This document shows, in pieces, positions 1 through 64,000 of a stretch of 64,000 nt of DNA. Where the stretch lies: positions 289,850 to 353,849 of the forward strand of contig JACTAT010000045.1 of the NCBI GenBank assembly GCA_014526335.1, in the 5' to 3' direction. The notes under the pieces are model-generated. The model was given only the letters and a program-made list of their open reading frames with translations, was not told where the DNA came from and made no database searches. This stretch comes from Chrysaora quinquecirrha (taxonomy: Eukaryota > Cnidaria > Scyphozoa > Semaeostomeae > Pelagiidae). The stretch's first letter is position 1. Every line of letters begins with the position of its first letter. The translations under genes and the position numbers were made by a program.

Positions 1-109
1 CTCCTACTTTTACCCACCAAAGTGTATATATATATTAAGTATAATGTCAAAATTTTATTGGCCTTGAAGCTACGGTTTGGTGATAAAGACAATTTTTAAA
101 GAGGGTTCC

Positions 110-305
110 TATTTTCTGAACACCCTGTACATTGTTATGCCGATTTTAAACCGATGCGCAATGTCAGCATAAATCATAAATCGAAGAAAATGGTAACAAA
201 AGTCATTAAAAAAGTTAATGTTTAGCAAAATTTTATTGTAGAATGCATTCTACTAGCAAGCAATTTGATATTACATATGGTCTAAGCTAAAATTTGTGTT
301 TGCAT
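110..305 (+). repeat. Dispersed repeat family, copy A, left half
   Basis: This matches 39055-39240 over its length with scattered substitutions and short indels. It starts near the phrase AACACCCTGTACATTG in both copies. The copy is cut at 305 by the Copia insertion and resumes at 10615. I see no coding capacity. Bases 1-109 hold nothing I recognise. Confidence 0.8.
301..305 (+). repeat. Copia target-site duplication, left copy
   Basis: TGCAT here and TGCAC at 10615-10619 flank the Copia LTRs. The empty paralogous site at 39 kb has a single TGCAT, which supports a 5-bp duplication with one later substitution. Confidence 0.7.
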
Positions 306-526
306 TGTTAGGAATTCATTAGAGTATGATATGTTATGATGATTATTATGTACTTTACCTCTGCGTAGGAGCATCGTACGATTAGGGCGTTGCTCAGTTG
401 TTATATAACTTAGTTCTACTCTTGCTTGTTATCTTTTTTTTATTATTGTGTTATGTTGTTCGATAGCAGACGGCCTATCTATTCTTTTCTTGTTCTTGTT
501 CGGGCCAACCTTCAACATTTATAACA
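306..526 (+). repeat. Copia 5' LTR (221 bp)
   Basis: It begins TGTTAGGAATTC and ends TTATAACA, the usual TG...CA borders. It is repeated almost identically at 10396-10614. It should hold the promoter and the start of the RNA; I see no unambiguous TATA box beyond the TATATAAC near 401. Confidence 0.95.
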
Positions 527-540
527 GGTTATGGGCCCAG
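527..540 (+). other. Copia primer-binding site, initiator tRNA-Met half-molecule type
   Basis: GGTTATGGGCCCAG directly follows the LTR. It is complementary to the anticodon stem-loop of eukaryotic initiator tRNA-Met rather than to its 3' CCA end. The Drosophila copia element is known to prime the same way with a cleaved tRNA half. Confidence 0.8.
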
Positions 541-624
541 AACGTTTATCAGAACGTTGGCTAACGGAACAGAAAGTTTTGTGAGGCCTGTGAGTTTGTT
601 TTTCTGGCTGAAAGACAAAACAAA

Positions 625-2544
625 ATGGCTTCGTCGTCTGAGGATGTGATGGGTGTGCTGAAGTTTCGTAAGTTGAATGGATCGAATTATAGGTCCTGGG
701 CATTCAACATGCGTTTGTACTTGGAAAGTTTGGATTTGTTTGAACATGCCGATGGTTCTGCTGAAACTCCGACTAGTACTGGAAACGATGCCGCAGCCCT
801 ACTACGAGCTTTCAACTCCAGAGCAGAGAAGGCGTGGACATCAATTTGTCTGGCTGTGGAACCCGAGCAGCAAATTCATGTGAGAGAAACGACAACTGCA
901 AAGGAAGCCTGGGATGCCTTAAAAAGCCAATTTGCTCGTGAATCTATTCTTCAGAAAATAAGATTGCGACAGCAATACTATTCTTGCCGTTTTCAAAGTG
1001 GTAATAGTATGTTAGAACACATAACGCATTTAAGGTCGCTCCATGACCAGCTCAAAGAGATGGGGGTATCTGTTGATGATAAAGAACTGGCAATGACACT
1101 GCTTGCAAGTTTGCCAGAAGAGTTCAAACCATTAATCACTGCTCTTGATGCTGTTGGAGAAGATCAGTTATCCTTTGAAAAAGTGAAAGGAATGCTGCTT
1201 AATGATGTGGATCGTAGTTTTGATGGTACCCTTGGTACAAGAAAATCTGAAGATGCTTTTTCTGCAAGAAGATCAATGGGATATAGTAGGAGAGGAAGAC
1301 AAGGACGTGGTTCTAGTGGCCCTGTGAGTCATGAGGTAAAGTTTGATAAACCTTTTCGTGGAACTTGTCATTATTGCAAGGAGAAGGGACATTTTGCAAG
1401 AGACTGCCCTAAGAAAAATCACAAAGAGAATGCACAGCGTGGTAATGGCAAATCATCTGCAAATTGTGCTGAAAAGAATGATTCTGATCCAGTTATCTAT
1501 GTGGAAGCTATCTGTGAGGAAGCTTTGATTACCTCTGATGAAATGGATAATTCTGGGTGGATCATAGACTCGGGAGCAACTCAACACATGTCTTTTGAAA
1601 GAGATTCCTTATCTGATTATATTGAATTTAGGCAACCGTGCACTGTTAATCTTGGTGATAATGGTTCTATTTTAGCTTATGGAAAAGGTACTTACCATCT
1701 TCTTGCTGATCTAGATGAAAATTCTCAGCCCATTCCTCTGCATGATGTTCTTCACTTACCTGATCTTAAAAAGAACTTGTTGTCTGTAAGAGCCATGACA
1801 AAACTTGAAGCTTCTGTTGAATTCAAAGGAAACCAATGCCGAATTTCAAGAAATGGAAAGTTGTTAGCAGTTGGAGAGATGCAAGGGAAACTGTATATGT
1901 TGAAAATTGTTTCTGATGAGCATATAAATATTGCAAAAGATGAAATTGATATCCATTTGTGGCATAATCGTTTTGGTCATTTGGGGATGGACAATGTTGA
2001 AAAATTAATGAAAGATAAAATGGTAGAAGGAATGAAATGTAGTACCAAAGTTGGAAGAAAATCTGTTTGTGAGCCTTGCATTATGGGAAAACAACACCGT
2101 GTCCCATATTCCAAAGGAAGTGCAACTCGTGCAACTAGACCATTTGAAGTTGTTCATAGCGACGTCTGCGGACCAATGTCTGTTGATTCTCTTGGAGGAT
2201 CTAAATATTTTATCACCTTTATTGATGATTATTCAAGGTACACTCATGTTTATTTCATCAAACACAAACATGAAGTGATGGACAAGTTTAAAGAGTTTGT
2301 TAATTTCACAACAAATGTTACTGGAAAACAAATGAAAACACTGGTGACTGAAAATCTTGTGAAAACATTACGTTCAAATAATGGTGGTGAATATTGTTCA
2401 AAGAAGTTTGACGCTTACATGAAAGAGAATGGGATTGTACACCAAACCACAGTTCCCTACAGTCCTGCTCAAAATGGCGTTGCAGAAAGAATGAATCGCA
2501 CCCTTGTGGAAACAGCTCTGTCAATTATACAGGTCACGAAATAA
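625..2544 (+). CDS. Copia gag-protease-integrase, 5' part of the split polyprotein
   Basis: The ORF opens with a Copia-type gag domain (residues about 1-200). It has a CCHC zinc knuckle (CHYCKEKGHFARDC, near residue 248), the protease active site DSGA (near 313) and an HHCC integrase zinc region (H..H..C..C, near 445-490). The integrase core follows, with the first catalytic Asp in HSDVCGP and the Glu in NGVAERMNR. The second catalytic Asp is replaced by Asn (residue 585, RSNNGGE instead of the family RTDNGGE), one G-to-A change. The coding sequence meets the nested insertion at 2525; the last six codons and stop belong to the insert. The start ATG is the first in frame after the primer site. 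Confidence 0.95.
   Translation: MASSSEDVMGVLKFRKLNGSNYRSWAFNMRLYLESLDLFEHADGSAETPTSTGNDAAALLRAFNSRAEKAWTSICLAVEPEQQIHVRETTTAKEAWDALKSQFARESILQKIRLRQQYYSCRFQSGNSMLEHITHLRSLHDQLKEMGVSVDDKELAMTLLASLPEEFKPLITALDAVGEDQLSFEKVKGMLLNDVDRSFDGTLGTRKSEDAFSARRSMGYSRRGRQGRGSSGPVSHEVKFDKPFRGTCHYCKEKGHFARDCPKKNHKENAQRGNGKSSANCAEKNDSDPVIYVEAICEEALITSDEMDNSGWIIDSGATQHMSFERDSLSDYIEFRQPCTVNLGDNGSILAYGKGTYHLLADLDENSQPIPLHDVLHLPDLKKNLLSVRAMTKLEASVEFKGNQCRISRNGKLLAVGEMQGKLYMLKIVSDEHINIAKDEIDIHLWHNRFGHLGMDNVEKLMKDKMVEGMKCSTKVGRKSVCEPCIMGKQHRVPYSKGSATRATRPFEVVHSDVCGPMSVDSLGGSKYFITFIDDYSRYTHVYFIKHKHEVMDKFKEFVNFTTNVTGKQMKTLVTENLVKTLRSNNGGEYCSKKFDAYMKENGIVHQTTVPYSPAQNGVAERMNRTLVETALSIIQVTK
2518..2525 (+). repeat. 8-bp target duplication of the nested element, left copy
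   Basis: CTGTCAAT here is repeated at 8104-8111. Counting it once keeps the Copia integrase frame open. Confidence 0.85.
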
Positions 2545-3239
2545 GATATATGATTCTGTCCAAGAAATACGAAATTTCAATCCTAACGCATAACAATAAT
2601 CCACTTTATGCACCAATCAAATTCTATTAAAATAATAGGGGGTCTACAAACCATGAAATCGCTAAATAATATACCCCAAGCAGCAATCTGTAATCAAAAA
2701 AATTGCTAAGCAGCTGCCGATTAAAACCACTCTTCTCGTGGACATGACACTAACGTCTCCAACAGCTTGTAAATCTGCTTTCATCCGGTAGCTCGATCGC
2801 TTGGATACATTTCCTGCTTTGTTTTCTAGCGTCCGAGCCCTCTTCACGCACGTTCTTTGCGAAATTTATAATGTATGTAGCCCTCTTTTCGCTCATAAGC
2901 TGCAGCCTCATGCCGCAAAAATGACGTCATTACACACCAAAAACCGCAAGCGGCAACTTTTTCTGAAGCCCAAAACGGTAGAAAAAGCACCGCGAAATCC
3001 GTGAGCCGGAATCAAAATAGGGGTCGAAGGCGTGAAGCCGCAAAACTATAATAGGCCCCCATTATATGCGAAACATGAAAGAAAACCGGACCCGGGAGAC
3101 TTCTCACTGCCTTCATGCTCATTTCAATTTCCAAAGTCAAAACCATTTCATTAGCGAATGCTTTTAAAGTTGAATTGTATTTGATTTGAAAATCTTTAGT
3201 GAGTAGGAAACTATACAATCAGCGGCATATCAAAAGTAT
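2545..3239. other. Non-coding left part of the nested element
   Basis: Only short ORFs occur on either strand, with no domain or splice pattern I can defend. It shows no tandem structure. Confidence 0.4.
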
Positions 3240-3512
3240 ACCAAACCTTAATATCCAATGCATCGAACCTAATAATGCAAACAGATGGAAGCCCAACAAA
3301 CCTAACAGAAACAGACTTACAAACCTAACAGCCTAACAGACCTTACAACCTAACAGCCTAACAGACCTTACAACCTAACCACTTTACAGTCCTAACAAGC
3401 TAACAGCCTAACAAACCTAACAGCCTAACAGACCTTACAACCTAACAGACCTAACAACCTAACAGACCTAACAACTTTAACAACCTAACAGGCTAAAAAA
3501 GCGTAACAAACC
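3240..3512 (+). repeat. CCTAACA-type minisatellite
   Basis: Short A/C-rich units such as CCTAACAGACCTTACAA are repeated imperfectly. No frame is conserved. Confidence 0.8.
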
Positions 3513-3516
3513 ATAA

Positions 3517-3540
3517 ACTTGTATGATGAGAATCATACAA
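3517..3540. other. Perfect 10-bp inverted repeat (hairpin)
   Basis: CTTGTATGAT and ATCATACAAG are separated by four bases. The stretch from here to 4110 is otherwise unrecognised, non-coding sequence. Confidence 0.6.
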
Positions 3541-4110
3541 GACATATCTGACTATCTGCTACTCCTCAGTGAATATGCAGGAAGGTGTAAGAAGAAATCA
3601 ATCAACGATTTTTAGCAGTCTTCTTAATTTTCTCTCAAAATCATGTTCTTTAGACAGTGAAAAATTCAATAGTATATACTGCAATACACTTTTTTTGATA
3701 AGCAACCGCTCAATAAGCACTAGGGCTGAACTGACCTTACCATTAAGCAACTCGAGGGCTCAATTGAATTACTGTAAGCAACTAAGAAGTCAAACAACCA
3801 AGCTTAGTCTCTTTCTTGTGTTAGGAAATTGTTCTTCGTTGTTATGTTTTGCATTTTGAAGTTCGTTAGTTAACGTTTTTCCACTTACTGTCTCCCAAAA
3901 GTCATGTTGTAGTCCTAACAGATGACGATTTTGATCTGCGAAGTCAGGGGTGGTTGATAGGTACAAAAAATGTAAAGCAACTTTTAAGGAACTTTGAGGG
4001 CTGAAATGTCTGAAATTTCAAGCTTTGAGGGCTGGACGAAAGTCATGTTGCTTATTAAAAAAAAGTGTATTTACATAGTTATTTCTCTAATATTGACGAA
4101 TTTACTATTT

Positions 4111-4265
4111 TTATTTACAGCTATTGTTTGGACAGTAAAAGGTTTTGTCCTTGACATCGCTGAGCTTCACACTTGCACATCTGAAGTGCCACCATTGATT
4201 GCAGTTGTCACACTGCACTCCAGAGTGAACCTTTTTCATACACTTTGCACACACATCTTTTCCAC
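4111..4265 (-). CDS. Terminal exon encoding a PHD zinc finger
   Basis: The acceptor TTCTTTTAG precedes the exon, which ends in TAA. Its 50 residues show the C4HC3 order: CAKC, CDNC, HFRC with the preceding WW, and CPNNSC. This is the standard PHD spacing. Being short and last, the finger is at the C-terminus. Confidence 0.75.
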
Positions 4266-7200
4266 CTAAAAGAATTGAGGGGAAGATGCCACGTATAAAA
4301 GATGAAACAATTGTAAGATGCATATTGGCTGGATGTCATAATTTGCATATAGCTGCTACAGCAGTTATGTAAACATACGTACCCTCAGGGTTTTTTAGTT
4401 TTTTGGTGAAAGTCTCCGTCCTCGTTATCTCGCCTGAAAAAATTATCTAATCACTGAACGTATTCAAAGACGAAATTTTACAAAGAAATTTCTTTCAGAA
4501 ATTTTGTGCAACTTTTTATTTCTAAGAGCATTTCTGATATGTTGCTACAAGCCATGATCTATGATGAGCAGAATTTAGGCTTGAAATAAGCTATAAATTA
4601 AATAAGAAATAAGTATCGACAAACACACGGTTTTTGTGTTCACTAACTGCTAAATTTAATGAAGATTTTAAAGAACACAGTAACATGTCTTACCAATAGC
4701 AGCTCTTTGTGCCACAGAAAATTCTTTCCCTGCAGAAAGAAACAATTTGTCAATCGCAATTAATGCAAATCAATCCTTGCAAATTCATAGAAAATGAGAT
4801 GTGATGTAACCATAAAACAGAATGGAGAATAAACAATTTTTTGATAAAAGGATAAAAGGATAAAAGGCATTTGATGCCTTTAGGATAAAAGGCATTCGAT
4901 TGCCTGTATTTACATACATGGATAGGAGTCTTCATAGATAGAAAAAAAATTGAAATTGATCTCGCACCTGACATCGATTCCGTGACCCGAACGTCAACCT
5001 CGTTCACAGGTTTTGCTCCGACATTGCTCTTCGGTTCAACATCTTAAAATTTCAATGAATGATATCATGACGAGTTTATGTCTTCAGAATAAGAAATAAC
5101 TATTTCGACTTTCTGTTAATACAATATATGGAGATAGCTAGAAACATAAAATTGATCTCGCACCTGACATCGATTCCGTGACCCGAACGTCAACCTCGTT
5201 CACAGGTTTTGCTCCGACATTGCTCTTCGGTTCAACATCTTAAAATGACAATGAATGATATCATGACGAGTTTATGTGTTCAGAATAAGAAATAACTATT
5301 TCGACTTTCTCTTAATACAATATATGGAGATAGCTAGAAACATAAAATTGATCTCGCACCTGACATCGATTCCGTGACCCGAACGTCAACCTCGTTCACA
5401 GGTTTTGCTCCGACATTGCTCTTCGGTTCAACATCTTAAAATGACAATGAATGATATCATGACGAGTTTATGTCTTCAGAATAAGAAATAACTATTTCGA
5501 CTTTCTGTTAATACAATATATGGAGATAGCTAGAAACATAAAATTGATCTCGCACCTGACATCGATTCCGTGACCCGAACGTCAACCTCGTTCACAGGTT
5601 TTGCTCCGACATTGCTCTTCGGTTCAACATCTTAAAATGACAATGAATGATATCATGACGAGTTTATGTCTTCAGAATAAGAAATAACTATTTCGACTTT
5701 CTGTTAATACAATATATGGAGATAGCTAGAAACATAAAATTGATCTCGCACCTGACATCGATTCCGTGACCCTAACGTCAACCTCGTTCACAGGGTTTTC
5801 TCCGACATTGCTCTTCGGTTCAACATCTTAAAATGACAATGAATGATATCATGACGAGTTTATGTCTTCAGAATAAGAAATAACTATTTCGACTTTCTGT
5901 TAATACAATATATGGAGATAGCTAGAAACATAAAATTGATCTCGCACCTGACATCGATTCCGTGACCCGAACGTCAACCTCGTTCACAGGTTTTGCTCCG
6001 ACATTGCTCTTCGGTTCAACATCTTAAAATGACAATGAATGATATCATGACGAGTTTATGTCTTCAGAATAAGAAATAACTATTTCGACTTTCTGTTAAT
6101 ACAATATATGGAGATAGCTGGAAACATAAAATTGATCTCGCACCTGACATCGATTCCGTGACCCGAGCGTCAACCTCGTTCACAGGTTTTGCTCCGACAT
6201 TGCTCTTCGGTTCAACATCTTAAAATGACAATGAATGATATCATGACGAGTTTATGTCTTCAGAATAAGAAATAACTATTTCGACTTTCTGTTAATACAA
6301 TATATGGAGATAGCTAGAAACATAAAATTGATCTCGCACCTGACATCGATTCCGTGACCCGAACGTCAACCTCGTTCACAGGTTTTGCTCCGACATTGCT
6401 CTTCGGTTCAACATCTTAAAATGACAATGAATGATATCATGACGAGTTTATGTCTTCAGAATAAGAAATAACTATTTCGACTTTCTGTTAATACAATATA
6501 TGGAGATAGCTAGAAACATAAAATTGATCTCGCACCTGACATCGATTCCGTGACCCGAACGTCAACCTCGTTCACAGGTTTTGCTCCGACATTGCTCTTC
6601 GGTTCAACATCTTAAAATGACAATGAATGATATCATGACGAGTTTATGTCTTCAGAATAAGAAATAACTATTTCGACTTTCTCTTAATACAATATATGGA
6701 GAGAGCTGGAAACATAAAATTGATCTCGCACCTGACATCGATTCCGTGACCCGAACGTCAACCTCGTTCACAGGTTTTGCTCCGACATTGCTCTTCGGTT
6801 CAACATCTTAAAATGACAATGAATGATATCATGACGAGTTTATGTCTTCAGAATAAGAAATAACTATTTCGACTTTCTGTTAATACAATATATGGAGATA
6901 GCTAGAAACATAAAATTGATCTCGCACCTGACATCGATTCCGTGACCCGAGCGTCAACCTCGTTCACAGGTTTTGCTCCGACATTGCTCTTCGGTTCAAC
7001 ATCTTAAAATGACAATGAATGATATCATGACGAGTTTATGTCTTCAGAATAAGAAATAACTATTTCGACTTTCTGTTAATACAATATATGGAGATAGCTG
7101 GAAACATAAAATTGATCTCGCACCTGACATCGATTCCGTGACCCGAACGTCAACCTCGTTCACAGGTTTTGCTCCGACATTGCTCTTCGGTTCAAGATCT

Positions 7201-7443
7201 TAAAATGACAATGAATGATATCATGACGAGTTTATGTGTTCAGAATAAGAAATAACTATTTTGACTTTCTGTTTATACAATATATGGAGATAGCTGGAAA
7301 CATAAAATTGATCTCGCACCTGACATCGATTCCGAGTCATCGGTAACGGTATCCAGCTCCACAAGCAGAATATCTTCAGAAAAGTCTTCAAATGGAAATA
7401 TAATATTGCTCACAAAATTGTGAATTGAGTTCAATTCCCATTT
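4111..7443 (-). CDS. Spliced gene with 12 duplicated exons and a C-terminal PHD finger
   Basis: Read on the minus strand, the exons are: a 5' exon ending at 7320, twelve 75-bp exons (first bases 7124, 6928, 6732, 6536, 6340, 6144, 5948, 5752, 5556, 5360, 5164, 4968), then 4694-4729, 4383-4433 and 4111-4265. Every junction is AG/GT, and every internal exon begins with two codon bases and ends with one, so all joins stay in frame. Each repeated exon gives 25 residues, roughly VEPKSNVGAKPVNEVDVRV plus TESMS. The tail includes GKEFSVAQRAAI and ITRTETFTKK. The predicted protein is over 400 residues: a long polar repeat tract followed by a zinc finger. The true 5' end is not identified. I do not recognise the family. 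PHD fingers usually read histone tails, so a nuclear role is an inference. Confidence 0.65.
4383..4433 (-). CDS. 51-bp internal exon
   Basis: The acceptor ATTTTTTCAG and donor GTACGT flank an open 51-bp stretch of phase 2/1. It encodes a Thr/Lys-rich peptide (ITRTETFTKKLKNPE). Confidence 0.65.
4694..4729 (-). CDS. 36-bp micro-exon
   Basis: The acceptor TTTCTTTCTGCAG and the strong donor GTAAGA flank 36 bp encoding GKEFSVAQRAAI. Phase matches its neighbours. Confidence 0.65.
4965..7316 (-). repeat. 196-bp tandem array, 12 units, each an exon plus intron
   Basis: The unit start recurs at 4965, 5161, 5357, 5553, 5749, 5945, 6141, 6337, 6533, 6729, 6925 and 7121, then partly at 7317, each exactly 196 bp apart. 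Units are nearly identical. The fifth unit has a paired insertion and deletion that keeps the exon at 75 bp, and a CGG-to-AGG change that is silent for Arg; two units change GTT to GCT. Introns vary slightly too. The period is constant in exon and intron, which suggests recent unequal exchange or amplification of a whole exon-intron module. Confidence 0.9.
7320..7443 (-). CDS. 5'-most visible exon of the PHD gene
   Basis: The first 13 bases match the array exon, then the sequence becomes unique. It encodes an acidic stretch (EDFSEDILLVELDTVTDD). The frame is open back to a stop at 7444-7446. The donor CAG/GTGCGA is the same as in the array. The upstream border is uncertain; AG at the complement of 7398-7399 is one possible acceptor. 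Confidence 0.5.
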
Positions 7444-7446
7444 TCA

Positions 7447-8103
7447 CTTTTTACATAAAAAAGTGGGTCCACTAAACTGCATTCTAGCAATAATATTGAT
7501 TATAACCATGTTTATAGCTGTGTAGGTTGTACATTAGATTTGCAGTACAGTTCGACAGCTAGCATCATAGCAGGCTTGGCTACGAAGAGGGATATTGTTG
7601 TGATTTAGGCAAATTTTTTGTCCACACTATATTGTTTGAAACATGCTACACGTCCATGCATACATTGTACATTATTGCCCCAGACACAGACAGGTTGAAG
7701 AGGAACACAAGTTCAACTTCAAATAGTAGGAACAAGTAAACGTCAGGGGTGCGGGTGCTGTTTGTTAGTATTAGGCCATTTATCTATTATCGTGATATTT
7801 ACTTAGGCCATGTTTGTTGTTGTTTAGGTGAAGTTTGCTTAATAAATTCCTTGCGTTTGCAATGGATAACCTACAAATGCAATATATAATGTTTTCCTGT
7901 CTCACCCGGCTCTTCTTGCCTTCCATCAAAGGGCATAATTATGTTGACCATATTGTTTTAGACTTTCATTCGCATCGCCATTACGCCAGTACGCCAGACC
8001 AACGTGGCAGTGGGTCGGGATACCTGCGCTTGCGCATGTTAGGTTGTAAGGGCTAAACAGGAGACCTTACGCGGAGGGCCCATCATATCTCGTGACCCAT
8101 TTG
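7447..8103. other. Unassigned right part of the nested element
   Basis: It should contain the promoter and any first exon of the minus-strand gene. I find no convincing coding exon. The right end carries the inverted copy of GGTCACGA. Confidence 0.4.
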
Positions 8104-8111
8104 CTGTCAAT
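8104..8111 (+). repeat. 8-bp target duplication, right copy
   Basis: CTGTCAAT, identical to 2518-2525. Confidence 0.85.
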
Positions 8112-10323
8112 GATGTCACAGTCAGGAATGCCAAAGAAATTTTGGGCAGAAGCAGTTAATACTGCAACATATTTGAGAAATAGAAGTCCTACTACTTCAC
8201 TAGATGGAGTCACACCATTTGAATCATTGTTTAACCGAAAACCTGATGTTTCAAACCTGAAGGTATTTGGATGTTTAGCATATGCACACATTCCAAAGGA
8301 TCAACGCAAGAAGTTTGAAGAAAATTCTCGCAAATCTGTATTTGTTGGCTATCCAAATGAAACCAAGGGATATAAACTATATGACCTAAAAGCTTGTTGT
8401 TTTATACGAAGTCGAGATGTAATATTTGCCGAAAATGATTTTCATGATTTTGAAAATGGACATTCTGTAAACTCTGATTTGCAATTCTTTTATCCAGTTG
8501 ATAATGATTCACAAACTGTACTTCCAAATGTATCAGATGTTGTAGCTGTCACTGATGAACCACATAGTGATCAAGCTGAGCCTGAAATTGTTGAAGAACC
8601 TGCTGTATTGGACAATGAACCAGTGGGAGTTACTTGTGAAGACAATTTTATGAGAGAAGTCAATAATTTGCCTGCACAAAGACAGCGTAGGCCTCCAGTC
8701 AGATTTATTGAAGAAGAGTTTTATGCTGCAGAAACTCTTACAGCTGACATAAATGAGCCAAGTGATATCTTTGAAGCTTGGAGAGGAGATTATTCTACCA
8801 ATTGGAAGGATGCGACAAACTCTGAATATGACTCATTGTTAAGTAATCACACTTGGGACCTTGTTCCATTGCCTGAAGGAAAAAATGTAGTCGGTAGTCG
8901 ATGGGTATTTAAAGTTAAGCGTAATGCTGATGGTTTGATTGAAAAATTCAAAGCTCGTCTTGTGGCACAAGGGTACTCACAGTCTCATGGTCTTGATTAC
9001 CAGGAAGTTTTTTCTCCAGTTGTGCGTTACAGCTCGATTAGATCTCTGTTGGTCATGGCAAATATTTATGATTGGGAATGTCATCAGATGGATGTGAAGA
9101 CTGCATTCTTACAAGGAGACCTTGATGAAGAAATATACATGAAGCAACCTGATGATTATATAAACAAGAAGAAACCAAACCATGTATGCAAGTTAAACAA
9201 AAGTATCTATGGATTAAAGCAAGCTGCACGTTGCTGGAATCACGCAATAGACAGTTTCCTGAAGTCAGAAGGCTACAAAAACAGCAGTGCAGATTCATGT
9301 TTGTATATAAAATCAGTGAAGCAGAGGAATGGTAAGGTTGATTTTATCATTCCTGCTCTTTACGTTGATGACATCTTGTTGTTTTCTAACAACATTGATT
9401 TGCTGATGGAAGAGAAAATTTCACTTGGAAAAAGATTCAAAGTTGAAGATTTAGGTGAGGTGCATTACGTTCTTGGTATGTCTGTGAAACGAGATCGCAA
9501 GTCAAGAACACTTTCTATCAGTCAGCCGAAGTATCTTGAGGGAATTCTGAAGAGATCCAATATGGATAAATGCAAACCTGTTTCAACTCCGTTGGAGCAA
9601 GGACGGAAATTCCAACAATTATCAGAAGATGAAAAGCCTGTTAATGTTCAAGGTTATCAAATGATCATTGGATGTTTGACTTATGCAACTACTGCTACAC
9701 GTCCAGATTTAGCTGCAGCAGTTGGCATACTTTCGAAATTTATGGCAAAACCTGGGAAAGATCATTGGACAGGTATAAAGAGAATCTTACGATATGTTCA
9801 AGGAACATTGAATTATGGTCTTGTTTATTCTGCTACTGATAAGAGCCATGTATTGGTTGGCTATTCTGATGCAGATTGGGCCGATGATCTAGATACGCGT
9901 CGCTCAACGTCAGGATATGTCTTCCAAATTCAAGGTAACACTGTCAGTTGGTGTAGTAAAAGACAAGCATCTGTATCAAAATCTTCTACTGAAGCTCAAT
10001 ACATTGCATTAAGTGGAGCCAGTCAAGAAGGTATTTGGATTCGAAGATTACTAGCAGATATTAATCTTGAGCAAAAGGGACCAACTATTATTCTTGAAGA
10101 CAATCAGGGAGCAATAGAGCTAGCTAAGAACCCTAAGTTTCATAATCGTACAAAACATATTGACGTAGCATATCATTTTATCAGAGAGCAAGTTCATCTA
10201 AAAGCTATTTCTGTTGAATATTGTCCTACAAAACATATGTTGGCAGATATAATGACAAAGGGACTTGGAAAAATTGCTTTTGAAAATTTTAGAGACAGTT
10301 TAGGAATTAAAAAGATAAATTGA
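8104..10323 (+). CDS. Copia integrase C-terminus, reverse transcriptase and RNase H
   Basis: This continues the polyprotein in the same frame as 625-2525. It begins in the integrase C-terminal region (KKFWAEAVNTATYLRNR). Then comes the Copia RT (KARLVAQGYSQ, DVKTAFLQGDL, the catalytic YVDD in ALYVDDILLF near 9360) and a Copia RNase H (YSDADWADD, STEAQYIAL, DNQGAI, KHIDVAYHFIR). It ends at TGA 10321-10323. No internal stop or frameshift is visible, so only the nested insertion and the integrase Asp-to-Asn change mark it as defective. Confidence 0.95.
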   Translation: MSMMSQSGMPKKFWAEAVNTATYLRNRSPTTSLDGVTPFESLFNRKPDVSNLKVFGCLAYAHIPKDQRKKFEENSRKSVFVGYPNETKGYKLYDLKACCFIRSRDVIFAENDFHDFENGHSVNSDLQFFYPVDNDSQTVLPNVSDVVAVTDEPHSDQAEPEIVEEPAVLDNEPVGVTCEDNFMREVNNLPAQRQRRPPVRFIEEEFYAAETLTADINEPSDIFEAWRGDYSTNWKDATNSEYDSLLSNHTWDLVPLPEGKNVVGSRWVFKVKRNADGLIEKFKARLVAQGYSQSHGLDYQEVFSPVVRYSSIRSLLVMANIYDWECHQMDVKTAFLQGDLDEEIYMKQPDDYINKKKPNHVCKLNKSIYGLKQAARCWNHAIDSFLKSEGYKNSSADSCLYIKSVKQRNGKVDFIIPALYVDDILLFSNNIDLLMEEKISLGKRFKVEDLGEVHYVLGMSVKRDRKSRTLSISQPKYLEGILKRSNMDKCKPVSTPLEQGRKFQQLSEDEKPVNVQGYQMIIGCLTYATTATRPDLAAAVGILSKFMAKPGKDHWTGIKRILRYVQGTLNYGLVYSATDKSHVLVGYSDADWADDLDTRRSTSGYVFQIQGNTVSWCSKRQASVSKSSTEAQYIALSGASQEGIWIRRLLADINLEQKGPTIILEDNQGAIELAKNPKFHNRTKHIDVAYHFIREQVHLKAISVEYCPTKHMLADIMTKGLGKIAFENFRDSLGIKKIN

Positions 10324-10386
10324 CTCATGGACTGATTTGTTTGTTTTTATTTTTATTGTTATCTTTTGCATTGATAATTAATCATC

Positions 10387-10395
10387 AAGTGGGAG
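10387..10395 (+). other. Copia polypurine tract
   Basis: AAGTGGGAG lies directly before the 3' LTR, as expected for the plus-strand primer. Confidence 0.65.
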
Positions 10396-10614
10396 TGTTA
10401 GGAATTCATTAGAGTATGATATGTTATGATGATTATTATGTACTTTACCTCTGCGTAGGAGCATCGTAAGATTAGGGCGTTGCTCAGTTGTTATATAACT
10501 TAGTTCTACTCTTGCTTGTTATCTTTTTTATTATTGTGTTATGTTGTTCGATAGCAGACGGCCTATCTATTCTTTTCTTGTTCTTGTTCGGGCCAACCTT
10601 CAACATTTATAACA
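10396..10614 (+). repeat. Copia 3' LTR (219 bp)
   Basis: It is the same as 306-526 except one substitution and a 2-base shorter T run. Confidence 0.95.
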
Positions 10615-10945
10615 TGCACTTCACAATCTGAGATGTTGTGCTAAGTTCAGTATTGGTTCAGTGTTTTCATGTAGGCCTCAAATGTAGCACAAGCTCTTAA
10701 GGTTCACAGCCCTGTTGAGTCTGTCGTCAGTGTTTTACGGCGCTATCTCATTATTCTAGCTTTTAGAAAGGTTGTACCGCCAAATGGCTACTGAACGTTT
10801 AATTGTTTTGGGCATTTGCGATGGAAACTACTTTTCAAGCTTCCTGAAATGACTTTCTTTTTGCTTGGAGAATCAAACTTATATTTTTGTAGCGGACAAA
10901 GTCCTAGATGTTGATTGAGAGCCTTATATCTTGCAAAACATAAAT
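10615..10945 (+). repeat. Dispersed repeat copy A, right half
   Basis: It matches 39246-39572. It starts with the right Copia target duplication TGCAC. Minus-strand ORFs overlapping it are not conserved in the other copy. Bases 10946-11278 hold nothing recognised. Confidence 0.8.
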
Positions 10946-11278
10946 TTGAAAATTTTTTTTTAATATTCGAGTAACAATTTGAAAAATGATCTACCTTATT
11001 TCGGCAGCTGTGTTTTTTTTGGTACAAGAAACATTTTCCTGCTAGGTCTGCCGCTTTCAGATTTCGGAAGGCTTGCCAAAAACAGGAGATTTCCAAACTC
11101 CTTATATTTTCAAAATATAAGCAGAATGGCACGTGTTGTTGCGTTTTTCTAGTTATTAGTAATTAATTAAACTAGACACTTGTGCCAAGTTTTCTTCTTG
11201 CACAATCAAAACTGTTGGCAGACGCTCTTGAAACTAGAATTGTATAATCAAAGGGTTTTATTATATACCTTTAGTAAT

Positions 11279-11436
11279 TCGACAGTGGCCACTGATGGAA
11301 TGTCGGAAAGCCTGGTTTGAAATGGGTCAGCTGCTTTGTATGGTTTAACTTGCATCATTACGTCTGCAAAATTTTTCATTTCTTCATATTGAGAGTGGCA
11401 TTTTTGGTCTTCGGGTGGTTCTGAAATATCCATTAA
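11279..11436 (-). CDS. Orphan coding exon, family unknown
   Basis: Minus-strand open stretch with a donor AAAG/GTATAT at its end and an acceptor GATTTTAG before it (an alternative acceptor, TTTCAG, would start it at 11420). It encodes about 48 polar residues (core KPYKAADPFQTRLSDIPS). No partner exon was located on either side. It could be a host exon or a transposon-carried fragment. Confidence 0.4.
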
Positions 11437-12318
11437 CTAAAATCAAACTCACAACTTTATTGAGTTTGATGTATAGCATGCACTATCAGCTATTATAAAA
11501 TCTTTAATCTCCTATTTGGGCAGCAATTAGAAATTTCCGTACACATTATTCATGAAATTAACGCTATAAAATCTGTAATTGTAACTTTACTTTAATAATA
11601 ACAAAATAAAGTGACTTTACTAAAGTCGTTCTAGTGTAAATAAATATTGCAATATCAAAGTTACAGGATTCCAAACCAGTCCAATCTAGCTCCAAATAAT
11701 GAGAGGAAATGAAAGTTGTTTACATTTAAGAATATAATTGCATATTCTAAAGTTTACATTATCTTTAAAGCGTTTGTGACATCTAGTTTTTGATAGTTTT
11801 TTTTCACACTTTTTCAGTGAGTAACTTTGATAAATGATAAAGTGTTGAAAGGAAAAAGTTCCTTATTGTTATGCAGGGATTTTACTGTTTTCTTTTTGAC
11901 AGAGAAGCCCTGATCTCTATGTGTTTGAAATGAATGAAGTACATTAGATTTACCTTAGCGCAGATCTCTTCTGATTTTGATTCTTAACAAGGAGTAGATT
12001 ATCAATTCTCTATGCTGACCGATGGTATTTTAATGGTCATCAAAATATTGCATTTAAAAATCGATAATCAAAAAAATTGTGACGTCATTAGTTGAACCCG
12101 TTTTCGGGGAGTATCTATTTTCATATAGGATCTGCACAGGACGACAAAACGCAGACCACTGCACTCAGTATTTACCTAATTTCTCTATATTGATTAAATT
12201 TGATTTGTTTAAATAAGTAATCTCCATATGAAGAATAACCACTTAAAATATTTTTTACCATTTCTAAATGATGTGGCGGGAATTAACATCTATTTTATTT
12301 GGATCGCTTTGCTTCAGG
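11437..12318. other. No gene seen
   Basis: AT-rich sequence with short random ORFs on both strands; no repeat or RNA gene recognised. Confidence 0.4.
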
Positions 12319-12953
12319 CAATAGACGATTCCGCAAAAGATGGCGGCCGCTTATTTCACGCAATATATGATAGGAATATGCCCTTTAGCTGCGTATAGCG
12401 ACAAAATGTACGTTCGATAGAATTTTTGACCGACTGACCGGCTGATTTAGCTGTAAAAAATTTAGGCTGTCGAAAAAAAAATCAAACTAAAATTGAGAAT
12501 TTATCAGAGAAGTTCTTTAAAAGTTTTATGCATAGTCTGTTGAAAAAAGTTTATTTTTGGTATTCAGCATCAGTAACTTGTATGATTTGAGAGTTATTAG
12601 CTATTTTGTGAGAATCTGTCTTTATCTTTTTAATGCTTCCAAGTATCTTACTTTTGTTCCTTCAACAAACTCATCAGCTACGAAACTTTTAGAACTTAAT
12701 TTTGCAGGGATGGTTTTTTCACGCGATAATCAAACATTCATTAGTATTTAAAAACTATGAATCAAATTTCATATCTTTTATCGTAGTTTTTTGCTCTAAT
12801 TTTTTCGTAGCTAAATCTGTCGGTGTCAGTCAGTGAAAACAATTTTTTCGGACGAATAGAAGTAGGTTTTGTAGCTATGCGTAGCTAGGGGGCATATTCC
12901 TATCATGCATTGCCTGAAATGAGCGGCCGCCATCTTCGCGGAATCGTCTATTG
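12319..12953. mobile_element. 635-bp inverted-repeat transposon, MITE-like
   Basis: The ends are inverted copies starting CAATAGACGATTCCGC and running through AAGATGGCGGCCGCT to ATGATAGGAATATGCCC. Weaker inverted similarity continues for about 150 bp. The interior is AT-rich and non-coding. Flanks TTCAGG and CGCCAT give no clear target duplication, so the superfamily is open. Confidence 0.8.
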
Positions 12954-13204
12954 CGCCATTGTTGTGGCTGAGGCAGGAACAGAAATCAGATGCGAAATTT
13001 CTGAATCATAGAGAGAGTATAGGAAGAAACTTCCCAAGTTTAGAAATTTGCAAGCACTTTCTCAAAATGACAAACACAGAGAAAAAATGTTTTATGTTTT
13101 CGCCGTCTGCTATGATGATACCGCGGACCATGGTTTCCAAAATATTTTTCTGCAAAATTCAACTCCGAAAAAACAAATTTGCGAAAACACGTTTTATCAA
13201 AAAA

Positions 13205-13218
13205 TACCGTAATAGTTG
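13205..13218 (+). repeat. 14-bp target duplication of the first Penelope-like element
   Basis: TACCGTAATAGTTG is repeated exactly at 14494-14507. Confidence 0.75.
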
Positions 13219-14493
13219 GAGATTCAAAAATATAGATTCGTGACTATTTGAACGTTTCGATCTTATGATCTTCTTCAGCAAACTATTCTTTACAATAGTA
13301 AGATATGCTGCTGGATCCCGATCGTGGACGTAATCGGGGTGGGGGGACCGTATCCCGTTAGTAATTACATATCATCCAGCTCTTAACAAGATCCATAGTA
13401 CTTTGAGCAGGCTTCAGCCTATGTTGGAGGCATCTGATGAGCACAAGAGGGTATTCCCTAGCAAACCAGTTGTGGCTTTTAGACATGCTAAAAATCTTAA
13501 GGACTCGTTGGTCAGGGCTAGGCTAGCTCCCGAAGGGCAGGAGGATCTTGTTAGGGGCTGCTATCGATGTGGCAAAGCTCGCTGTCAGATATGTCAGTTT
13601 ATGAAGGAAGGAGATAGGTTTATTTGTCATGGGAGTGGTAGAGAGTAAAAGATTAATTCTAGGTTCGGTTGTGATTCCTCAGGTGTTGTTTATTTGTTGG
13701 GTTGTAAGGTTTGTGGTGTACAGTATGTGGGCAGTACATTTACCCCGTTCCATAATAGGTTTAATAATTACAAGTCGTGTGGTAGAAGGTTTGATAGAGG
13801 AGAATTGGTCCCGCAGGTAGAGTTTTTTAGGCACTTTTCAGAAGCAGGTCATCACGGTTTTCAGGAGGATATTAGTTTCTAATCATTGACAGATTGTGTG
13901 AAGATTCTAGGGTTAGAAAGGGTTTCTGGCAGTTTAAGTTGGATACTTTTGCACCTAGAGGGTTTAATGTCAGACTTGTGGACTCCTAGGCCTGTTATAC
14001 CCTTATTGCATTTTTTCTAGTTTTTGTCCTTTTTTTACGTACTTTGTCTTGTTTTCATATGTGAACCTGTTTAGGGACCTGTGCTTTTGTTTTTTTACTC
14101 TTTTCTTTTCTTTCCTGCGCCTGTTCGTGTTTTGATGGTTTTTTAATTTCTCTTGGGACAGACGGCAAATCGCTCTCAACCTCGACGCTAATTACTCTGC
14201 TTCTCCTAAAATCTCTTTGTCTTCTGACCCTATTGCCTTTTCCTCCTCCGCCCTCCCCTTTAGACTTGTTTGATTTTATTGTATTGTATTAGGCAGGTCC
14301 CCTAACTAGGTTTTACTTCTTTGTTACCTTATTGCAATCTAGGTATATAAGTAGGTCCCCAATTATTGGAAAGAACAGTTTGCTGAAGAAAATCATAAGA
14401 TCGAAACGTTCAAATAATCATGAATCTATATTTTTGAATCTCCTGTTTAAATATTTTATGTAGTTAAAGGAAGGTAGCTTTTTGTCATAGTTT
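13219..14493 (+). mobile_element. Penelope-like element, RT deleted, inverted ends
   Basis: It is bounded by a 14-bp duplication. About 80 bp at the left end (13218-13298) is repeated inverted at 14364-14443. Between them lie the linker and GIY-YIG part of a Penelope-like ORF, but no RT, so the interior is deleted. Each inverted end contains CTGAAGA followed, after a short GATC hairpin, by CGAAAC, a hammerhead-ribozyme-like arrangement known from this class. Confidence 0.75.
13340..13989 (+). pseudogene. Penelope-like C-terminal linker and GIY-YIG endonuclease domain, broken
   Basis: The frame encodes a Cys pair region (CYRCGKARCQICQ) typical of the Penelope linker. A TAA stop follows at 13646-13648 and the same frame continues into LLGCKVCGVQYVGSTF, matching the GIY-YIG pattern with its conserved Tyr and Gly. 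A -1 shift near 13880 is needed to reach the usual C-terminal stretch (GFWQFKLDTFAPRGFN) before the TAG at 13987. So one stop and one frameshift. Confidence 0.8.
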
Positions 14494-14507
14494 TACCGTA
14501 ATAGTTG

Positions 14508-15392
14508 AATAGATAAATTAAAATATTTCATGATATTGTAACGATTGTTATTTGATAAGAATAGTTTTTAAAAGCAATGAAATCTGTTAAAGTTGGTCAA
14601 CTCTCGCGACAAACTCTCAATTCAAAAGGATTGTTGTCGATTTCAGCAACATTCGTTCTCTTTACCTTATCTCTTCTTTGTTATTCTTTCGAACGGAATG
14701 GCCTAAGAATAGAACGAAAAAAGAATAAAGTACAGCTAATTAAAAGCGAAAGTTCTTGACAAGGCAAATTTTTTAAATGACAGCGACAATTTTTTATTTT
14801 TAGGAGGGTGTCTTTTAGCGTATGCTTAATTTTGGTTTTGTTCCACAATGAGGATTTTTTAATATGTTCTGAAATTTTGGATCAGAAAGTGATAGTTTCC
14901 GGCATCTTTATTAACCAAAATCCAAAAATGTTTCGTAATTTCTTCGATACTGATAAGAAATGCTGATAAATTGATTATTAAGCCCCAAAGGGGTACTCTT
15001 GAAATATTTCGAAACAATTTTCAGATTTAGAGTTTCTTGTTAAAAATGTCACTGAACAAAGTTGGGCTAATTTTTTATCAAATGGTCAACAGATGCTAAT
15101 TTATAACAGATGTAAACAACATTTGTCAAGAAATGCTAATTTTCCCAGAATACTCACCTTGTGCTCCAACTTCGCTGGGCCTTCAACGACTAATTCATAA
15201 AAAATCTTCTTGTTCCATGGTCCAATTTCTTAGAAAATCTTGGTCTTCAAAACTTTGCAAAATTGAGCTTTTTTGAGAATATTTCCTCCGATAACTTTGT
15301 CAAAATAACTTTTCGTTTTCTCAAACTAACGTGTTAAAAATAAATCAACTTGAAAGTCACGTTTTCTACAAGAGAGAATGAGGTGGAAAAAG
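14508..15392. other. No gene seen
   Basis: AT-rich intergenic sequence. I see no domain, TIR or tandem repeat. Confidence 0.4.
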
Positions 15393-15417
15393 TAATAATA
15401 ATAATAATAATAATAAT
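15393..15417 (-). repeat. (ATT)n microsatellite tail of the LINE
   Basis: TAA repeats on the plus strand mark the 3' end of the minus-strand LINE. CR1-type elements often end in short microsatellites rather than poly(A). Confidence 0.7.
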
Positions 15418-15526
15418 TTATTTATTTAAAGTTGGCTACTATAATCAATAGCTAGAAGCTAATTAAAGCCAACCAAGTCACAAAAATACTAAAAAAACAT
15501 ACTATAAAACGCTAATTACATATTAT

Positions 15527-18110
15527 TCAATTAATGAACCCTAAATTTTGTATATAAACACGACATAATCTGCAGGTGCAATTGTCGGCATTCCATTTTT
15601 TGATGTTTTGTTTGAATTGGTTAAGGGACTGGCAATTTTTTAGTTCATTAGATAGGGATGACCATAGAATGCAACCTCTGTATTTGATATCTTCTGTTCC
15701 ATAAGCTAATGTGCGAACTCGTGGCAGTTTCAGATGATTTGTATTTCTCAACGAGTAGTGTGCTGATTTTTCTTCAAATATATCTTTCATAAATGAAGGG
15801 CTTATATTGTTTTTTGTTTTATAAACTTCAATCATCAGCAAACGCAGATTATGTTGATGTATGTTTACAGAGTTAGTTTTTTGCAATAATGTATTGAAAC
15901 TGCTGACACTATCTTTGCAAACAATTCTGAGCGCACGTGTATTTTATTAATTTTTGCATTCAAAGTCCTGTCATGGAACATCCATATAAGTGGACAGTAG
16001 CTGAACTGGGATTTAATGAAAGAATTCATCAATAATTTCAGTTGTTCAAAGTCCATATAGTTTGACAGACGTGCAAGAGCATGTAGCTTTTGGGCAGCTT
16101 TTTTACAGACTTCGTTAATATGAGTACGAAAGTTAAGTTTCTTATCAAAAGTAACTCCGAGAAGTTTCTCCTTTTCACTTTCTGTGATTTCGACATCACT
16201 TCCAATATTTAGGCTTACATCATCAGTTTTGTTCCAAACATCATGAGATGACATTTTTCACCGTTAAGTTTCATGCAATTATCTCAAAACCATTTCGAAA
16301 GAACTGTCATGTCTGCCTCTAACTGATGTAGAATTGTATTTGGCTCAGGATGGCATGCAAAGATAGTGGTATCGTCAGCAAAATTACATACTTGGCTATC
16401 AACAAAGAGAAAAATATCATTAACAAATACATTGAAAAGAAGAAGACCGAGGACAGATCCCTGAGGCACGCCTTTTTTGATGTCATTCCAAGAGCTAAAT
16501 TTATCGTTTATTTTAACTCTTTGTTTCCTGTTTGATAAATAGTCGTAAATGAGACCTAGAGCATCAGCAGACAGTCCGTGAGCATGAAGTTTTGCAATCA
16601 GGAGATTGTGGTCTATGCAATCAAATGCTTTTGAGAGATCCATCAGAAGAGCTCCTGCAAGTCCACCATTATCAAGGCTACTTTTACAGCTTTCTAAAAA
16701 GTTTAATAGGGCATACTGGGTGTTATAACCTTTACGAAACCCACAAAGGAGTGAGGAGAAAAGGTTGCCCATAAAGTAGTATAATTGATCATATTTAATA
16801 CGCTCAAAAATTTTTGATATTGCTGGGAGAATCGGCTTGTAGTTTTCTTTATTCAAGGATCCCCTTTCTTATGAAGGGCTGTAATATTAGCCAATTTGAG
16901 CTTATCTGGAAATGTACAATCAATCACACAGGTATTGAAGATATATGTCAGAGGATGGACAAATAAGTCTACATTATCTATTAATATATTAGCTGGGATT
17001 GTCGACTGAGGAGCTGCTTTTTTAGGATTCAGGCTGATTATTTGCTCATGCATTTCATTCACAGTAACTTGTCTAAATCATCCACATTCTCCTTAATTTT
17101 AAGAATACTTGGGTGTGAGCGAAAAATTTCAGCAGTTCTTTCCCCTGGATCTGCTGTATGATCTAGGTCGTCATTCGCATAAGCTATGCCCAGAGATTCA
17201 GTTATATTCGCAAAATATTCATTTAGAATATCAGCGATGTTTTTATCGTCAGACTGTATTTGATCATCCTCACTTAGTAGTGTAATTCTCGTATGACCAT
17301 GCACTTTATTAGAGAAGAGAGGCTTTACAGTTTTCCAGAATAGTCTCGAGTCACTTATTATTTTTGGATCAAGTTTATTGTAGTACGATTTTTTACTTTC
17401 TCGAAGTAATTTAACGCATAGATTCCGTTGTTTCCTAAAAGCTTCCCAATTATCATCACTTCGTCGTTTATTGAATATATTTTTTAAACGCGATCTCTTC
17501 ATGATGGCTTTTCTAAGAGGTTTTGTCATAAAAGGCGAGTCATTTGCTCTTATATGCTTGTTTTTACATGGGGCATGTTTATCAAGTATTTTTCTTGTGA
17601 TTTCATCAAAAGTATTAAAATTTTGATCAATTGGTAACACAGAATCTAGTTCATTTTGTAGCTCCTCTCTAAAGCTGAAATTATCAAAATTTTTAAAATT
17701 TCTTTATGTAATGATCTTCGGTCCTTTCTTATGAATTCCACCATTTAATTCTGTAACTATCATTGCATGAAAATCTGATAAACCTGTCTCGATTGTTGTA
17801 GTTTTAGCAAATTTTGAAGCATTATTCGTAAGAATAAGATCAATGCACGTTGGGTTATCTGATTTAAAGCATGTTGGTTCATTAACAATATTATCGAGGT
17901 TATAATTGTTACAAAAGCCACGCATATTTATGTTGTCCACAGTCAAATTTTAAATCTCCAATTACTACAATGTTTTCAATCGTATTTGACAAGGTAATGG
18001 TCCAAATTCTTACCTAGGTTGTCAAAGAAGCGTGTCTCTGATTGAGATGGAGGACGGTAGATGCCAATAAGTAACCATTTCATTTTCTGTAAATTTATTT
18101 CCAAGGCTTT
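15527..18110 (-). pseudogene. LINE ORF2: APE endonuclease remnant, RT and C-terminal domain
   Basis: Visible blocks from the 5' side: the endonuclease motif LLIGIYRPPSQ (about 18060), VVIGDL after a frameshift, the endonuclease end IDLILTNNA (17840) and the RT N-terminal region (17059-17640). Then come RT motifs FDCIDHNLLIAKL, GVPQGSVLG and the catalytic FADD (near 16380-16400), and two further ORFs (15865-16254, 15527-15886) of the C-terminal part. At least four frameshifts separate them. The endonuclease middle is missing at the 18111 junction. Confidence 0.8.
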
Positions 18111-18111
18111 C

Positions 18112-18672
18112 ATTTCATCTTACACAACTCAGGGTTGGACTCAGTATATTAAACTTTCACAAATTCAAGCATAATTTTAGGGATACGATAAACCCCATGT
18201 GCCCCACCAACGATGGTATCGAGGATGCGGAACACTTTTTGTTGCTCTGCCCTTCTTTTGATATTCAACGACGAGATCTTCTCGCTGGAGTTGTCGAATT
18301 ATTACGACCTTTCGAATATACAAATCTTCCAAACAACGTTTTAATGCAGATTTTACTGTATAGTGACAAAGACCTTCCCAATGAGGTTAATGGAAATATA
18401 ATACTGTTAACTCTACAATTCAACCATAACACACGTCGGTTCGATTAGGAATGTTAAACTGCGCTATAAAAAGCCACTCAACCACCATGTCCCCCTTTTT
18501 AGTTTCTTTTGTAATTGTATGTAGTTTAAAACATTTTTATGTAAGGCCGTGAGGTAGTCATAGTATTATGCTCCTCACGGTATCGTCCTTGTAGTATTGT
18601 AATGTAGTTTGTAGGTAGTGTAATCCGTAATTCGTTTTGTAAATTGTTAATGGCATATATATAAAAAAAAAA
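18112..18672 (+). mobile_element. 3' tail of a second LINE, opposite strand
   Basis: The plus-strand ORF to 18448 carries a LINE C-terminal region (CPTNDGIEDAEHFLLLCPSF, a Cys/His motif). A 3' UTR and an A-rich end at 18660-18671 follow. It is 5'-truncated. Left of it is LINE endonuclease sequence and right of it the start of the same ORF2, so it landed inside the first LINE, with part of the endonuclease lost. Confidence 0.7.
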
Positions 18673-18868
18673 GGATTATCGCATTCTTACTCGAGAGCCT
18701 AATTTGCTTGAGTATACTATTGGCATCAAGGTCCTCAGTTTCATTATCAATATTAACTATGATGTCAAATCTACTCAAATTATAATCAGATCTCAAATTG
18801 ACTGGAACTATTTCTTTATCATAAAAATCGTCAATAATAATAATATCACTACACCTTTCATATGAGCA
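18673..18868 (-). pseudogene. LINE ORF2 N-terminal leader
   Basis: The open minus-strand stretch directly after the ORF1 stop encodes DANSILKQIRLSSKNAII, a typical leader before the endonuclease of cnidarian CR1-like LINEs (from general knowledge). It is cut at 18673 by the second LINE. Confidence 0.5.
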
Positions 18869-19690
18869 TCAGTCTTTTGAAATTGAAATAATGTTTGCAG
18901 CAAACCTACCATCGCCAAAATTATTGAGATGCAAACTCCGATTAAGATGTCTTCCGGGATCTATGTTCCTGTTATCGCTGAACATCAAGTTATTTATTTC
19001 ACAGAGTCTTTGTAATAGTCTATTGATATTCAAAATTCGCCGAATTAAGCATTCATCTTCTCGTTCAATAATACCTGACACAAAGACTTGATTTTCGTCT
19101 GTCCTTAGTGACTTTGCCAGATCAATGATTTTGTCTGCAACCTTCGCATCTACTTTCTCGCTGCCAAGATCGTTTGCTCCTGTGTGCAAAACAATACGAT
19201 CTGGTTTTGCTTGTAATGATGGAATGGCATAAAATGAAATATCGTCTGTTGTTGCCCCGGAGAGAGTCTTTACGAACAACTTTTCTCCGTTTTTTAAAGA
19301 CTTTTTCCTTCGCCAGCTTTGTCAATTCTTGGTCATTGAGTCGTCAAGTACTACCGTTGTTGTTGTTGACTTGTTATCCTTGTTGTTTCTACTTCTAGTG
19401 GATTCTGTTGAATCTGCCAAGACCTCTACTGCTGTATCGTCGTCTAGGCCACACCTGCTTGCGACCGATTTTCTATCAGGCCGTTTCTTTTGCCTTCGGA
19501 TTTCTTGGATAGCTTTCAACACATCAGCATATTTTACATTCTCTGTTCGCTGTTTTACAAGGCTGCCATTAATACTACAGCATTTGCTGCATAGTTTCTT
19601 ATTAGAATCACTAATATTAACATCCAAACTAGTAATGTTGCAGCTTTCGCATTGTGCACCTGTCATGCCAAAAGAAAGTAAAAATGCCAT
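18869..19690 (-). pseudogene. LINE ORF1 with SGNH-hydrolase-like domain
   Basis: The ATG at 19690 opens a Cys-rich N-terminal half (CESC, CSKCC). After a frameshift near 19325 comes an SGNH-like half: VVLDDSMTK in place of the usual GDS block, SGATTDDI, and LHTGANDL for the GxND block. Esterase-type ORF1 proteins are known in CR1 elements. The active-site Ser is still present in DDS, although the preceding Gly is Asp. Confidence 0.7.
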
Positions 19691-19858
19691 ATTTTCATGA
19701 CATATTTTCAAATTTGCTAGGGTAGTCAAAAAAATTTCATCCCAAACGTCACGTGGATGATGACGTAAAGAGTAACAGTAAGAAAAATGAAAGCCAGTCA
19801 ATCAAAACAGCATGTAAACCGAATAAATGTAATTCAGAAGTTACATCCCAAAGCCAAA

Positions 19859-19874
19859 CTTGTTACGTAACAAG
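19859..19874. promoter_or_regulatory. 16-bp perfect palindrome CTTGTTACGTAACAAG
   Basis: Its centre TTACGTAA is the PAR-bZIP consensus. It lies just upstream of the LINE ORF1 on the minus strand, so it may be LINE 5' sequence. The rest of 19691-20589 holds no gene that I can see. Confidence 0.35.
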
Positions 19875-20589
19875 CTCTCACGTGTCAAAAGTTCCAACGA
19901 CGTACAGGTGACTTCCTCTTGTCTTGATCGTGATCAATCATAAGTCAGCAGCAGGCTTTAATATTTCTGTGGCGTGGGAAGGTGTTGATATTATATAGGT
20001 TGAGGTAGAATAGAGAGGGATAAAGAATTGTACGTTGTGAGACACCTTGGTCTAATGGATCGTAGTTAAGCGTTAATCAGTAGCAGTCAGCAATCGTATT
20101 TAATGTGCGTTGTTTGTTTCGATTGAACAGATTATTTTTAAAACCCAAACCAGCTTGTTTCCTAAAATTTCTAAATCATGGTAATTTGGCTTAACGCGAG
20201 AAACCCAAGTTTACCCAGGGTTTCGTTAGATTGTTGAGAAAAATCCCTATCTGGATGAAGATGGAGCAGATCTTTGGATATGATCTATCTTACTAGGATT
20301 TAAAATGATCTACTCGTAGATTTAGCAATAGATTTACATCGGAGTAGCTACTAAACTCGCTTTCCAACTAGCATTCTAATTGAACGTGGATGTTCATTTT
20401 CTCTTCTGCAATAACAAACATTAATGAATATTTAGATGTTGAAAGTAGAGGTGTCTTTTTGTCAAATTACCACACCTATTTCAGAGTAACCATATTTTGG
20501 AATATCAGTTTTAAATCGTGGTATGCTATTCCATTGTGGTATGAAGGTGTGGAGAAATCAGTCGTAGTGTAAATATACTCGGACTTATC

Positions 20590-22307
20590 AAGGCTGTTTC
20601 TGACACCGTATTAGACATGATGGTCACCACTTATCATGACAAGCCTTTGATATTTAGTTCGGCAACGTTTCGGGAGAGATCCGTCTCCCATCAACGGGCA
20701 ATGAGAAATGTAGTTTCTTTCCTATTTACTGCAAAGGTCGGATCGAAAGGTGTAAACTTAAACGGACCTGCGAGGAAGCTTGGGTTTTTTTTGCGCTCAA
20801 TTTCTAAGATTTCCAACAAACAAAATTAAGTGCCAAGGTCTGAAGCTTATCAAAGGCTTACATGACTTAAAAAAATTATTTCAGATGAAACATATTGGAA
20901 GATTAAACCGTCTGATTCTCATGCTCCACGTTTCTATGGACTTCCCAAAACACGCAAAGAGGGTTTTCCTATCAGACCTATAGTGTCCATTAGTGGTACA
21001 CCAATAAAAAACCTCTCAAAGTATATTGCGGAAATCTTGAGACACTACATCAAGAAAAGGGGACATGCAAAGAACTCAAAGGAATTTCCGGAATTCATCC
21101 GTAATGTTGAGATAGAAGACGATGAAATGATGATATCTTTCGATGTCACCTCGCTATACACTAACGTGCCTATTAAGAACTCTTTGAGAATCATAAGTGA
21201 TTTACTCCGAAAAGACAGAGGTCTAAGCCAAAATCTGCTATACCTGTGGAGAAGTTGATTGAAATGATAGAATTCGACTTAACTACCAATTGGTTCAAAT
21301 TCAATGGGATGTTTATCTCACAAACAGATGGAGTAGCAATGGGAAAACCTGCCTCTTCTGTTGTTGCTGAGATTTTTATGCAAGAAAAAGAATCTTTTGC
21401 CCTTGATCCATACATTGAGAAACCAAAAGTATGGGAGAGATACGTAGATGATGTGTTCGTGATTATGAAGAGGGACAAGATGGAAGATTTCTATAAGCAC
21501 ATCAATTCTCTACATGTGAAATTGAAGTTCACTACAGAGGTAGAGAATGATGAAAAACTAGCCTTCCTTGACACTTAGATTCAACGGAATGCCAATAAAA
21601 GTCTAAGCGTATCAGTGTACAGGAAGTCCACTCACACTGACCAATACCTCAATGCGAACTCGCATCACTTAGACAGTGTCAAAAACAGTGTCATATCTTC
21701 TCTCTTCAACAGAGCAAAATGAATCACGAGAAACCTTGATGATCTAGATAACGAGTACAAAAAGATCTCGAGTGTTCTAAAGACCAATGAATATCAACAA
21801 GAAGATATGCGCAACGCATGGTCACGAGAAAAATCTCAAAGCCTAGACAGAATACTGAGGCTGACAAAGAGGAGCCTAAATTTTCTATGAACCTGCCATA
21901 CATCAGAGGGACAAGTGAAAAAATCCGTCGATCTTTGTCTAAGCAAAATACAAGTTGTAGTTTTTATTCCCTTAATAGACTTAAAAAGTCGCTTTCCAGG
22001 CCAAAAGACAAAATTGACGATCTCGAGAAATCAAACATTATATACAAACAACCATGTAAAGGTTGTCCTAAATCATACATAGGACAATAGAAAGACAGGA
22101 GCCAGGCTCAAAAAACATAAATTCAATGTGACCCATGGTCGAATTGACAAAAGTGATCTTGCCAATCATTTTTGGACGGAAAAACACCAGATGGATTAGG
22201 ATAACATGGGAGACGGATCTCTCCCAAAACGTTACCCAACTGAATATCAAAGGCTTATCATTATAAGTGGTGACTATCATGTCTAATACGGTGTCAGAAA
22301 CAGCCTT
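20590..22307 (+). mobile_element. Penelope-like element with inverted ends and RT
   Basis: About 100 bp at 20590-20691 is repeated inverted at 22206-22307. Each end carries a GGGAGA...TCTCCC stem followed by CGAAACGTT (left copy, complementary strand), resembling the hammerhead-like part of Penelope pseudo-LTRs. The interior holds an RT and the start of a GIY-YIG region. No clear target duplication was found. Confidence 0.8.
20840..22090 (+). pseudogene. Penelope-like reverse transcriptase and GIY-YIG start, broken
   Basis: RT blocks in order: HAPRFYGLPKTRK, IRPIVSISGTP, motif A FDVTSLYTNVP (near 21140), motif B' GVAMGKPASS (21330) and the catalytic YVDDVFV (21440). One frameshift lies near 21235 and stops lie near 21576 and 21719. 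The tail IIYKQPCKGCPKSYIGQ matches the start of a GIY-YIG domain, then the frame collapses. Length fits a Penelope element missing its N-terminus. Confidence 0.85.
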
Positions 22308-22329
22308 ATTCGGCCTATATGAAAATTGG

Positions 22330-23000
22330 AGATTTTTTTGTCGAGAACCATCTCAGACAAGTGTTTCTCATACCCATACGTCAAGGATCAGATAGAGAAC
22401 CACGGAAACAGCTTTATAGAGCCCAGTGATTTGCAGAAAATCGGCGTCTCTAGAAGCCAATTCGTCTAGCTAGAAAACAACGTAAACTACAGTATGGCGA
22501 TCATTGTTTTTTTGGAAAATCGACGTCTAAGGACGCCAATTTATCATGCGTGAAGCATCAGCTAGAAAACCATGGAAACAATTGTATAGAGCCAAGTGTT
22601 TTGCGGAAAATCAACGTTTCCGGACGCCAATTTGTCTAGCTAGAAAACAACGTAAACTATAGTATGGCGATCATTGTTTTTGCGGATAATCAAAGTCTCT
22701 GGACCCCAATTTATCTAGCTAGGAAACAACATAAGCTATTGCATAGTCTGAGTTGTACAAAACTTCAAAATTGCGATGATCCGCTTTAGTCTATTGTTTC
22801 GGTCTGTTTCTGACGTTCATACTCCGAGGAGTGTCAGACGAAAAAAGGTTTTAAGTATGCCCGAAAATGATTCCGCTATTCTTCGAAATTATAAGCTATT
22901 GTATGGCGATCATTGTTTTTGTGGAAAATCAACGTCTCACGACGCCAATTTATCATGCGTCAAGCATCAGCAAGAAAGACATGGAAAACATTGTATGGAT
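22330..23000 (+). repeat. 80-90-bp repeat cluster (at least five units)
   Basis: The core GGAAAATCAACGTCTC, then GGACGCCAATTTATC, recurs at about 22437, 22515, 22606, 22684 and 22920. It is followed by AGAAAACCATGGAAACA-like and ATGGCGATCATTGTTTT blocks. Two unit subtypes alternate (one with TCTAGCTAG, one with ATGCGTCAAGCATCAG). No reading frame is kept across units. The same family recurs at 26.04-26.37 kb. Confidence 0.75.
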
Positions 23001-23586
23001 TCTATTGTTGTTACGTAGTGTTTGTAGATTTTCCAGACCTTAAAGCTCTAAGTTACAGATTTATAAGCAAACAAGAATTCTTTCACTCCCTTTTATTCAT
23101 TAAAACACATTCTATGATAACTTGACATTAATGACTCTTATATTCAGTCTTAGAAAACGTCTTTATTTTTGAAGTATTCTTCAAGACATCAACGGATATA
23201 AAAATAACGCACGTCAGGGGACTATGTAGTCTTTAAATCGATCATTTTCTTTGCTAATAGACTAGCAAAAGATGGCAACTGTAACAAATTGTAATGTGAG
23301 TTCAAAGCGAGTTCAAGGCTATTTTTCAAACACGTCGTCTCGTACCTGTTGATTTCATTTAAGTAATTGAAGCGATTCAAATACTTAATCGTCATTACAC
23401 CATAAACGAAGGAAAGAGAGGGAAACCGTATTTCAGCCGTTCTGTTTCACGATGTAACGATAAAAAAGAAGCTTCTGGAAATATTGACTTTAAACTATTT
23501 CTCTACAGATATTGTAGTTTCTCAATAATGCCGATGTTGAAATTATTAGTTTCAGAAATAATTGATTCTTGTAAGAGAACTTAGGG

Positions 23587-23790
23587 CATGTTCATATGAG
23601 GTGGGATATCCCACTCAGGTGGCATATCTCAATAAAGTGAGATCCATACGATACTGTGATTTGTACATAAAAACAAAATTGCGTTCATATGAGAGGTGGG
23701 ATATGCCACCTAGGTGAGATCTCACTGCCGTGCTGGTGAGATCTCACCTCGGTGGGATAAAAATTTCCCATATGAATGAACTCAAGTGAG
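23587..23790. repeat. Palindrome-rich small repeat, possible MITE
   Basis: TTCATATGAG with GGTGGGATATCCCAC occurs at 23592 and 23694, and an inverted TTCATATG at 23770. Two GTGAGATCTCAC palindromes lie in between. Related GATCTCAC pieces occur near 24420-24490. Borders are uncertain. Confidence 0.5.
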
Positions 23791-25200
23791 CCAGCCCACT
23801 TCAGTGGCTAGCTGATTGGTGGTCAAATACAATAGCTCTCCAGGAAGACGACCGCTTTGATACTAACACATGTTCCTTTTGTCATTAGAAAAGAATGCAA
23901 CAATGCATAAAGAACAATAACATTCCCTTGACTTCTATGCTTCGTTCCTAAGATAGTAGGTCGTTGCAGCCTCGATTTCAATGTTTTAGTTTTTATAAAT
24001 TACGTTGTCATATTTCAGATCATTTGGAGAAGAACGAAATGCCGGTGTGAACGTCAAAACAATATGTAAGTAGATCCTTTTCAATACTTTAGCTCCATGT
24101 TGACATGTAGTAATTTTTTAAAGATTGACAAAATAGCTTTTACTCCTTGTTTAAGTGAAGTGATTTTTTAACTTTTGATATTATGTCCCAGACCTTTCAT
24201 GAAATTGCTAATTGAAAAACTTGTGGTATTCACTAAAGATTTTTCGTTCTTGATAATTGGCATTTGCAGTGACTGAACGGAGAGGGTGTACGTAAACTGC
24301 CACATGGCATGCGATAGGTACATTTTCTCACAAGCATATATCGCATTAAAAAATATTTTCAATTCATTGGTGCAAAAGCTTTGATCCACGAGCTTCCTCT
24401 TTTTGTTACTCTTGATGTGATCTCATCTCTAGGTTTAAATGTCAGATCTCACTGTGAAGGTTTATTTACGTTGAGATCGCACTCAATTGGCAACTCTGGC
24501 CGGAAAGAGGTTTAAAAGATAGTTGTATTGCGCTACAGGGCAAAGAGATGTGATAGGTTTTCTTTTCTTCATTAAGTTTTTATTTTACCACCTCGACTGC
24601 GCTGTACTAATTCTTACAGCTTGTGCAAAACTTGGCCTCTGCTTAATGATTGAGTGCATTTCTGAATTATTTGTTGCTTCGTCAAAGTGTATCGAGGTTG
24701 AAATTACAATAGTACATGTCACTCCGCCCTGTGTTATAGATTTGTGCAAATACACTTTCCCTTCAAACAGGTAGCAATGAACAAAAATTTTTCATATGCC
24801 AATGAAGAGCTTTATATGCTTGAACCTAGGATTTCTGGCCTCTGCAAACCCATAAAATTCCAGAATCAGACAGCGATTTCAAGGTCTTTGTTTAACCATG
24901 GCTAACGCCCTTTCCCACTAAAGAAAAAGGCGATGAGAAAGAGGAGTTTAAAATATATTACAATAGCAAGAAATAGAGCATAGGAAGGGAGTGAATGGCG
25001 CTCTAAGAAGTAGCTCCAAGTAATGAAATCGATTCTGAGTTTATCTGATAGTTCTACATCCGAAGATTTCATGATTGAAATATTTAACACATGCTTCCTT
25101 CATGACGTCACGGTCACATAATTGCGTTGCTTGCTGAGGCCGCAATCAATGACAATAGAACAAAGCCCTCTTGGGTTAGTGCATGTACTATAGATTCAAT
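23791..25200. other. No gene seen
   Basis: Intergenic, AT-rich. ORFs of 60-83 codons here have no domain or splice support. Confidence 0.4.
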
Positions 25201-25209
25201 TACAACTGC

Positions 25210-25330
25210 AATTAATAACTAAATTAAGAAGATGATTATGAATATGACTACACTTACAATTAAGAAAACGATTGCGAATATAATTACGACTACCATTACA
25301 GTTACCATTACAATCACAATTATAAAGTTA
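25210..25330 (+). repeat. Low-complexity ATTACA/ATTACG-like tract
   Basis: A degenerate hexamer pattern creates an artificial hydrophobic ORF on the minus strand. Confidence 0.6.
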
Positions 25331-26035
25331 ATTTCAAAAAGAAGCGGAACGGCTTCAACACGGTAGCCACAGAATGGAGATATGATTAAGTCAATCAGAA
25401 CAGTCAGAATGTAAGACAAACAGACTTATTACTTAAGTCCCAGTTATGGCTCATCAGTTTGCATCAGTTCAGGACTAACGGCAAACCAAAATCACTCAAA
25501 CTTAGACTCAGTATTTCTGCTACTGCTGGGCCTGGAATTTGACTTGTTACACGAGTTATCGCAGCTATCATGTTCAGATGTTGTTGTTGTAGTTAGAAAG
25601 CTTCTCAAACTTACTCAAACTTGGGATTCATGGCTTTTGTAGAGTTGTTGTTTTTGCAGCGTTTTCGACTGCCTATTCTATATGGAGGGGCAAATGTATG
25701 GAAACGCCTGTCTTGAAATTGCGGCAAACAACGACCTAGGGCTGAAACAGGAAAATTTACATAAGAAAGCAACGGTGATGCTGTACACCTGACTTTGGCG
25801 CGAAATTTTCACCATTAAGATTGTTAAAACTAGAATTAAGTTAAAATTAAGATTGAAGGATTGTTTAGTTATTATTCTCGAAAAGAAAACGATCAAAATC
25901 TTTGAGACAGTGCCTTCAAAATTTTCTAGGAAATTTTTCACGATACACATGAATTCACTGTTTTTTCGACTGGTCTTTCGAAATTTTTTCGTTTTTCAAA
26001 GCGCTGAAGAAAAAGTCGGAGATTATTTTGTCTAA

Positions 26036-26375
26036 AGAAAACTCAGACAAGTGTTTATCATACCCATACGCTGAGCATCAGGTAAAAAAACCATGGAAAC
26101 AATTTATTGGAAACAAGCCAAGGACGCCAATTTGTCTAGGGAGAAAACAGTGGAAAATATTAAATGACGATCATTGTCTTTTGTTGGAAATCAACGCCTC
26201 AGGACGCCAAGTTATCATGCATCAAGCATAAGCTAGAAAACCATGGAATACATTGAATGGAGGCCATTTTTTTTTCGGAAAATCCACGTCTCTGGACGCT
26301 CATTTGTCAAACTTCAAGCATCAGAAAGAAAGCTATGAAAACATTATAGCTATGGAGACCATTGTTCTAACAATT
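26036..26375 (+). repeat. Second cluster of the 80-90-bp repeat
   Basis: Three diverged units contain GGACGCCAATTTGTC, AACGCCTCAGGACGCCAAG and ACGTCTCTGGACGC. The opening ACTCAGACAAGTGTTT also begins the 22.35-kb cluster. Confidence 0.7.
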
Positions 26376-26644
26376 AAAGCTATTAGTTTTTGAGGGAAAT
26401 ACGCAATCCGCTTGGCCACCTTGGAGACAATTATTTCCTGCGGGAATTTACATTTCAGGGTGTAACCCTATATAGTGCGTATGCGCAACCAATATTTTCA
26501 TCAAGCTGGTTTTAAACAAGTTATGAGCTGACGCTGCTACGGTGAATTACAATTATTATTGTAAATAGAATTGCAATTATTCAGATTAATATTGAAACAT
26601 TTTGATTAGACATTAAATGATAATTGTGTTTTCTTTTTCTCAAG

Positions 26645-26739
26645 GGATCAGGACAGGATTCCTGGTAATGTGATCGACATGGTCATACTTATCATGTGTC
26701 TTTGTCCAAGCAATGCGCAAGAAGTGACAAAAGTGCCAG
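26645..26739 (+). CDS. Possible isolated exon
   Basis: Acceptor CTTTTTCTCAAG and donor CCAG/GTAGAT frame an open 95-bp stretch. No partner exon was found. Weak. Confidence 0.2.
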
Positions 26740-27594
26740 GTAGATTTTTTCCTTTGCAGATGAAGTTAACACTTGATTATTCCCTCTACCAAGGTCTTAG
26801 AATGAGAAGCTTGTTGGTAGCTATGAGTGCCTTGTGCAGTTGCATTATGCTTGATATGATAAGCATCAAAATTAAGTGTGAAGTTTAATTTGCAATGACT
26901 AGCTTTAGACTTGCAAAAGGCCATAGACCTCCACTGTACATTACATTTTGGCATTTCATTTTCTCTTAAAACTTATTAATGTCAATTTAGCCCTCTTTCT
27001 TTCAATTTTTTTTGATAATCGTACATCCTTTTAAAATTATTGGCTATTTTATAAAAATGAAAATAGTCCCAAATGGGCAGAAATGCAAGAAGTAGGGCAA
27101 TAAATTGTCATTTATTTCCCATTAGAACGTGTAAAGCTTGGTCTATCCAAGTTACGAAGTGATTACAAGCTAATTTATATGAATAAAATAATTTTGAATG
27201 AAAATATAATTTGAAACCTAATTATAACTGAAATGTAACAGACTTAACTCCAAATCATTATCACTCAATATACTCCTTCCTTTTACAACCCATAAAACAA
27301 TACTCCAAAACATTTTGTGACTTTACACACATGCCTGTTCTTATTCTTGGCTATTATCAGAATTTACCAGTGAAACCGTTTCATATGAAAGTACACTTAG
27401 GGTACAAAAGTATTGCAACGCTTGACCTAAAATGGCGGCCAACAGTAGCCGTAGGCCCAACAACACAAAATTTACATAGCAAAGCCATGGCGGCTCGGGG
27501 GCTTCGCCCAACTTGATTTAAGCGGGAAAATGTTCACAATTTCATTATAAATTGCATGGTCTATTTTCCATCCTTTCAGTTATCAACATTATAA

Positions 27595-27645
27595 TGTTAT
27601 AATGTTATCAACATTATATCATTGTAATGGTAAATTATAAGCTTC
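27595..27645. repeat. Small AT palindrome cluster
   Basis: AACATTATAATGTTATAATG is self-complementary. It lies in otherwise unassigned sequence between 26740 and 27890. Confidence 0.4.
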
Positions 27646-27890
27646 TCCAATAACTGTCTAAGATTTGATAAAGATTTAAAAAATATAGACACTTGCTGTC
27701 ATGTTTCACTTTGCTTCATAATTTTAATGGATTTAGAAAGTCCCCAAGCATGATTTTGGAAGCATCAGATGTAAATTTCCAAACAACACTGATTTTGTTT
27801 CAACTGGAAATGGCAACAAGGAGGAGGGGAAGAAAAGGCAAAGGTGCATGTTACTGTTAATGTTTCGTTAAAAATATCCATATCTTTAAG

Positions 27891-28283
27891 GTGGACAAGC
27901 AAGTTGGGCAGAAGAAAAAAGAGGAAAGAGAGACAAATCTTCTAGATCCAGACAGAGTGAATCACAAATACCAACTTGTTGCTAGGAGTGACGCAAAGCT
28001 GTGCCTTAAGCAAGTTGCCAGGTGTGAGCATTGCAGGATATCTTTTCAGTCATTTGACATTGCTGTTATCAAAACTGTTGGCCTGCGAGAACGATATGAT
28101 AAGAACACTGGTGGAATTGTGAAACAACAAGCAATTGTATATCTGCATTTTCTCACAGAGTGTCTAAAGCAGTATGATCAAAAGTTCACGTTTTCTTCAG
28201 TCTTTGTTTCAAGTCGCACCCAAGACCAACTTCCTTCTGCATGCCTGAATCTATTAAAGTCAAAGGGATGTATTCTTGAGTGA
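27891..28283 (+). CDS. Terminal coding exon of an unknown gene
   Basis: The acceptor ATATCTTTAAG precedes GTGGACAAG, and the frame stays open for 130 codons to TGA. The protein part starts very basic and polar (KKKEERE), has a CEHC pair, then a mixed region (LRERYDKNTGGIVKQQ). Composition looks truly coding. A Lys/Arg-rich stretch ending at a GT near 27831 could be an earlier exon, but its phase does not fit. I do not recognise the family. Confidence 0.45.
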   Translation: MDKQVGQKKKEERETNLLDPDRVNHKYQLVARSDAKLCLKQVARCEHCRISFQSFDIAVIKTVGLRERYDKNTGGIVKQQAIVYLHFLTECLKQYDQKFTFSSVFVSSRTQDQLPSACLNLLKSKGCILE

Positions 28284-28410
28284 ACATATTATTTTAATTC
28301 TACTGAAATGCATGTGAAATGAACACATTAACTTGCTGGTTTGTTTTGTTATTGTCAATTTGTTTTGTTCATTTTTATGTTTAGATTTACGTAAAGTCTG
28401 TTTCAAAAGT

Positions 28411-28930
28411 TCAGGCACTTGGCCTATTTTTTGTCCTCATTCACGTACATGCTACAAACCTATCATTTGCTTCAAATCTATAAGAGCACTTTGAATTCTG
28501 AGCTAAGTAAGGGGGGTTTGTCCCTTGGGAATTCTAGCAACTTCTTTCAAATCGTATAAAAAGTATTTTTCTCTATCTGAAGCATATTTCCTCCTGATTT
28601 CAATTATGACTGCTGTTTGGTATCATTTGTAGTTTTAATGTCATACACCATATCATGACAGGTTCTTAGGTTTGTATAAGGGGCATTTTGTTATATATTT
28701 CCAAAATTATACAATTCGAGAGGAAGGCTGTTTTCGCATTAATTTGGAATAGAAAAGTTACTAGTATTCCCAAGGGACAAAACGCCTTTTTTGCTGAGCT
28801 CAAAATTAAAATTCCTCTTGAAATCCAGATTTTGTTCTTCAAGATTTGTTGAGTGATGTATAACTTTGGATAGGTTATAGGTTTGCTTAAAAAAAACGAG
28901 CAACTATAAAATTATGGGCCAAGTGCCTGA
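28411..28930. mobile_element. 520-bp MITE with long imperfect inverted repeats
   Basis: Ends TCAGGCACTTGGCC and its complement flank about 150 bp of inverted similarity that includes TTTGTCCCTTGGGAAT (28518) and its complement (28768). There is no coding capacity. Flanks do not give a clear duplication. Confidence 0.75.
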
Positions 28931-29317
28931 AAATTTGATACAGAATTTAGCTTCGCTGGAACTATGGAACTTAAACATTTCTTAAACATCAAGCAATCAA
29001 GCAAGAATCTAATTTAAGTTTTAAGGGTCTTAATACTATTTTTAACTCAAATCTATTTACTTGTTGTACTTACTAATTGTTTATCAAATCTATTTTATTT
29101 ATTTATGAAATCTATTAGTACTATGTTATGTTATGTTATGATGTTATGTTGACAAATTTGGAAAAGTTCAATAGGAAAACTAAATTTATTTTCTTGTATT
29201 GTTTTACTTTAAAGTTACTTGAATGTACTATATTAACATTACCTCAAACGTTATAACGCCTCGTTGGGGGAATGTTGGCCCTGGTCTCAAGAAATTGATT
29301 GTTTGTTTGTATAACTG

Positions 29318-29444
29318 TGGTTGTGGGTTTTTGTGGGTGGTTGTGGGTTGTTGTGGGTGGTTGTGGGTCATTGTGGGTGGTTATGGGTGGTTGTGGGTCA
29401 TTGTGGGTTGTTGTGGGTGGTTGTGGATCATTGTGGGTGGTTCC
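29318..29444 (+). repeat. G-rich minisatellite (TTGTGGGTGG-type)
   Basis: About a dozen units of 10-13 bp contain GTGGG. All three plus frames are open through it, giving Trp/Val/Gly ORFs that are artefacts of the repeat. The G runs could form quadruplexes on this strand. Confidence 0.85.
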
Positions 29445-29853
29445 TCACTTTAGTAAGTACGTTTTTGACCGTGGATGCTACTGCGATAAGGTATATGCAG
29501 CTGAAATTTTGACCTACGCGTGTTATGTTTGTATTGGATAGGGTGGCAAATTTCCTTAGCATATACTGGGCATGTATTTTGGAAAAATTTGAAGATCTTC
29601 ATGGAGATGCATTGTTCGAATGGTTCTTTTGTTGGCAGCCAATTAATTTTCTTAAATTCGTTTGTTCTAATATGTGTTTGGTTGTCAAGTTTCAGGCAAA
29701 ACCTAATTTATTTGTTTTGAGAGGTCTGTATCTTTTTAGATTTACGCTTGATCAAATTAGGATACCATAGTCATAATGAGGTTGTATTATAGGGTTACAT
29801 AGTAGTCGACGCAGCGAGGTACTAAGAAAGTTTTGTTTTCTGTACAAGAAATT

Positions 29854-30458
29854 TACCTTATTGGCCCTTTTTACGCCGGCCCTAAATGGCGTTAATTTTA
29901 GCCTAGAGGCGTTATAAGGGCCGGCGTTAAAAGGGCCGGCGTTAAAAGGGCCAAAAATTTGGAATTTTTCTCAAAAAGCGGCGTTAATTTCCACGCACCT
30001 ATTTTTGCTACCACGCACTATATTTTAGGAATTTTCATAAACAGCATGAAAACAAAGCCATCATAGCAAAAATGGAAACTTTCATCAATAAGCAAGTTCA
30101 AAAGATGGCAGAGAAATGTGATTTTGTACAGCAGCGATTGATAGGAAGGGAATGTAGGGAAGAATATGAAGATGAAATAGTCGAAGATTCAATAGGAGTG
30201 AAGTTCGATGATGAAGAAAACGTAGATAACAGTGAGACAATTGTAATTGACTAACATGAATTATATTCAAGGTAATAAAAAATAATAAAAGACGCAACAG
30301 TGCCTAAAAATATATTGTTGTTTTTTCCTTGTTCTTCGAGTGACGTAAAACACGGCCCTAAATGGCGTTAAAGCAAATTTTAAGAGCAGCGGAATTAGGG
30401 CCGGCGTAAAAACGGCCGGCGTTAAATTAGGGCCGGCGTAAAAAGGGCCGATAAGGTA
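29854..30458. mobile_element. 605-bp TIR element with GGCCGGCG repeats
   Basis: TACCTTAT-GGCCCTTTTTACGCCGGCCC at the left is inverted at the right end. GGGCCGGCGT(T)AAA motifs recur 3-4 times near each end, like subterminal transposase-binding repeats. The flanking TA could be a 2-bp duplication. The interior has a short coding stretch. Confidence 0.75.
30029..30254 (+). CDS. Acidic C-terminal exon inside the TIR element
   Basis: The acceptor ATATTTTAG opens a 75-codon frame ending at TAA. The start is charged and helical (KMETFINKQVQKM) and the end is acidic (FDDEENVDNSETIVID). It is probably the C-terminal piece of the parent transposon's protein (transposase or Myb-like accessory protein); that identity is a guess. 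Confidence 0.4.
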
Positions 30459-30469
30459 GTCGTTTATTT

Positions 30470-31075
30470 ACTAGACCTAAAACTTTTATTGCCATGGAAT
30501 CACCGGAAAGATTATCATCTAGAATGCACCCCAGGTAAGTTACCTTTCTGTGTTGTTTTATTTCAACGTAACCATATTTGATGTCCAAATTATTTGCTTG
30601 TTTTAATTGGCGTTTAGTTCAAAAATGGATGGATTTTGTTTTATTCTCCCCAAAATGCATGGATAATTTATTGTCAATAAACCACTCACAGATTGAGTTA
30701 AAGTCCTTATTTAATTGGTCTTCTATTTTCTTGGTATCCTTGTGAGTTAATAAAAGACAAGTATCATCTGCATAGAGAAGTAACTCACAGCTTACAGCTT
30801 GTGGCATGTCATTGACATATAAAAGAAAAAGGAGAGAACCTAGTATTGAGCCTTGTGGGACACTGCAGGAAAGCTTTCCTGGAGAAGATAATTCCTTTCC
30901 TATATTAACCAATAAAATTCTGTCGGTAAGGTATGACTTAAACCAGCAAACTGTGGAATCAGAAAAACCAAAATAGACCATTTATTCGAGAAGTATATCA
31001 TGATTGATTGTGTCGAAAGCTTTTTGAAGACCGATCAAAATCATTCCAGTCAGTAGGTCATGTTCGAAACCCTTA
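30470..31075 (-). pseudogene. LINE reverse transcriptase fragment
   Basis: Minus-strand blocks: LLTGMILIGLQKAFDTINHD, then SVPQGSILG, LLYADDTCLLL (catalytic ADD near 30755) and, after a stop, KVTYLGCILDDNL. These are RT motifs of the CR1/Jockey type. Stops near 30977 and 30619 show decay. Neither LINE end is present. Confidence 0.8.
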
Positions 31076-31652
31076 GCCCTACGAATTTTGCTGCTCTCCT
31101 TTAATTAAATAACACACTGATTTTATTTCAGCTGATTTGAACCAAAATGTTTCTCTCATCAAGTGGAATGTTTTATTGGGGTAATGATATGGGGGCATTA
31201 GGAAAGATCAACATGCAAAGTAAAAATATGTCCTTATTTTAAATGATACCCAGGATATTGTCCCTTGTTTTCACTCTTCTGCTACCTAACTCCCCCTATT
31301 TGACAGGAAGAATGTGTTTATATCCTAGACATGAACTACATAGTTTAGACTATATGGACTGGGGAATAATTTAGGCTTGTTATGCAACATTCCAGGTTAA
31401 TTTTCTGAAACTGAAGAAAATACTGACTAAATAACAAAATATTTCACAATAACAAAATATTGTGAAATAAAGGTTTTGGAAAATTTTCGTTTAGTACAGT
31501 ATCACCCTTTGAGCTTCTTTATCAACAATACAGTAACAGAGAACTGACAGCCTACAAAGTACAGAATCTCATACCTTCTCTTGAGAGTTGACTATAGAAC
31601 ATGTTATGCCCTGAAACCTCCCTGTCCTTTTAATTCTTTTTTCCAATGGCTC

Positions 31653-31724
31653 TTAGTTCAAAATGTCAAAGGAATCACACAATCCTTTCCCTTTAAGTTT
31701 GGCGTTTTGATTTCCAATCCATTT
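31653..31724 (-). CDS. Homeobox gene, terminal exon (recognition helix)
   Basis: The acceptor TTTTACTTTTGCAG precedes 23 codons and TAA (31653-31655). KWIGNQNAKLKGKG resembles homeodomain helix 3 (WFxNxRxKxK), with Gln-Asn for the usual Arg. The exon starts in phase 0 and matches the end of the exon at 34213-34372, which stops exactly where helix 3 should begin. The protein ends ten residues later. Confidence 0.6.
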   Translation of the reverse strand, partial: KWIGNQNAKLKGKGLCDSFDILN

Positions 31725-31965
31725 CTGCAAAAGTAAAAGGCTAAACAGTCAGAGACTTTGAAAACAAGTCTTATTATACAAAACTGTCTAATACTGTATT
31801 ATACCCTTTTCAGAAAATTGAATTAGGTCTATCCTATTTCTTACATGCAGAAATGCACCTCAAACCATGGTGACTAGATAAATGATAGCCAACATGCACC
31901 CTACTAATGATAAATACAATGATGCTTTAATGATGATAACATTATTGATCAAGGTAATTAAGTTA

Positions 31966-31974
31966 CCTTAATTT
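31966..31974 (+). repeat. 9-bp target duplication, left copy
   Basis: CCTTAATTT, repeated at 34212-34220. Confidence 0.85.
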
Positions 31975-32083
31975 ACTTTCATGTCCCCAGACCCAGATTC
32001 AGATTCACTTTCAGAATCACATTCAGATTCGCACTTATACTTACAAATCAATAAAAACTTCTAAACAATTTGGTGTTTGTAAA

Positions 32084-32385
32084 ACCAAACCTGATTTACT
32101 TTCAAGCGCACACCTAAAGCTACCCTTTGACTATTTTTGGAAATTTTCCAGGCAAGGGAGTAAGCTAGGAAACTACACATATCCGATGTGGCGAATATGA
32201 GGACCATTGACATGGCAGAAAACCCCCGTCTTTATCACCTTGGCATTGAATTCTGGAAACCCAAACCTGATTTACTTTCAAGTGCACACCTTAAGCTACC
32301 CTTTGACCATTTTTGGAAATTATTCAAGCCAGAGGGGAAGCTAGGAAAACTACACATATCCGAGTACTTTGAACGCCTGAGTTAA
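32084..32385 (+). repeat. 177-bp subterminal repeat, left arm
   Basis: A 176-bp period separates the two CTGATTTACTTTCAAG starts (32091 and 32267). The unit is inverted relative to 33541-34090. Confidence 0.8.
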
Positions 32386-32654
32386 TCTTTACCACATATG
32401 ATCCTTATTTCTTCTGACGAACCCAATGGCCAATTTTTGTATTCTTGAGTCGATACGGCAAATGAGCAAGAGCGTAACTTCAACTCATCAGCCCTTTTCA
32501 AACATCTGATTGTAGTCTTCTTTAACAGCCTAATGCTTCAATCATTTTGAAGAGGATCATATATTGGATCTGTAACAACATAGATCAATTTGGTACAACA
32601 AAGTTGCATTTTGCCAATGAATTGTTTAACTTTAAATAAATCTATTACACTCAC

Positions 32655-32786
32655 CAACTGAGTAGAAAATAAAGCAACATTTCTTGAAGGGGCTTTCGAT
32701 GTAATGGATGGAACCAGGTTCAAATTGTCCCCAGTTGTTTCATTCAGATTCCGAAGCCTCTCTTCTTCTGTTATCCATGATTCAAT
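32655..32786 (-). CDS. Captured exon 3 (44 codons)
   Basis: Acceptor ATATCCGCAAG, donor TTG/GTGAGT, phase 0 at both ends. It encodes a polar region starting IESWITEEERLRNLNE. It follows 33043-33125 in frame. Function unknown. Confidence 0.6.
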
Positions 32787-33042
32787 CTTGCGGATATAAA
32801 ACAATAAACGTACATGAAAGAGTAAAAATTGGATTAAGTGTTGCTAAACAGAATATTACCAAAGCAAGCGTAATTCTTATACCTGACATCAACCCGTAAT
32901 AGTAATTGCTGTGACTGGAAGAATTGAAACCCGAGTGTATTATAACGTATAAAATTTTATCCATAGGGAGATAAGCCCATAAGTTTGAAAATATGTATTG
33001 TTGAACCTCTGGTCAAGAAAAGGACTGAAAAGTGTTTCTTAC

Positions 33043-33125
33043 ATCATGAGAATCATAAATCAAGTACTGGTTGCAGGAGCGAACTACTGCTCCAACGTCT
33101 TCATCTTCCATTTTACCATCTTCCA
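33043..33125 (-). CDS. Captured exon 2 (27 codons)
   Basis: Acceptor CGTCTTTACAG, donor GAT/GTAAGA. It takes one base from the previous exon and ends in phase 0. It encodes VEDGKMEDEDVGAVVRS and CNQYLIYDSHD. Family unknown. Confidence 0.6.
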
Positions 33126-33228
33126 CTGTAAAGACGAAGTATAAATATATTTCTGCGTTTAACACACTTGTAAAATGGTTACAAAGAGTTTTCTAAGACA
33201 GAAAATTATAAACAGTAAAAATGCTTAC

Positions 33229-33286
33229 CCTGAATAACTCGCATGTCTTCCTTCTGTCGTATTGATTTTGAAATTATGACATCCTC
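33229..33286 (-). CDS. Captured exon 1 (19 codons)
   Basis: Acceptor ATCTTTATCGCAG, donor CAGG/GTAAGC. It begins in phase 0 and ends in phase 1, encoding EDVIISKSIRQKEDMRVIQ. The phases of the three exons fit each other and also fit both homeobox exons outside the element. Confidence 0.6.
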
Positions 33287-33535
33287 CTGCGATAAAGATA
33301 ATTGGTTTCTTACTTGCACATCGGAGCTTATTGTATGTCTATTACACTAAAAATGAGTTTGCAAGGTATTAATTATGATTTGTTACCTTTGTTTTCAATC
33401 AGATTCTGTCTAGGTATTGCTGATAGGATTCTCCGTTGTATTCAGCAAGAGTAGCATTGATAATTGCAAGGGGTCATTATTGCCATAGGGGTCATATTAC
33501 CAGATTTCTTATAAATCTGTTTCTCATACAAACGC

Positions 33536-34100
33536 AGTTAGGTGTGTGCTTGAAAGTAAATCAGGTTTGGGTTTCCAGAATTCAATGCAAAGGTGATAAA
33601 GACGGGGGTTTTTTGCCATGTCAATGGTCCTCATATTCGCCAGAGCGGATATGTGTAGTTTTCCTAGCTTACCCCCTGGCTTGAAAAATTTCCAAAAAAT
33701 GGTCAAAGGGTAGCTTTAGGTGTGCACTTGAAAGTAAATTAGGTTTGGGTTTCCAGAATTCAATGCAAAGGTGATAAAGACTGGGGTTTTCTGTCATGTC
33801 CATGGTCCTCATATTCGCCAGAGCGATATGTGTAGTTCTCCTAGCTCACCCCCTGGCTTGAAAAATTTCCAAAAATGGTCAAAGGGTAGCTTGAGATGTG
33901 CGCTTGAAAAAAAATCAGGTTTGGGTTTCCAGAATTTAATGCAAAGGTGATAAAGACGGGGGTTTTCAGCCATGTTAATGGTCCTCATATTCGCCACAGC
34001 GGATATGTGTAGTTTTCCTAGCTTACCCCCTGCCTTGAAAAATTTCCAAAAATAGTCAAAGGGTAGCTTTAGGTATGCGCTTGAAAGTAAATCAGGTTTT
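33536..34100 (-). repeat. 177-bp subterminal repeat, right arm (three units)
   Basis: Starts at about 33541, 33719, 33894 and a partial unit at 34071. Each unit is open on the minus strand for about 59 codons (ANMRTIDMAENPRLYHL core). Confidence 0.8.
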
Positions 34101-34211
34101 GTTTTACAACCACCAAATTGTTTAGAAGTTTTTATTGATTTAAAATTATAAGTGCGAATCTGAATGTGATTCTGAAAGTGAATCTGAATCTGGGTCTGGG
34201 GACATTAAAGT

Positions 34212-34220
34212 CCTTAATTT
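34212..34220 (+). repeat. 9-bp target duplication, right copy
   Basis: CCTTAATTT. It spans the exon end and splice donor of the homeobox exon. Confidence 0.85.
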
Positions 34221-34372
34221 TATCCGCTGACAACCTTGTTTCCTCCGCCACCGCCTTAATCAGTTCATCAGCCAGAGTAGTTTGCATCACTCCATTATAG
34301 AAGGCAAGGAGAATGTTTTTATTTTCTTCTTCAATAACATGATACGTGACAGGTCTCTGGGAGTCAATTTTG
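34213..34372 (-). CDS. Homeobox gene exon (helices 1-2), donor lost to the insertion
   Basis: The strong acceptor TTTTTTTTTCTAG precedes 53 codons. ENKNILLAFYNGVM, then LADELIKAVAEETRLSADKIK, matches homeodomain helices 1 and 2 and the turn before helix 3. The exon should end at G34213 before GTAACTT, but that donor now lies at the far end of the inserted element (minus strand, 31965). Here the exon runs into ACTTTAATG with a stop about 30 codons on. Upstream exons were not found. Confidence 0.6.
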
Positions 34373-34892
34373 CTAGAAAAAAAAAGAGGAAAACAGGTTA
34401 ACCATGTTTTACGTCAGTTTGCAGGGCGGGAGAGCCAGGCATAGAAAGGCCTAGGCCACGTGAGCGACTTCTTATAGTTATCTCTTTTCTCACTCTTTAA
34501 ACAGAAGAGAATGTAAATCATTACTGAAAATTACACTCAAGATATTTCTCTGTTCTTTTGGATGATAACCAGGATTGCAGGCAAGGCAATTCTCCAAATC
34601 AACAAATCCAAAGCTTCGAGTTTCCAAGGCAGAGACAGACAAAAAGCGCAAGCACTGTACAAGCATCGGTCGGTCAGGCGAATGTTTTTGTTTTCATAAT
34701 TTCTCTCTAAAGCATTGCCGTGGAAATCGTCATGCAAATTTCTGCGACATTGAAATATTGAAATATTCTACTTTTTCAGAGTTACCAAGAAATTTTATTC
34801 GTTTGTGCCATTACGACAAAATGCAGATTCAAATGAAGATGACAAGAGGCCAGATAAGGAGCAGGTAACGGTACCAGCTATCAACTTAACAA

Positions 34893-35773
34893 ATGTTTTC
34901 AATGTCAATTTGTGAGGAAATCAAATCTGAAGCAGCAGAAATACTTAACGCAACAGGAGGCATGGTGGACGGACCTGACAATACTCCCCTGTACTTGGTT
35001 AACAACAAAACAAAACCATGTGAGCCTTACACAATAATATATGACAAAAAGAAATGCAAAGTCACATGTACTTCCAAGGCATGCTTCAGAGCGAAGGCAT
35101 TCCGGATATGCAGTCACTCAATAGCTGTGGCACAAAGAGAAAGTTTTCTTGACAAAGTCATTACACAGTTCAACAAAAAAATGCTGCAGTTTCCGTTTCA
35201 CGTTTGGCAGATGCTGGAAAGGAAATGAGAGCTGGCCAAAATAGGACGAAGCTACCCAAAAACGTAAAGGCTCCGCAAATTTTAAGAAGCCCAAAGTAGA
35301 CAAACTTGTAGATCGGCAAAATGTCAGCAGCATCAGTCCCCCAGAACTACTAGCGGAACAGCGAGATAATCAGCCAGGTCTCCCAATGCAAGCCACGCAA
35401 GTTTCATCAACAATGTCAATCCGATCTTTCATCACCAAATCCCTTTGATCAACAGGGTCAATTTTGGCAGCAACTCCATATCAACAACATGGCACCAGTC
35501 ACTCCATATCAACAAAATCAACTTTCGGAAAGTTTTGCGCAGCAACTGCAAAGTTGCAGGCAACCTCCTCCATATTCTCAACCGATGCATAACCACACCC
35601 CTGAACCTGAACACCAATTCAATCTCCCGCAATTTTCTGAAGCAAGCACAACAACTTACTTGTTAACAGTGCTGAATTATTGCCACAGGAATGTTACAAC
35701 CTGCTATGGCTGCCGAGGCAAGTTTTTAAAGCATGGCTTCCCCAAGCCACCAAAGGATATGATCTTGGTGTAG
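34893..35773 (+). pseudogene. SWIM zinc-finger protein, frameshifted
   Basis: The ORF 34893-35228 holds a SWIM-type motif: CKVTC, then C, then CSH (KAFRICSHSIAVAQ). Shifts near 35180 and around 35260-35440 are needed to stay in the coding frame. It goes on through a Gln/Pro-rich linker (35489 on) to a Cys pair block CYGCRGKF and PPKDMILV before TAG at 35771. SWIM fingers occur near the C-terminus of Mutator-type transposases, and a 9-bp-TSD element lies next door, so this may be a transposon relic. A host gene relic is also possible. Confidence 0.55.
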
Positions 35774-38700
35774 ATAGGTCTAACAAAGATAAACAACTTC
35801 GTTAATTTACTAAGATGCCTTTTATATGAGCCCTGAAAATAGGCTTATCCGCTAAGTCAGATATTGCTTTCATGGATAATCAATAGGAAAGTTAGTTTCG
35901 CCCTTTTATATGAAATGAGAAGTACGGTTAGCGAAATTTCATTTTAGCAGTAGTTAGATCTCAGTTATCCACCTTACCAACAATCAGATTTCTAAAACCA
36001 TAATTCAAAAATTTTTGTATATAATGTAATTACACTTACGTTCGATAAGTATCGCACCACCTTTCTCAAAATCGCAGCTAGCTGTTGCTCTCGGCCCAAA
36101 GCAAGCTATTTTCAAAACAAAGACAACAGAGCTCAGGAGCCCATGACGAAAGATTTTGGCGGGAAAATATTTGCCATTTTACTGGCTTTCCGTTAGAAAT
36201 AAAAGTATCAAACATTTATAATGTTTTGACAGAGAAATTCATTCAGAAGTTGGAGCAGTGTCTTCAAAAGATTTAGGAAAAATCTCTTTCAACTGGTGTC
36301 AAATTCAATGATAAACAGATGGGTTAACTTGAAGAAATCGACTAGATTCTGCTACTATCTGAAGAAGATTTCCCTGCCCTTTCTTTTGGTAGCCGGATTT
36401 TTAATGAAAAAGTGCTTTTTGAATTGAATTAAAACGTCACAGGGTCTGCAATAATTCCAGGTGAGCGAAATTCTGTACTGCTGATTTTATATGACTCTGT
36501 TTAGACCGAGAAACAAATATTATCAGAACACTGTGAAAACTTTTCCATTCACATTTTTGCTAGATTAACTCCATTTTAAATATCCGAACCTTAAATTTTA
36601 GGGTCATTGCTTTGGAAACATGGAAAGAGAGTAAATTTTTTACAACTGGTCTTCATGGCCTGTATCGAAATATCACTCACCTGTTACGTGAGGTCTTTTT
36701 GGTAAAGAACACCCCTCCTTATACAGGAGTGTAGGCAAGCCAGTAAAACGACAGTCAGTAAGACAGTCCAGTTATGTGTATTTGAATTAACAATATAAGT
36801 TTTAAGGTACTTACACACGTTTTCTTTAATCGGATAGATAATTTATAATCCAGCAAGTGCCTCCAGCCAGTGAAGCTTGCTCGCTATCCTCGAACAAGCC
36901 TCACCTTTTCTGAGGAACTACTCGGCTTATATCAACCAAGGGAATCAATGACACCATCGGGGTCACCCTGACGCTATCGTGTCAGGTCATATTCTCTGAA
37001 CTCTACAAAGTTCATCAGTTACAGATAATGGGTAACAGTTGAGTAACGGTCCTGATTCGATAGAGAACCACGACTCTTGGACCTTCAGCATCCCAGGCAT
37101 CATGCATCAGATGATGCTAGAGACCTTTAGAGACCTATGGTCCATTACACAATGTTACCCTTGACCTGGTAAACCTGTAACTGACATGATACTCACTAAC
37201 ATAAATAACAACAACAATAGAAATTCATTACTCTGAAGTAGTCCAGTTGGAGAGTGAGCCAGGTATCACCTCGCGAGGGAATTTAAGAGACACCATTTTT
37301 CTAGATCAGTTTTTCACGCTGATTACGAATATGGATGTTATTCATGCAAACCAGGCTACTTTTTCAAGATATCACGTTAATTAACCTCATTTTGGTCTGC
37401 TGTGGTCCGAAAAACGCTCTCATGCAAATTTTCGTGCGTAAGTCATGCAAATGAATAGACTAGATTTTCACGCTTATTTTGAATATTGATGTTATTCATA
37501 GTTGGCGCATGGTTCCAGAAAGTTGGGCATACTCTACTTCTGCGATTAATTGCCAACTCATTCCCGTAAATAATAGTCCTACAAACGTGATCAGCTGTAC
37601 CCTATCAGTTCTGACTTGTTGTCCAAATGTCAACATAAGTTGGCAGTTGCAACTTGTCAGCGTTAGTTCATAGCGTAGATTGGCATAAGTCTGGTTTTAA
37701 GAAGCCATCCTTTCTAAGAAATACTAATACACTAATACACTAATAAGAAAAGTTAAAAATCCACCATCTGGGTTAGAACTTTGGTGATGATCAAAGTCTG
37801 AACTTCAAATGCCATCATCTCCATTCGCTTGAACATCAACTGGAAATCGTACATCTATCCAATTCGTTTTTGAAACTGGCAACCAGCTATGATTAGCTAC
37901 TTTTGTCTCCATCTACTTTTGCCAGTTCCAATATCAATGAATAATTTCATAGCTTCAGATGTTGTACACCCAAGCAAAATAATGGGTATTCAGCAGGTAA
38001 AAGATTTTCGAGAAGCATTGTTGTCCTTTCCTTCTCTATCGTTATCTTCATATAATGAGTTCATCTTCATAATCAAAATACACAATATGCTCTACAGTAA
38101 GATAACGATTATGGCTTATGCTTGTTCAAAAATATAAAAGCCTACATGGATAGCCCGACGGGTAAAAGCAGACGAGATTGGGTATTGTTTAGATGAGCTT
38201 CTATTGCTCTTAGTGTATCAGTCCCTCAAAAAATTTTTTCTTTCCTTCACCACGACTATGTCGCTTGGTTCTTTCGAAAAGGAAAGCATGCTGGTTTGAA
38301 TCACATCAGAATCACATCAAGAACAGCAGCACTTTATTAAATGTGTTTGCAAAACTAGGTTGCCAAAATAATATAGCCATTGGATGTTTTAAAAAAGTCA
38401 AAATATTGTTTGTCTCCTTCACGGTCTTAATGCCAAAGCGTTGATGAATCATGATCTGCGATCGTCTGGAGGAAAGTCGATATGGCTTTTAAGTTAATGT
38501 CTTTCTGTTTTATCACCATGCAAAGGAGGCTACATTGCCAGAATTTAGAGGGAGGCCGGAGATCTGATGATAATTTTAGAAGACGCAGCTAGTGATCAAT
38601 GGTTGCCAGGTTTGAAAATGAGTCGGATGTATTTAATATTTACAGATGATATTGCAGAACTTTTAGAGTGAGAGGAATAGATGAAATTAGAATATTTGAC

Positions 38701-39054
38701 TAAGATCATAAGCAAAGTTCTGACTCAGATGATGGTTTTTGGCTTTATTCATGCATATTAGTTAGGAAAGACCGCTCCTTCAAAGCCAAATTTATTTTGA
38801 TACATGTGAACAACGAGACAGAACTGATAAAATACGGATGATCGTATTCACAGGACTATGACTTGGGTAATTAGTTGGCGTCCTATCCCAGAAGTAGGGC
38901 ATGCCCAACTTTTTGGAACTATGAGCCAACTAGCTGCTGTCACCTAGAAACTATTTGCCAGCTGGTTCCGAAAGTGCTTTTGTTGATGGTCAGCAGTCGA
39001 GAGCACGTACTGACTGAGTGATGCAAGCCTGGTAAAAGATACTTGTTTGAGTTC
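35774..39054. other. Mostly featureless; one short direct repeat
   Basis: A 40-bp motif (TTTCACGCT...GATGTTATTCAT) occurs at about 37310 and 37466. There is a short CTAATACA run near 37725. ORFs of 60-80 codons have no support. Confidence 0.4.
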
Positions 39055-39572
39055 CTTTTTTGGAACACCCTGTACATTGTTATTTCGATTTCAACCGATG
39101 CGCAATGTCAGCATTAATCATTAATCAAAAAAAATGGTAACAAAGGTCTTTAATACATTTAATGTCTAGAAAAATTTGATGGTAGAATGCATTCTGAGAG
39201 CTAGCATTGAAAATATGGTCTGAGCTAAGATTGTGTTTGCATATCACAATCTGAGATGTTCTGCTTATTTCAATATTGGTTCAGTGTTTTCATATAGGCC
39301 TCAAGTTTAGTACAAGCTGTTATGGTTCACAGCCCTGTTGATTCTGTCGTCAGTTAAAATGTTTTACGGCGCTATCTCATTTTTTTTAGCTTTTAGAAAG
39401 GTTGTACCGCTAAATGGCCAGTGAACGTTTAATTGTTTTGCGCATTTGCGATGGAAACTACTTTCAAGCTTCATGAAATGACTTTCTTTTGCTTGGAGAA
39501 TTAAAATTAGATTTTTGCAGCAAACAAAGTCATAGAAATTGATTAAGAGCCTTAGCTATATCTTGCAAAACA
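39055..39572 (+). repeat. Dispersed repeat family, copy B (uninterrupted)
   Basis: It aligns to 110-305 plus 10615-10945. It is the empty site for the Copia insertion: TTTGCATATCACAATC here against TTTGCAT/Copia/TGCACTTCACAATC there. Confidence 0.85.
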
Positions 39573-39584
39573 TTTGAATTAGAT

Positions 39585-39775
39585 GATATGGGGTTAAAGA
39601 TCGATGTGCTGAATGATGAAATAATGAAGTCTATCCGCGACAGTAAGATCGATAATGGAGGCATTAAAGGCTGGATGCAATACTAATTTTGACTATTTGA
39701 AACCGATCATTGACAAGATATGGGAATCGGAAAAGTTGCCTGAAGAATGGATAAAATGTGTAATTGGTTAATTTG
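39585..39775 (+). pseudogene. LINE RT N-terminal fragment
   Basis: Plus-strand blocks LNDEIMKSIRDSKIDNG and, in another frame, EALKAG and IWESEKLPEEWIKCVI are typical of the region before RT motif A in I-like LINEs. Only about 60 codons remain, with one frameshift. Confidence 0.55.
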
Positions 39776-40589
39776 ATTCTTCACTTTCCTTGTGTAGTTC
39801 ACTTTATCACGTCCTTATTGTTTTACTGACCCTAACCGTAGATATATAATGTTTGAATTTCGAGCCTACAATCAGTAGTGGCAGTAGATTGATGTGAGAA
39901 GGAGCGCCGTACGCTGAGCCAATTGTAATTTATATTGTGGATAAATAAGTTTAAAGTCGATATTGAAGTTCTGTGGCTTATATATATTATGCTGTGTAAA
40001 GAAGCTTGCCGTTGTTCAATATATTCCTGCCGATATGTTTATATTCTCTTGTGCAGTCCCGTTACCAACACAACTTAACTGTTTCTAGGTTTCAAGAGTC
40101 TCAAGTCGATACTGTTTGAAGTTGTAAGTTTCTGATGCTTACAAATTTGTTTATGCAAATATTCTTTGAGTTCTTTGATAATCGCAATATCTTGAGGCCA
40201 ACCGAATTGTAGCGTAACACTGTCACAGCCAGTCCTAGATACGCATTTTCTTATTTTCATCTAAACAGAAATTCTATTGATTGGTGCTAAAGATGCCATT
40301 AGACTACATTCAGAGATATTTGTTCAGACACACCGAAATTTGATGACCCTGGACAAAGGGGACTCAGAACCTAGACCAAGACCAATTTAGAAGAACCAGT
40401 CAGGACCTCTTTATGCACAAAATAATGCACAAGCACATGCGCATTAGATCAGTCACTTCACCAAGACAAGCGGGTTGAAAAATTAAGGTACCCATTAGCC
40501 ATGTTGAAAGAATGAGATAAGCCTAGATCAGCCTGAGATCAGCCTACTAGCTTGCAGCTGGCAGCGAATATTGTAGAAGAATCCTCACT

Positions 40590-40880
40590 TTGTTCCCACC
40601 CACTTGTTCCCTGTGATCCTCGCTGTTTCAGGCTTTGTTTTGCTCTTCCCCGTGATTGTCATTGATCCACATTTCTTTCAATTTGTGTTGCTTGTTTGCA
40701 GCAACTTTCATTTTCTGAGGTGTTCCTTCATCTTTTCAGAGATTTCCTGTTTGTTCCTTTGTTCCCCCTTATAACCTCTGATCCCCACTTATTTCTACTG
40801 ATTCCTACTTCGTTCCCATTTGTTCCCTCCGATTCCAAGTAATTCTCACTTTGTTGCAGCACGTCCCATTGGTTCTCTTC
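40590..40880 (-). repeat. Degenerate GTTCC/GATTCC repeat
   Basis: TGTTCCC, GATTCC and CACTTTGTT words recur at about 10-15-bp spacing. The Gly/Asn-rich minus ORF over it is an artefact. The remainder of 39776-41436 has no gene I can see. Confidence 0.5.
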
Positions 40881-41436
40881 AGGGAAGTGCAACAGTAGAG
40901 GGTAAGCTTTCACATGTCACATATGCAATGTCAATAAAATCCTCATAATAAAAGCAGGAACTACACTCTTTTTATGAGAACCAGATAATTTTTGCTGATG
41001 CTTGATGTTCTTTTTTTAATAATTTGAGGGGGCAAGTGTTCTTAATCAAGTTCTTATTTCTACATTGAATTTTTCGCAAAAACCCACATTAGAATTCTTC
41101 CGCAAACAGTTTGGCATATAATTTATATACTTTTATTTAGTAATTGCATAGTTGTATATTGTTAACATGAGATGAAATTCCTAAATCACATTTCATATTT
41201 TCTTATTTTTCACTTCAGGCTGGATATGTTCTTACGTTGTTCTTACTTTTTTGGCATACCAAGCCTCCTTATTATTATAAAGTGTGTTGTTATTAAAAAT
41301 AGTGTAGTGGATCTGGAAGTCTAAGCGGGAATAGAAGTTTTCATCAATGTCTCACCTTATCAGGAAAATTCTTAAATTCTTGCTTTCTACTGATCTTCTT
41401 TAATAAATATTACAAAAGTATTTTTGCATTCATCAG

Positions 41437-42209
41437 ATTCATCTGAGAAGATAATGGAAATTCCTCTTGACTGGAAAGATCAAAATGTCCCCTATAAAAG
41501 AGATCTACTGATGGATAAAGTAACAAAGAAAGGTAAACTATTCCTACTTGAAATTTTTATTTTTTATTAAGCAACTTTTTATTTCACTTTGCAACATTTC
41601 AAACTCAAAAATTTATTATATTAAGAGTAAAATAACAATTAGAATTAACGTTTAAGTGTCATAATGAGGTTAAATAAGGTTAAAACAATTAAATAAGGAC
41701 AAAGTTGAGTAGGCTGTTTGCATCTTTTTAATCTAGGTATTGAAAATTTTGAACATGAAAATTATCTAAAAGATAAAAACAAGTTGTGACAGCACTTTTC
41801 CTGATAACGTTACTTTGAAATTGGCTCTCTTTGAATGATTATTGCAGTTGAGAATAAATTGCTCGCCCTTGTATTTGATCATTTTCCACTGCTAACAATT
41901 GCATTAGCAATTAATTCCTTATTATTGAAAACTAAAAATAATTTCTTTTCAGGAACTGTTAAACCAAGTTGGGGAGATGATTCAAGAAAACCATTGTGGT
42001 GGCCAAGCAATTTGCATTTTGTGAGCCCAAAAAATAATAGGAGTCAACATCGTCCAAAACTCGCTGATTTGAATGAAATAATACAGTCTTTCATAGACAG
42101 TCGTGCTCAACTAGCATTATTTGAAGAAATGGATATTGAAGTTGGCGAATTTGAAGAGGAGGTGGGAGAGTTATTGGAAATCGAGCTCCAGGAACTCCAG
42201 AGTGAATAG
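41437..42209 (+). CDS. Two-exon 3' end of an unknown gene
   Basis: Exon 41437-41532 (acceptor GCATTCATCAG, donor AAAG/GTAAAC) joins exon 41953-42209 (acceptor TTTCTTTTCAG) in frame, ending at TAG. The first gives MEIPLDWKDQNVPYKRDLL. The second starts GTVKPSWGDD, has PLWWPSNLHFVSP and LNEIIQSFIDSRAQLALFEE, and ends in an acidic coiled tail. The WWP...SP...L..II pattern is coherent, but I cannot name the family. Upstream exons were not located. Confidence 0.55.
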
Positions 42210-43077
42210 CTTCCTTGAACGCAAAAGAGTCTAAGCCTGTTACTTTCTGCTCACTTGTATCTCCACCATTAATTTAATACCTTCTGCTTCTTATTTGCTC
42301 TTATCTGATGGCAAGATAAAAAGTTTGTAATTGTATAGCAAGTAAAATTAAAGTTTTTGCTCGCAATTTTATGTTTATGGAATCTGTTTATCCTATGATA
42401 AACTGATATTACGTCTGATGGTCAAGACATCACATTCCGAATTGCTCTGAGGGATTCGAGCCAGTATATCTTAAAAACGGTCCTGATAGCTTATTCAGAG
42501 CAGCTTCATTTGTTGCATATCAAGAAGAAAAATATTTGACTCTGCTAAAGATAGGATCTCCTGCGAAAGCTATAACAGAGTTATCAATGTATGAATCTGT
42601 GTTATGCTTTGTCTGTACTTCATTCCCATTTCAATCTCAATTTTGCACATCTCAGCTAGTGAAGTGCAAAATAAGTTTTACATTCCAGTAGAGCAATCAG
42701 CCACTGGTATTCTGTGAAAGGACGACATACCTTTAACAAGATGTCAGGATTTCTACCTCACCATTACTAAAATATTGTATTATTCAAAAAGAACTCAGAA
42801 ATCTTTGGCAAAATACTATGCGGTTATTGAACGATTGCGAGGTCAATGCTGGAAAATATTCGGACCAAAGCATGACATATATGTCTACCTCATATTATCT
42901 CACTTCATCAATGAGAAATTACGTGGCTATATCACGTGGTCATAACAAAGCTGATCAATACATCTTGTACAGACCAGTGAAGAGCCAATCAGATTGCACC
43001 GTTGCCGGTCCGAACAGCTGTACTTCAAACCCCATATAAACATTCCTTGTGTTGTATTATCTTTTGAAACTTTCTAG
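42210..43077. other. No gene seen
   Basis: 3' flank of the previous gene and probable intron of the next. Short ORFs only. Confidence 0.35.
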
Positions 43078-44215
43078 GAATGACCTGCTAAAGAACCTTT
43101 TCCTTTGTGTACATAAATTCCATCGCTCTCTTCCTTACCTTGTTTCAATGGTTAACGCACCTTATGTTTCTTGGGTGGATATGTTCAGAGAAGAGGTATT
43201 CAATGTTCTGATGGACATTCATTCAGGAGGTTAGTTTACTTTATATACACTACCATTCATAAGATTGGAATCACTAAAATACGGTATCCATTTAGTGAAA
43301 CCAAAATTATTTTATTCAAGCTATCATCCAAAGATATGTGACTTCCGTCAATTTTTTCTTGAAATCCACCAAAAGCTGTTTGTTTGAGTATGCCTTGAAA
43401 CTCATTTTCACTTTGGAACCTAGTTTTTTTATATCAAAATGACAAACTCAATTGAAAATCTTGGAAGGTCCTTGTCTTTTCTTGCTTAACGTAAATCGGA
43501 GTGGCTAAAGGTAAGCAAGCTTTAATGTCATATGCACCAGACTTTAGGCTGGATGCATACTGCACAATCAATGACAGAGAATTAATTGCCAAATTTGTGA
43601 CTGAATTGGTATTAAGTACAAAATTTCTAAGGCAATCATTCAAACTAACATTGTTTCGTAGGTCTGTGTATTTCCCTGGCTTTTATGCATCGTTTTCAGC
43701 CTTTCGTTGTCTGAACAGGCAAATTGATAGCAAAGCACTACTATAAGCTTTCAGTGTAAACCCAGTCTAAGATATGAAACTAAACAACTATATGGTATAC
43801 GACTTATAACCATGAAGCTGTTGTTTCTAATGGGTTAGTAGTATTCTATTCTTTGCATGTTGACTGCACTGTTTATGATATATCTGTAATTTGTCTTTCA
43901 GCAGGTAATCACTCAAGAGCACATTTTGTTCTAGAGCTAGCGAGTCTTTCAAGTCTTCTGGCTTTCACATTCAATGTTTACTTCTCAAACGACGACAGCA
44001 AAATCTCAATTTTTTCTTCTAAATCAGAGAAGGTCTTGAATTTTATTTCTATTGAAGAGAGCCAACCCTACAATGTCTTGGCTTTAGTAAAGCTTGAAAA
44101 TGAGTGCCCTCTAGATTCACATGCAAGATGTGATGCTGGTGTAAGGTGCTTAGTACCTGTAGCAGAGTGCCCTATTATTAAGTGTAGAAATTGCATGTAC
44201 ACTTACCATTCTGCA
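43078..44215 (+). CDS. Unknown gene, two exons, cut at a virus-like locus
   Basis: Exon 43078-43229 (acceptor ACTTTCTAG, donor GGAG/GTTAGT) ends in phase 1 and joins exon 43902-44215 (acceptor GTCTTTCAG), which supplies two bases. The product includes VSWVDMFREEVFNVLMDIHS and later a Cys-rich end (CDAGVRCLVP, CPIIKCRNCMYTYHS) that looks like half of a zinc-binding domain. A GT at 44216 could be a donor, but everything beyond it is the CRE-repeat region. The gene may be truncated. Confidence 0.45.
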
Positions 44216-44259
44216 GTAGGTCGCAAAGGCCAGGCAGGACTCCACCGGCCTCAGCGCAG

Positions 44260-44461
44260 TGACGTCATCAGTGACGTCATAAGGTCGCGCTATAGTGCGA
44301 CGGTTTTTATGAATCTAGTATGTTGATTTCTCATACCACATCATCAGTGACGTCATCAGGTCGCGCTATAGTACGGCGGGTTTTACAGAAACCGCTAGCC
44401 TCGTTTCCGATTTAACAACCTTTACAATCTAGAACTTTCCAGAATGTTCCAGATGACGTCA
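44260..44461. promoter_or_regulatory. Four CRE palindromes in a diverged tandem repeat
   Basis: TGACGTCA occurs at 44260, 44272, 44348 and 44454. Most are followed by CAGGTCGCGCTATAGT-like sequence, giving three units. The last overlaps a four-module heat-shock element (44432-44449). Confidence 0.65.
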
Positions 44462-44474
44462 TCAGCTCGCGCTG

Positions 44475-44580
44475 TAGTATAACACAGATGTTAAATAATA
44501 AAGAGGTTCAATAATTCAATTTTCAACTCAATTCAATTTACAATTCAACAAGAACAACCCAATTATTATCAACAATAACA
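44475..44580 (+). repeat. Direct repeat flanking the first minus gene, left copy
   Basis: TAACACAGATGTTAAATAAT, AGAGGTTCAAT and then AATTCAATT-rich sequence; the same order recurs at 45779-45985. Confidence 0.75.
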
Positions 44581-44654
44581 TTTTCTTAATATTAAATATT
44601 TGCACAGTTTAATTCCAAACACCAACAATAATATTAAAGTTATACTGTTACATT

Positions 44655-45259
44655 ATCTTCGCTCATCTCAACGTCTGAATCTTCTGTCTCTGCATTTCTA
44701 AAACAATCGCATTGAGCCATTCCATCCCATTCTCGACCAATTACAAATAGTCAATTTTGGTATTCCATCGCAGTACAATCCAGGAGTATAACAATATAAA
44801 GAACGTCTATCTAAACAGTCATCTATTAAACCATACAGTTTAAAATGAATTTCTTTTTTATCTCTATCAGCATATAGACAAATTGTAGATTGTTTTTCAA
44901 CTGTTAGGAATGGCGGGTAATAACCATACAACAAGTCCAGCAAATCTTTAAACAGAAAGATGAGTGATGAAGCAGATTCAATATTTGATATATGACTACT
45001 TATCTCATGGCCAGTAACATTTTTCTAATATCCTTCTGCTTCTCTATGGAAGATGTTCAAGCAACCATTTTCCAGAGGTTTTGCTGTATATGTTTGCTCA
45101 TCACCTCGAACAAATTCAACCAGTGCTTCATAGTATGTGTTTTTATGATGCATTGAAGCAAACGGTAAAACTTCATTTTCTGTATGTGTTAAAAAGACCT
45201 TGCAGATCATCAGTTTCTTCAATTTCACTCAGTGCTATTCTTGAATTAAAGTGATACAT
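44655..45259 (-). pseudogene. Unknown minus-strand gene of the virus-like locus
   Basis: The ATG at 45259 lies about 50 bp below TATAAAAG. The frame shifts near 45190, runs through a second block to a TAG stop near 45028, and resumes through LLDLLYGYYPPFLT. It carries Tyr/Cys-rich stretches (RRSLYCYTPGLYCDG) before a final shift or stop near 44700. No known domain. The lesions are few, so decay is moderate. Confidence 0.45.
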
Positions 45260-45312
45260 TGTTTTAATCAATAACTTACAAATATTATGACTTTACAACT
45301 AAACTCTACATT

Positions 45313-45485
45313 CTTTTATACAGTATTCGAACTCTAATGACGTAATAATCTTGCAATCTGATTGGCTAGAACTTTCCAGAAGTTTCCAGAATGTTCCAGA
45401 ACGTCCCTAAGAATCCTCTTATCTGATTGGTTAGAACTTTCCAGAAGTTTCTAGAAGTTTCCAGAAATCCTACAATCTGATTGGT
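45313..45485 (-). promoter_or_regulatory. Stress-type promoter: TATA, two long heat-shock elements, three CCAAT boxes
   Basis: For the minus gene starting at 45259: TATAAAAG at 45313-45320, CTGATTGG (inverted CCAAT) at 45358, 45423 and 45477, and two runs of seven perfectly alternating GAA/TTC modules with 2-bp spacers (45369-45401 and 45434-45466). This matches the known heat-shock-factor consensus, which needs only three modules. Confidence 0.75.
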
Positions 45486-45675
45486 TAATTATGATGATGT
45501 AATAATTCGGGATCTCTGTAATAGGCTTGACGGGAAATACAGAGGACTGGCTTGTAAATATTGCAACTTCAAACATCTAGGTATTGTAGCAAACAGACAC
45601 ACTATCCCAATCGTCTTTCACAATCTAAAAGGAATAGCCTACTATCTCATTGGTTGAAGCTTATATTAGCATACT

Positions 45676-45783
45676 TTTATAAAACTATTAGCTGAAGACT
45701 TGGGAATTGATACATAGAACAAGTCTACAATGAAGATTCAAAATATTTCTCCAACCTCGCTTTCAAGAGTTCTTGCAGGGTAA
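45676..45783 (+). pseudogene. Truncated gene start with TATA box
   Basis: TTTATAAAAC (45676) and an ATTGG box upstream precede the ATG at 45730. Only 17 codons (MKIQNISPTSLSRVLAG) remain before TAA, where the direct repeat begins. The ISxxxLSRxL pattern resembles ISHAALSRIL in the ORF at 49869, so the two may be related. Confidence 0.4.
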
Positions 45784-45985
45784 CACAGATGTTAAATAAT
45801 AAAAGAGGTTCAATAGTTCAAGTCAACAAATCAATTCAATTCAATAATTCAATTCGATAATTCAGTAATTCTATTCAACAATTCAATAATTCAATTCAAC
45901 AATTCAATAATTCTATTTAACAATTCAATTCAGCAATTCAATTCAATAATTGAAATCAATAAATTTATTCAATAATTCAATTCAA
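45779..45985 (+). repeat. Direct repeat, right copy, with AATTCAATT tract
   Basis: It matches 44475-44580, then expands into AATTCAATA/AATTCAATT low-complexity sequence. Confidence 0.75.
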
Positions 45986-46516
45986 CAGAGAGTTTGTCCC
46001 ATGCGTAGAATACGCTCAACTGGAGTCTAAAATTGTAAATCAATCTTTTGAAGCTATAATTTTTCAAGCCTAAATGGAGACGGGGCTATAATTTTTGAAG
46101 CCTAAATGGAGACGGGGCTATAATTTTTTAAGCCTAAATGGAGACGGGGCTATAATTTTTGAAGCCTAAATGGAGACGGGGCTATAATTTTTGGAGTCTA
46201 AATGGAGATGGAGCTATAATTTTTGGAGCCTAAATGAAGACGAGGCTATAATTTTTGAAGCCTAAATGGAGACGGAGCTATAACTATTGCAAACATAACA
46301 TACAACATCTATCGATTCGGTCGAAATAATAAAGAAATCATGGAATGGAACAATGCGGGAAATAGTTTCATAACTTTTAACGATGGTGTTTTATACAAGG
46401 GGGTGATATTGAAAGGCAGATTGCCATGTTGTTTTAAACATAGAAGAATTTGGGTACCTAAAACAACAACACACAACCCTCTAGAAGATCTACAAGAACA
46501 TTTAACAATATTAATT
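45986..46516 (+). pseudogene. Inverted duplicate of the 46.5-46.95 kb gene, disrupted
   Basis: The plus strand repeats blocks of the minus gene: GAGAGTTTGTCCC...GAGTCTAAA (45986), the 32-bp expansions, then TCTATCGATTCGGTCGAAAT, ATCATGGAATGGAA and AGAAGAATTTGGG. Stops occur near 46010, and the block of tandem repeats splits it. Its ORF 46340-46522 is a fragment. Confidence 0.6.
46050..46283 (+). repeat. 32-bp tandem repeat, about seven copies
   Basis: The unit begins GCTATAATTTTTGAAGCCTA and ends with AATGGAGACGGG. Copies are nearly identical near the left and drift at the right. The unit derives from the coding sequence around ESKWRRSYNY in the right arm gene. Confidence 0.85.
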
Positions 46517-46522
46517 AATTAA

Positions 46523-46946
46523 TTAGATTAAATTCATACCTCTTAGAAATGTAAACTGTTCTTGCAGTTCTTCCAGGGGGTCGTGTGACGTCGCTCTTGG
46601 CGCCCCAAATTCTTCTATGTTTCTACATTCTACTTCAATCTTCTGGCACACCTGCTTTTCGATGTCACCACCTTTATAGAGCACCAACCCTACATAATTC
46701 CATTCCATGATTTCTTTATCATTTCGACCGAATCGATAGATGCTGTATGTTATGTTTGCAATAGTTATAGCTACGTCTCCATTTAGACTCCATTTGGCTA
46801 TATTCTATGCAGGGGACAAACTCCCTTACAAAACTCGTCTCGCCATCATCGAGTAAAACAGCCATCTTTCGTATGCATTTGTGACTGTCGTTTATTTGAA
46901 TGTACTCAATGTCAAACAAAGCAATTCGTGACATTCTAGAAAACAA
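46523..46946 (-). pseudogene. Unknown minus gene; possible DEDD-exonuclease-like fold
   Basis: It starts MSRIALFDIEYIQIND (ATG near 46934) and needs a shift near 46730 to go on through YRFGRNDKEIMEWN to the end SHDPLEELQEQF. FDIE could be an Exo I motif and the HDPLEEL region an Exo III-like motif; this is weak and untested. The inverted duplicate lies directly below it. Confidence 0.4.
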
Positions 46947-47750
46947 GGTGGACTAAAAGATGTTAAAAATTGCTTGAAATTAATAGGGTGGTTCAAAGCA
47001 TGTTTGCTATCCTAGTTCATCAAAAAGATCGAATAATAAAACACGAACTTAACGGGGCCTTGATGAGCAGCATTAGCTGTCTACCAAGGGTCTCCCGGGT
47101 TCAAGAATTTCTCGTACATGGAAAAGTCTTCAGCCACCTGTTCTGAAACTCACCAAACGGCTGTTGTAACGAACGGCCTACTAATCCTACGCTGCACGAG
47201 GGCTCGACACAATCTCTCATGACATTGGCCAGAGCATTCGTCAATAGCCTTTCGAGTCTGAGAGAGGTGGTGTTAATTAGACGATAAAAATAATGAACAT
47301 TGTTTAATCTTGCTAGTTTTATGAAATTGAATAATTCGAGTGTTCACATAAAATTCTGCAATAAAAATTACATACCTGATTTCTTCGATGAACAACTAAA
47401 AAATAAAGAATTAGAAATTTAGTTGAAAGAATTGAAATGAAGACTAAGAATTGAATTAAAGTGAAGGATTCTAGGCCCGGTCGGGTCTCGAAGCTTCATA
47501 AGTTTCACGGCTTTTAGAATAAGTTTCGGTCAAACAAATAAAAATGAAACATCCTTAAATAAACAAGAAATAGTTATTATAAGTTTAAATGATAAGAAAA
47601 CTACATTTCTAGCACTTTTCTGAGAAAAAGTAGAGAAAAGCTAAAGGTACTTACCAAAATTCTATGAAATTTTCCAAGAGTGTTTGCATTTGCTGACGTG
47701 ACGCAAATATTAATTTTTCCCGCGATAAAATCCTCGTCACGTGACGCGTT
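46947..47750. other. No gene seen
   Basis: Spacer between the minus and plus gene blocks, AT-rich; no ORF I can support. Confidence 0.35.
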
Positions 47751-47775
47751 ATCATTGAATGACTCTCTGAAGAAG

Positions 47776-47985
47776 GGTAGATCTGATTGGTTGATTGATT
47801 ATGTTTCCAACTTACAGCGATTTGATTGGTTAAAACTCTTGTTTCCAAGGTTTCTATGAAGAAGAAGACAAGGTCTAGCTTACAGCGATTTGATTGGTTA
47901 AAACTCTTGTTTCTAGAAAGTTCTGAAGAAGACTAGGTCTAGCTTACAGCGATTTGATTGGTTAAAACTCTTGTTTCCAAGGCTT
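47776..47985 (+). promoter_or_regulatory. Tandem CCAAT-box upstream repeats
   Basis: CTTACAGCGATTTGATTGGTT occurs three times (about 47812, 47878, 47942) with AAAACTCTTGTTTC after it. The middle unit ends in TTCTAGAAAGTTC, a three-module heat-shock element. Lies 100-300 bp upstream of the RING gene. Confidence 0.6.
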
Positions 47986-48089
47986 CTTCGAAGGCTTTTA
48001 GAAACACACAAAACTGTTGAGTTTGTTGTTTTTATTTTGCTTCAACCTACTGCGACCTGTTTTGTTTAGTTGCAAGTCTCGAAGAAAAG

Positions 48090-48833
48090 ATGATTGGAGC
48101 AAGAAGAGCAATTGTCAGCATGCAGCAAATGATCAGACTGCAACCAGGAGAGTAAGTATTTCAGAACAACTGCTCCATTTGTCTAACAACTGAGTTGGAT
48201 GACGCTTACTACTCGAGATGCCAGCAGTGTGAGCAGATGCATAAGCCAGTAAGTTGTTTCAAGCATTCACTTAGGCCTGTAATAATTATTTCAAACATTC
48301 GTTTATCCTAATTATTTCAAGTATTTATTTCTGTCGTTTTTATTTCAGATGGCGTTTAAGAATTAATTCATGCCCGTTATGTAGATTCACACCATACAAT
48401 GCTGATATCCTAGGATAATTTGTAAAAGCATAATTTATACTCATTTAAATACACTTGTAAGACTGGAAAGATCTTCTCATATAAATATTCTCTTTATTAT
48501 TAGATTGCTGCTACTCAAGCACCAGCACAACCTTCAGAACCTATAATATTTCAACCTTCAGAATCTGGGTCAGCGGAACCCATAATGCATGATGCAATGA
48601 CGCAAACAGTGCTTCAAGAGTTAACAGACAGAGCATTCAACACTGTCGACGATGATGTTGACACAGATACCGGCAGTGTTGGTCAAGATTTTACCGAACT
48701 AGAGGGTGACGCTGATGACGATAGTGATGATTGTGATGATGATGATGATGATTGTCGCAGTAGTGAAATTAGTCTGGATGATATGATGTTAAATGATGAC
48801 GATATGATGATAACTTGTTACTCTCTATGGTAG
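48090..48833 (+). pseudogene. RING-finger protein with acidic tail, three exons, broken
   Basis: The ATG 48090 opens 21 codons, then an in-frame TAA (48153) sits inside GTAAGTATTTCAG, which looks like a donor joined directly to an acceptor. The same frame then gives CSICL and CQQCEQMHKP up to a donor GTAAGT (48249). After the acceptor TATTTCAG (48348) the RING ends as SCPLCR, but one base out of frame. A third exon (acceptor near 48503) gives a Pro/Ser/Gln stretch and a long Asp-rich tail to TAG 48831. Cys/His order suits a RING-type E3. Confidence 0.5.
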
Positions 48834-48961
48834 CAGACAATTTCCCAGAGTGAATAATGCTAAGTGTTACTCAATCATCTCAATTAATGAAGTTGATGAC
48901 TTACAAATATCTTTCATCTCAAATCTCTTATAAATACAATGCATGCACCTAGTAATTAAAG

Positions 48962-49257
48962 ATGGGTAAGCGTAAGAGGCAGGATAGAAAGAAACAGCGT
49001 ATAAAGCGACGGCACATAAAGAGAATTAGGGGTAAAGGCCTTTTTAAAAACCTTCAAAATTGGATCGTCAAAACAGCGATTGGGATTACACCATTACCAG
49101 GCTTACAGCGCGAATCGAAACCGAGAATTAGGAAAAAGGGGTGGTAAAAAGATAAACCGTTACAATTTATCCCTAGAGAAGTCTGGAGAGCTGCGGGGGT
49201 ACCAAAGAAAACGCTGGATAAATTCGCATATGCTAAAAAATCCGATTTCAAATAATG
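48962..49257 (+). pseudogene. Basic core-like protein 1, one in-frame stop
   Basis: It starts MGKRKRQDRKKQRIKRRH and has a hydrophobic patch (IVKTAIGITPLPGL). A TAA lies at 49145-49147. The same frame continues with PREVWRAAGVPKKTLDKF to TAA 49255-49257, overlapping the next ATG. Basic N-terminus with a short hydrophobic segment resembles small virion core or minor capsid proteins; family not proven. Confidence 0.45.
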
Positions 49258-49669
49258 GCATCCCTTGCAGGAACTATTATTGCTTCAATGATTATTGATG
49301 ATATGTTAAAAAATGATGGTGGACAGGAAGCAACCGAGTTGATGAGAGGTGGTTATAAAAGGAAGTCAACATTAGAAAATTCTAGAAAGATGGGGTCCGT
49401 ATTAGCGCGAGCAGCAGTTAGACAAGCAATTAAGCAAGGAGGAAGAGCAGTGACTAGAAATATTAGCAAATAAGCCGTAAAGAAATTCGCATTAAAAGGA
49501 GCAAAAGCAGCTGCAAAAGGCGGTGCCATAGCTGCAACTGGTTTAGGTGTTGAGACTGGTTTAAGAAAATTAGCCGGTGGGGGTGTGAGAAGAAAGCGTA
49601 GAAAGCGACTTAATGGTGGTAGGAAAACAACCAGAAAACGTAAACGAAAGAAGAGAAAAACTGTTTGAA
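49255..49669 (+). pseudogene. Basic core-like protein 2, one in-frame stop
   Basis: The ATG is at 49255, in the ATAATGG overlap with the previous gene. It encodes MASLAGTIIASMIIDDML and then increasing Arg/Lys. An in-frame TAA is at 49471-49473. The frame continues through an Ala/Gly-rich part (AAAKGGAIAATGLG) to an Arg/Lys tail (TTRKRKRKKRKTV) and TGA. The alanine-rich then very basic layout is like viral DNA-condensing proteins. Confidence 0.45.
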
Positions 49670-49699
49670 CTAACCATAGTATAATATTTGCCATCTAAT

Positions 49700-49868
49700 G
49701 TTCCAGAAAGTTCCACAAGATTCTAGAAACAAGAAATACTGCAATCTGATTGGTTAATAATTCAAACGTTACGTTCGATCTATCTTTAAAATCGATGCGC
49801 AAAATCAAATCAGTTCAGTTGTAACAAGTTGTTGTAGAGTGCGGAGCTTAAAAAATCATTAAAGAGTC
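49700..49868 (+). promoter_or_regulatory. Heat-shock-like and CCAAT spacer
   Basis: TTCCAGAAAGTTCC and TTCTAGAA (49700-49732), then CTGATTGG (49746), lie upstream of the ATG at 49869, the same combination as at 45.4 kb. Confidence 0.55.
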
Positions 49869-50492
49869 ATGGCTGCAATTTATGAAGTTAGAGATGAAGA
49901 GGGCCTAATTAAGTCATCATTTGCTGTCCAACCCGGTTCTAACAAATGGTTGTTAGTGGTGAAAGATAAAATTAAAGATGGATTAGCTGTTAAATCAATG
50001 GGTATTTCTCATGCAGCACTGTCTCGTATCTTAGAAATAGTTGGTGAAAACATAAACGATCAATTACAGTTCCGCGGAGAAGATGCTGAAAGTCTGTTTG
50101 AGAAGAGCAAAGCACACATTCAATCAAGGCAGTACATTGGTAGGATCACACAGTTTCTAATACTATACACTGAAGTTTTGAGTAAAGAAGAAGCGTATGA
50201 GGATAAGCTGGAAATCTATTTGCAGAAAAATGGTGATTTCCCTCTACGACTCTGTCTTGGAATCCGAAGATGGAAGAATGAGAAGCCATCAAAGACGGGA
50301 ATAAATCTAAAAGAAGAAATGCTGAAAGCATTACATGGAAAGGTTGCTGATCTGAAAATGCTTAAACCTCAATCACGGAAAAGACCAGCGAGTGATGATG
50401 ATGATGAGCAGATTCAAAAGAAGAAAAAGAAACAAGAAGAAGATCCGGCAAAGATTGATGTTCAAGTGCAAGAAGCATATGATTTAACTTAA
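49869..50492 (+). pseudogene. Lys/Glu-rich unknown protein, N-terminal part
   Basis: The ORF (207 codons) starts MAAIYEVRDEEGLIKSSF, carries ISHAALSRILEIVGE and ends in an Asp/Lys-rich segment (SDDDDEQIQKKKKKQ). From 50482 the sequence is LINE, so the last codons and stop are foreign. The rest of the gene lies at 51009-51390 in the matching frame. The charged middle could be a nuclear localisation signal. Family unknown. Confidence 0.5.
50471..50481 (+). repeat. 11-bp target duplication, left copy
   Basis: AGAAGCATATG, repeated at 51009-51019. Confidence 0.75.
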
Positions 50493-51008
50493 ATGATGTT
50501 TGGCAAAGTCGTATCAACATTAAAGAGAAAATGCAGATTTTTAATGCCTTCATAAGAAGCGTATATATGTATAACACCTGTCTATGGACAATGCCAAAAA
50601 CACGAGCAAATAAAATAGACGCCACCCAAAGAAAACTTCTGCGAAAAGCCCTCAACATTAAGTGGCCAAATAAGATATCAAATGAAGAGCTTATGGATCA
50701 AACACAGCAAGAACCCTGGTCCAACATCATTAGAAGACAAAGAATAAGGTGGTTGGTTCATGCACTCAGACTCCCTGAAGATACGCCATGTCGTCTAGCA
50801 ATTGAAGAATCAAAAAGAATAGTTAAAAGACCTCAAGGGCATCCTATCTCCACCTGGTTTGCAGAAGTCACAAAAGACTTACAAGAAAAACAAATAAAAA
50901 TTGATGAATTCGAAAAACTAGCTTCCGATAGAATGATTTGGAGAGCAATAGTTGCAAAATTTTGAATTTACTGCAATGTTTACAGACGAAAAAGCAGAAA
51001 GAAGAAGA
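50482..51008 (+). mobile_element. 5'-truncated LINE 3' end
   Basis: The ORF 50531-50965 holds a LINE C-terminal region (LRKALNIKWPNKISNEEL, WLVHALRLPEDTP). It ends in AAAGAAGAAGAAGAAG, a GAA-type tail, and is flanked by AGAAGCATATG. It inserted into the virus-like ORF. Confidence 0.8.
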
Positions 51009-51390
51009 AGAAGCATATGCCGAAATTCTCCTGAAATACATTTTCAACAAAGCAAAAGAGCATTGTGAAAAGTGTGCAACTACAGAGATGTGGGCAAAAC
51101 AAATTGATGCTGCTGATCATAAGCAAGATTGTATGGTACATCATGCTTTTAGATTTCTATCATTTCATGTTAGCTATGTCAACTCCGACATGCTGCCTGA
51201 AGGGAAAGAATCGTTTAAGAAATCAATGTTTGATGAGCTGAAGAAGAAGAGTGGTCGACTGAATCAAACAATCAAATCCAGAGTTGAAAATCTGCATGAT
51301 GAATTATCTCATCAAAGTCTCTTCACATCGATGTACCTGTTGCAAATATTGAGCAGAAAAATAAACAATTTAATCATGGCATTTGCCTAG
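51009..51390 (+). pseudogene. Lys/Glu-rich unknown protein, C-terminal part
   Basis: After the LINE tail the frame is open to TAG 51388. It has EHCEKCATTEMW, then a helical region (HAFRFLSFHVSYVNSDML). Counting the 11-bp duplication once puts it in the same frame as 49869, so the LINE is the only break. Confidence 0.5.
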
Positions 51391-51826
51391 ACTGAACGTT
51401 GTTATACAGTTGTTATTCATGAGATGTTTAAAATTAGGTGAACATTAGTTTGATGTTATAGATATTAGTTTTATGTTATAGCTAGATGTAAATATTATCA
51501 TACTACCATCACCACACTAACACGCTTAAATCATCTTTATTTAAATCACCAATAAAATAAATTAGAATTAACGGTGTAATAGCATATTCTGCCTGATACT
51601 AAACAATTTTTTGTTTCCTTGGAAATCTTAACCCAAATATGATGGGGTTTCAGAAAAAAAATTGGTACTTGCACATTTTGGTGAAATGTCTTTATTAAAT
51701 AGGGGGTATTATAAAATGCTATGGGGGTGAAAAACTTCAAAAACATACAATAATCCCCCCCCCACAAAAGAGTATTGTTTTTAACCATTTCGAATCTTTT
51801 CTTTTTTCAGAGAAATGCTACTACAG
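51391..51826. other. No gene seen
   Basis: AT-rich with a C9 run near 51757. Intron or intergenic sequence left of the large transposon. Confidence 0.35.
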
Positions 51827-51834
51827 ATGCTGCT
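51827..51834 (+). repeat. 8-bp target duplication, left copy
   Basis: ATGCTGCT, repeated at 59582-59589. Confidence 0.85.
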
Positions 51835-51960
51835 AGGAGGGTGCCCGCGCCCCAGCCACTGGCCGGGGCATGGCCGGGGCTTGCCGGGGCCATTGGCCGG
51901 GATATTTTCGCAACTTTTCCATTTATTTTGTTGGCCCCAGCCAGCCCCGGCCAGAGATTA
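51835..51960. repeat. Left terminal inverted repeat, GC-rich
   Basis: Runs of GGCCGGGGC and GCCCCGGCC; inverted at 59519-59581. Bases 51961-52577 between it and the first gene are non-coding. Confidence 0.85.
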
Positions 51961-52577
51961 GCTTTCCGGTTCAATTTCTCACTTTCTTACTTTTTAATTA
52001 TCAAAAATATGTAACATGGTAGCTATCCCCTCTTGGTGTAAAAGATGTGCAAATGTTGTGAACAATTGTTAATACCATATATATCTTTTCGGAAAAATAT
52101 TAGTTTTTTCTCAAATATGTTCATAAAAAGTGAGGAAAGACCTTACTGGCATTAAACTACAACTTACAAGAACTAATAAAACACCTTGCTCAGATGGCTG
52201 TCACAGCAAGGAACCAAGCACCGAAAACATATCTGACCCTATACCAATGTTTGAAAATGTATATTTGACCTTATACCAATTTCCCATTCTTCAAACATGA
52301 AAATCGATAAAATGGAGACTGTTGCATATACCAAAATCGTGAAAAATTTACACCGTTCAGAGCGCCGCGTTTAAGTATTCAAATTAAGTATTCAGCCCCG
52401 GGATGGCTGTGCCAAATTATGTAAATATCATTATGCCAATTATGCTTCAACAGCATATTTCCTTGCAAAGTATTCGTGTGTCGTGTTGTCTCATCATTGT
52501 AAACAAAAAACGGGATAACACTACGTATAGACAGTATAACTACATTTCATATACAGAACAAATACACACCGTCTTTT

Positions 52578-55500
52578 CTAGCTACACTTAGAACACATCC
52601 ATTCACTTGGAATAGTAGAGAAAATACCAGTGCAGCATTTATGGTACAGTTTAACAGTGCATGCACTGTTGGCACACTCAATAACTTCATCAAAAGACAA
52701 GTCTCTTCCACAGGAGCAGTATTTGTGATTTTGTTGAAATTCCAATACCTCATGAGTAGAAACGCAGTCCTCACAATACCAATCTCCAGCGGGAAAAGAA
52801 TAAAGTCCTACGCATTCTAGATGGTACCATTCAACTTTACACGTCTCCTCATAACTGCACCCAATAAGAGCCTTTCTCCCTTTGCCTTCTGGTCTGCCAC
52901 AAGTGCACCAATGATTTTTCTCAAGACATCTTGGACAAAACTAGTCTCCTTTTGGAACAGTGTTCTCCGATAATCCAACACAAGATAAATGAAACCATCT
53001 GATACGACACATCCCAGAGCACTCTATTGTAATATCATGAGTAGCTGGCTTCCTACAAAAGCAATAGGCAAGTCCGTCATCATTTTCTTTCAGTTTATCT
53101 TCAGAAAAAAATGCTTCATCCTCATTAATTTTGATCTTCTCACTCAACTCCACGTAGTAACTGGGAAATTCTACCCATCTACGAACAGGAATAATATCTC
53201 TTTCTAGAAGTGTGGCTAAGTTGTAGTATCTCGGCCTGATTAGTCTAGGATTTGAAGTATAAATCATGTCTGACTTCTGCTTATACTGGACACAAGTGAA
53301 AAAAATGTCACCTGATGAATTTTCCTCTACTTCTTCAACAAAATTACTTCCTTTCCTTTTAAGCTTTAAAATTTCTACAAGTTGCCCTTGACGTAGGAGA
53401 ATGAAGCAACCGGCTTTCAATCCCTTTGCATTGGCCTTTCGTTCGCTCTCTTCCTTTGAACTGGCTAACATGAAACGTTTTACGTTTCTTGATCCTGATT
53501 GTCTGATATCCCCTCTTTGCTTCACCACAGTTACATACTTGCTTACAGTCATCTGTTGTCCATCAAATTTAACCCTTGGTTTGGCTTTCTTTTCCGCTTC
53601 CTTCGTAATGATGATATTCCCTGGCTCTTGTCAATAATCCCAGTGTTCTGTTCATCCGTTGTCAATGTCATATCTTGTGACGGACTCTTGAAGCTTGCTG
53701 GCAACAAACAATCTGGAAATCCCTCTTCCGAATTATTTTCTGATACTTTGTTTAGAAAATGTTTCAATCTCTGATCAGGGGACTTGACATGACAAAGTTC
53801 ATCGTCTGCAAGAACTTCTGCCATTCCCAGGCTTTGAAGAATTTCAGCGACTTTCTTATCCTCTAAATTTATCCCATATAGAAGCTCCTGTAGCGTCCAT
53901 GAGTTATTGAATAGATTTGGATGTTGCTCTCTCGTGGGAGAACTCGGATGCTTCCATCTGCTCTTGTTAGCAACATTACGATCTCGGTTTACTAGACCTC
54001 GCTGAAGAACGTCTTGATGGGCATCAACTCTTTTTCTCCGCATAGTATATTCCAGTACACAAAATTCGTCTGCGTTACCGAACATCCCTCTAATCTGACT
54101 GAAATAACTTTCAAGTGGATACTCGGAAAATCGCCAGGGCAGGAATGGCATTTGCGGAAAGAATAAACGAAAGCAGACAGCAAGTTGTGGCAAGGAGGAA
54201 CACATGATCAGAGTGTCCTTGTATAATTCTTCTGAAATAAAGTGTTCCCGCAAATTATATCCTGCTACCTCAAGGTATTTACGCCACAGTCTTATAACTT
54301 TGCAAACAAAATAGAGATTGCATATCCGTTCTATTACGGACAATTCCAATTTCCACCAGGCTTCAAATCCTCTCTTACCAATTAGAAGAAGCAATTCGGT
54401 ACCCTTCGACCATGGAACTTTCTTGATACCTTCAAATATGCGATCAGAGATTAACCTCTCCGCAGACCTTTGATCAGATTTATTATGGACACTTGTGTCA
54501 CTTTTTAAAAGTCCAAATTCTGGACCAAGATCATATAACTGAGAAAACAGTGCAGGGTATTTACCTAAAAATAATATCTTTGTGCTTAAAAATGAAATCT
54601 TCACAACTTTTCTTAACCAGTGACACTGGTCCTTACAGGGACTTCGAGGTATTCCTCCAATAACTGGGGCAAATGATGGGAAAACATCCGATAGGACTCA
54701 AATGAACAAGTAATACAGCACACAGCTTGTTTCATCAAGGCAGAATGGCTTATTGGCATCTTTTTTAATCTTTTGAGAGCCAAACTTGACAAGTTTCAAT
54801 TCATCATGACTGACAAAGAAGTGAAACATCTCAAACTTTGATGGTGCTCTTATCTTCCATCCTGCTTTTTCAGCATTCGTTAGTAAACTATTAATACCTT
54901 GATGTAAGGAACTGTCAGTAACATTTTTGATCTCGTTCTTGATTTCATATGCTCCCATTAGCATCATCTGTCGCCTGAATCTCGAGTCCCCATCTCCTAC
55001 AAATTGGATCAAAGGTAGTTTGAACAAATTAGCCAATCTAAGAAGACTGTAGGTTGCCATACAATTATCTTGACTTTGCAAGAATCTGTTATTAGTTGCT
55101 ATAGTAGCAACTTCGCACGCCTTCTTATCACTACATCCTGGGTTCAATGCAAGCGAATATATATAGGTAGCTCTCGGCCTTTTCAGAGCTTCGGCCTCTG
55201 CAAATTCTTTGTCAATGCATTCTTTGCTCAGATCGCTGCTGATTACAGGAAACGGGCTTATAGCTTCTATTCCGATGCCTTGCTTGCCAGACATTCCAAG
55301 AGCTTCCAAAAAAATCACTGTAATTTTCAAACTGGGCATATCCTATCCTATACAGTTGCTGATCTACTCCAGAAACTTCGCAGATTCCAAAAATGTCCTC
55401 TTTCATTTTCTTGCCCTGTTGAAATTTCAACCCAGAGAAGAATTCCTGGAAATTAAATGCAGAGGGGAGATTTCGCAATGTGACAAATCTCGGCATTGAT

Positions 55501-56782
55501 GACCAACCATAAAGCATATTGTCAATGTAGTTGAATTCAACGCTAATTTTCGTTGCCGTTTCATCCATCATGCAAGTCACAGGTTCGCATGAATCTAGAT
55601 TAATGACTGTACCATCTGTCCATGGCAGCACATCTACTCTGAAAACGTTTTCGGACAAAAGTGCATTGCTTGCTTTATGAATAATGTCCGTAAGCTCTTT
55701 ATTGCCATATAGTTTCGCTGCATTAACTACACTCTTTACTCTTAAACCAAATTCAGGATTACAACCTGACCCAAGCCATCTCATGACTGTAGACCTATGC
55801 AGGCCATTCAAATTGCTTGCAAGATTGTTATACTGTGAAACAGAAGAGTTAGTGAAGCGATCAATCCAAAAGTCACGCTCAATGTCATTATAATAATTGC
55901 ATTTACGGCCAGAATTCATGATTAGAGAGTTAAGAATACCTTTTTGCAACGGTTTGGATTTGAGAGTGCCCATTTCTTCAATCGAAATGAGTTTGTGTAC
56001 GTGCTCTGGCTGCCTTTTGAAAAAACTTAATTCCTTTTCGAGGCCTTGTGCTTTATTGTTTAAGGCTTCTTCAATTAACTGTTGTCTTTCTAACTCTTCC
56101 TTTTGTTTGTTTATTATGGACTTCAGATTTGCAGTTTCCACTAAGGCACTTATTTCTTTTTGGTTTGTGGCAATGTTTTGAATAGCTGCAACCTTAACTT
56201 CGTCTTCTAGATCCTCATCTTTACGTTTTGCAACTGACAATTGCTCAGCAAGAATGATGTTGAGTTTTCGTAATTCTTGGTTATCGACGAGAAGCTCCTT
56301 GATCTCTCCCTGGTTTGACTGTTGTTCCTGAATTATCAGATCAGCAACGTGCACTTCAATCCTATTTTCAGACTCCAACAGCTTTTTTTCATTGTTTGAA
56401 ATCTCATCACTCTGCTTATTTTCTTGTTCTGAACTTGTGATTTCTTCATCAGGCCTATGCACTACCAAGAAAATATACGAAATTTCGCAATTAGACTTTA
56501 TGAGGATCTTGGTAATTTAATGAGGATCAAATTAAGCTTAACAAATTTCGGTATATGTTAAACAACGTTAAAGGCAGAAAATTTACCTTCATATGTCTTA
56601 ATCGTGGTACTAGTGTCTGCCACTCGTGATTGAAAGCAGGAGTGTAATGTCCGATGTTGCCCTGTCCCTATGTTTTTGTTTATTTCATCATTGAGAAGTT
56701 GAGCCTTGCTTGGTCTACCTCGTAGTCGGTTAGTTTTTTCTTTGCAAACTCCATCGCTTTCTAGCAATGAAGTTCTCTTCAT
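52578..56782 (-). pseudogene. P-like transposase candidate with AT-hook, coiled coil and three PHD fingers
   Basis: Exon 56587-56782 (ATG 56782) has an AT-hook RLRGRPSK and ends CATATGAAG/GTAAAT. The next exon (from 56461, acceptor TTGGTAG) gives a long coiled coil, then a core with MMDETATKISVEF, FVGDGDSRFR and, further on, SEYPLESYFSQIRG. These suit the D, D and E positions of a P/THAP9-type RNase H fold (inference). Frame breaks: an A7 run at 55308-55314, 54.6-54.7 kb (possibly an intron), and near 53625. The C-terminus has three PHD-like fingers: YCFCRKP, WCTCGRP and YCSCGRD starts, each with a later HLSC, HLEC or HKCC pair. Finger one has TAG at 52941-52943 in place of the Trp seen in finger two (GDWYC). 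Confidence 0.55.
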
Positions 56783-57031
56783 GGCTGCTACAGCACAATA
56801 ACATACATGATATGAAGTGATTTAAAATATCGAATATTCCAACGAACATGTGTTTTTCAAAACAGCCTCGTTTCTATCAATGTTGGGCGGGAAAAAGCTA
56901 AGGCAGGTTAAGGCGACAATTATCCTCCCGTCGGCATCGTAGCTTTTCTCAGGAAACAACAAAAGGAGCTAAACTGAGCTAAAGGTGAATTAAGACAAAA
57001 GAAAGGGAGCAAGCGACAAGACAGACCCATC
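56783..57031. promoter_or_regulatory. Divergent promoter region (249 bp)
   Basis: It separates the start codons of the minus transposase gene and the plus zinc-finger gene, so it must drive both. No TATA box is obvious. Confidence 0.5.
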
Positions 57032-58383
57032 ATGGCTTCAATAGTTGGCTGCATTATCGAGAGTATGATTGATTATGTAATTCTGAAGTCAGAAAAGGTA
57101 GCGTATTATTTGTTCCGCATTTTATTCTTTAAAATAATGGTAAAGATAAGACCTGATAAGAAAGGATAAGACAAAAACATGTTTTCTTTAAGTTAGGTTC
57201 TTACGTTCTTCTTAAGATAAGACAATAAGGTTTTTATTAAGTTAGGTTCTTACGTTCTTAAGTTCCAGAATGACCCTCCCCCATAAATTTGTTATCGGGA
57301 TCGTTCGTAGCAGAAGGATCTTTAACTGCTGCTTGGGTTTTACGTGCGCGCAGAGAACACACGGAGTCAGACGACATTTGAGAGACGATTATCTATCATG
57401 TCTGATCAACTGACTTTACACATGCTTCGTACTGACAGCGTACTGACTGTGTACTGACTGAATACTTATTTACAGAGTTTCTAAGTTATAGTATTTACAA
57501 GTCACATGATCTATTGCGCAGTTAGAAATTATACATGCAACTATGTTCTAACAGAAAGTTCTAGTTATTATGACGTACAAGTACTTACGTAAATAGATAG
57601 AAGGCATAGAAAGATCATAACGTGCAAGAAGACATACGTTACATTTACATGAAGTAGCTGTTCCTACTACAAATTCTGCCTGTGGTGGTAATGTGACAAG
57701 GGAAAGATAAAACACGTAAATATTTCTCTCTCAATATCTGCTCTTTACAGAAGTGTCATACATGTCCAACTGGAAGTCGCTGCCTTGATACTGATTTCAA
57801 ATTAAAAAAGCACATCAACAGTAACAAGCATCAAAATGCAATATTTTTCTTCAAACCAACAAATGCACATCAGGAAAAGGAAGAGCCAGAACAGCCAGAA
57901 CAAGAATCTATTTATATAACAGATTCAGAGTCTATTGCTATGAGTGAAGATGAATCTTGCACGGAACTTGAAAATACTTTCAATGTGGGCAGTGATGGTG
58001 GTAATGATGTAATCAGTCTTGTGGAAAACAACTCCAAAGCCTCTGAAGTGTCTTTTTCTAATGACCAATCACCTAATATTTCAGCGAATGAAATTCAAAA
58101 ACAGCAAAAACAGGCTAAACACAAAAAAGAGATGAAGTGCACTAAGTGTGGGAAGATCTTTGACAGGGACTACAGGCTAAATAGACACCTGCAAACACAC
58201 AAAGAAATTAAGAGCTTTGCATGTTCCTTGTATGCTAGAAGGTTTGCCAGACATGACACCATGGAGGAGCACTTCAAGACAGTGCATTTAAAAAAGAATA
58301 AACATGAATGCAAACATTGTGGTGCTTCATTCCGCCGACCAGGTCGACTACAGTCTCATATAAAATGCAAACATTCTAAATAA
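57032..58383 (+). CDS. C2H2 zinc-finger protein of the transposon, two exons
   Basis: Exon 57032-57097 (MASIVGCIIESMIDYVILKS, donor AAAG/GTAGCG) joins exon 57751-58383 (acceptor TCTTTACAG) in phase 0; about 232 residues. First comes a C2H2-like finger (CHTCPTGSRC, then HINSNKH) and an acidic linker. Then CTKCGKIF...HLQTH, a third finger whose second Cys is Tyr (CSLYARRF...HFKTVH), and CKHCGASF...HIKCKH. It likely binds DNA, perhaps the transposon ends. The long intron (57098-57750) has no other feature. Confidence 0.7.
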
Positions 58384-58478
58384 ACACAGTCAAGGTCTTA
58401 TTGTTTTCACTTGTGTCTAATAGACAAACAATATTTTGTTGATCTTAAACTTCTTTTTAGTATCTTTTTAAATTAGCA

Positions 58479-59302
58479 TCATTTAGAAACTTTGATGCTT
58501 ATGCTACATTTGTTGTGTTCAGTATTTATATGTCCTTTAAAGTATTCAGCTTTAATGTTGCTTAAACTGATATCATGTATGAAGTCCATGAACTTGACTC
58601 TGTCCTTGTCTCGTATCCAGCCAACTTGGAAAGAGCTTCCTGTTTCATCTGTTTCATCTTTTGCAAAGACAGCAAAACACTTATGCTTGTTTTCTAGGAA
58701 CCCTGCAAACTCTATCCAGAACTTGCAATACTCTGATTTGGATACAGCTTGTTTTGATTTAAGTTGAAAGAATTTCTTGCAGCCACTAAGCTTAAATATT
58801 GCAGACTCATCCTTCCTTCTTTTTGGTGTACCATTGGACTTAGCAACTTCCTCAGCTTTCTCTCTTTTGCAACCAAGTTGCTTTAATCCAGGGTCCTGCA
58901 ACTAAGTTTGAGATAAATAAAAAACAATCTTGTAAATTTCATTGTATAGAGTAAAAATTTGTGTAATATTGAAAAAAAACTTACAATTGAAGCTTTGTGT
59001 CCATCCATTGCAACAATTTTCCCTGCTTGCAGACAACATGATACCCAAACATGGTATAATATGGGTGTATCTATTTTTAATCCACTAAAGCCTTTCGGCA
59101 ACTCAAAGGGAGAATCTACCATAAACTCTCCTCTACTTGGTGACATTAATTGTTTTTTGCTGCCAGTGATGGCTACTGTTGCCTCACTCACTGAATCTGT
59201 CACTTCACCACCATGTTCTTTAATTTGTCTTCTAAGTATCTTTTCAATGCCATTGGTAAGGCTGCCACGTTTAATGAATAAAAATTTATGTCCACTAAAC
59301 AT
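58479..59302 (-). CDS. BRCT-domain protein of the transposon, two exons
   Basis: Exon 58985-59302 (ATG 59302, donor ATT/GTAAGT) joins exon 58479-58901 (acceptor AAACTTAG) in phase 0, giving 246 residues. Residues 1-100 look like a BRCT fold: MFSGHKFLFIKRG, IKEHGGEVTDSVSEATVAI with the usual GG turn, and a late YHVWVSCCLQAGK with the conserved Trp. The second half, Lys-rich then KSEYCKFWIEFAGFL, is not recognised. Both exons are intact. BRCT domains bind phosphoproteins or DNA ends in repair; a role in transposon repair is inference. Confidence 0.65.
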
Positions 59303-59518
59303 TATTTACTTTGACGAGGTGCTTGTTACAGTCTTCTTACTCTGTCTCTGAAGCCTAAGCCTTGAATGGTGTTCTTAATAGTTCTCAAAATCTCGAGTTT
59401 GTCCCTAACTGTTAGCCTCTTTTTAGAGGATATTAACCTCATATGGGTGTAAACAGGAAGTGTTTCAAGAAATGGGGATTAAAAAAAAACAGCCCTGGCC
59501 ACTGAACTTTTTTATTTA

Positions 59519-59581
59519 TTTTTCGGCCCCGGCCAGCCCCGGCCGTGCCCCGGCCAGTGGCCGGGGCGCGGGCACCCTCCT
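59519..59581. repeat. Right terminal inverted repeat, GC-rich
   Basis: Complement of 51835-51900 with few changes. Confidence 0.85.
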
Positions 59582-59589
59582 ATGCTGCT
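59582..59589 (+). repeat. 8-bp target duplication, right copy
   Basis: ATGCTGCT. Confidence 0.85.
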
Positions 59590-59622
59590 AGAGTGGCCTG
59601 TGAATGTAATATTTCAATTTAC

Positions 59623-59926
59623 CTTTCAAGAAGTGGTAAAGGATGTCAAACCATTTCGTACCCAGAGGCACCTCAATGGTAACTTTATATTGGTCATTGG
59701 CAACACTGGGAAGATCTAATCCTCGTGGTGTCAGATTGCTGCCATAAGTGTACCCAGTTGCCTCCATCTCAATGCATTCGCCGTCTTTGCTAAATGCTTG
59801 GCACTTGTTGAAAATCCAGAACTTGAATTCTGTTTTGTTCTGTACGTATTGGTTTCTCCCAATAACTTGCACTGCCCGCGTGCACATCTCTTGCGTGACA
59901 TCGTCTATCAGACTCACAAGGAGACT
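59623..59926 (-). CDS. Host gene exon, family unknown
   Basis: Acceptor AACAGCTGTAG, donor GAAAG/GTAAAT, open for about 100 codons: SLIDDVTQEMCTRAVQVI, FKFWIFNKCQAF, LTPRGLDLPSVANDQY. Regular composition and good borders support a real exon. The transposon lies in the following intron. Confidence 0.6.
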
Positions 59927-59957
59927 CTACAGCTGTTTTCCTGATAAGGATACTGCG

Positions 59958-60058
59958 TACTTACTAGTGGAAGCCTGATCGAGATCCTCCCCACTCTCCA
60001 GATACCAATTGAAGGTGTTTGTATCAGCAGAGACATTCCAGAGGAAGAAGAATCTCCT
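59958..60058 (-). CDS. Upstream exon of the same host gene
   Basis: Acceptor TTCTTTTTCAG and donor CTA/GTAAGT. In the frame that joins the next exon in phase 0 it reads SSGMSLLIQTPSIGIWRVG. Another frame (FLWNVSADTNTFNWYLESG) is also open but does not match the next phase. Confidence 0.45.
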
Positions 60059-60389
60059 GAAAAAGAATAATGACATGAATATACGAATATGGTTAGTTTC
60101 AGATTTGCAGTATTTTTGGGATTTTTGGTTTCCATTCGTCCATTTTTCAGTTAACTCAGAAAGTATATAACATAAGGCAACCAAATGTGGTTAGAGTATC
60201 TCCTGATAATGAACATTGTTAACTTTTGAATTTATACAGTTAAGATCTCTTGAGTGATACACATGTGGTTCACCTTTTTTGTTGGGGAGATGAACTTGAG
60301 TAAGTCCGGGAGAGTGTTTCTTGATGCATAGGCGCGTGTGCAGAAGCTATTTCCAGCGGCGGCAAATTTACAGCTCTAAACAGAAGTAA

Positions 60390-60494
60390 TGGCGGACAAA
60401 ACAAACTTTAGTAGCGAGCTTTGTGAAGAGAGATCAAGAAGACTACTGAGTTGTTATAAACATTACCCAAGCATCCCCAAGCATCTTGAATGAT
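60390..60494 (+). CDS. Possible first exon or small ORF
   Basis: ATG in the context AGTAATGGCGG opens 34 codons (MADKTNFSSELCEERSRRLL). No donor or partner exon is clear. The rest of 60059-60627 has no feature. Confidence 0.2.
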
Positions 60495-60627
60495 GAGAGT
60501 CAAAGACTTGCTGTTTTGATGGTAAATGAATCCTGGTAAAATCAAAAATCTGAACATGAAAAAAGCGTACAGTATATGTTGGATAATGCCAAAAGATAGC
60601 GTTTGAACTTTGATACACTATGAAGCC

Positions 60628-60963
60628 AAGAAAACTAACTAACTAACTAACTAACTAACTTTCTATCTATATCTAACTAACATACAAGCTATGCTTGCAA
60701 CCTAACTAACAAGCTTGCTAACTAACTAACTAACTAGCTAACTAACTGCTAACCCTAACTAACAAAAAACTTATGCTAACTAACTAACTAATTTAACTAA
60801 TCTAACTAACTAACCTAACTAACAAGGTAACTAACAAACGAACTAACTAACTAACTACTATCTAACTAACTAACTAGGTACCTAACTAACTAACTAACTA
60901 ACTAACTTAATAACTAACTAACTAACTATTTAAACAACTAACTACTTAGCTAACTAACTAACC

Positions 60964-60998
<35 letters not shown>

Positions 60999-61099
60999 CA
61001 ACTAACTAACTAACTAACTAACCAACTAACTAACTAACTTTCTATCTTACTAACTAAAATACCAGCTATGCTTGCAACCTAACAAACTAGCTTGCTAAT

Positions 61100-61132
<33 letters not shown>

Positions 61133-61232
61133 CGTTAACTATCAAATATACTAACAAAGTAGCTAACTAACTAACTTTCTATCTAATTAACTAACATACT
61201 AGCTATGCTTGCAACCTAACTAACTAGGTTGA

Positions 61233-61267
<35 letters not shown>

Positions 61268-61283
61268 AACTAACTAACTAACT

Positions 61284-61354
<71 letters not shown>

Positions 61355-61472
61355 CTTTTAATACTAACTAACATACTAGCTATGCTTGCAACCTAACTAA
61401 CCAACTTGCTAACTAACTAACTAACTAACTAACAAACAAACTCGCTAACTATCAAATTTACTAACAAACTAG

Positions 61473-61510
<38 letters not shown>

Positions 61511-61728
61511 CTATATTACTAACTAACTAACATACTAGCTATGCTTACAACCTAACTAACCAGCTTACTAACTAACTAACTAAGTAACAAACAAACTCGC
61601 TAACTATCTAAATTACTAACAAAATAACTGACTAACTAACTAACTAACTTACCAACTAATTGGCTAACTAACTAAACAACTAACTAACTAACTAACTAAA
61701 CAACTAACTACTTAGCTAACTAACTAAC

Positions 61729-61763
<35 letters not shown>

Positions 61764-61801
61764 AATACTAGACTATGCTTGCAACCTAACTAACTAGCTT
61801 G

Positions 61802-61842
<41 letters not shown>

Positions 61843-62015
61843 CAACTAACTAACTAACTAAACTAACTAACTAACTAACTAACTAACCAACTCTCTATAT
61901 AACTAACTAACATACTAGCTATGCTTGCAACCTAAGTAACAAGTTGCAAACTAACTAACTAACTACCTAGCTAAGTAACTAACAAACAAACTCGCTAACA
62001 ATAAAATTGACTAAC

Positions 62016-62097
<82 letters not shown>

Positions 62098-62353
62098 CTC
62101 TATCTTACTAACTAACTAACATACAAGCTATGCTTGCAACCTAACTAACCAGCTTACTAACTAACTAACTAAGTAACAAACAAACTCGCTAACTATCTAA
62201 TTTACTAACAAAATAACTGACTAACTAACTAACTAACTTACCAACTAACTAACTAACTAACTAAACAACTAACTAACCAACTAACTAACTAACTAACTAA
62301 CTAACTTACTAACTAACATGCTAGCTATGCTTGCAACCTAACTAATCAACTTG

Positions 62354-62388
<35 letters not shown>

Positions 62389-62505
62389 CTAACTAACTAA
62401 TATACAAGCTATTCTTGCCAAGAAACTAAACAGCTTGCTAACTAACTAACTAACTAATAAACAAACTCGCTAACTATAAAATCTACTAACAAACTAGCTA
62501 ACTAG

Positions 62506-62603
<98 letters not shown>

Positions 62604-63291
62604 CTCCATCTTACTAACTAATTAACATACAAGCTATGCTTGCAACTTTACTAACCAGCCTACTAACTAACTAACTAAGTAACAAACAAACTCGCTTGCT
62701 ATCTAATTTACTAACAAAATAACTGACTCACTAACTAACTAACTTACCAATTAACTAACTAAGAAACTAAACAACTAACTAACTAACTAACTAACTAACT
62801 CTCTATCTTACCAACTAACATACTAGCTATGCTTGCAGCCTAACTAACCAGCTTAATAACTAACCAACTTACTAACTAACTAACAAAGTAACAAACAGAC
62901 TAGCTAACTACTTAATTTATTAACAAAATTACTGACTAACTAACTTAATAACTTAACAACTAACTAACTAACTAATTAAACAGCTAACTATTAAGCTAAC
63001 TAACTAACCAACTAACTAACTAACTATCTAACTAACTAACTAACCAACTAACTAACTATATATCAATCTAACTGACTATCTTACATACAAGCTATACTTG
63101 CAACCTAACTAACTAGGTTGCTAACTAAATAACTAACAAACAAACTTGCTATCTATCAAATTTACTAACAAAGTAACCAACTAACTAACTAACTATCTAA
63201 CTAACTAACTAACCAACTAACTAACTAACTATCTATCTTACTGACTAACTTACTTACAAGCTATGCTTGCCACCTAATTAACTTGCTTTCC

Positions 63292-63357
<66 letters not shown>

Positions 63358-63419
63358 TATACAAGCTATTCTTGCCAACAAACTAAACAGCTTGCTAACT
63401 AACTAACTAACTAACTAAC

Positions 63420-63462
<43 letters not shown>

Positions 63463-63519
63463 CTATCTTACTGACTAACTTACATACTAGCTATGCTTGC
63501 AACCTAACTAACTAGCTTG

Positions 63520-63560
<41 letters not shown>

Positions 63561-63611
63561 AAACAAACTCGCTAACTATCTAATTTACAAACCAACTAAC
63601 TAGCTACCTAC

Positions 63612-63652
<41 letters not shown>

Positions 63653-64000
63653 AACTCTCTATCTTACTAACTAACTAACATACAAGCTATTCTTGCAACC
63701 TAACTAACCAGACTGCTAACTAACTAAGTAAATAACAAACAAACTCGCTAACTATCTAATTTACTAACAAAATAACTGACTAACTAAGTAACTAACTTAC
63801 CAATCAGCGAACTAACTAATTAAACAACTAACCAACCAATTAACTAACTAACTCTCTATCCTACTAACTAACATACTAGCTATGCTTGCAATCTAACTAT
63901 ACAGCTTGATAACTAACTAACTAAGTAACAAACAAAAAAACTCGCCAACTATCAAATTTACAAACAAACTAGCTAACTAACTAACTGTTTGCAATCTAAC
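60628..64000 (+). repeat. AACT/CTAA tetranucleotide satellite with an embedded spacer motif
   Basis: Over 3.3 kb of near-perfect CTAA repeats run to the window edge. A motif TAGCTATGCTTGCAACCTAA interrupts it about 18 times (60687, 61066, 61206, 61380 and onward to 63889) at irregular 80-380-bp spacing, usually preceded by CTTACTAACTAACATAC and followed by CCAGCTTGCT. No coding capacity. Confidence 0.95.

Follow-up and report, generated by a model that had tools for sequence, protein, structure and literature searches.

The insert and its host element

We analysed a stretch of 64,000 nucleotides of a contig of Chrysaora quinquecirrha, referred to below as the window. It contains an insert of 5,578 bp (2526-8103, with its gene on the minus strand) that is bordered by an 8-bp target-site duplication, CTGTCAAT (2518-2525 on the left and 8104-8111 on the right), and that splits a Ty1/copia gene on the plus strand into a gag-integrase frame (565-2525) and a remainder with the reverse transcriptase (8104-10323). 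When the flanks are joined without the insert, one copia frame is obtained, VAERMNRTLVETALSMMSQSGMPKKFWAEAV, i.e. the empty site is in-frame, and since the copia frames are long and open on both sides the insertion looks young. The duplication, the in-frame empty site and the sister copies described below bear out the claim of a first-pass annotation of this DNA that the array discussed here is carried by a mobile element.

By eye, 16 of 22 positions agree between the two ends of the insert; the 3' terminal sequence is TATACAGGTCACGAAATAAGAT (2526-2547, minus strand). A subterminal minisatellite of the CCTAACAG type is present at 3295-3496 and extends over about 1.4 kb in the longer copy on contig C295. 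Its motif was also found, inverted, at 8037-8054, near the opposite end of the insert, and the motifs near both ends are possible candidate binding sites for a transposase. A repeat within the element was also observed, as positions 3747-4003 match bases 7323-7577 of the C295 element in inverted orientation (84%).

A probable exon array followed by a PHD finger

Within the insert we found a tandem array with a period of 196 bp (4953-7334; 12.2 copies and 98% match according to TRF). On the minus strand, 13 conserved donor motifs spaced exactly 196 bp apart delimit 12 units, each composed of a 121-bp intron and a 75-bp exon (the exons run from 4968-5042 to 7124-7198 in steps of 196 bp). All 12 exons are 75 bp long, have AG/GT borders and are open in the phase-1 frame, the commonest form being DVEPKSNVGAKPVNEVDVRVTESMS, in agreement with the earlier proposal that the repeat is a minus-strand exon array with matching phases. 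The array is preceded by a 54-bp exon (7320-7373, minus strand; phase 1-1) that has the same 3' end as the units. One unit had been described as keeping its 75 bp despite a paired insertion and deletion; the length is indeed kept, but the change (unit 8 in the gene sense, exon 5752-5826) consists of two exchanges, GCA AAA to GAA AAC. The silent codon change that had been noted is present in the same exon as CGG to AGG. Open stretches of this kind are common by chance: of 300 dinucleotide shuffles of the unit, 275 contained an AG..GT stretch of at least 75 bp that was open and symmetric, so the open symmetric frame alone is no evidence for an exon, and the exon reading rests on the gene context and on the related copies.

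Three exons on the minus strand, the limits of which were counted by hand on the printed sequence, follow the array and join in phase 1: a 36-bp exon (4694-4729, phase 1-1), a 51-bp exon (4383-4433, phase 1-1) and the last coding exon, which includes the stop codon and encodes a PHD finger (4111-4265; Pfam PF00628, E 2e-6, 28.2 bits against a gathering cut-off of 24). The path from the array through two short exons to a PHD exon, as first annotated, is thus confirmed with matching phases. Compared with the PDB, the PHD exon was closest to SHPRH (6e-4), followed by SPP1, PHF23, PHF2 and TAF3 (among the best 60 of 62 matches at E 1). Several of these proteins are readers of histone H3K4. A 105-aa query made of the repeat and the PHD finger yielded one candidate among proteins and no match.

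Sister copies of the element

In a search of the 328-Mb assembly, the array unit was found on at least three contigs, i.e. that of the window (C378), C295 and C179, with 12, 10 and 3 units, respectively, as expected from the earlier claim of a variable unit number. On C295, the two ends of the window insert lie 23,586 bp apart. The 5' terminal part of the insert (7405-8103, minus strand) corresponds to the first 722 bases of the C295 element (window 8100-7405, 88%), and window 7412-2526 corresponds, in pieces, to element bases 17819-23586 (about 97%; between 3530 and 5042, for instance, 14 of 1,513 positions differ). Relative to C295, about 17 kb from the middle of the element are therefore absent from the window copy. 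The gap begins within the first exon and ends shortly before the 54-bp exon that precedes the array; its two sides overlap by about 4 bp at the junction (about 7409-7412). The lower identity of the 5' end, only 88% as compared with about 97% for the 3' part, implies that the C295 copy itself was not the parent of the window copy, and this parent may have been a recombinant. This mismatch slightly lowers our confidence in the preferred reading given below. No matching target duplication was found at the ends of the C295 copy. One end of the C295 element (L010 2978-4775) lies inside or beside another coding-like frame, which had no Pfam match.

A second fragment of the family is present in the window itself (51493-51836 and 59582-60273, minus strand). 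It is close to the C179 copy and is interrupted by a stretch of about 7.7 kb that has inverted ends of 58 nt (51834-51891 and 59525-59582). Both this fragment and C179 have sequence in common with C295 only from element base 11642 on; upstream of the shared part they are 98.3-98.5% alike (three longest pieces). In C179 the frames upstream of the second gene (L017 ~7128-8827) differ from those of the C295 subfamily, and neither three of these frames nor one frame further upstream gave a Pfam match above cut-off. An exchange of modules upstream of the second gene in the C179 subfamily is possible. A 3.3-kb AACT-rich tract (60633-63986) adjoins the second fragment.

The arrays of the three copies differ in their state of preservation. 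The C179 copy is more diverged than those of the window and C295. Its three units read in the proposed frame; a 6-base in-frame deletion affects one of them (partly by eye), an insertion cuts another and the third lacks the acceptor AG (both by eye). Of the C295 exons, 6 of 10 are open and 4 carry a 1-bp deletion leading to a stop. Loss of frame or splice sites in related copies, named in the first-pass annotation as something that would refute its proposal, was thus found in part (the four frameshifted exons of C295, and in C179 one lost acceptor and one unit cut by an insertion), with the other six C295 exons retaining the frame. One C295 array intron is 8 bases longer, and units of 195 and 204 bp are present there, which speaks against a nucleosomal reason for the 196-bp period; the resemblance to a nucleosome repeat that had been pointed out is therefore not favoured as an explanation. 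Column 90 of the unit is G in 10 of 12 window units and in 0 of 10 C295 units, and column 132 is C in 8 of 10 C295 units and in 1 of 12 window units. These differences point to an origin of most units after the separation of the window and C295 copies, i.e. to a separate amplification of the array in the two young copies.

Coding content of the long copy

The C295 element encodes, on the non-array strand, a CxC5 cluster (PF18718; 43.2 bits, cut-off 26.9, E 5.2e-11), together with pieces that resemble the KDZ domain (PF18758; 21.1 and 21.3 bits, below the cut-off of 26.6) and CxC6 (PF18721; 17.5 and 15.8 bits, below the cut-off of 27.5). Joining the pieces left KDZ and CxC6 below cut-off. With CxC5 above its cut-off, the element is probably a KDZ/Zisupton-like DNA transposon; the KDZ-domain region falls in the part that is missing from the window copy. 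The CxC5 exon as a query retrieved, among 348 candidates, one protein, 99% identical, on a contig of 1,252 bases (source 'ncbi').

On the array strand of C295, a second gene of many exons includes the array. One exon reads GSPGCGKS, which we take to be a Walker-A pattern. Besides this Walker-A-like exon, the gene has short exons with similar ends that form a linker, and a PHD finger at the C-terminus. The model of this gene is incomplete, as the region from the Walker-A exon to the array could not all be joined in phase and the first exon is uncertain. No Pfam family was found above cut-off for the pieces of the second gene, the Walker-A exon had no match in the PDB at E 1, and a 538-aa conceptual query gave none to E 1e-3 among the 7,997 candidates listed. 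The transposase pieces and the second gene occur together in C295 only, and the C295 copy may be chimeric or nested. The view of a single element is weakened by the restriction of the sequence shared with C179 and the window fragment to bases from 11642 on, and by the missing target duplication of C295.

Tests for constraint on the second gene and on the repeat exon

We compared the codons of second-gene exons of C295 with those of C179 and of the second window fragment. In all four exons examined dN was lower than dS, with dN/dS of about 0.32, 0.30, 0.13, 0.22 and 0.09 in five comparisons of upstream exons. The first two (dS/dN 0.177/0.057 and 0.187/0.056) concern one exon in two near-identical copies and are not independent; the others were 0.284/0.038, 0.275/0.060 and 0.572/0.052, of which the last covers 99 bases. 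One stop codon was present in each of three of the five comparisons, and gap columns in three of the five. By these low ratios the second gene has the appearance of a genuine gene, although the copies compared are decaying.

For the repeat exon itself, comparison with the C179 units gave dN/dS values of 0.45, 0.92 and 2.4, and finding three of three C179 units open had a simulated joint probability of 0.41 without selection, which is not significant; the array is hence without clear coding constraint, and selection as an explanation of the open C179 frames was dropped. Inside the young arrays the differences are too few for a dN/dS estimate. The proposed frame is the only one of three that is open in all four unit sequences compared.

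Interpretation

Our preferred reading, to which we assign a probability of roughly 0.6, is that the array consists of exons of a transposon gene, was amplified recently and is probably untranslated in the window copy. A single 75-bp exon, symmetric (phase 1-1), would have been tandemly amplified together with its 121-bp intron in the second gene of the element. Owing to this symmetry, the frame survives the gain, loss or skipping of units, and unequal exchange or slippage could thus extend the linker with little penalty. The window copy would be a non-autonomous derivative sitting in a copia element. The splicing of the array exons, a KDZ-type mobility of the element and the unequal exchange are inferred. 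The PHD protein would be a chromatin-reading helper of transposition and, by analogy with RAG2 in RAG transposons (PMC4411706), may guide or protect transposition through chromatin. A bolder version, in which a giant KDZ-like transposon carries a PHD accessory protein with a linker lengthened separately in each young copy by tandem amplification of exon and intron (3, 10 and 12 units) as a tunable chromatin-reading arm, and in which even deletion derivatives may express this protein, seems to us quite improbable.

Alternatively, the array could be a satellite that grew in an intron of the transposon, with an accidental 75-bp frame that was never an exon. The frequency of such frames among the shuffles, the frameshifts in C295, the lack of clear constraint on the repeat exon and the short satellite arrays known inside DNA transposons (Tribolium Rehavkus-1_TC, PMC10218199) would fit this idea. 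Against it speak the 54-bp exon with the 3' end and phase of the units, the three downstream exons that keep AG/GT borders and phase up to a PHD frame, and the one frame of three that is open in all four unit sequences compared, and we regard it as unlikely. Still more doubtful is the first proposal, in which the window copy itself makes a PHD-finger protein with some 300 residues of repeats. The element's 5' end with its ATG is kept and all 12 exons are open, and a GTGAGC resembling a donor, 28 bases downstream of the start of the ATG (by eye), is in phase with the array, so that a transcript rescued by a cryptic donor in the first exon is conceivable. However, only 40 bases separate this site from the next exon, the gene has lost its 5' half, and the ATG at 7441, two bases short of where the annotated feature had ended, reads MGIELNSQFCEQYYISI, i.e. 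17 codons and then TGA (7388-7441, minus strand, across the junction). The short frame, the frameshifted exons of C295 and the shuffles all argue against a working protein, and most likely the window copy does not make the full protein. Least probable, in our judgement, is a Rehavkus/Mutator-like rather than KDZ nature of the element: it does share with Rehavkus the PHD finger and a minisatellite close to the 3' end (PMC6446971), but the target duplication is 8 bp rather than 9 and CxC5 is above cut-off. Moreover, no Pfam match to a Mutator-type transposase was found in the pieces scanned, the gene models of which are incomplete.

Relation to known systems

Tandem units of exon and intron with a variable copy number occur in the kringle IV region of LPA; there the units are large and belong to a host gene, whereas the 196-bp unit found here lies in a mobile element. 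Like KDZ elements (PMC12730594, PMC9297572), the element has an 8-bp target duplication (reported for Zisupton and Dileera in PMC12730594), a CxC5 cluster and multi-exon genes (reported for Zisupton in PMC9297572). In fungi, an additional gene (TET/JBP) is present in some members of KDZ. The extra gene of the present element differs in its Walker-A-like exon, amplified exon and PHD finger, and the element itself in its length of about 23.6 kb and in a KDZ domain that scores below cut-off.

Rehavkus, a Mutator-related group, likewise has a PHD finger, and a minisatellite precedes its 3' end (PMC6446971; here 3295-3496, and longer in C295), and one of its families has short satellite arrays (PMC10218199). 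It differs in its 9-bp target duplication and in having the PHD finger in the transposase (PMC6446971, PMC10218199); in these excerpts its satellite lies in the inverted termini and is not described as exons. TransibSU and the RAG1L-RAG2L elements resemble the present case in that a second gene stands beside the transposase and RAG2 has a PHD finger, and differ in the beta-propeller of RAG2 and in 5-bp instead of 8-bp duplications; an exon array is not mentioned in the passages of PMC4411706 considered. In the literature, nothing was found that joins Zisupton, PHD finger and transposon, and among the matches listed for tandem exon duplication with transposase none was on such a case by title.

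The locus suggests how a satellite-like array can arise from a coding exon within a transposon, in copies that differ at only 14 of 1,513 positions beside the array. It may also represent a further DNA transposon whose second gene bears a PHD finger, comparable in this to the RAG1-RAG2 transposons. Provided that the exons are spliced, the number of units would determine how long the protein of a mobile element becomes. Elsewhere in the window, other tandem arrays were observed at 33538-34099 and 46053-46283, with periods of 177 and 32.
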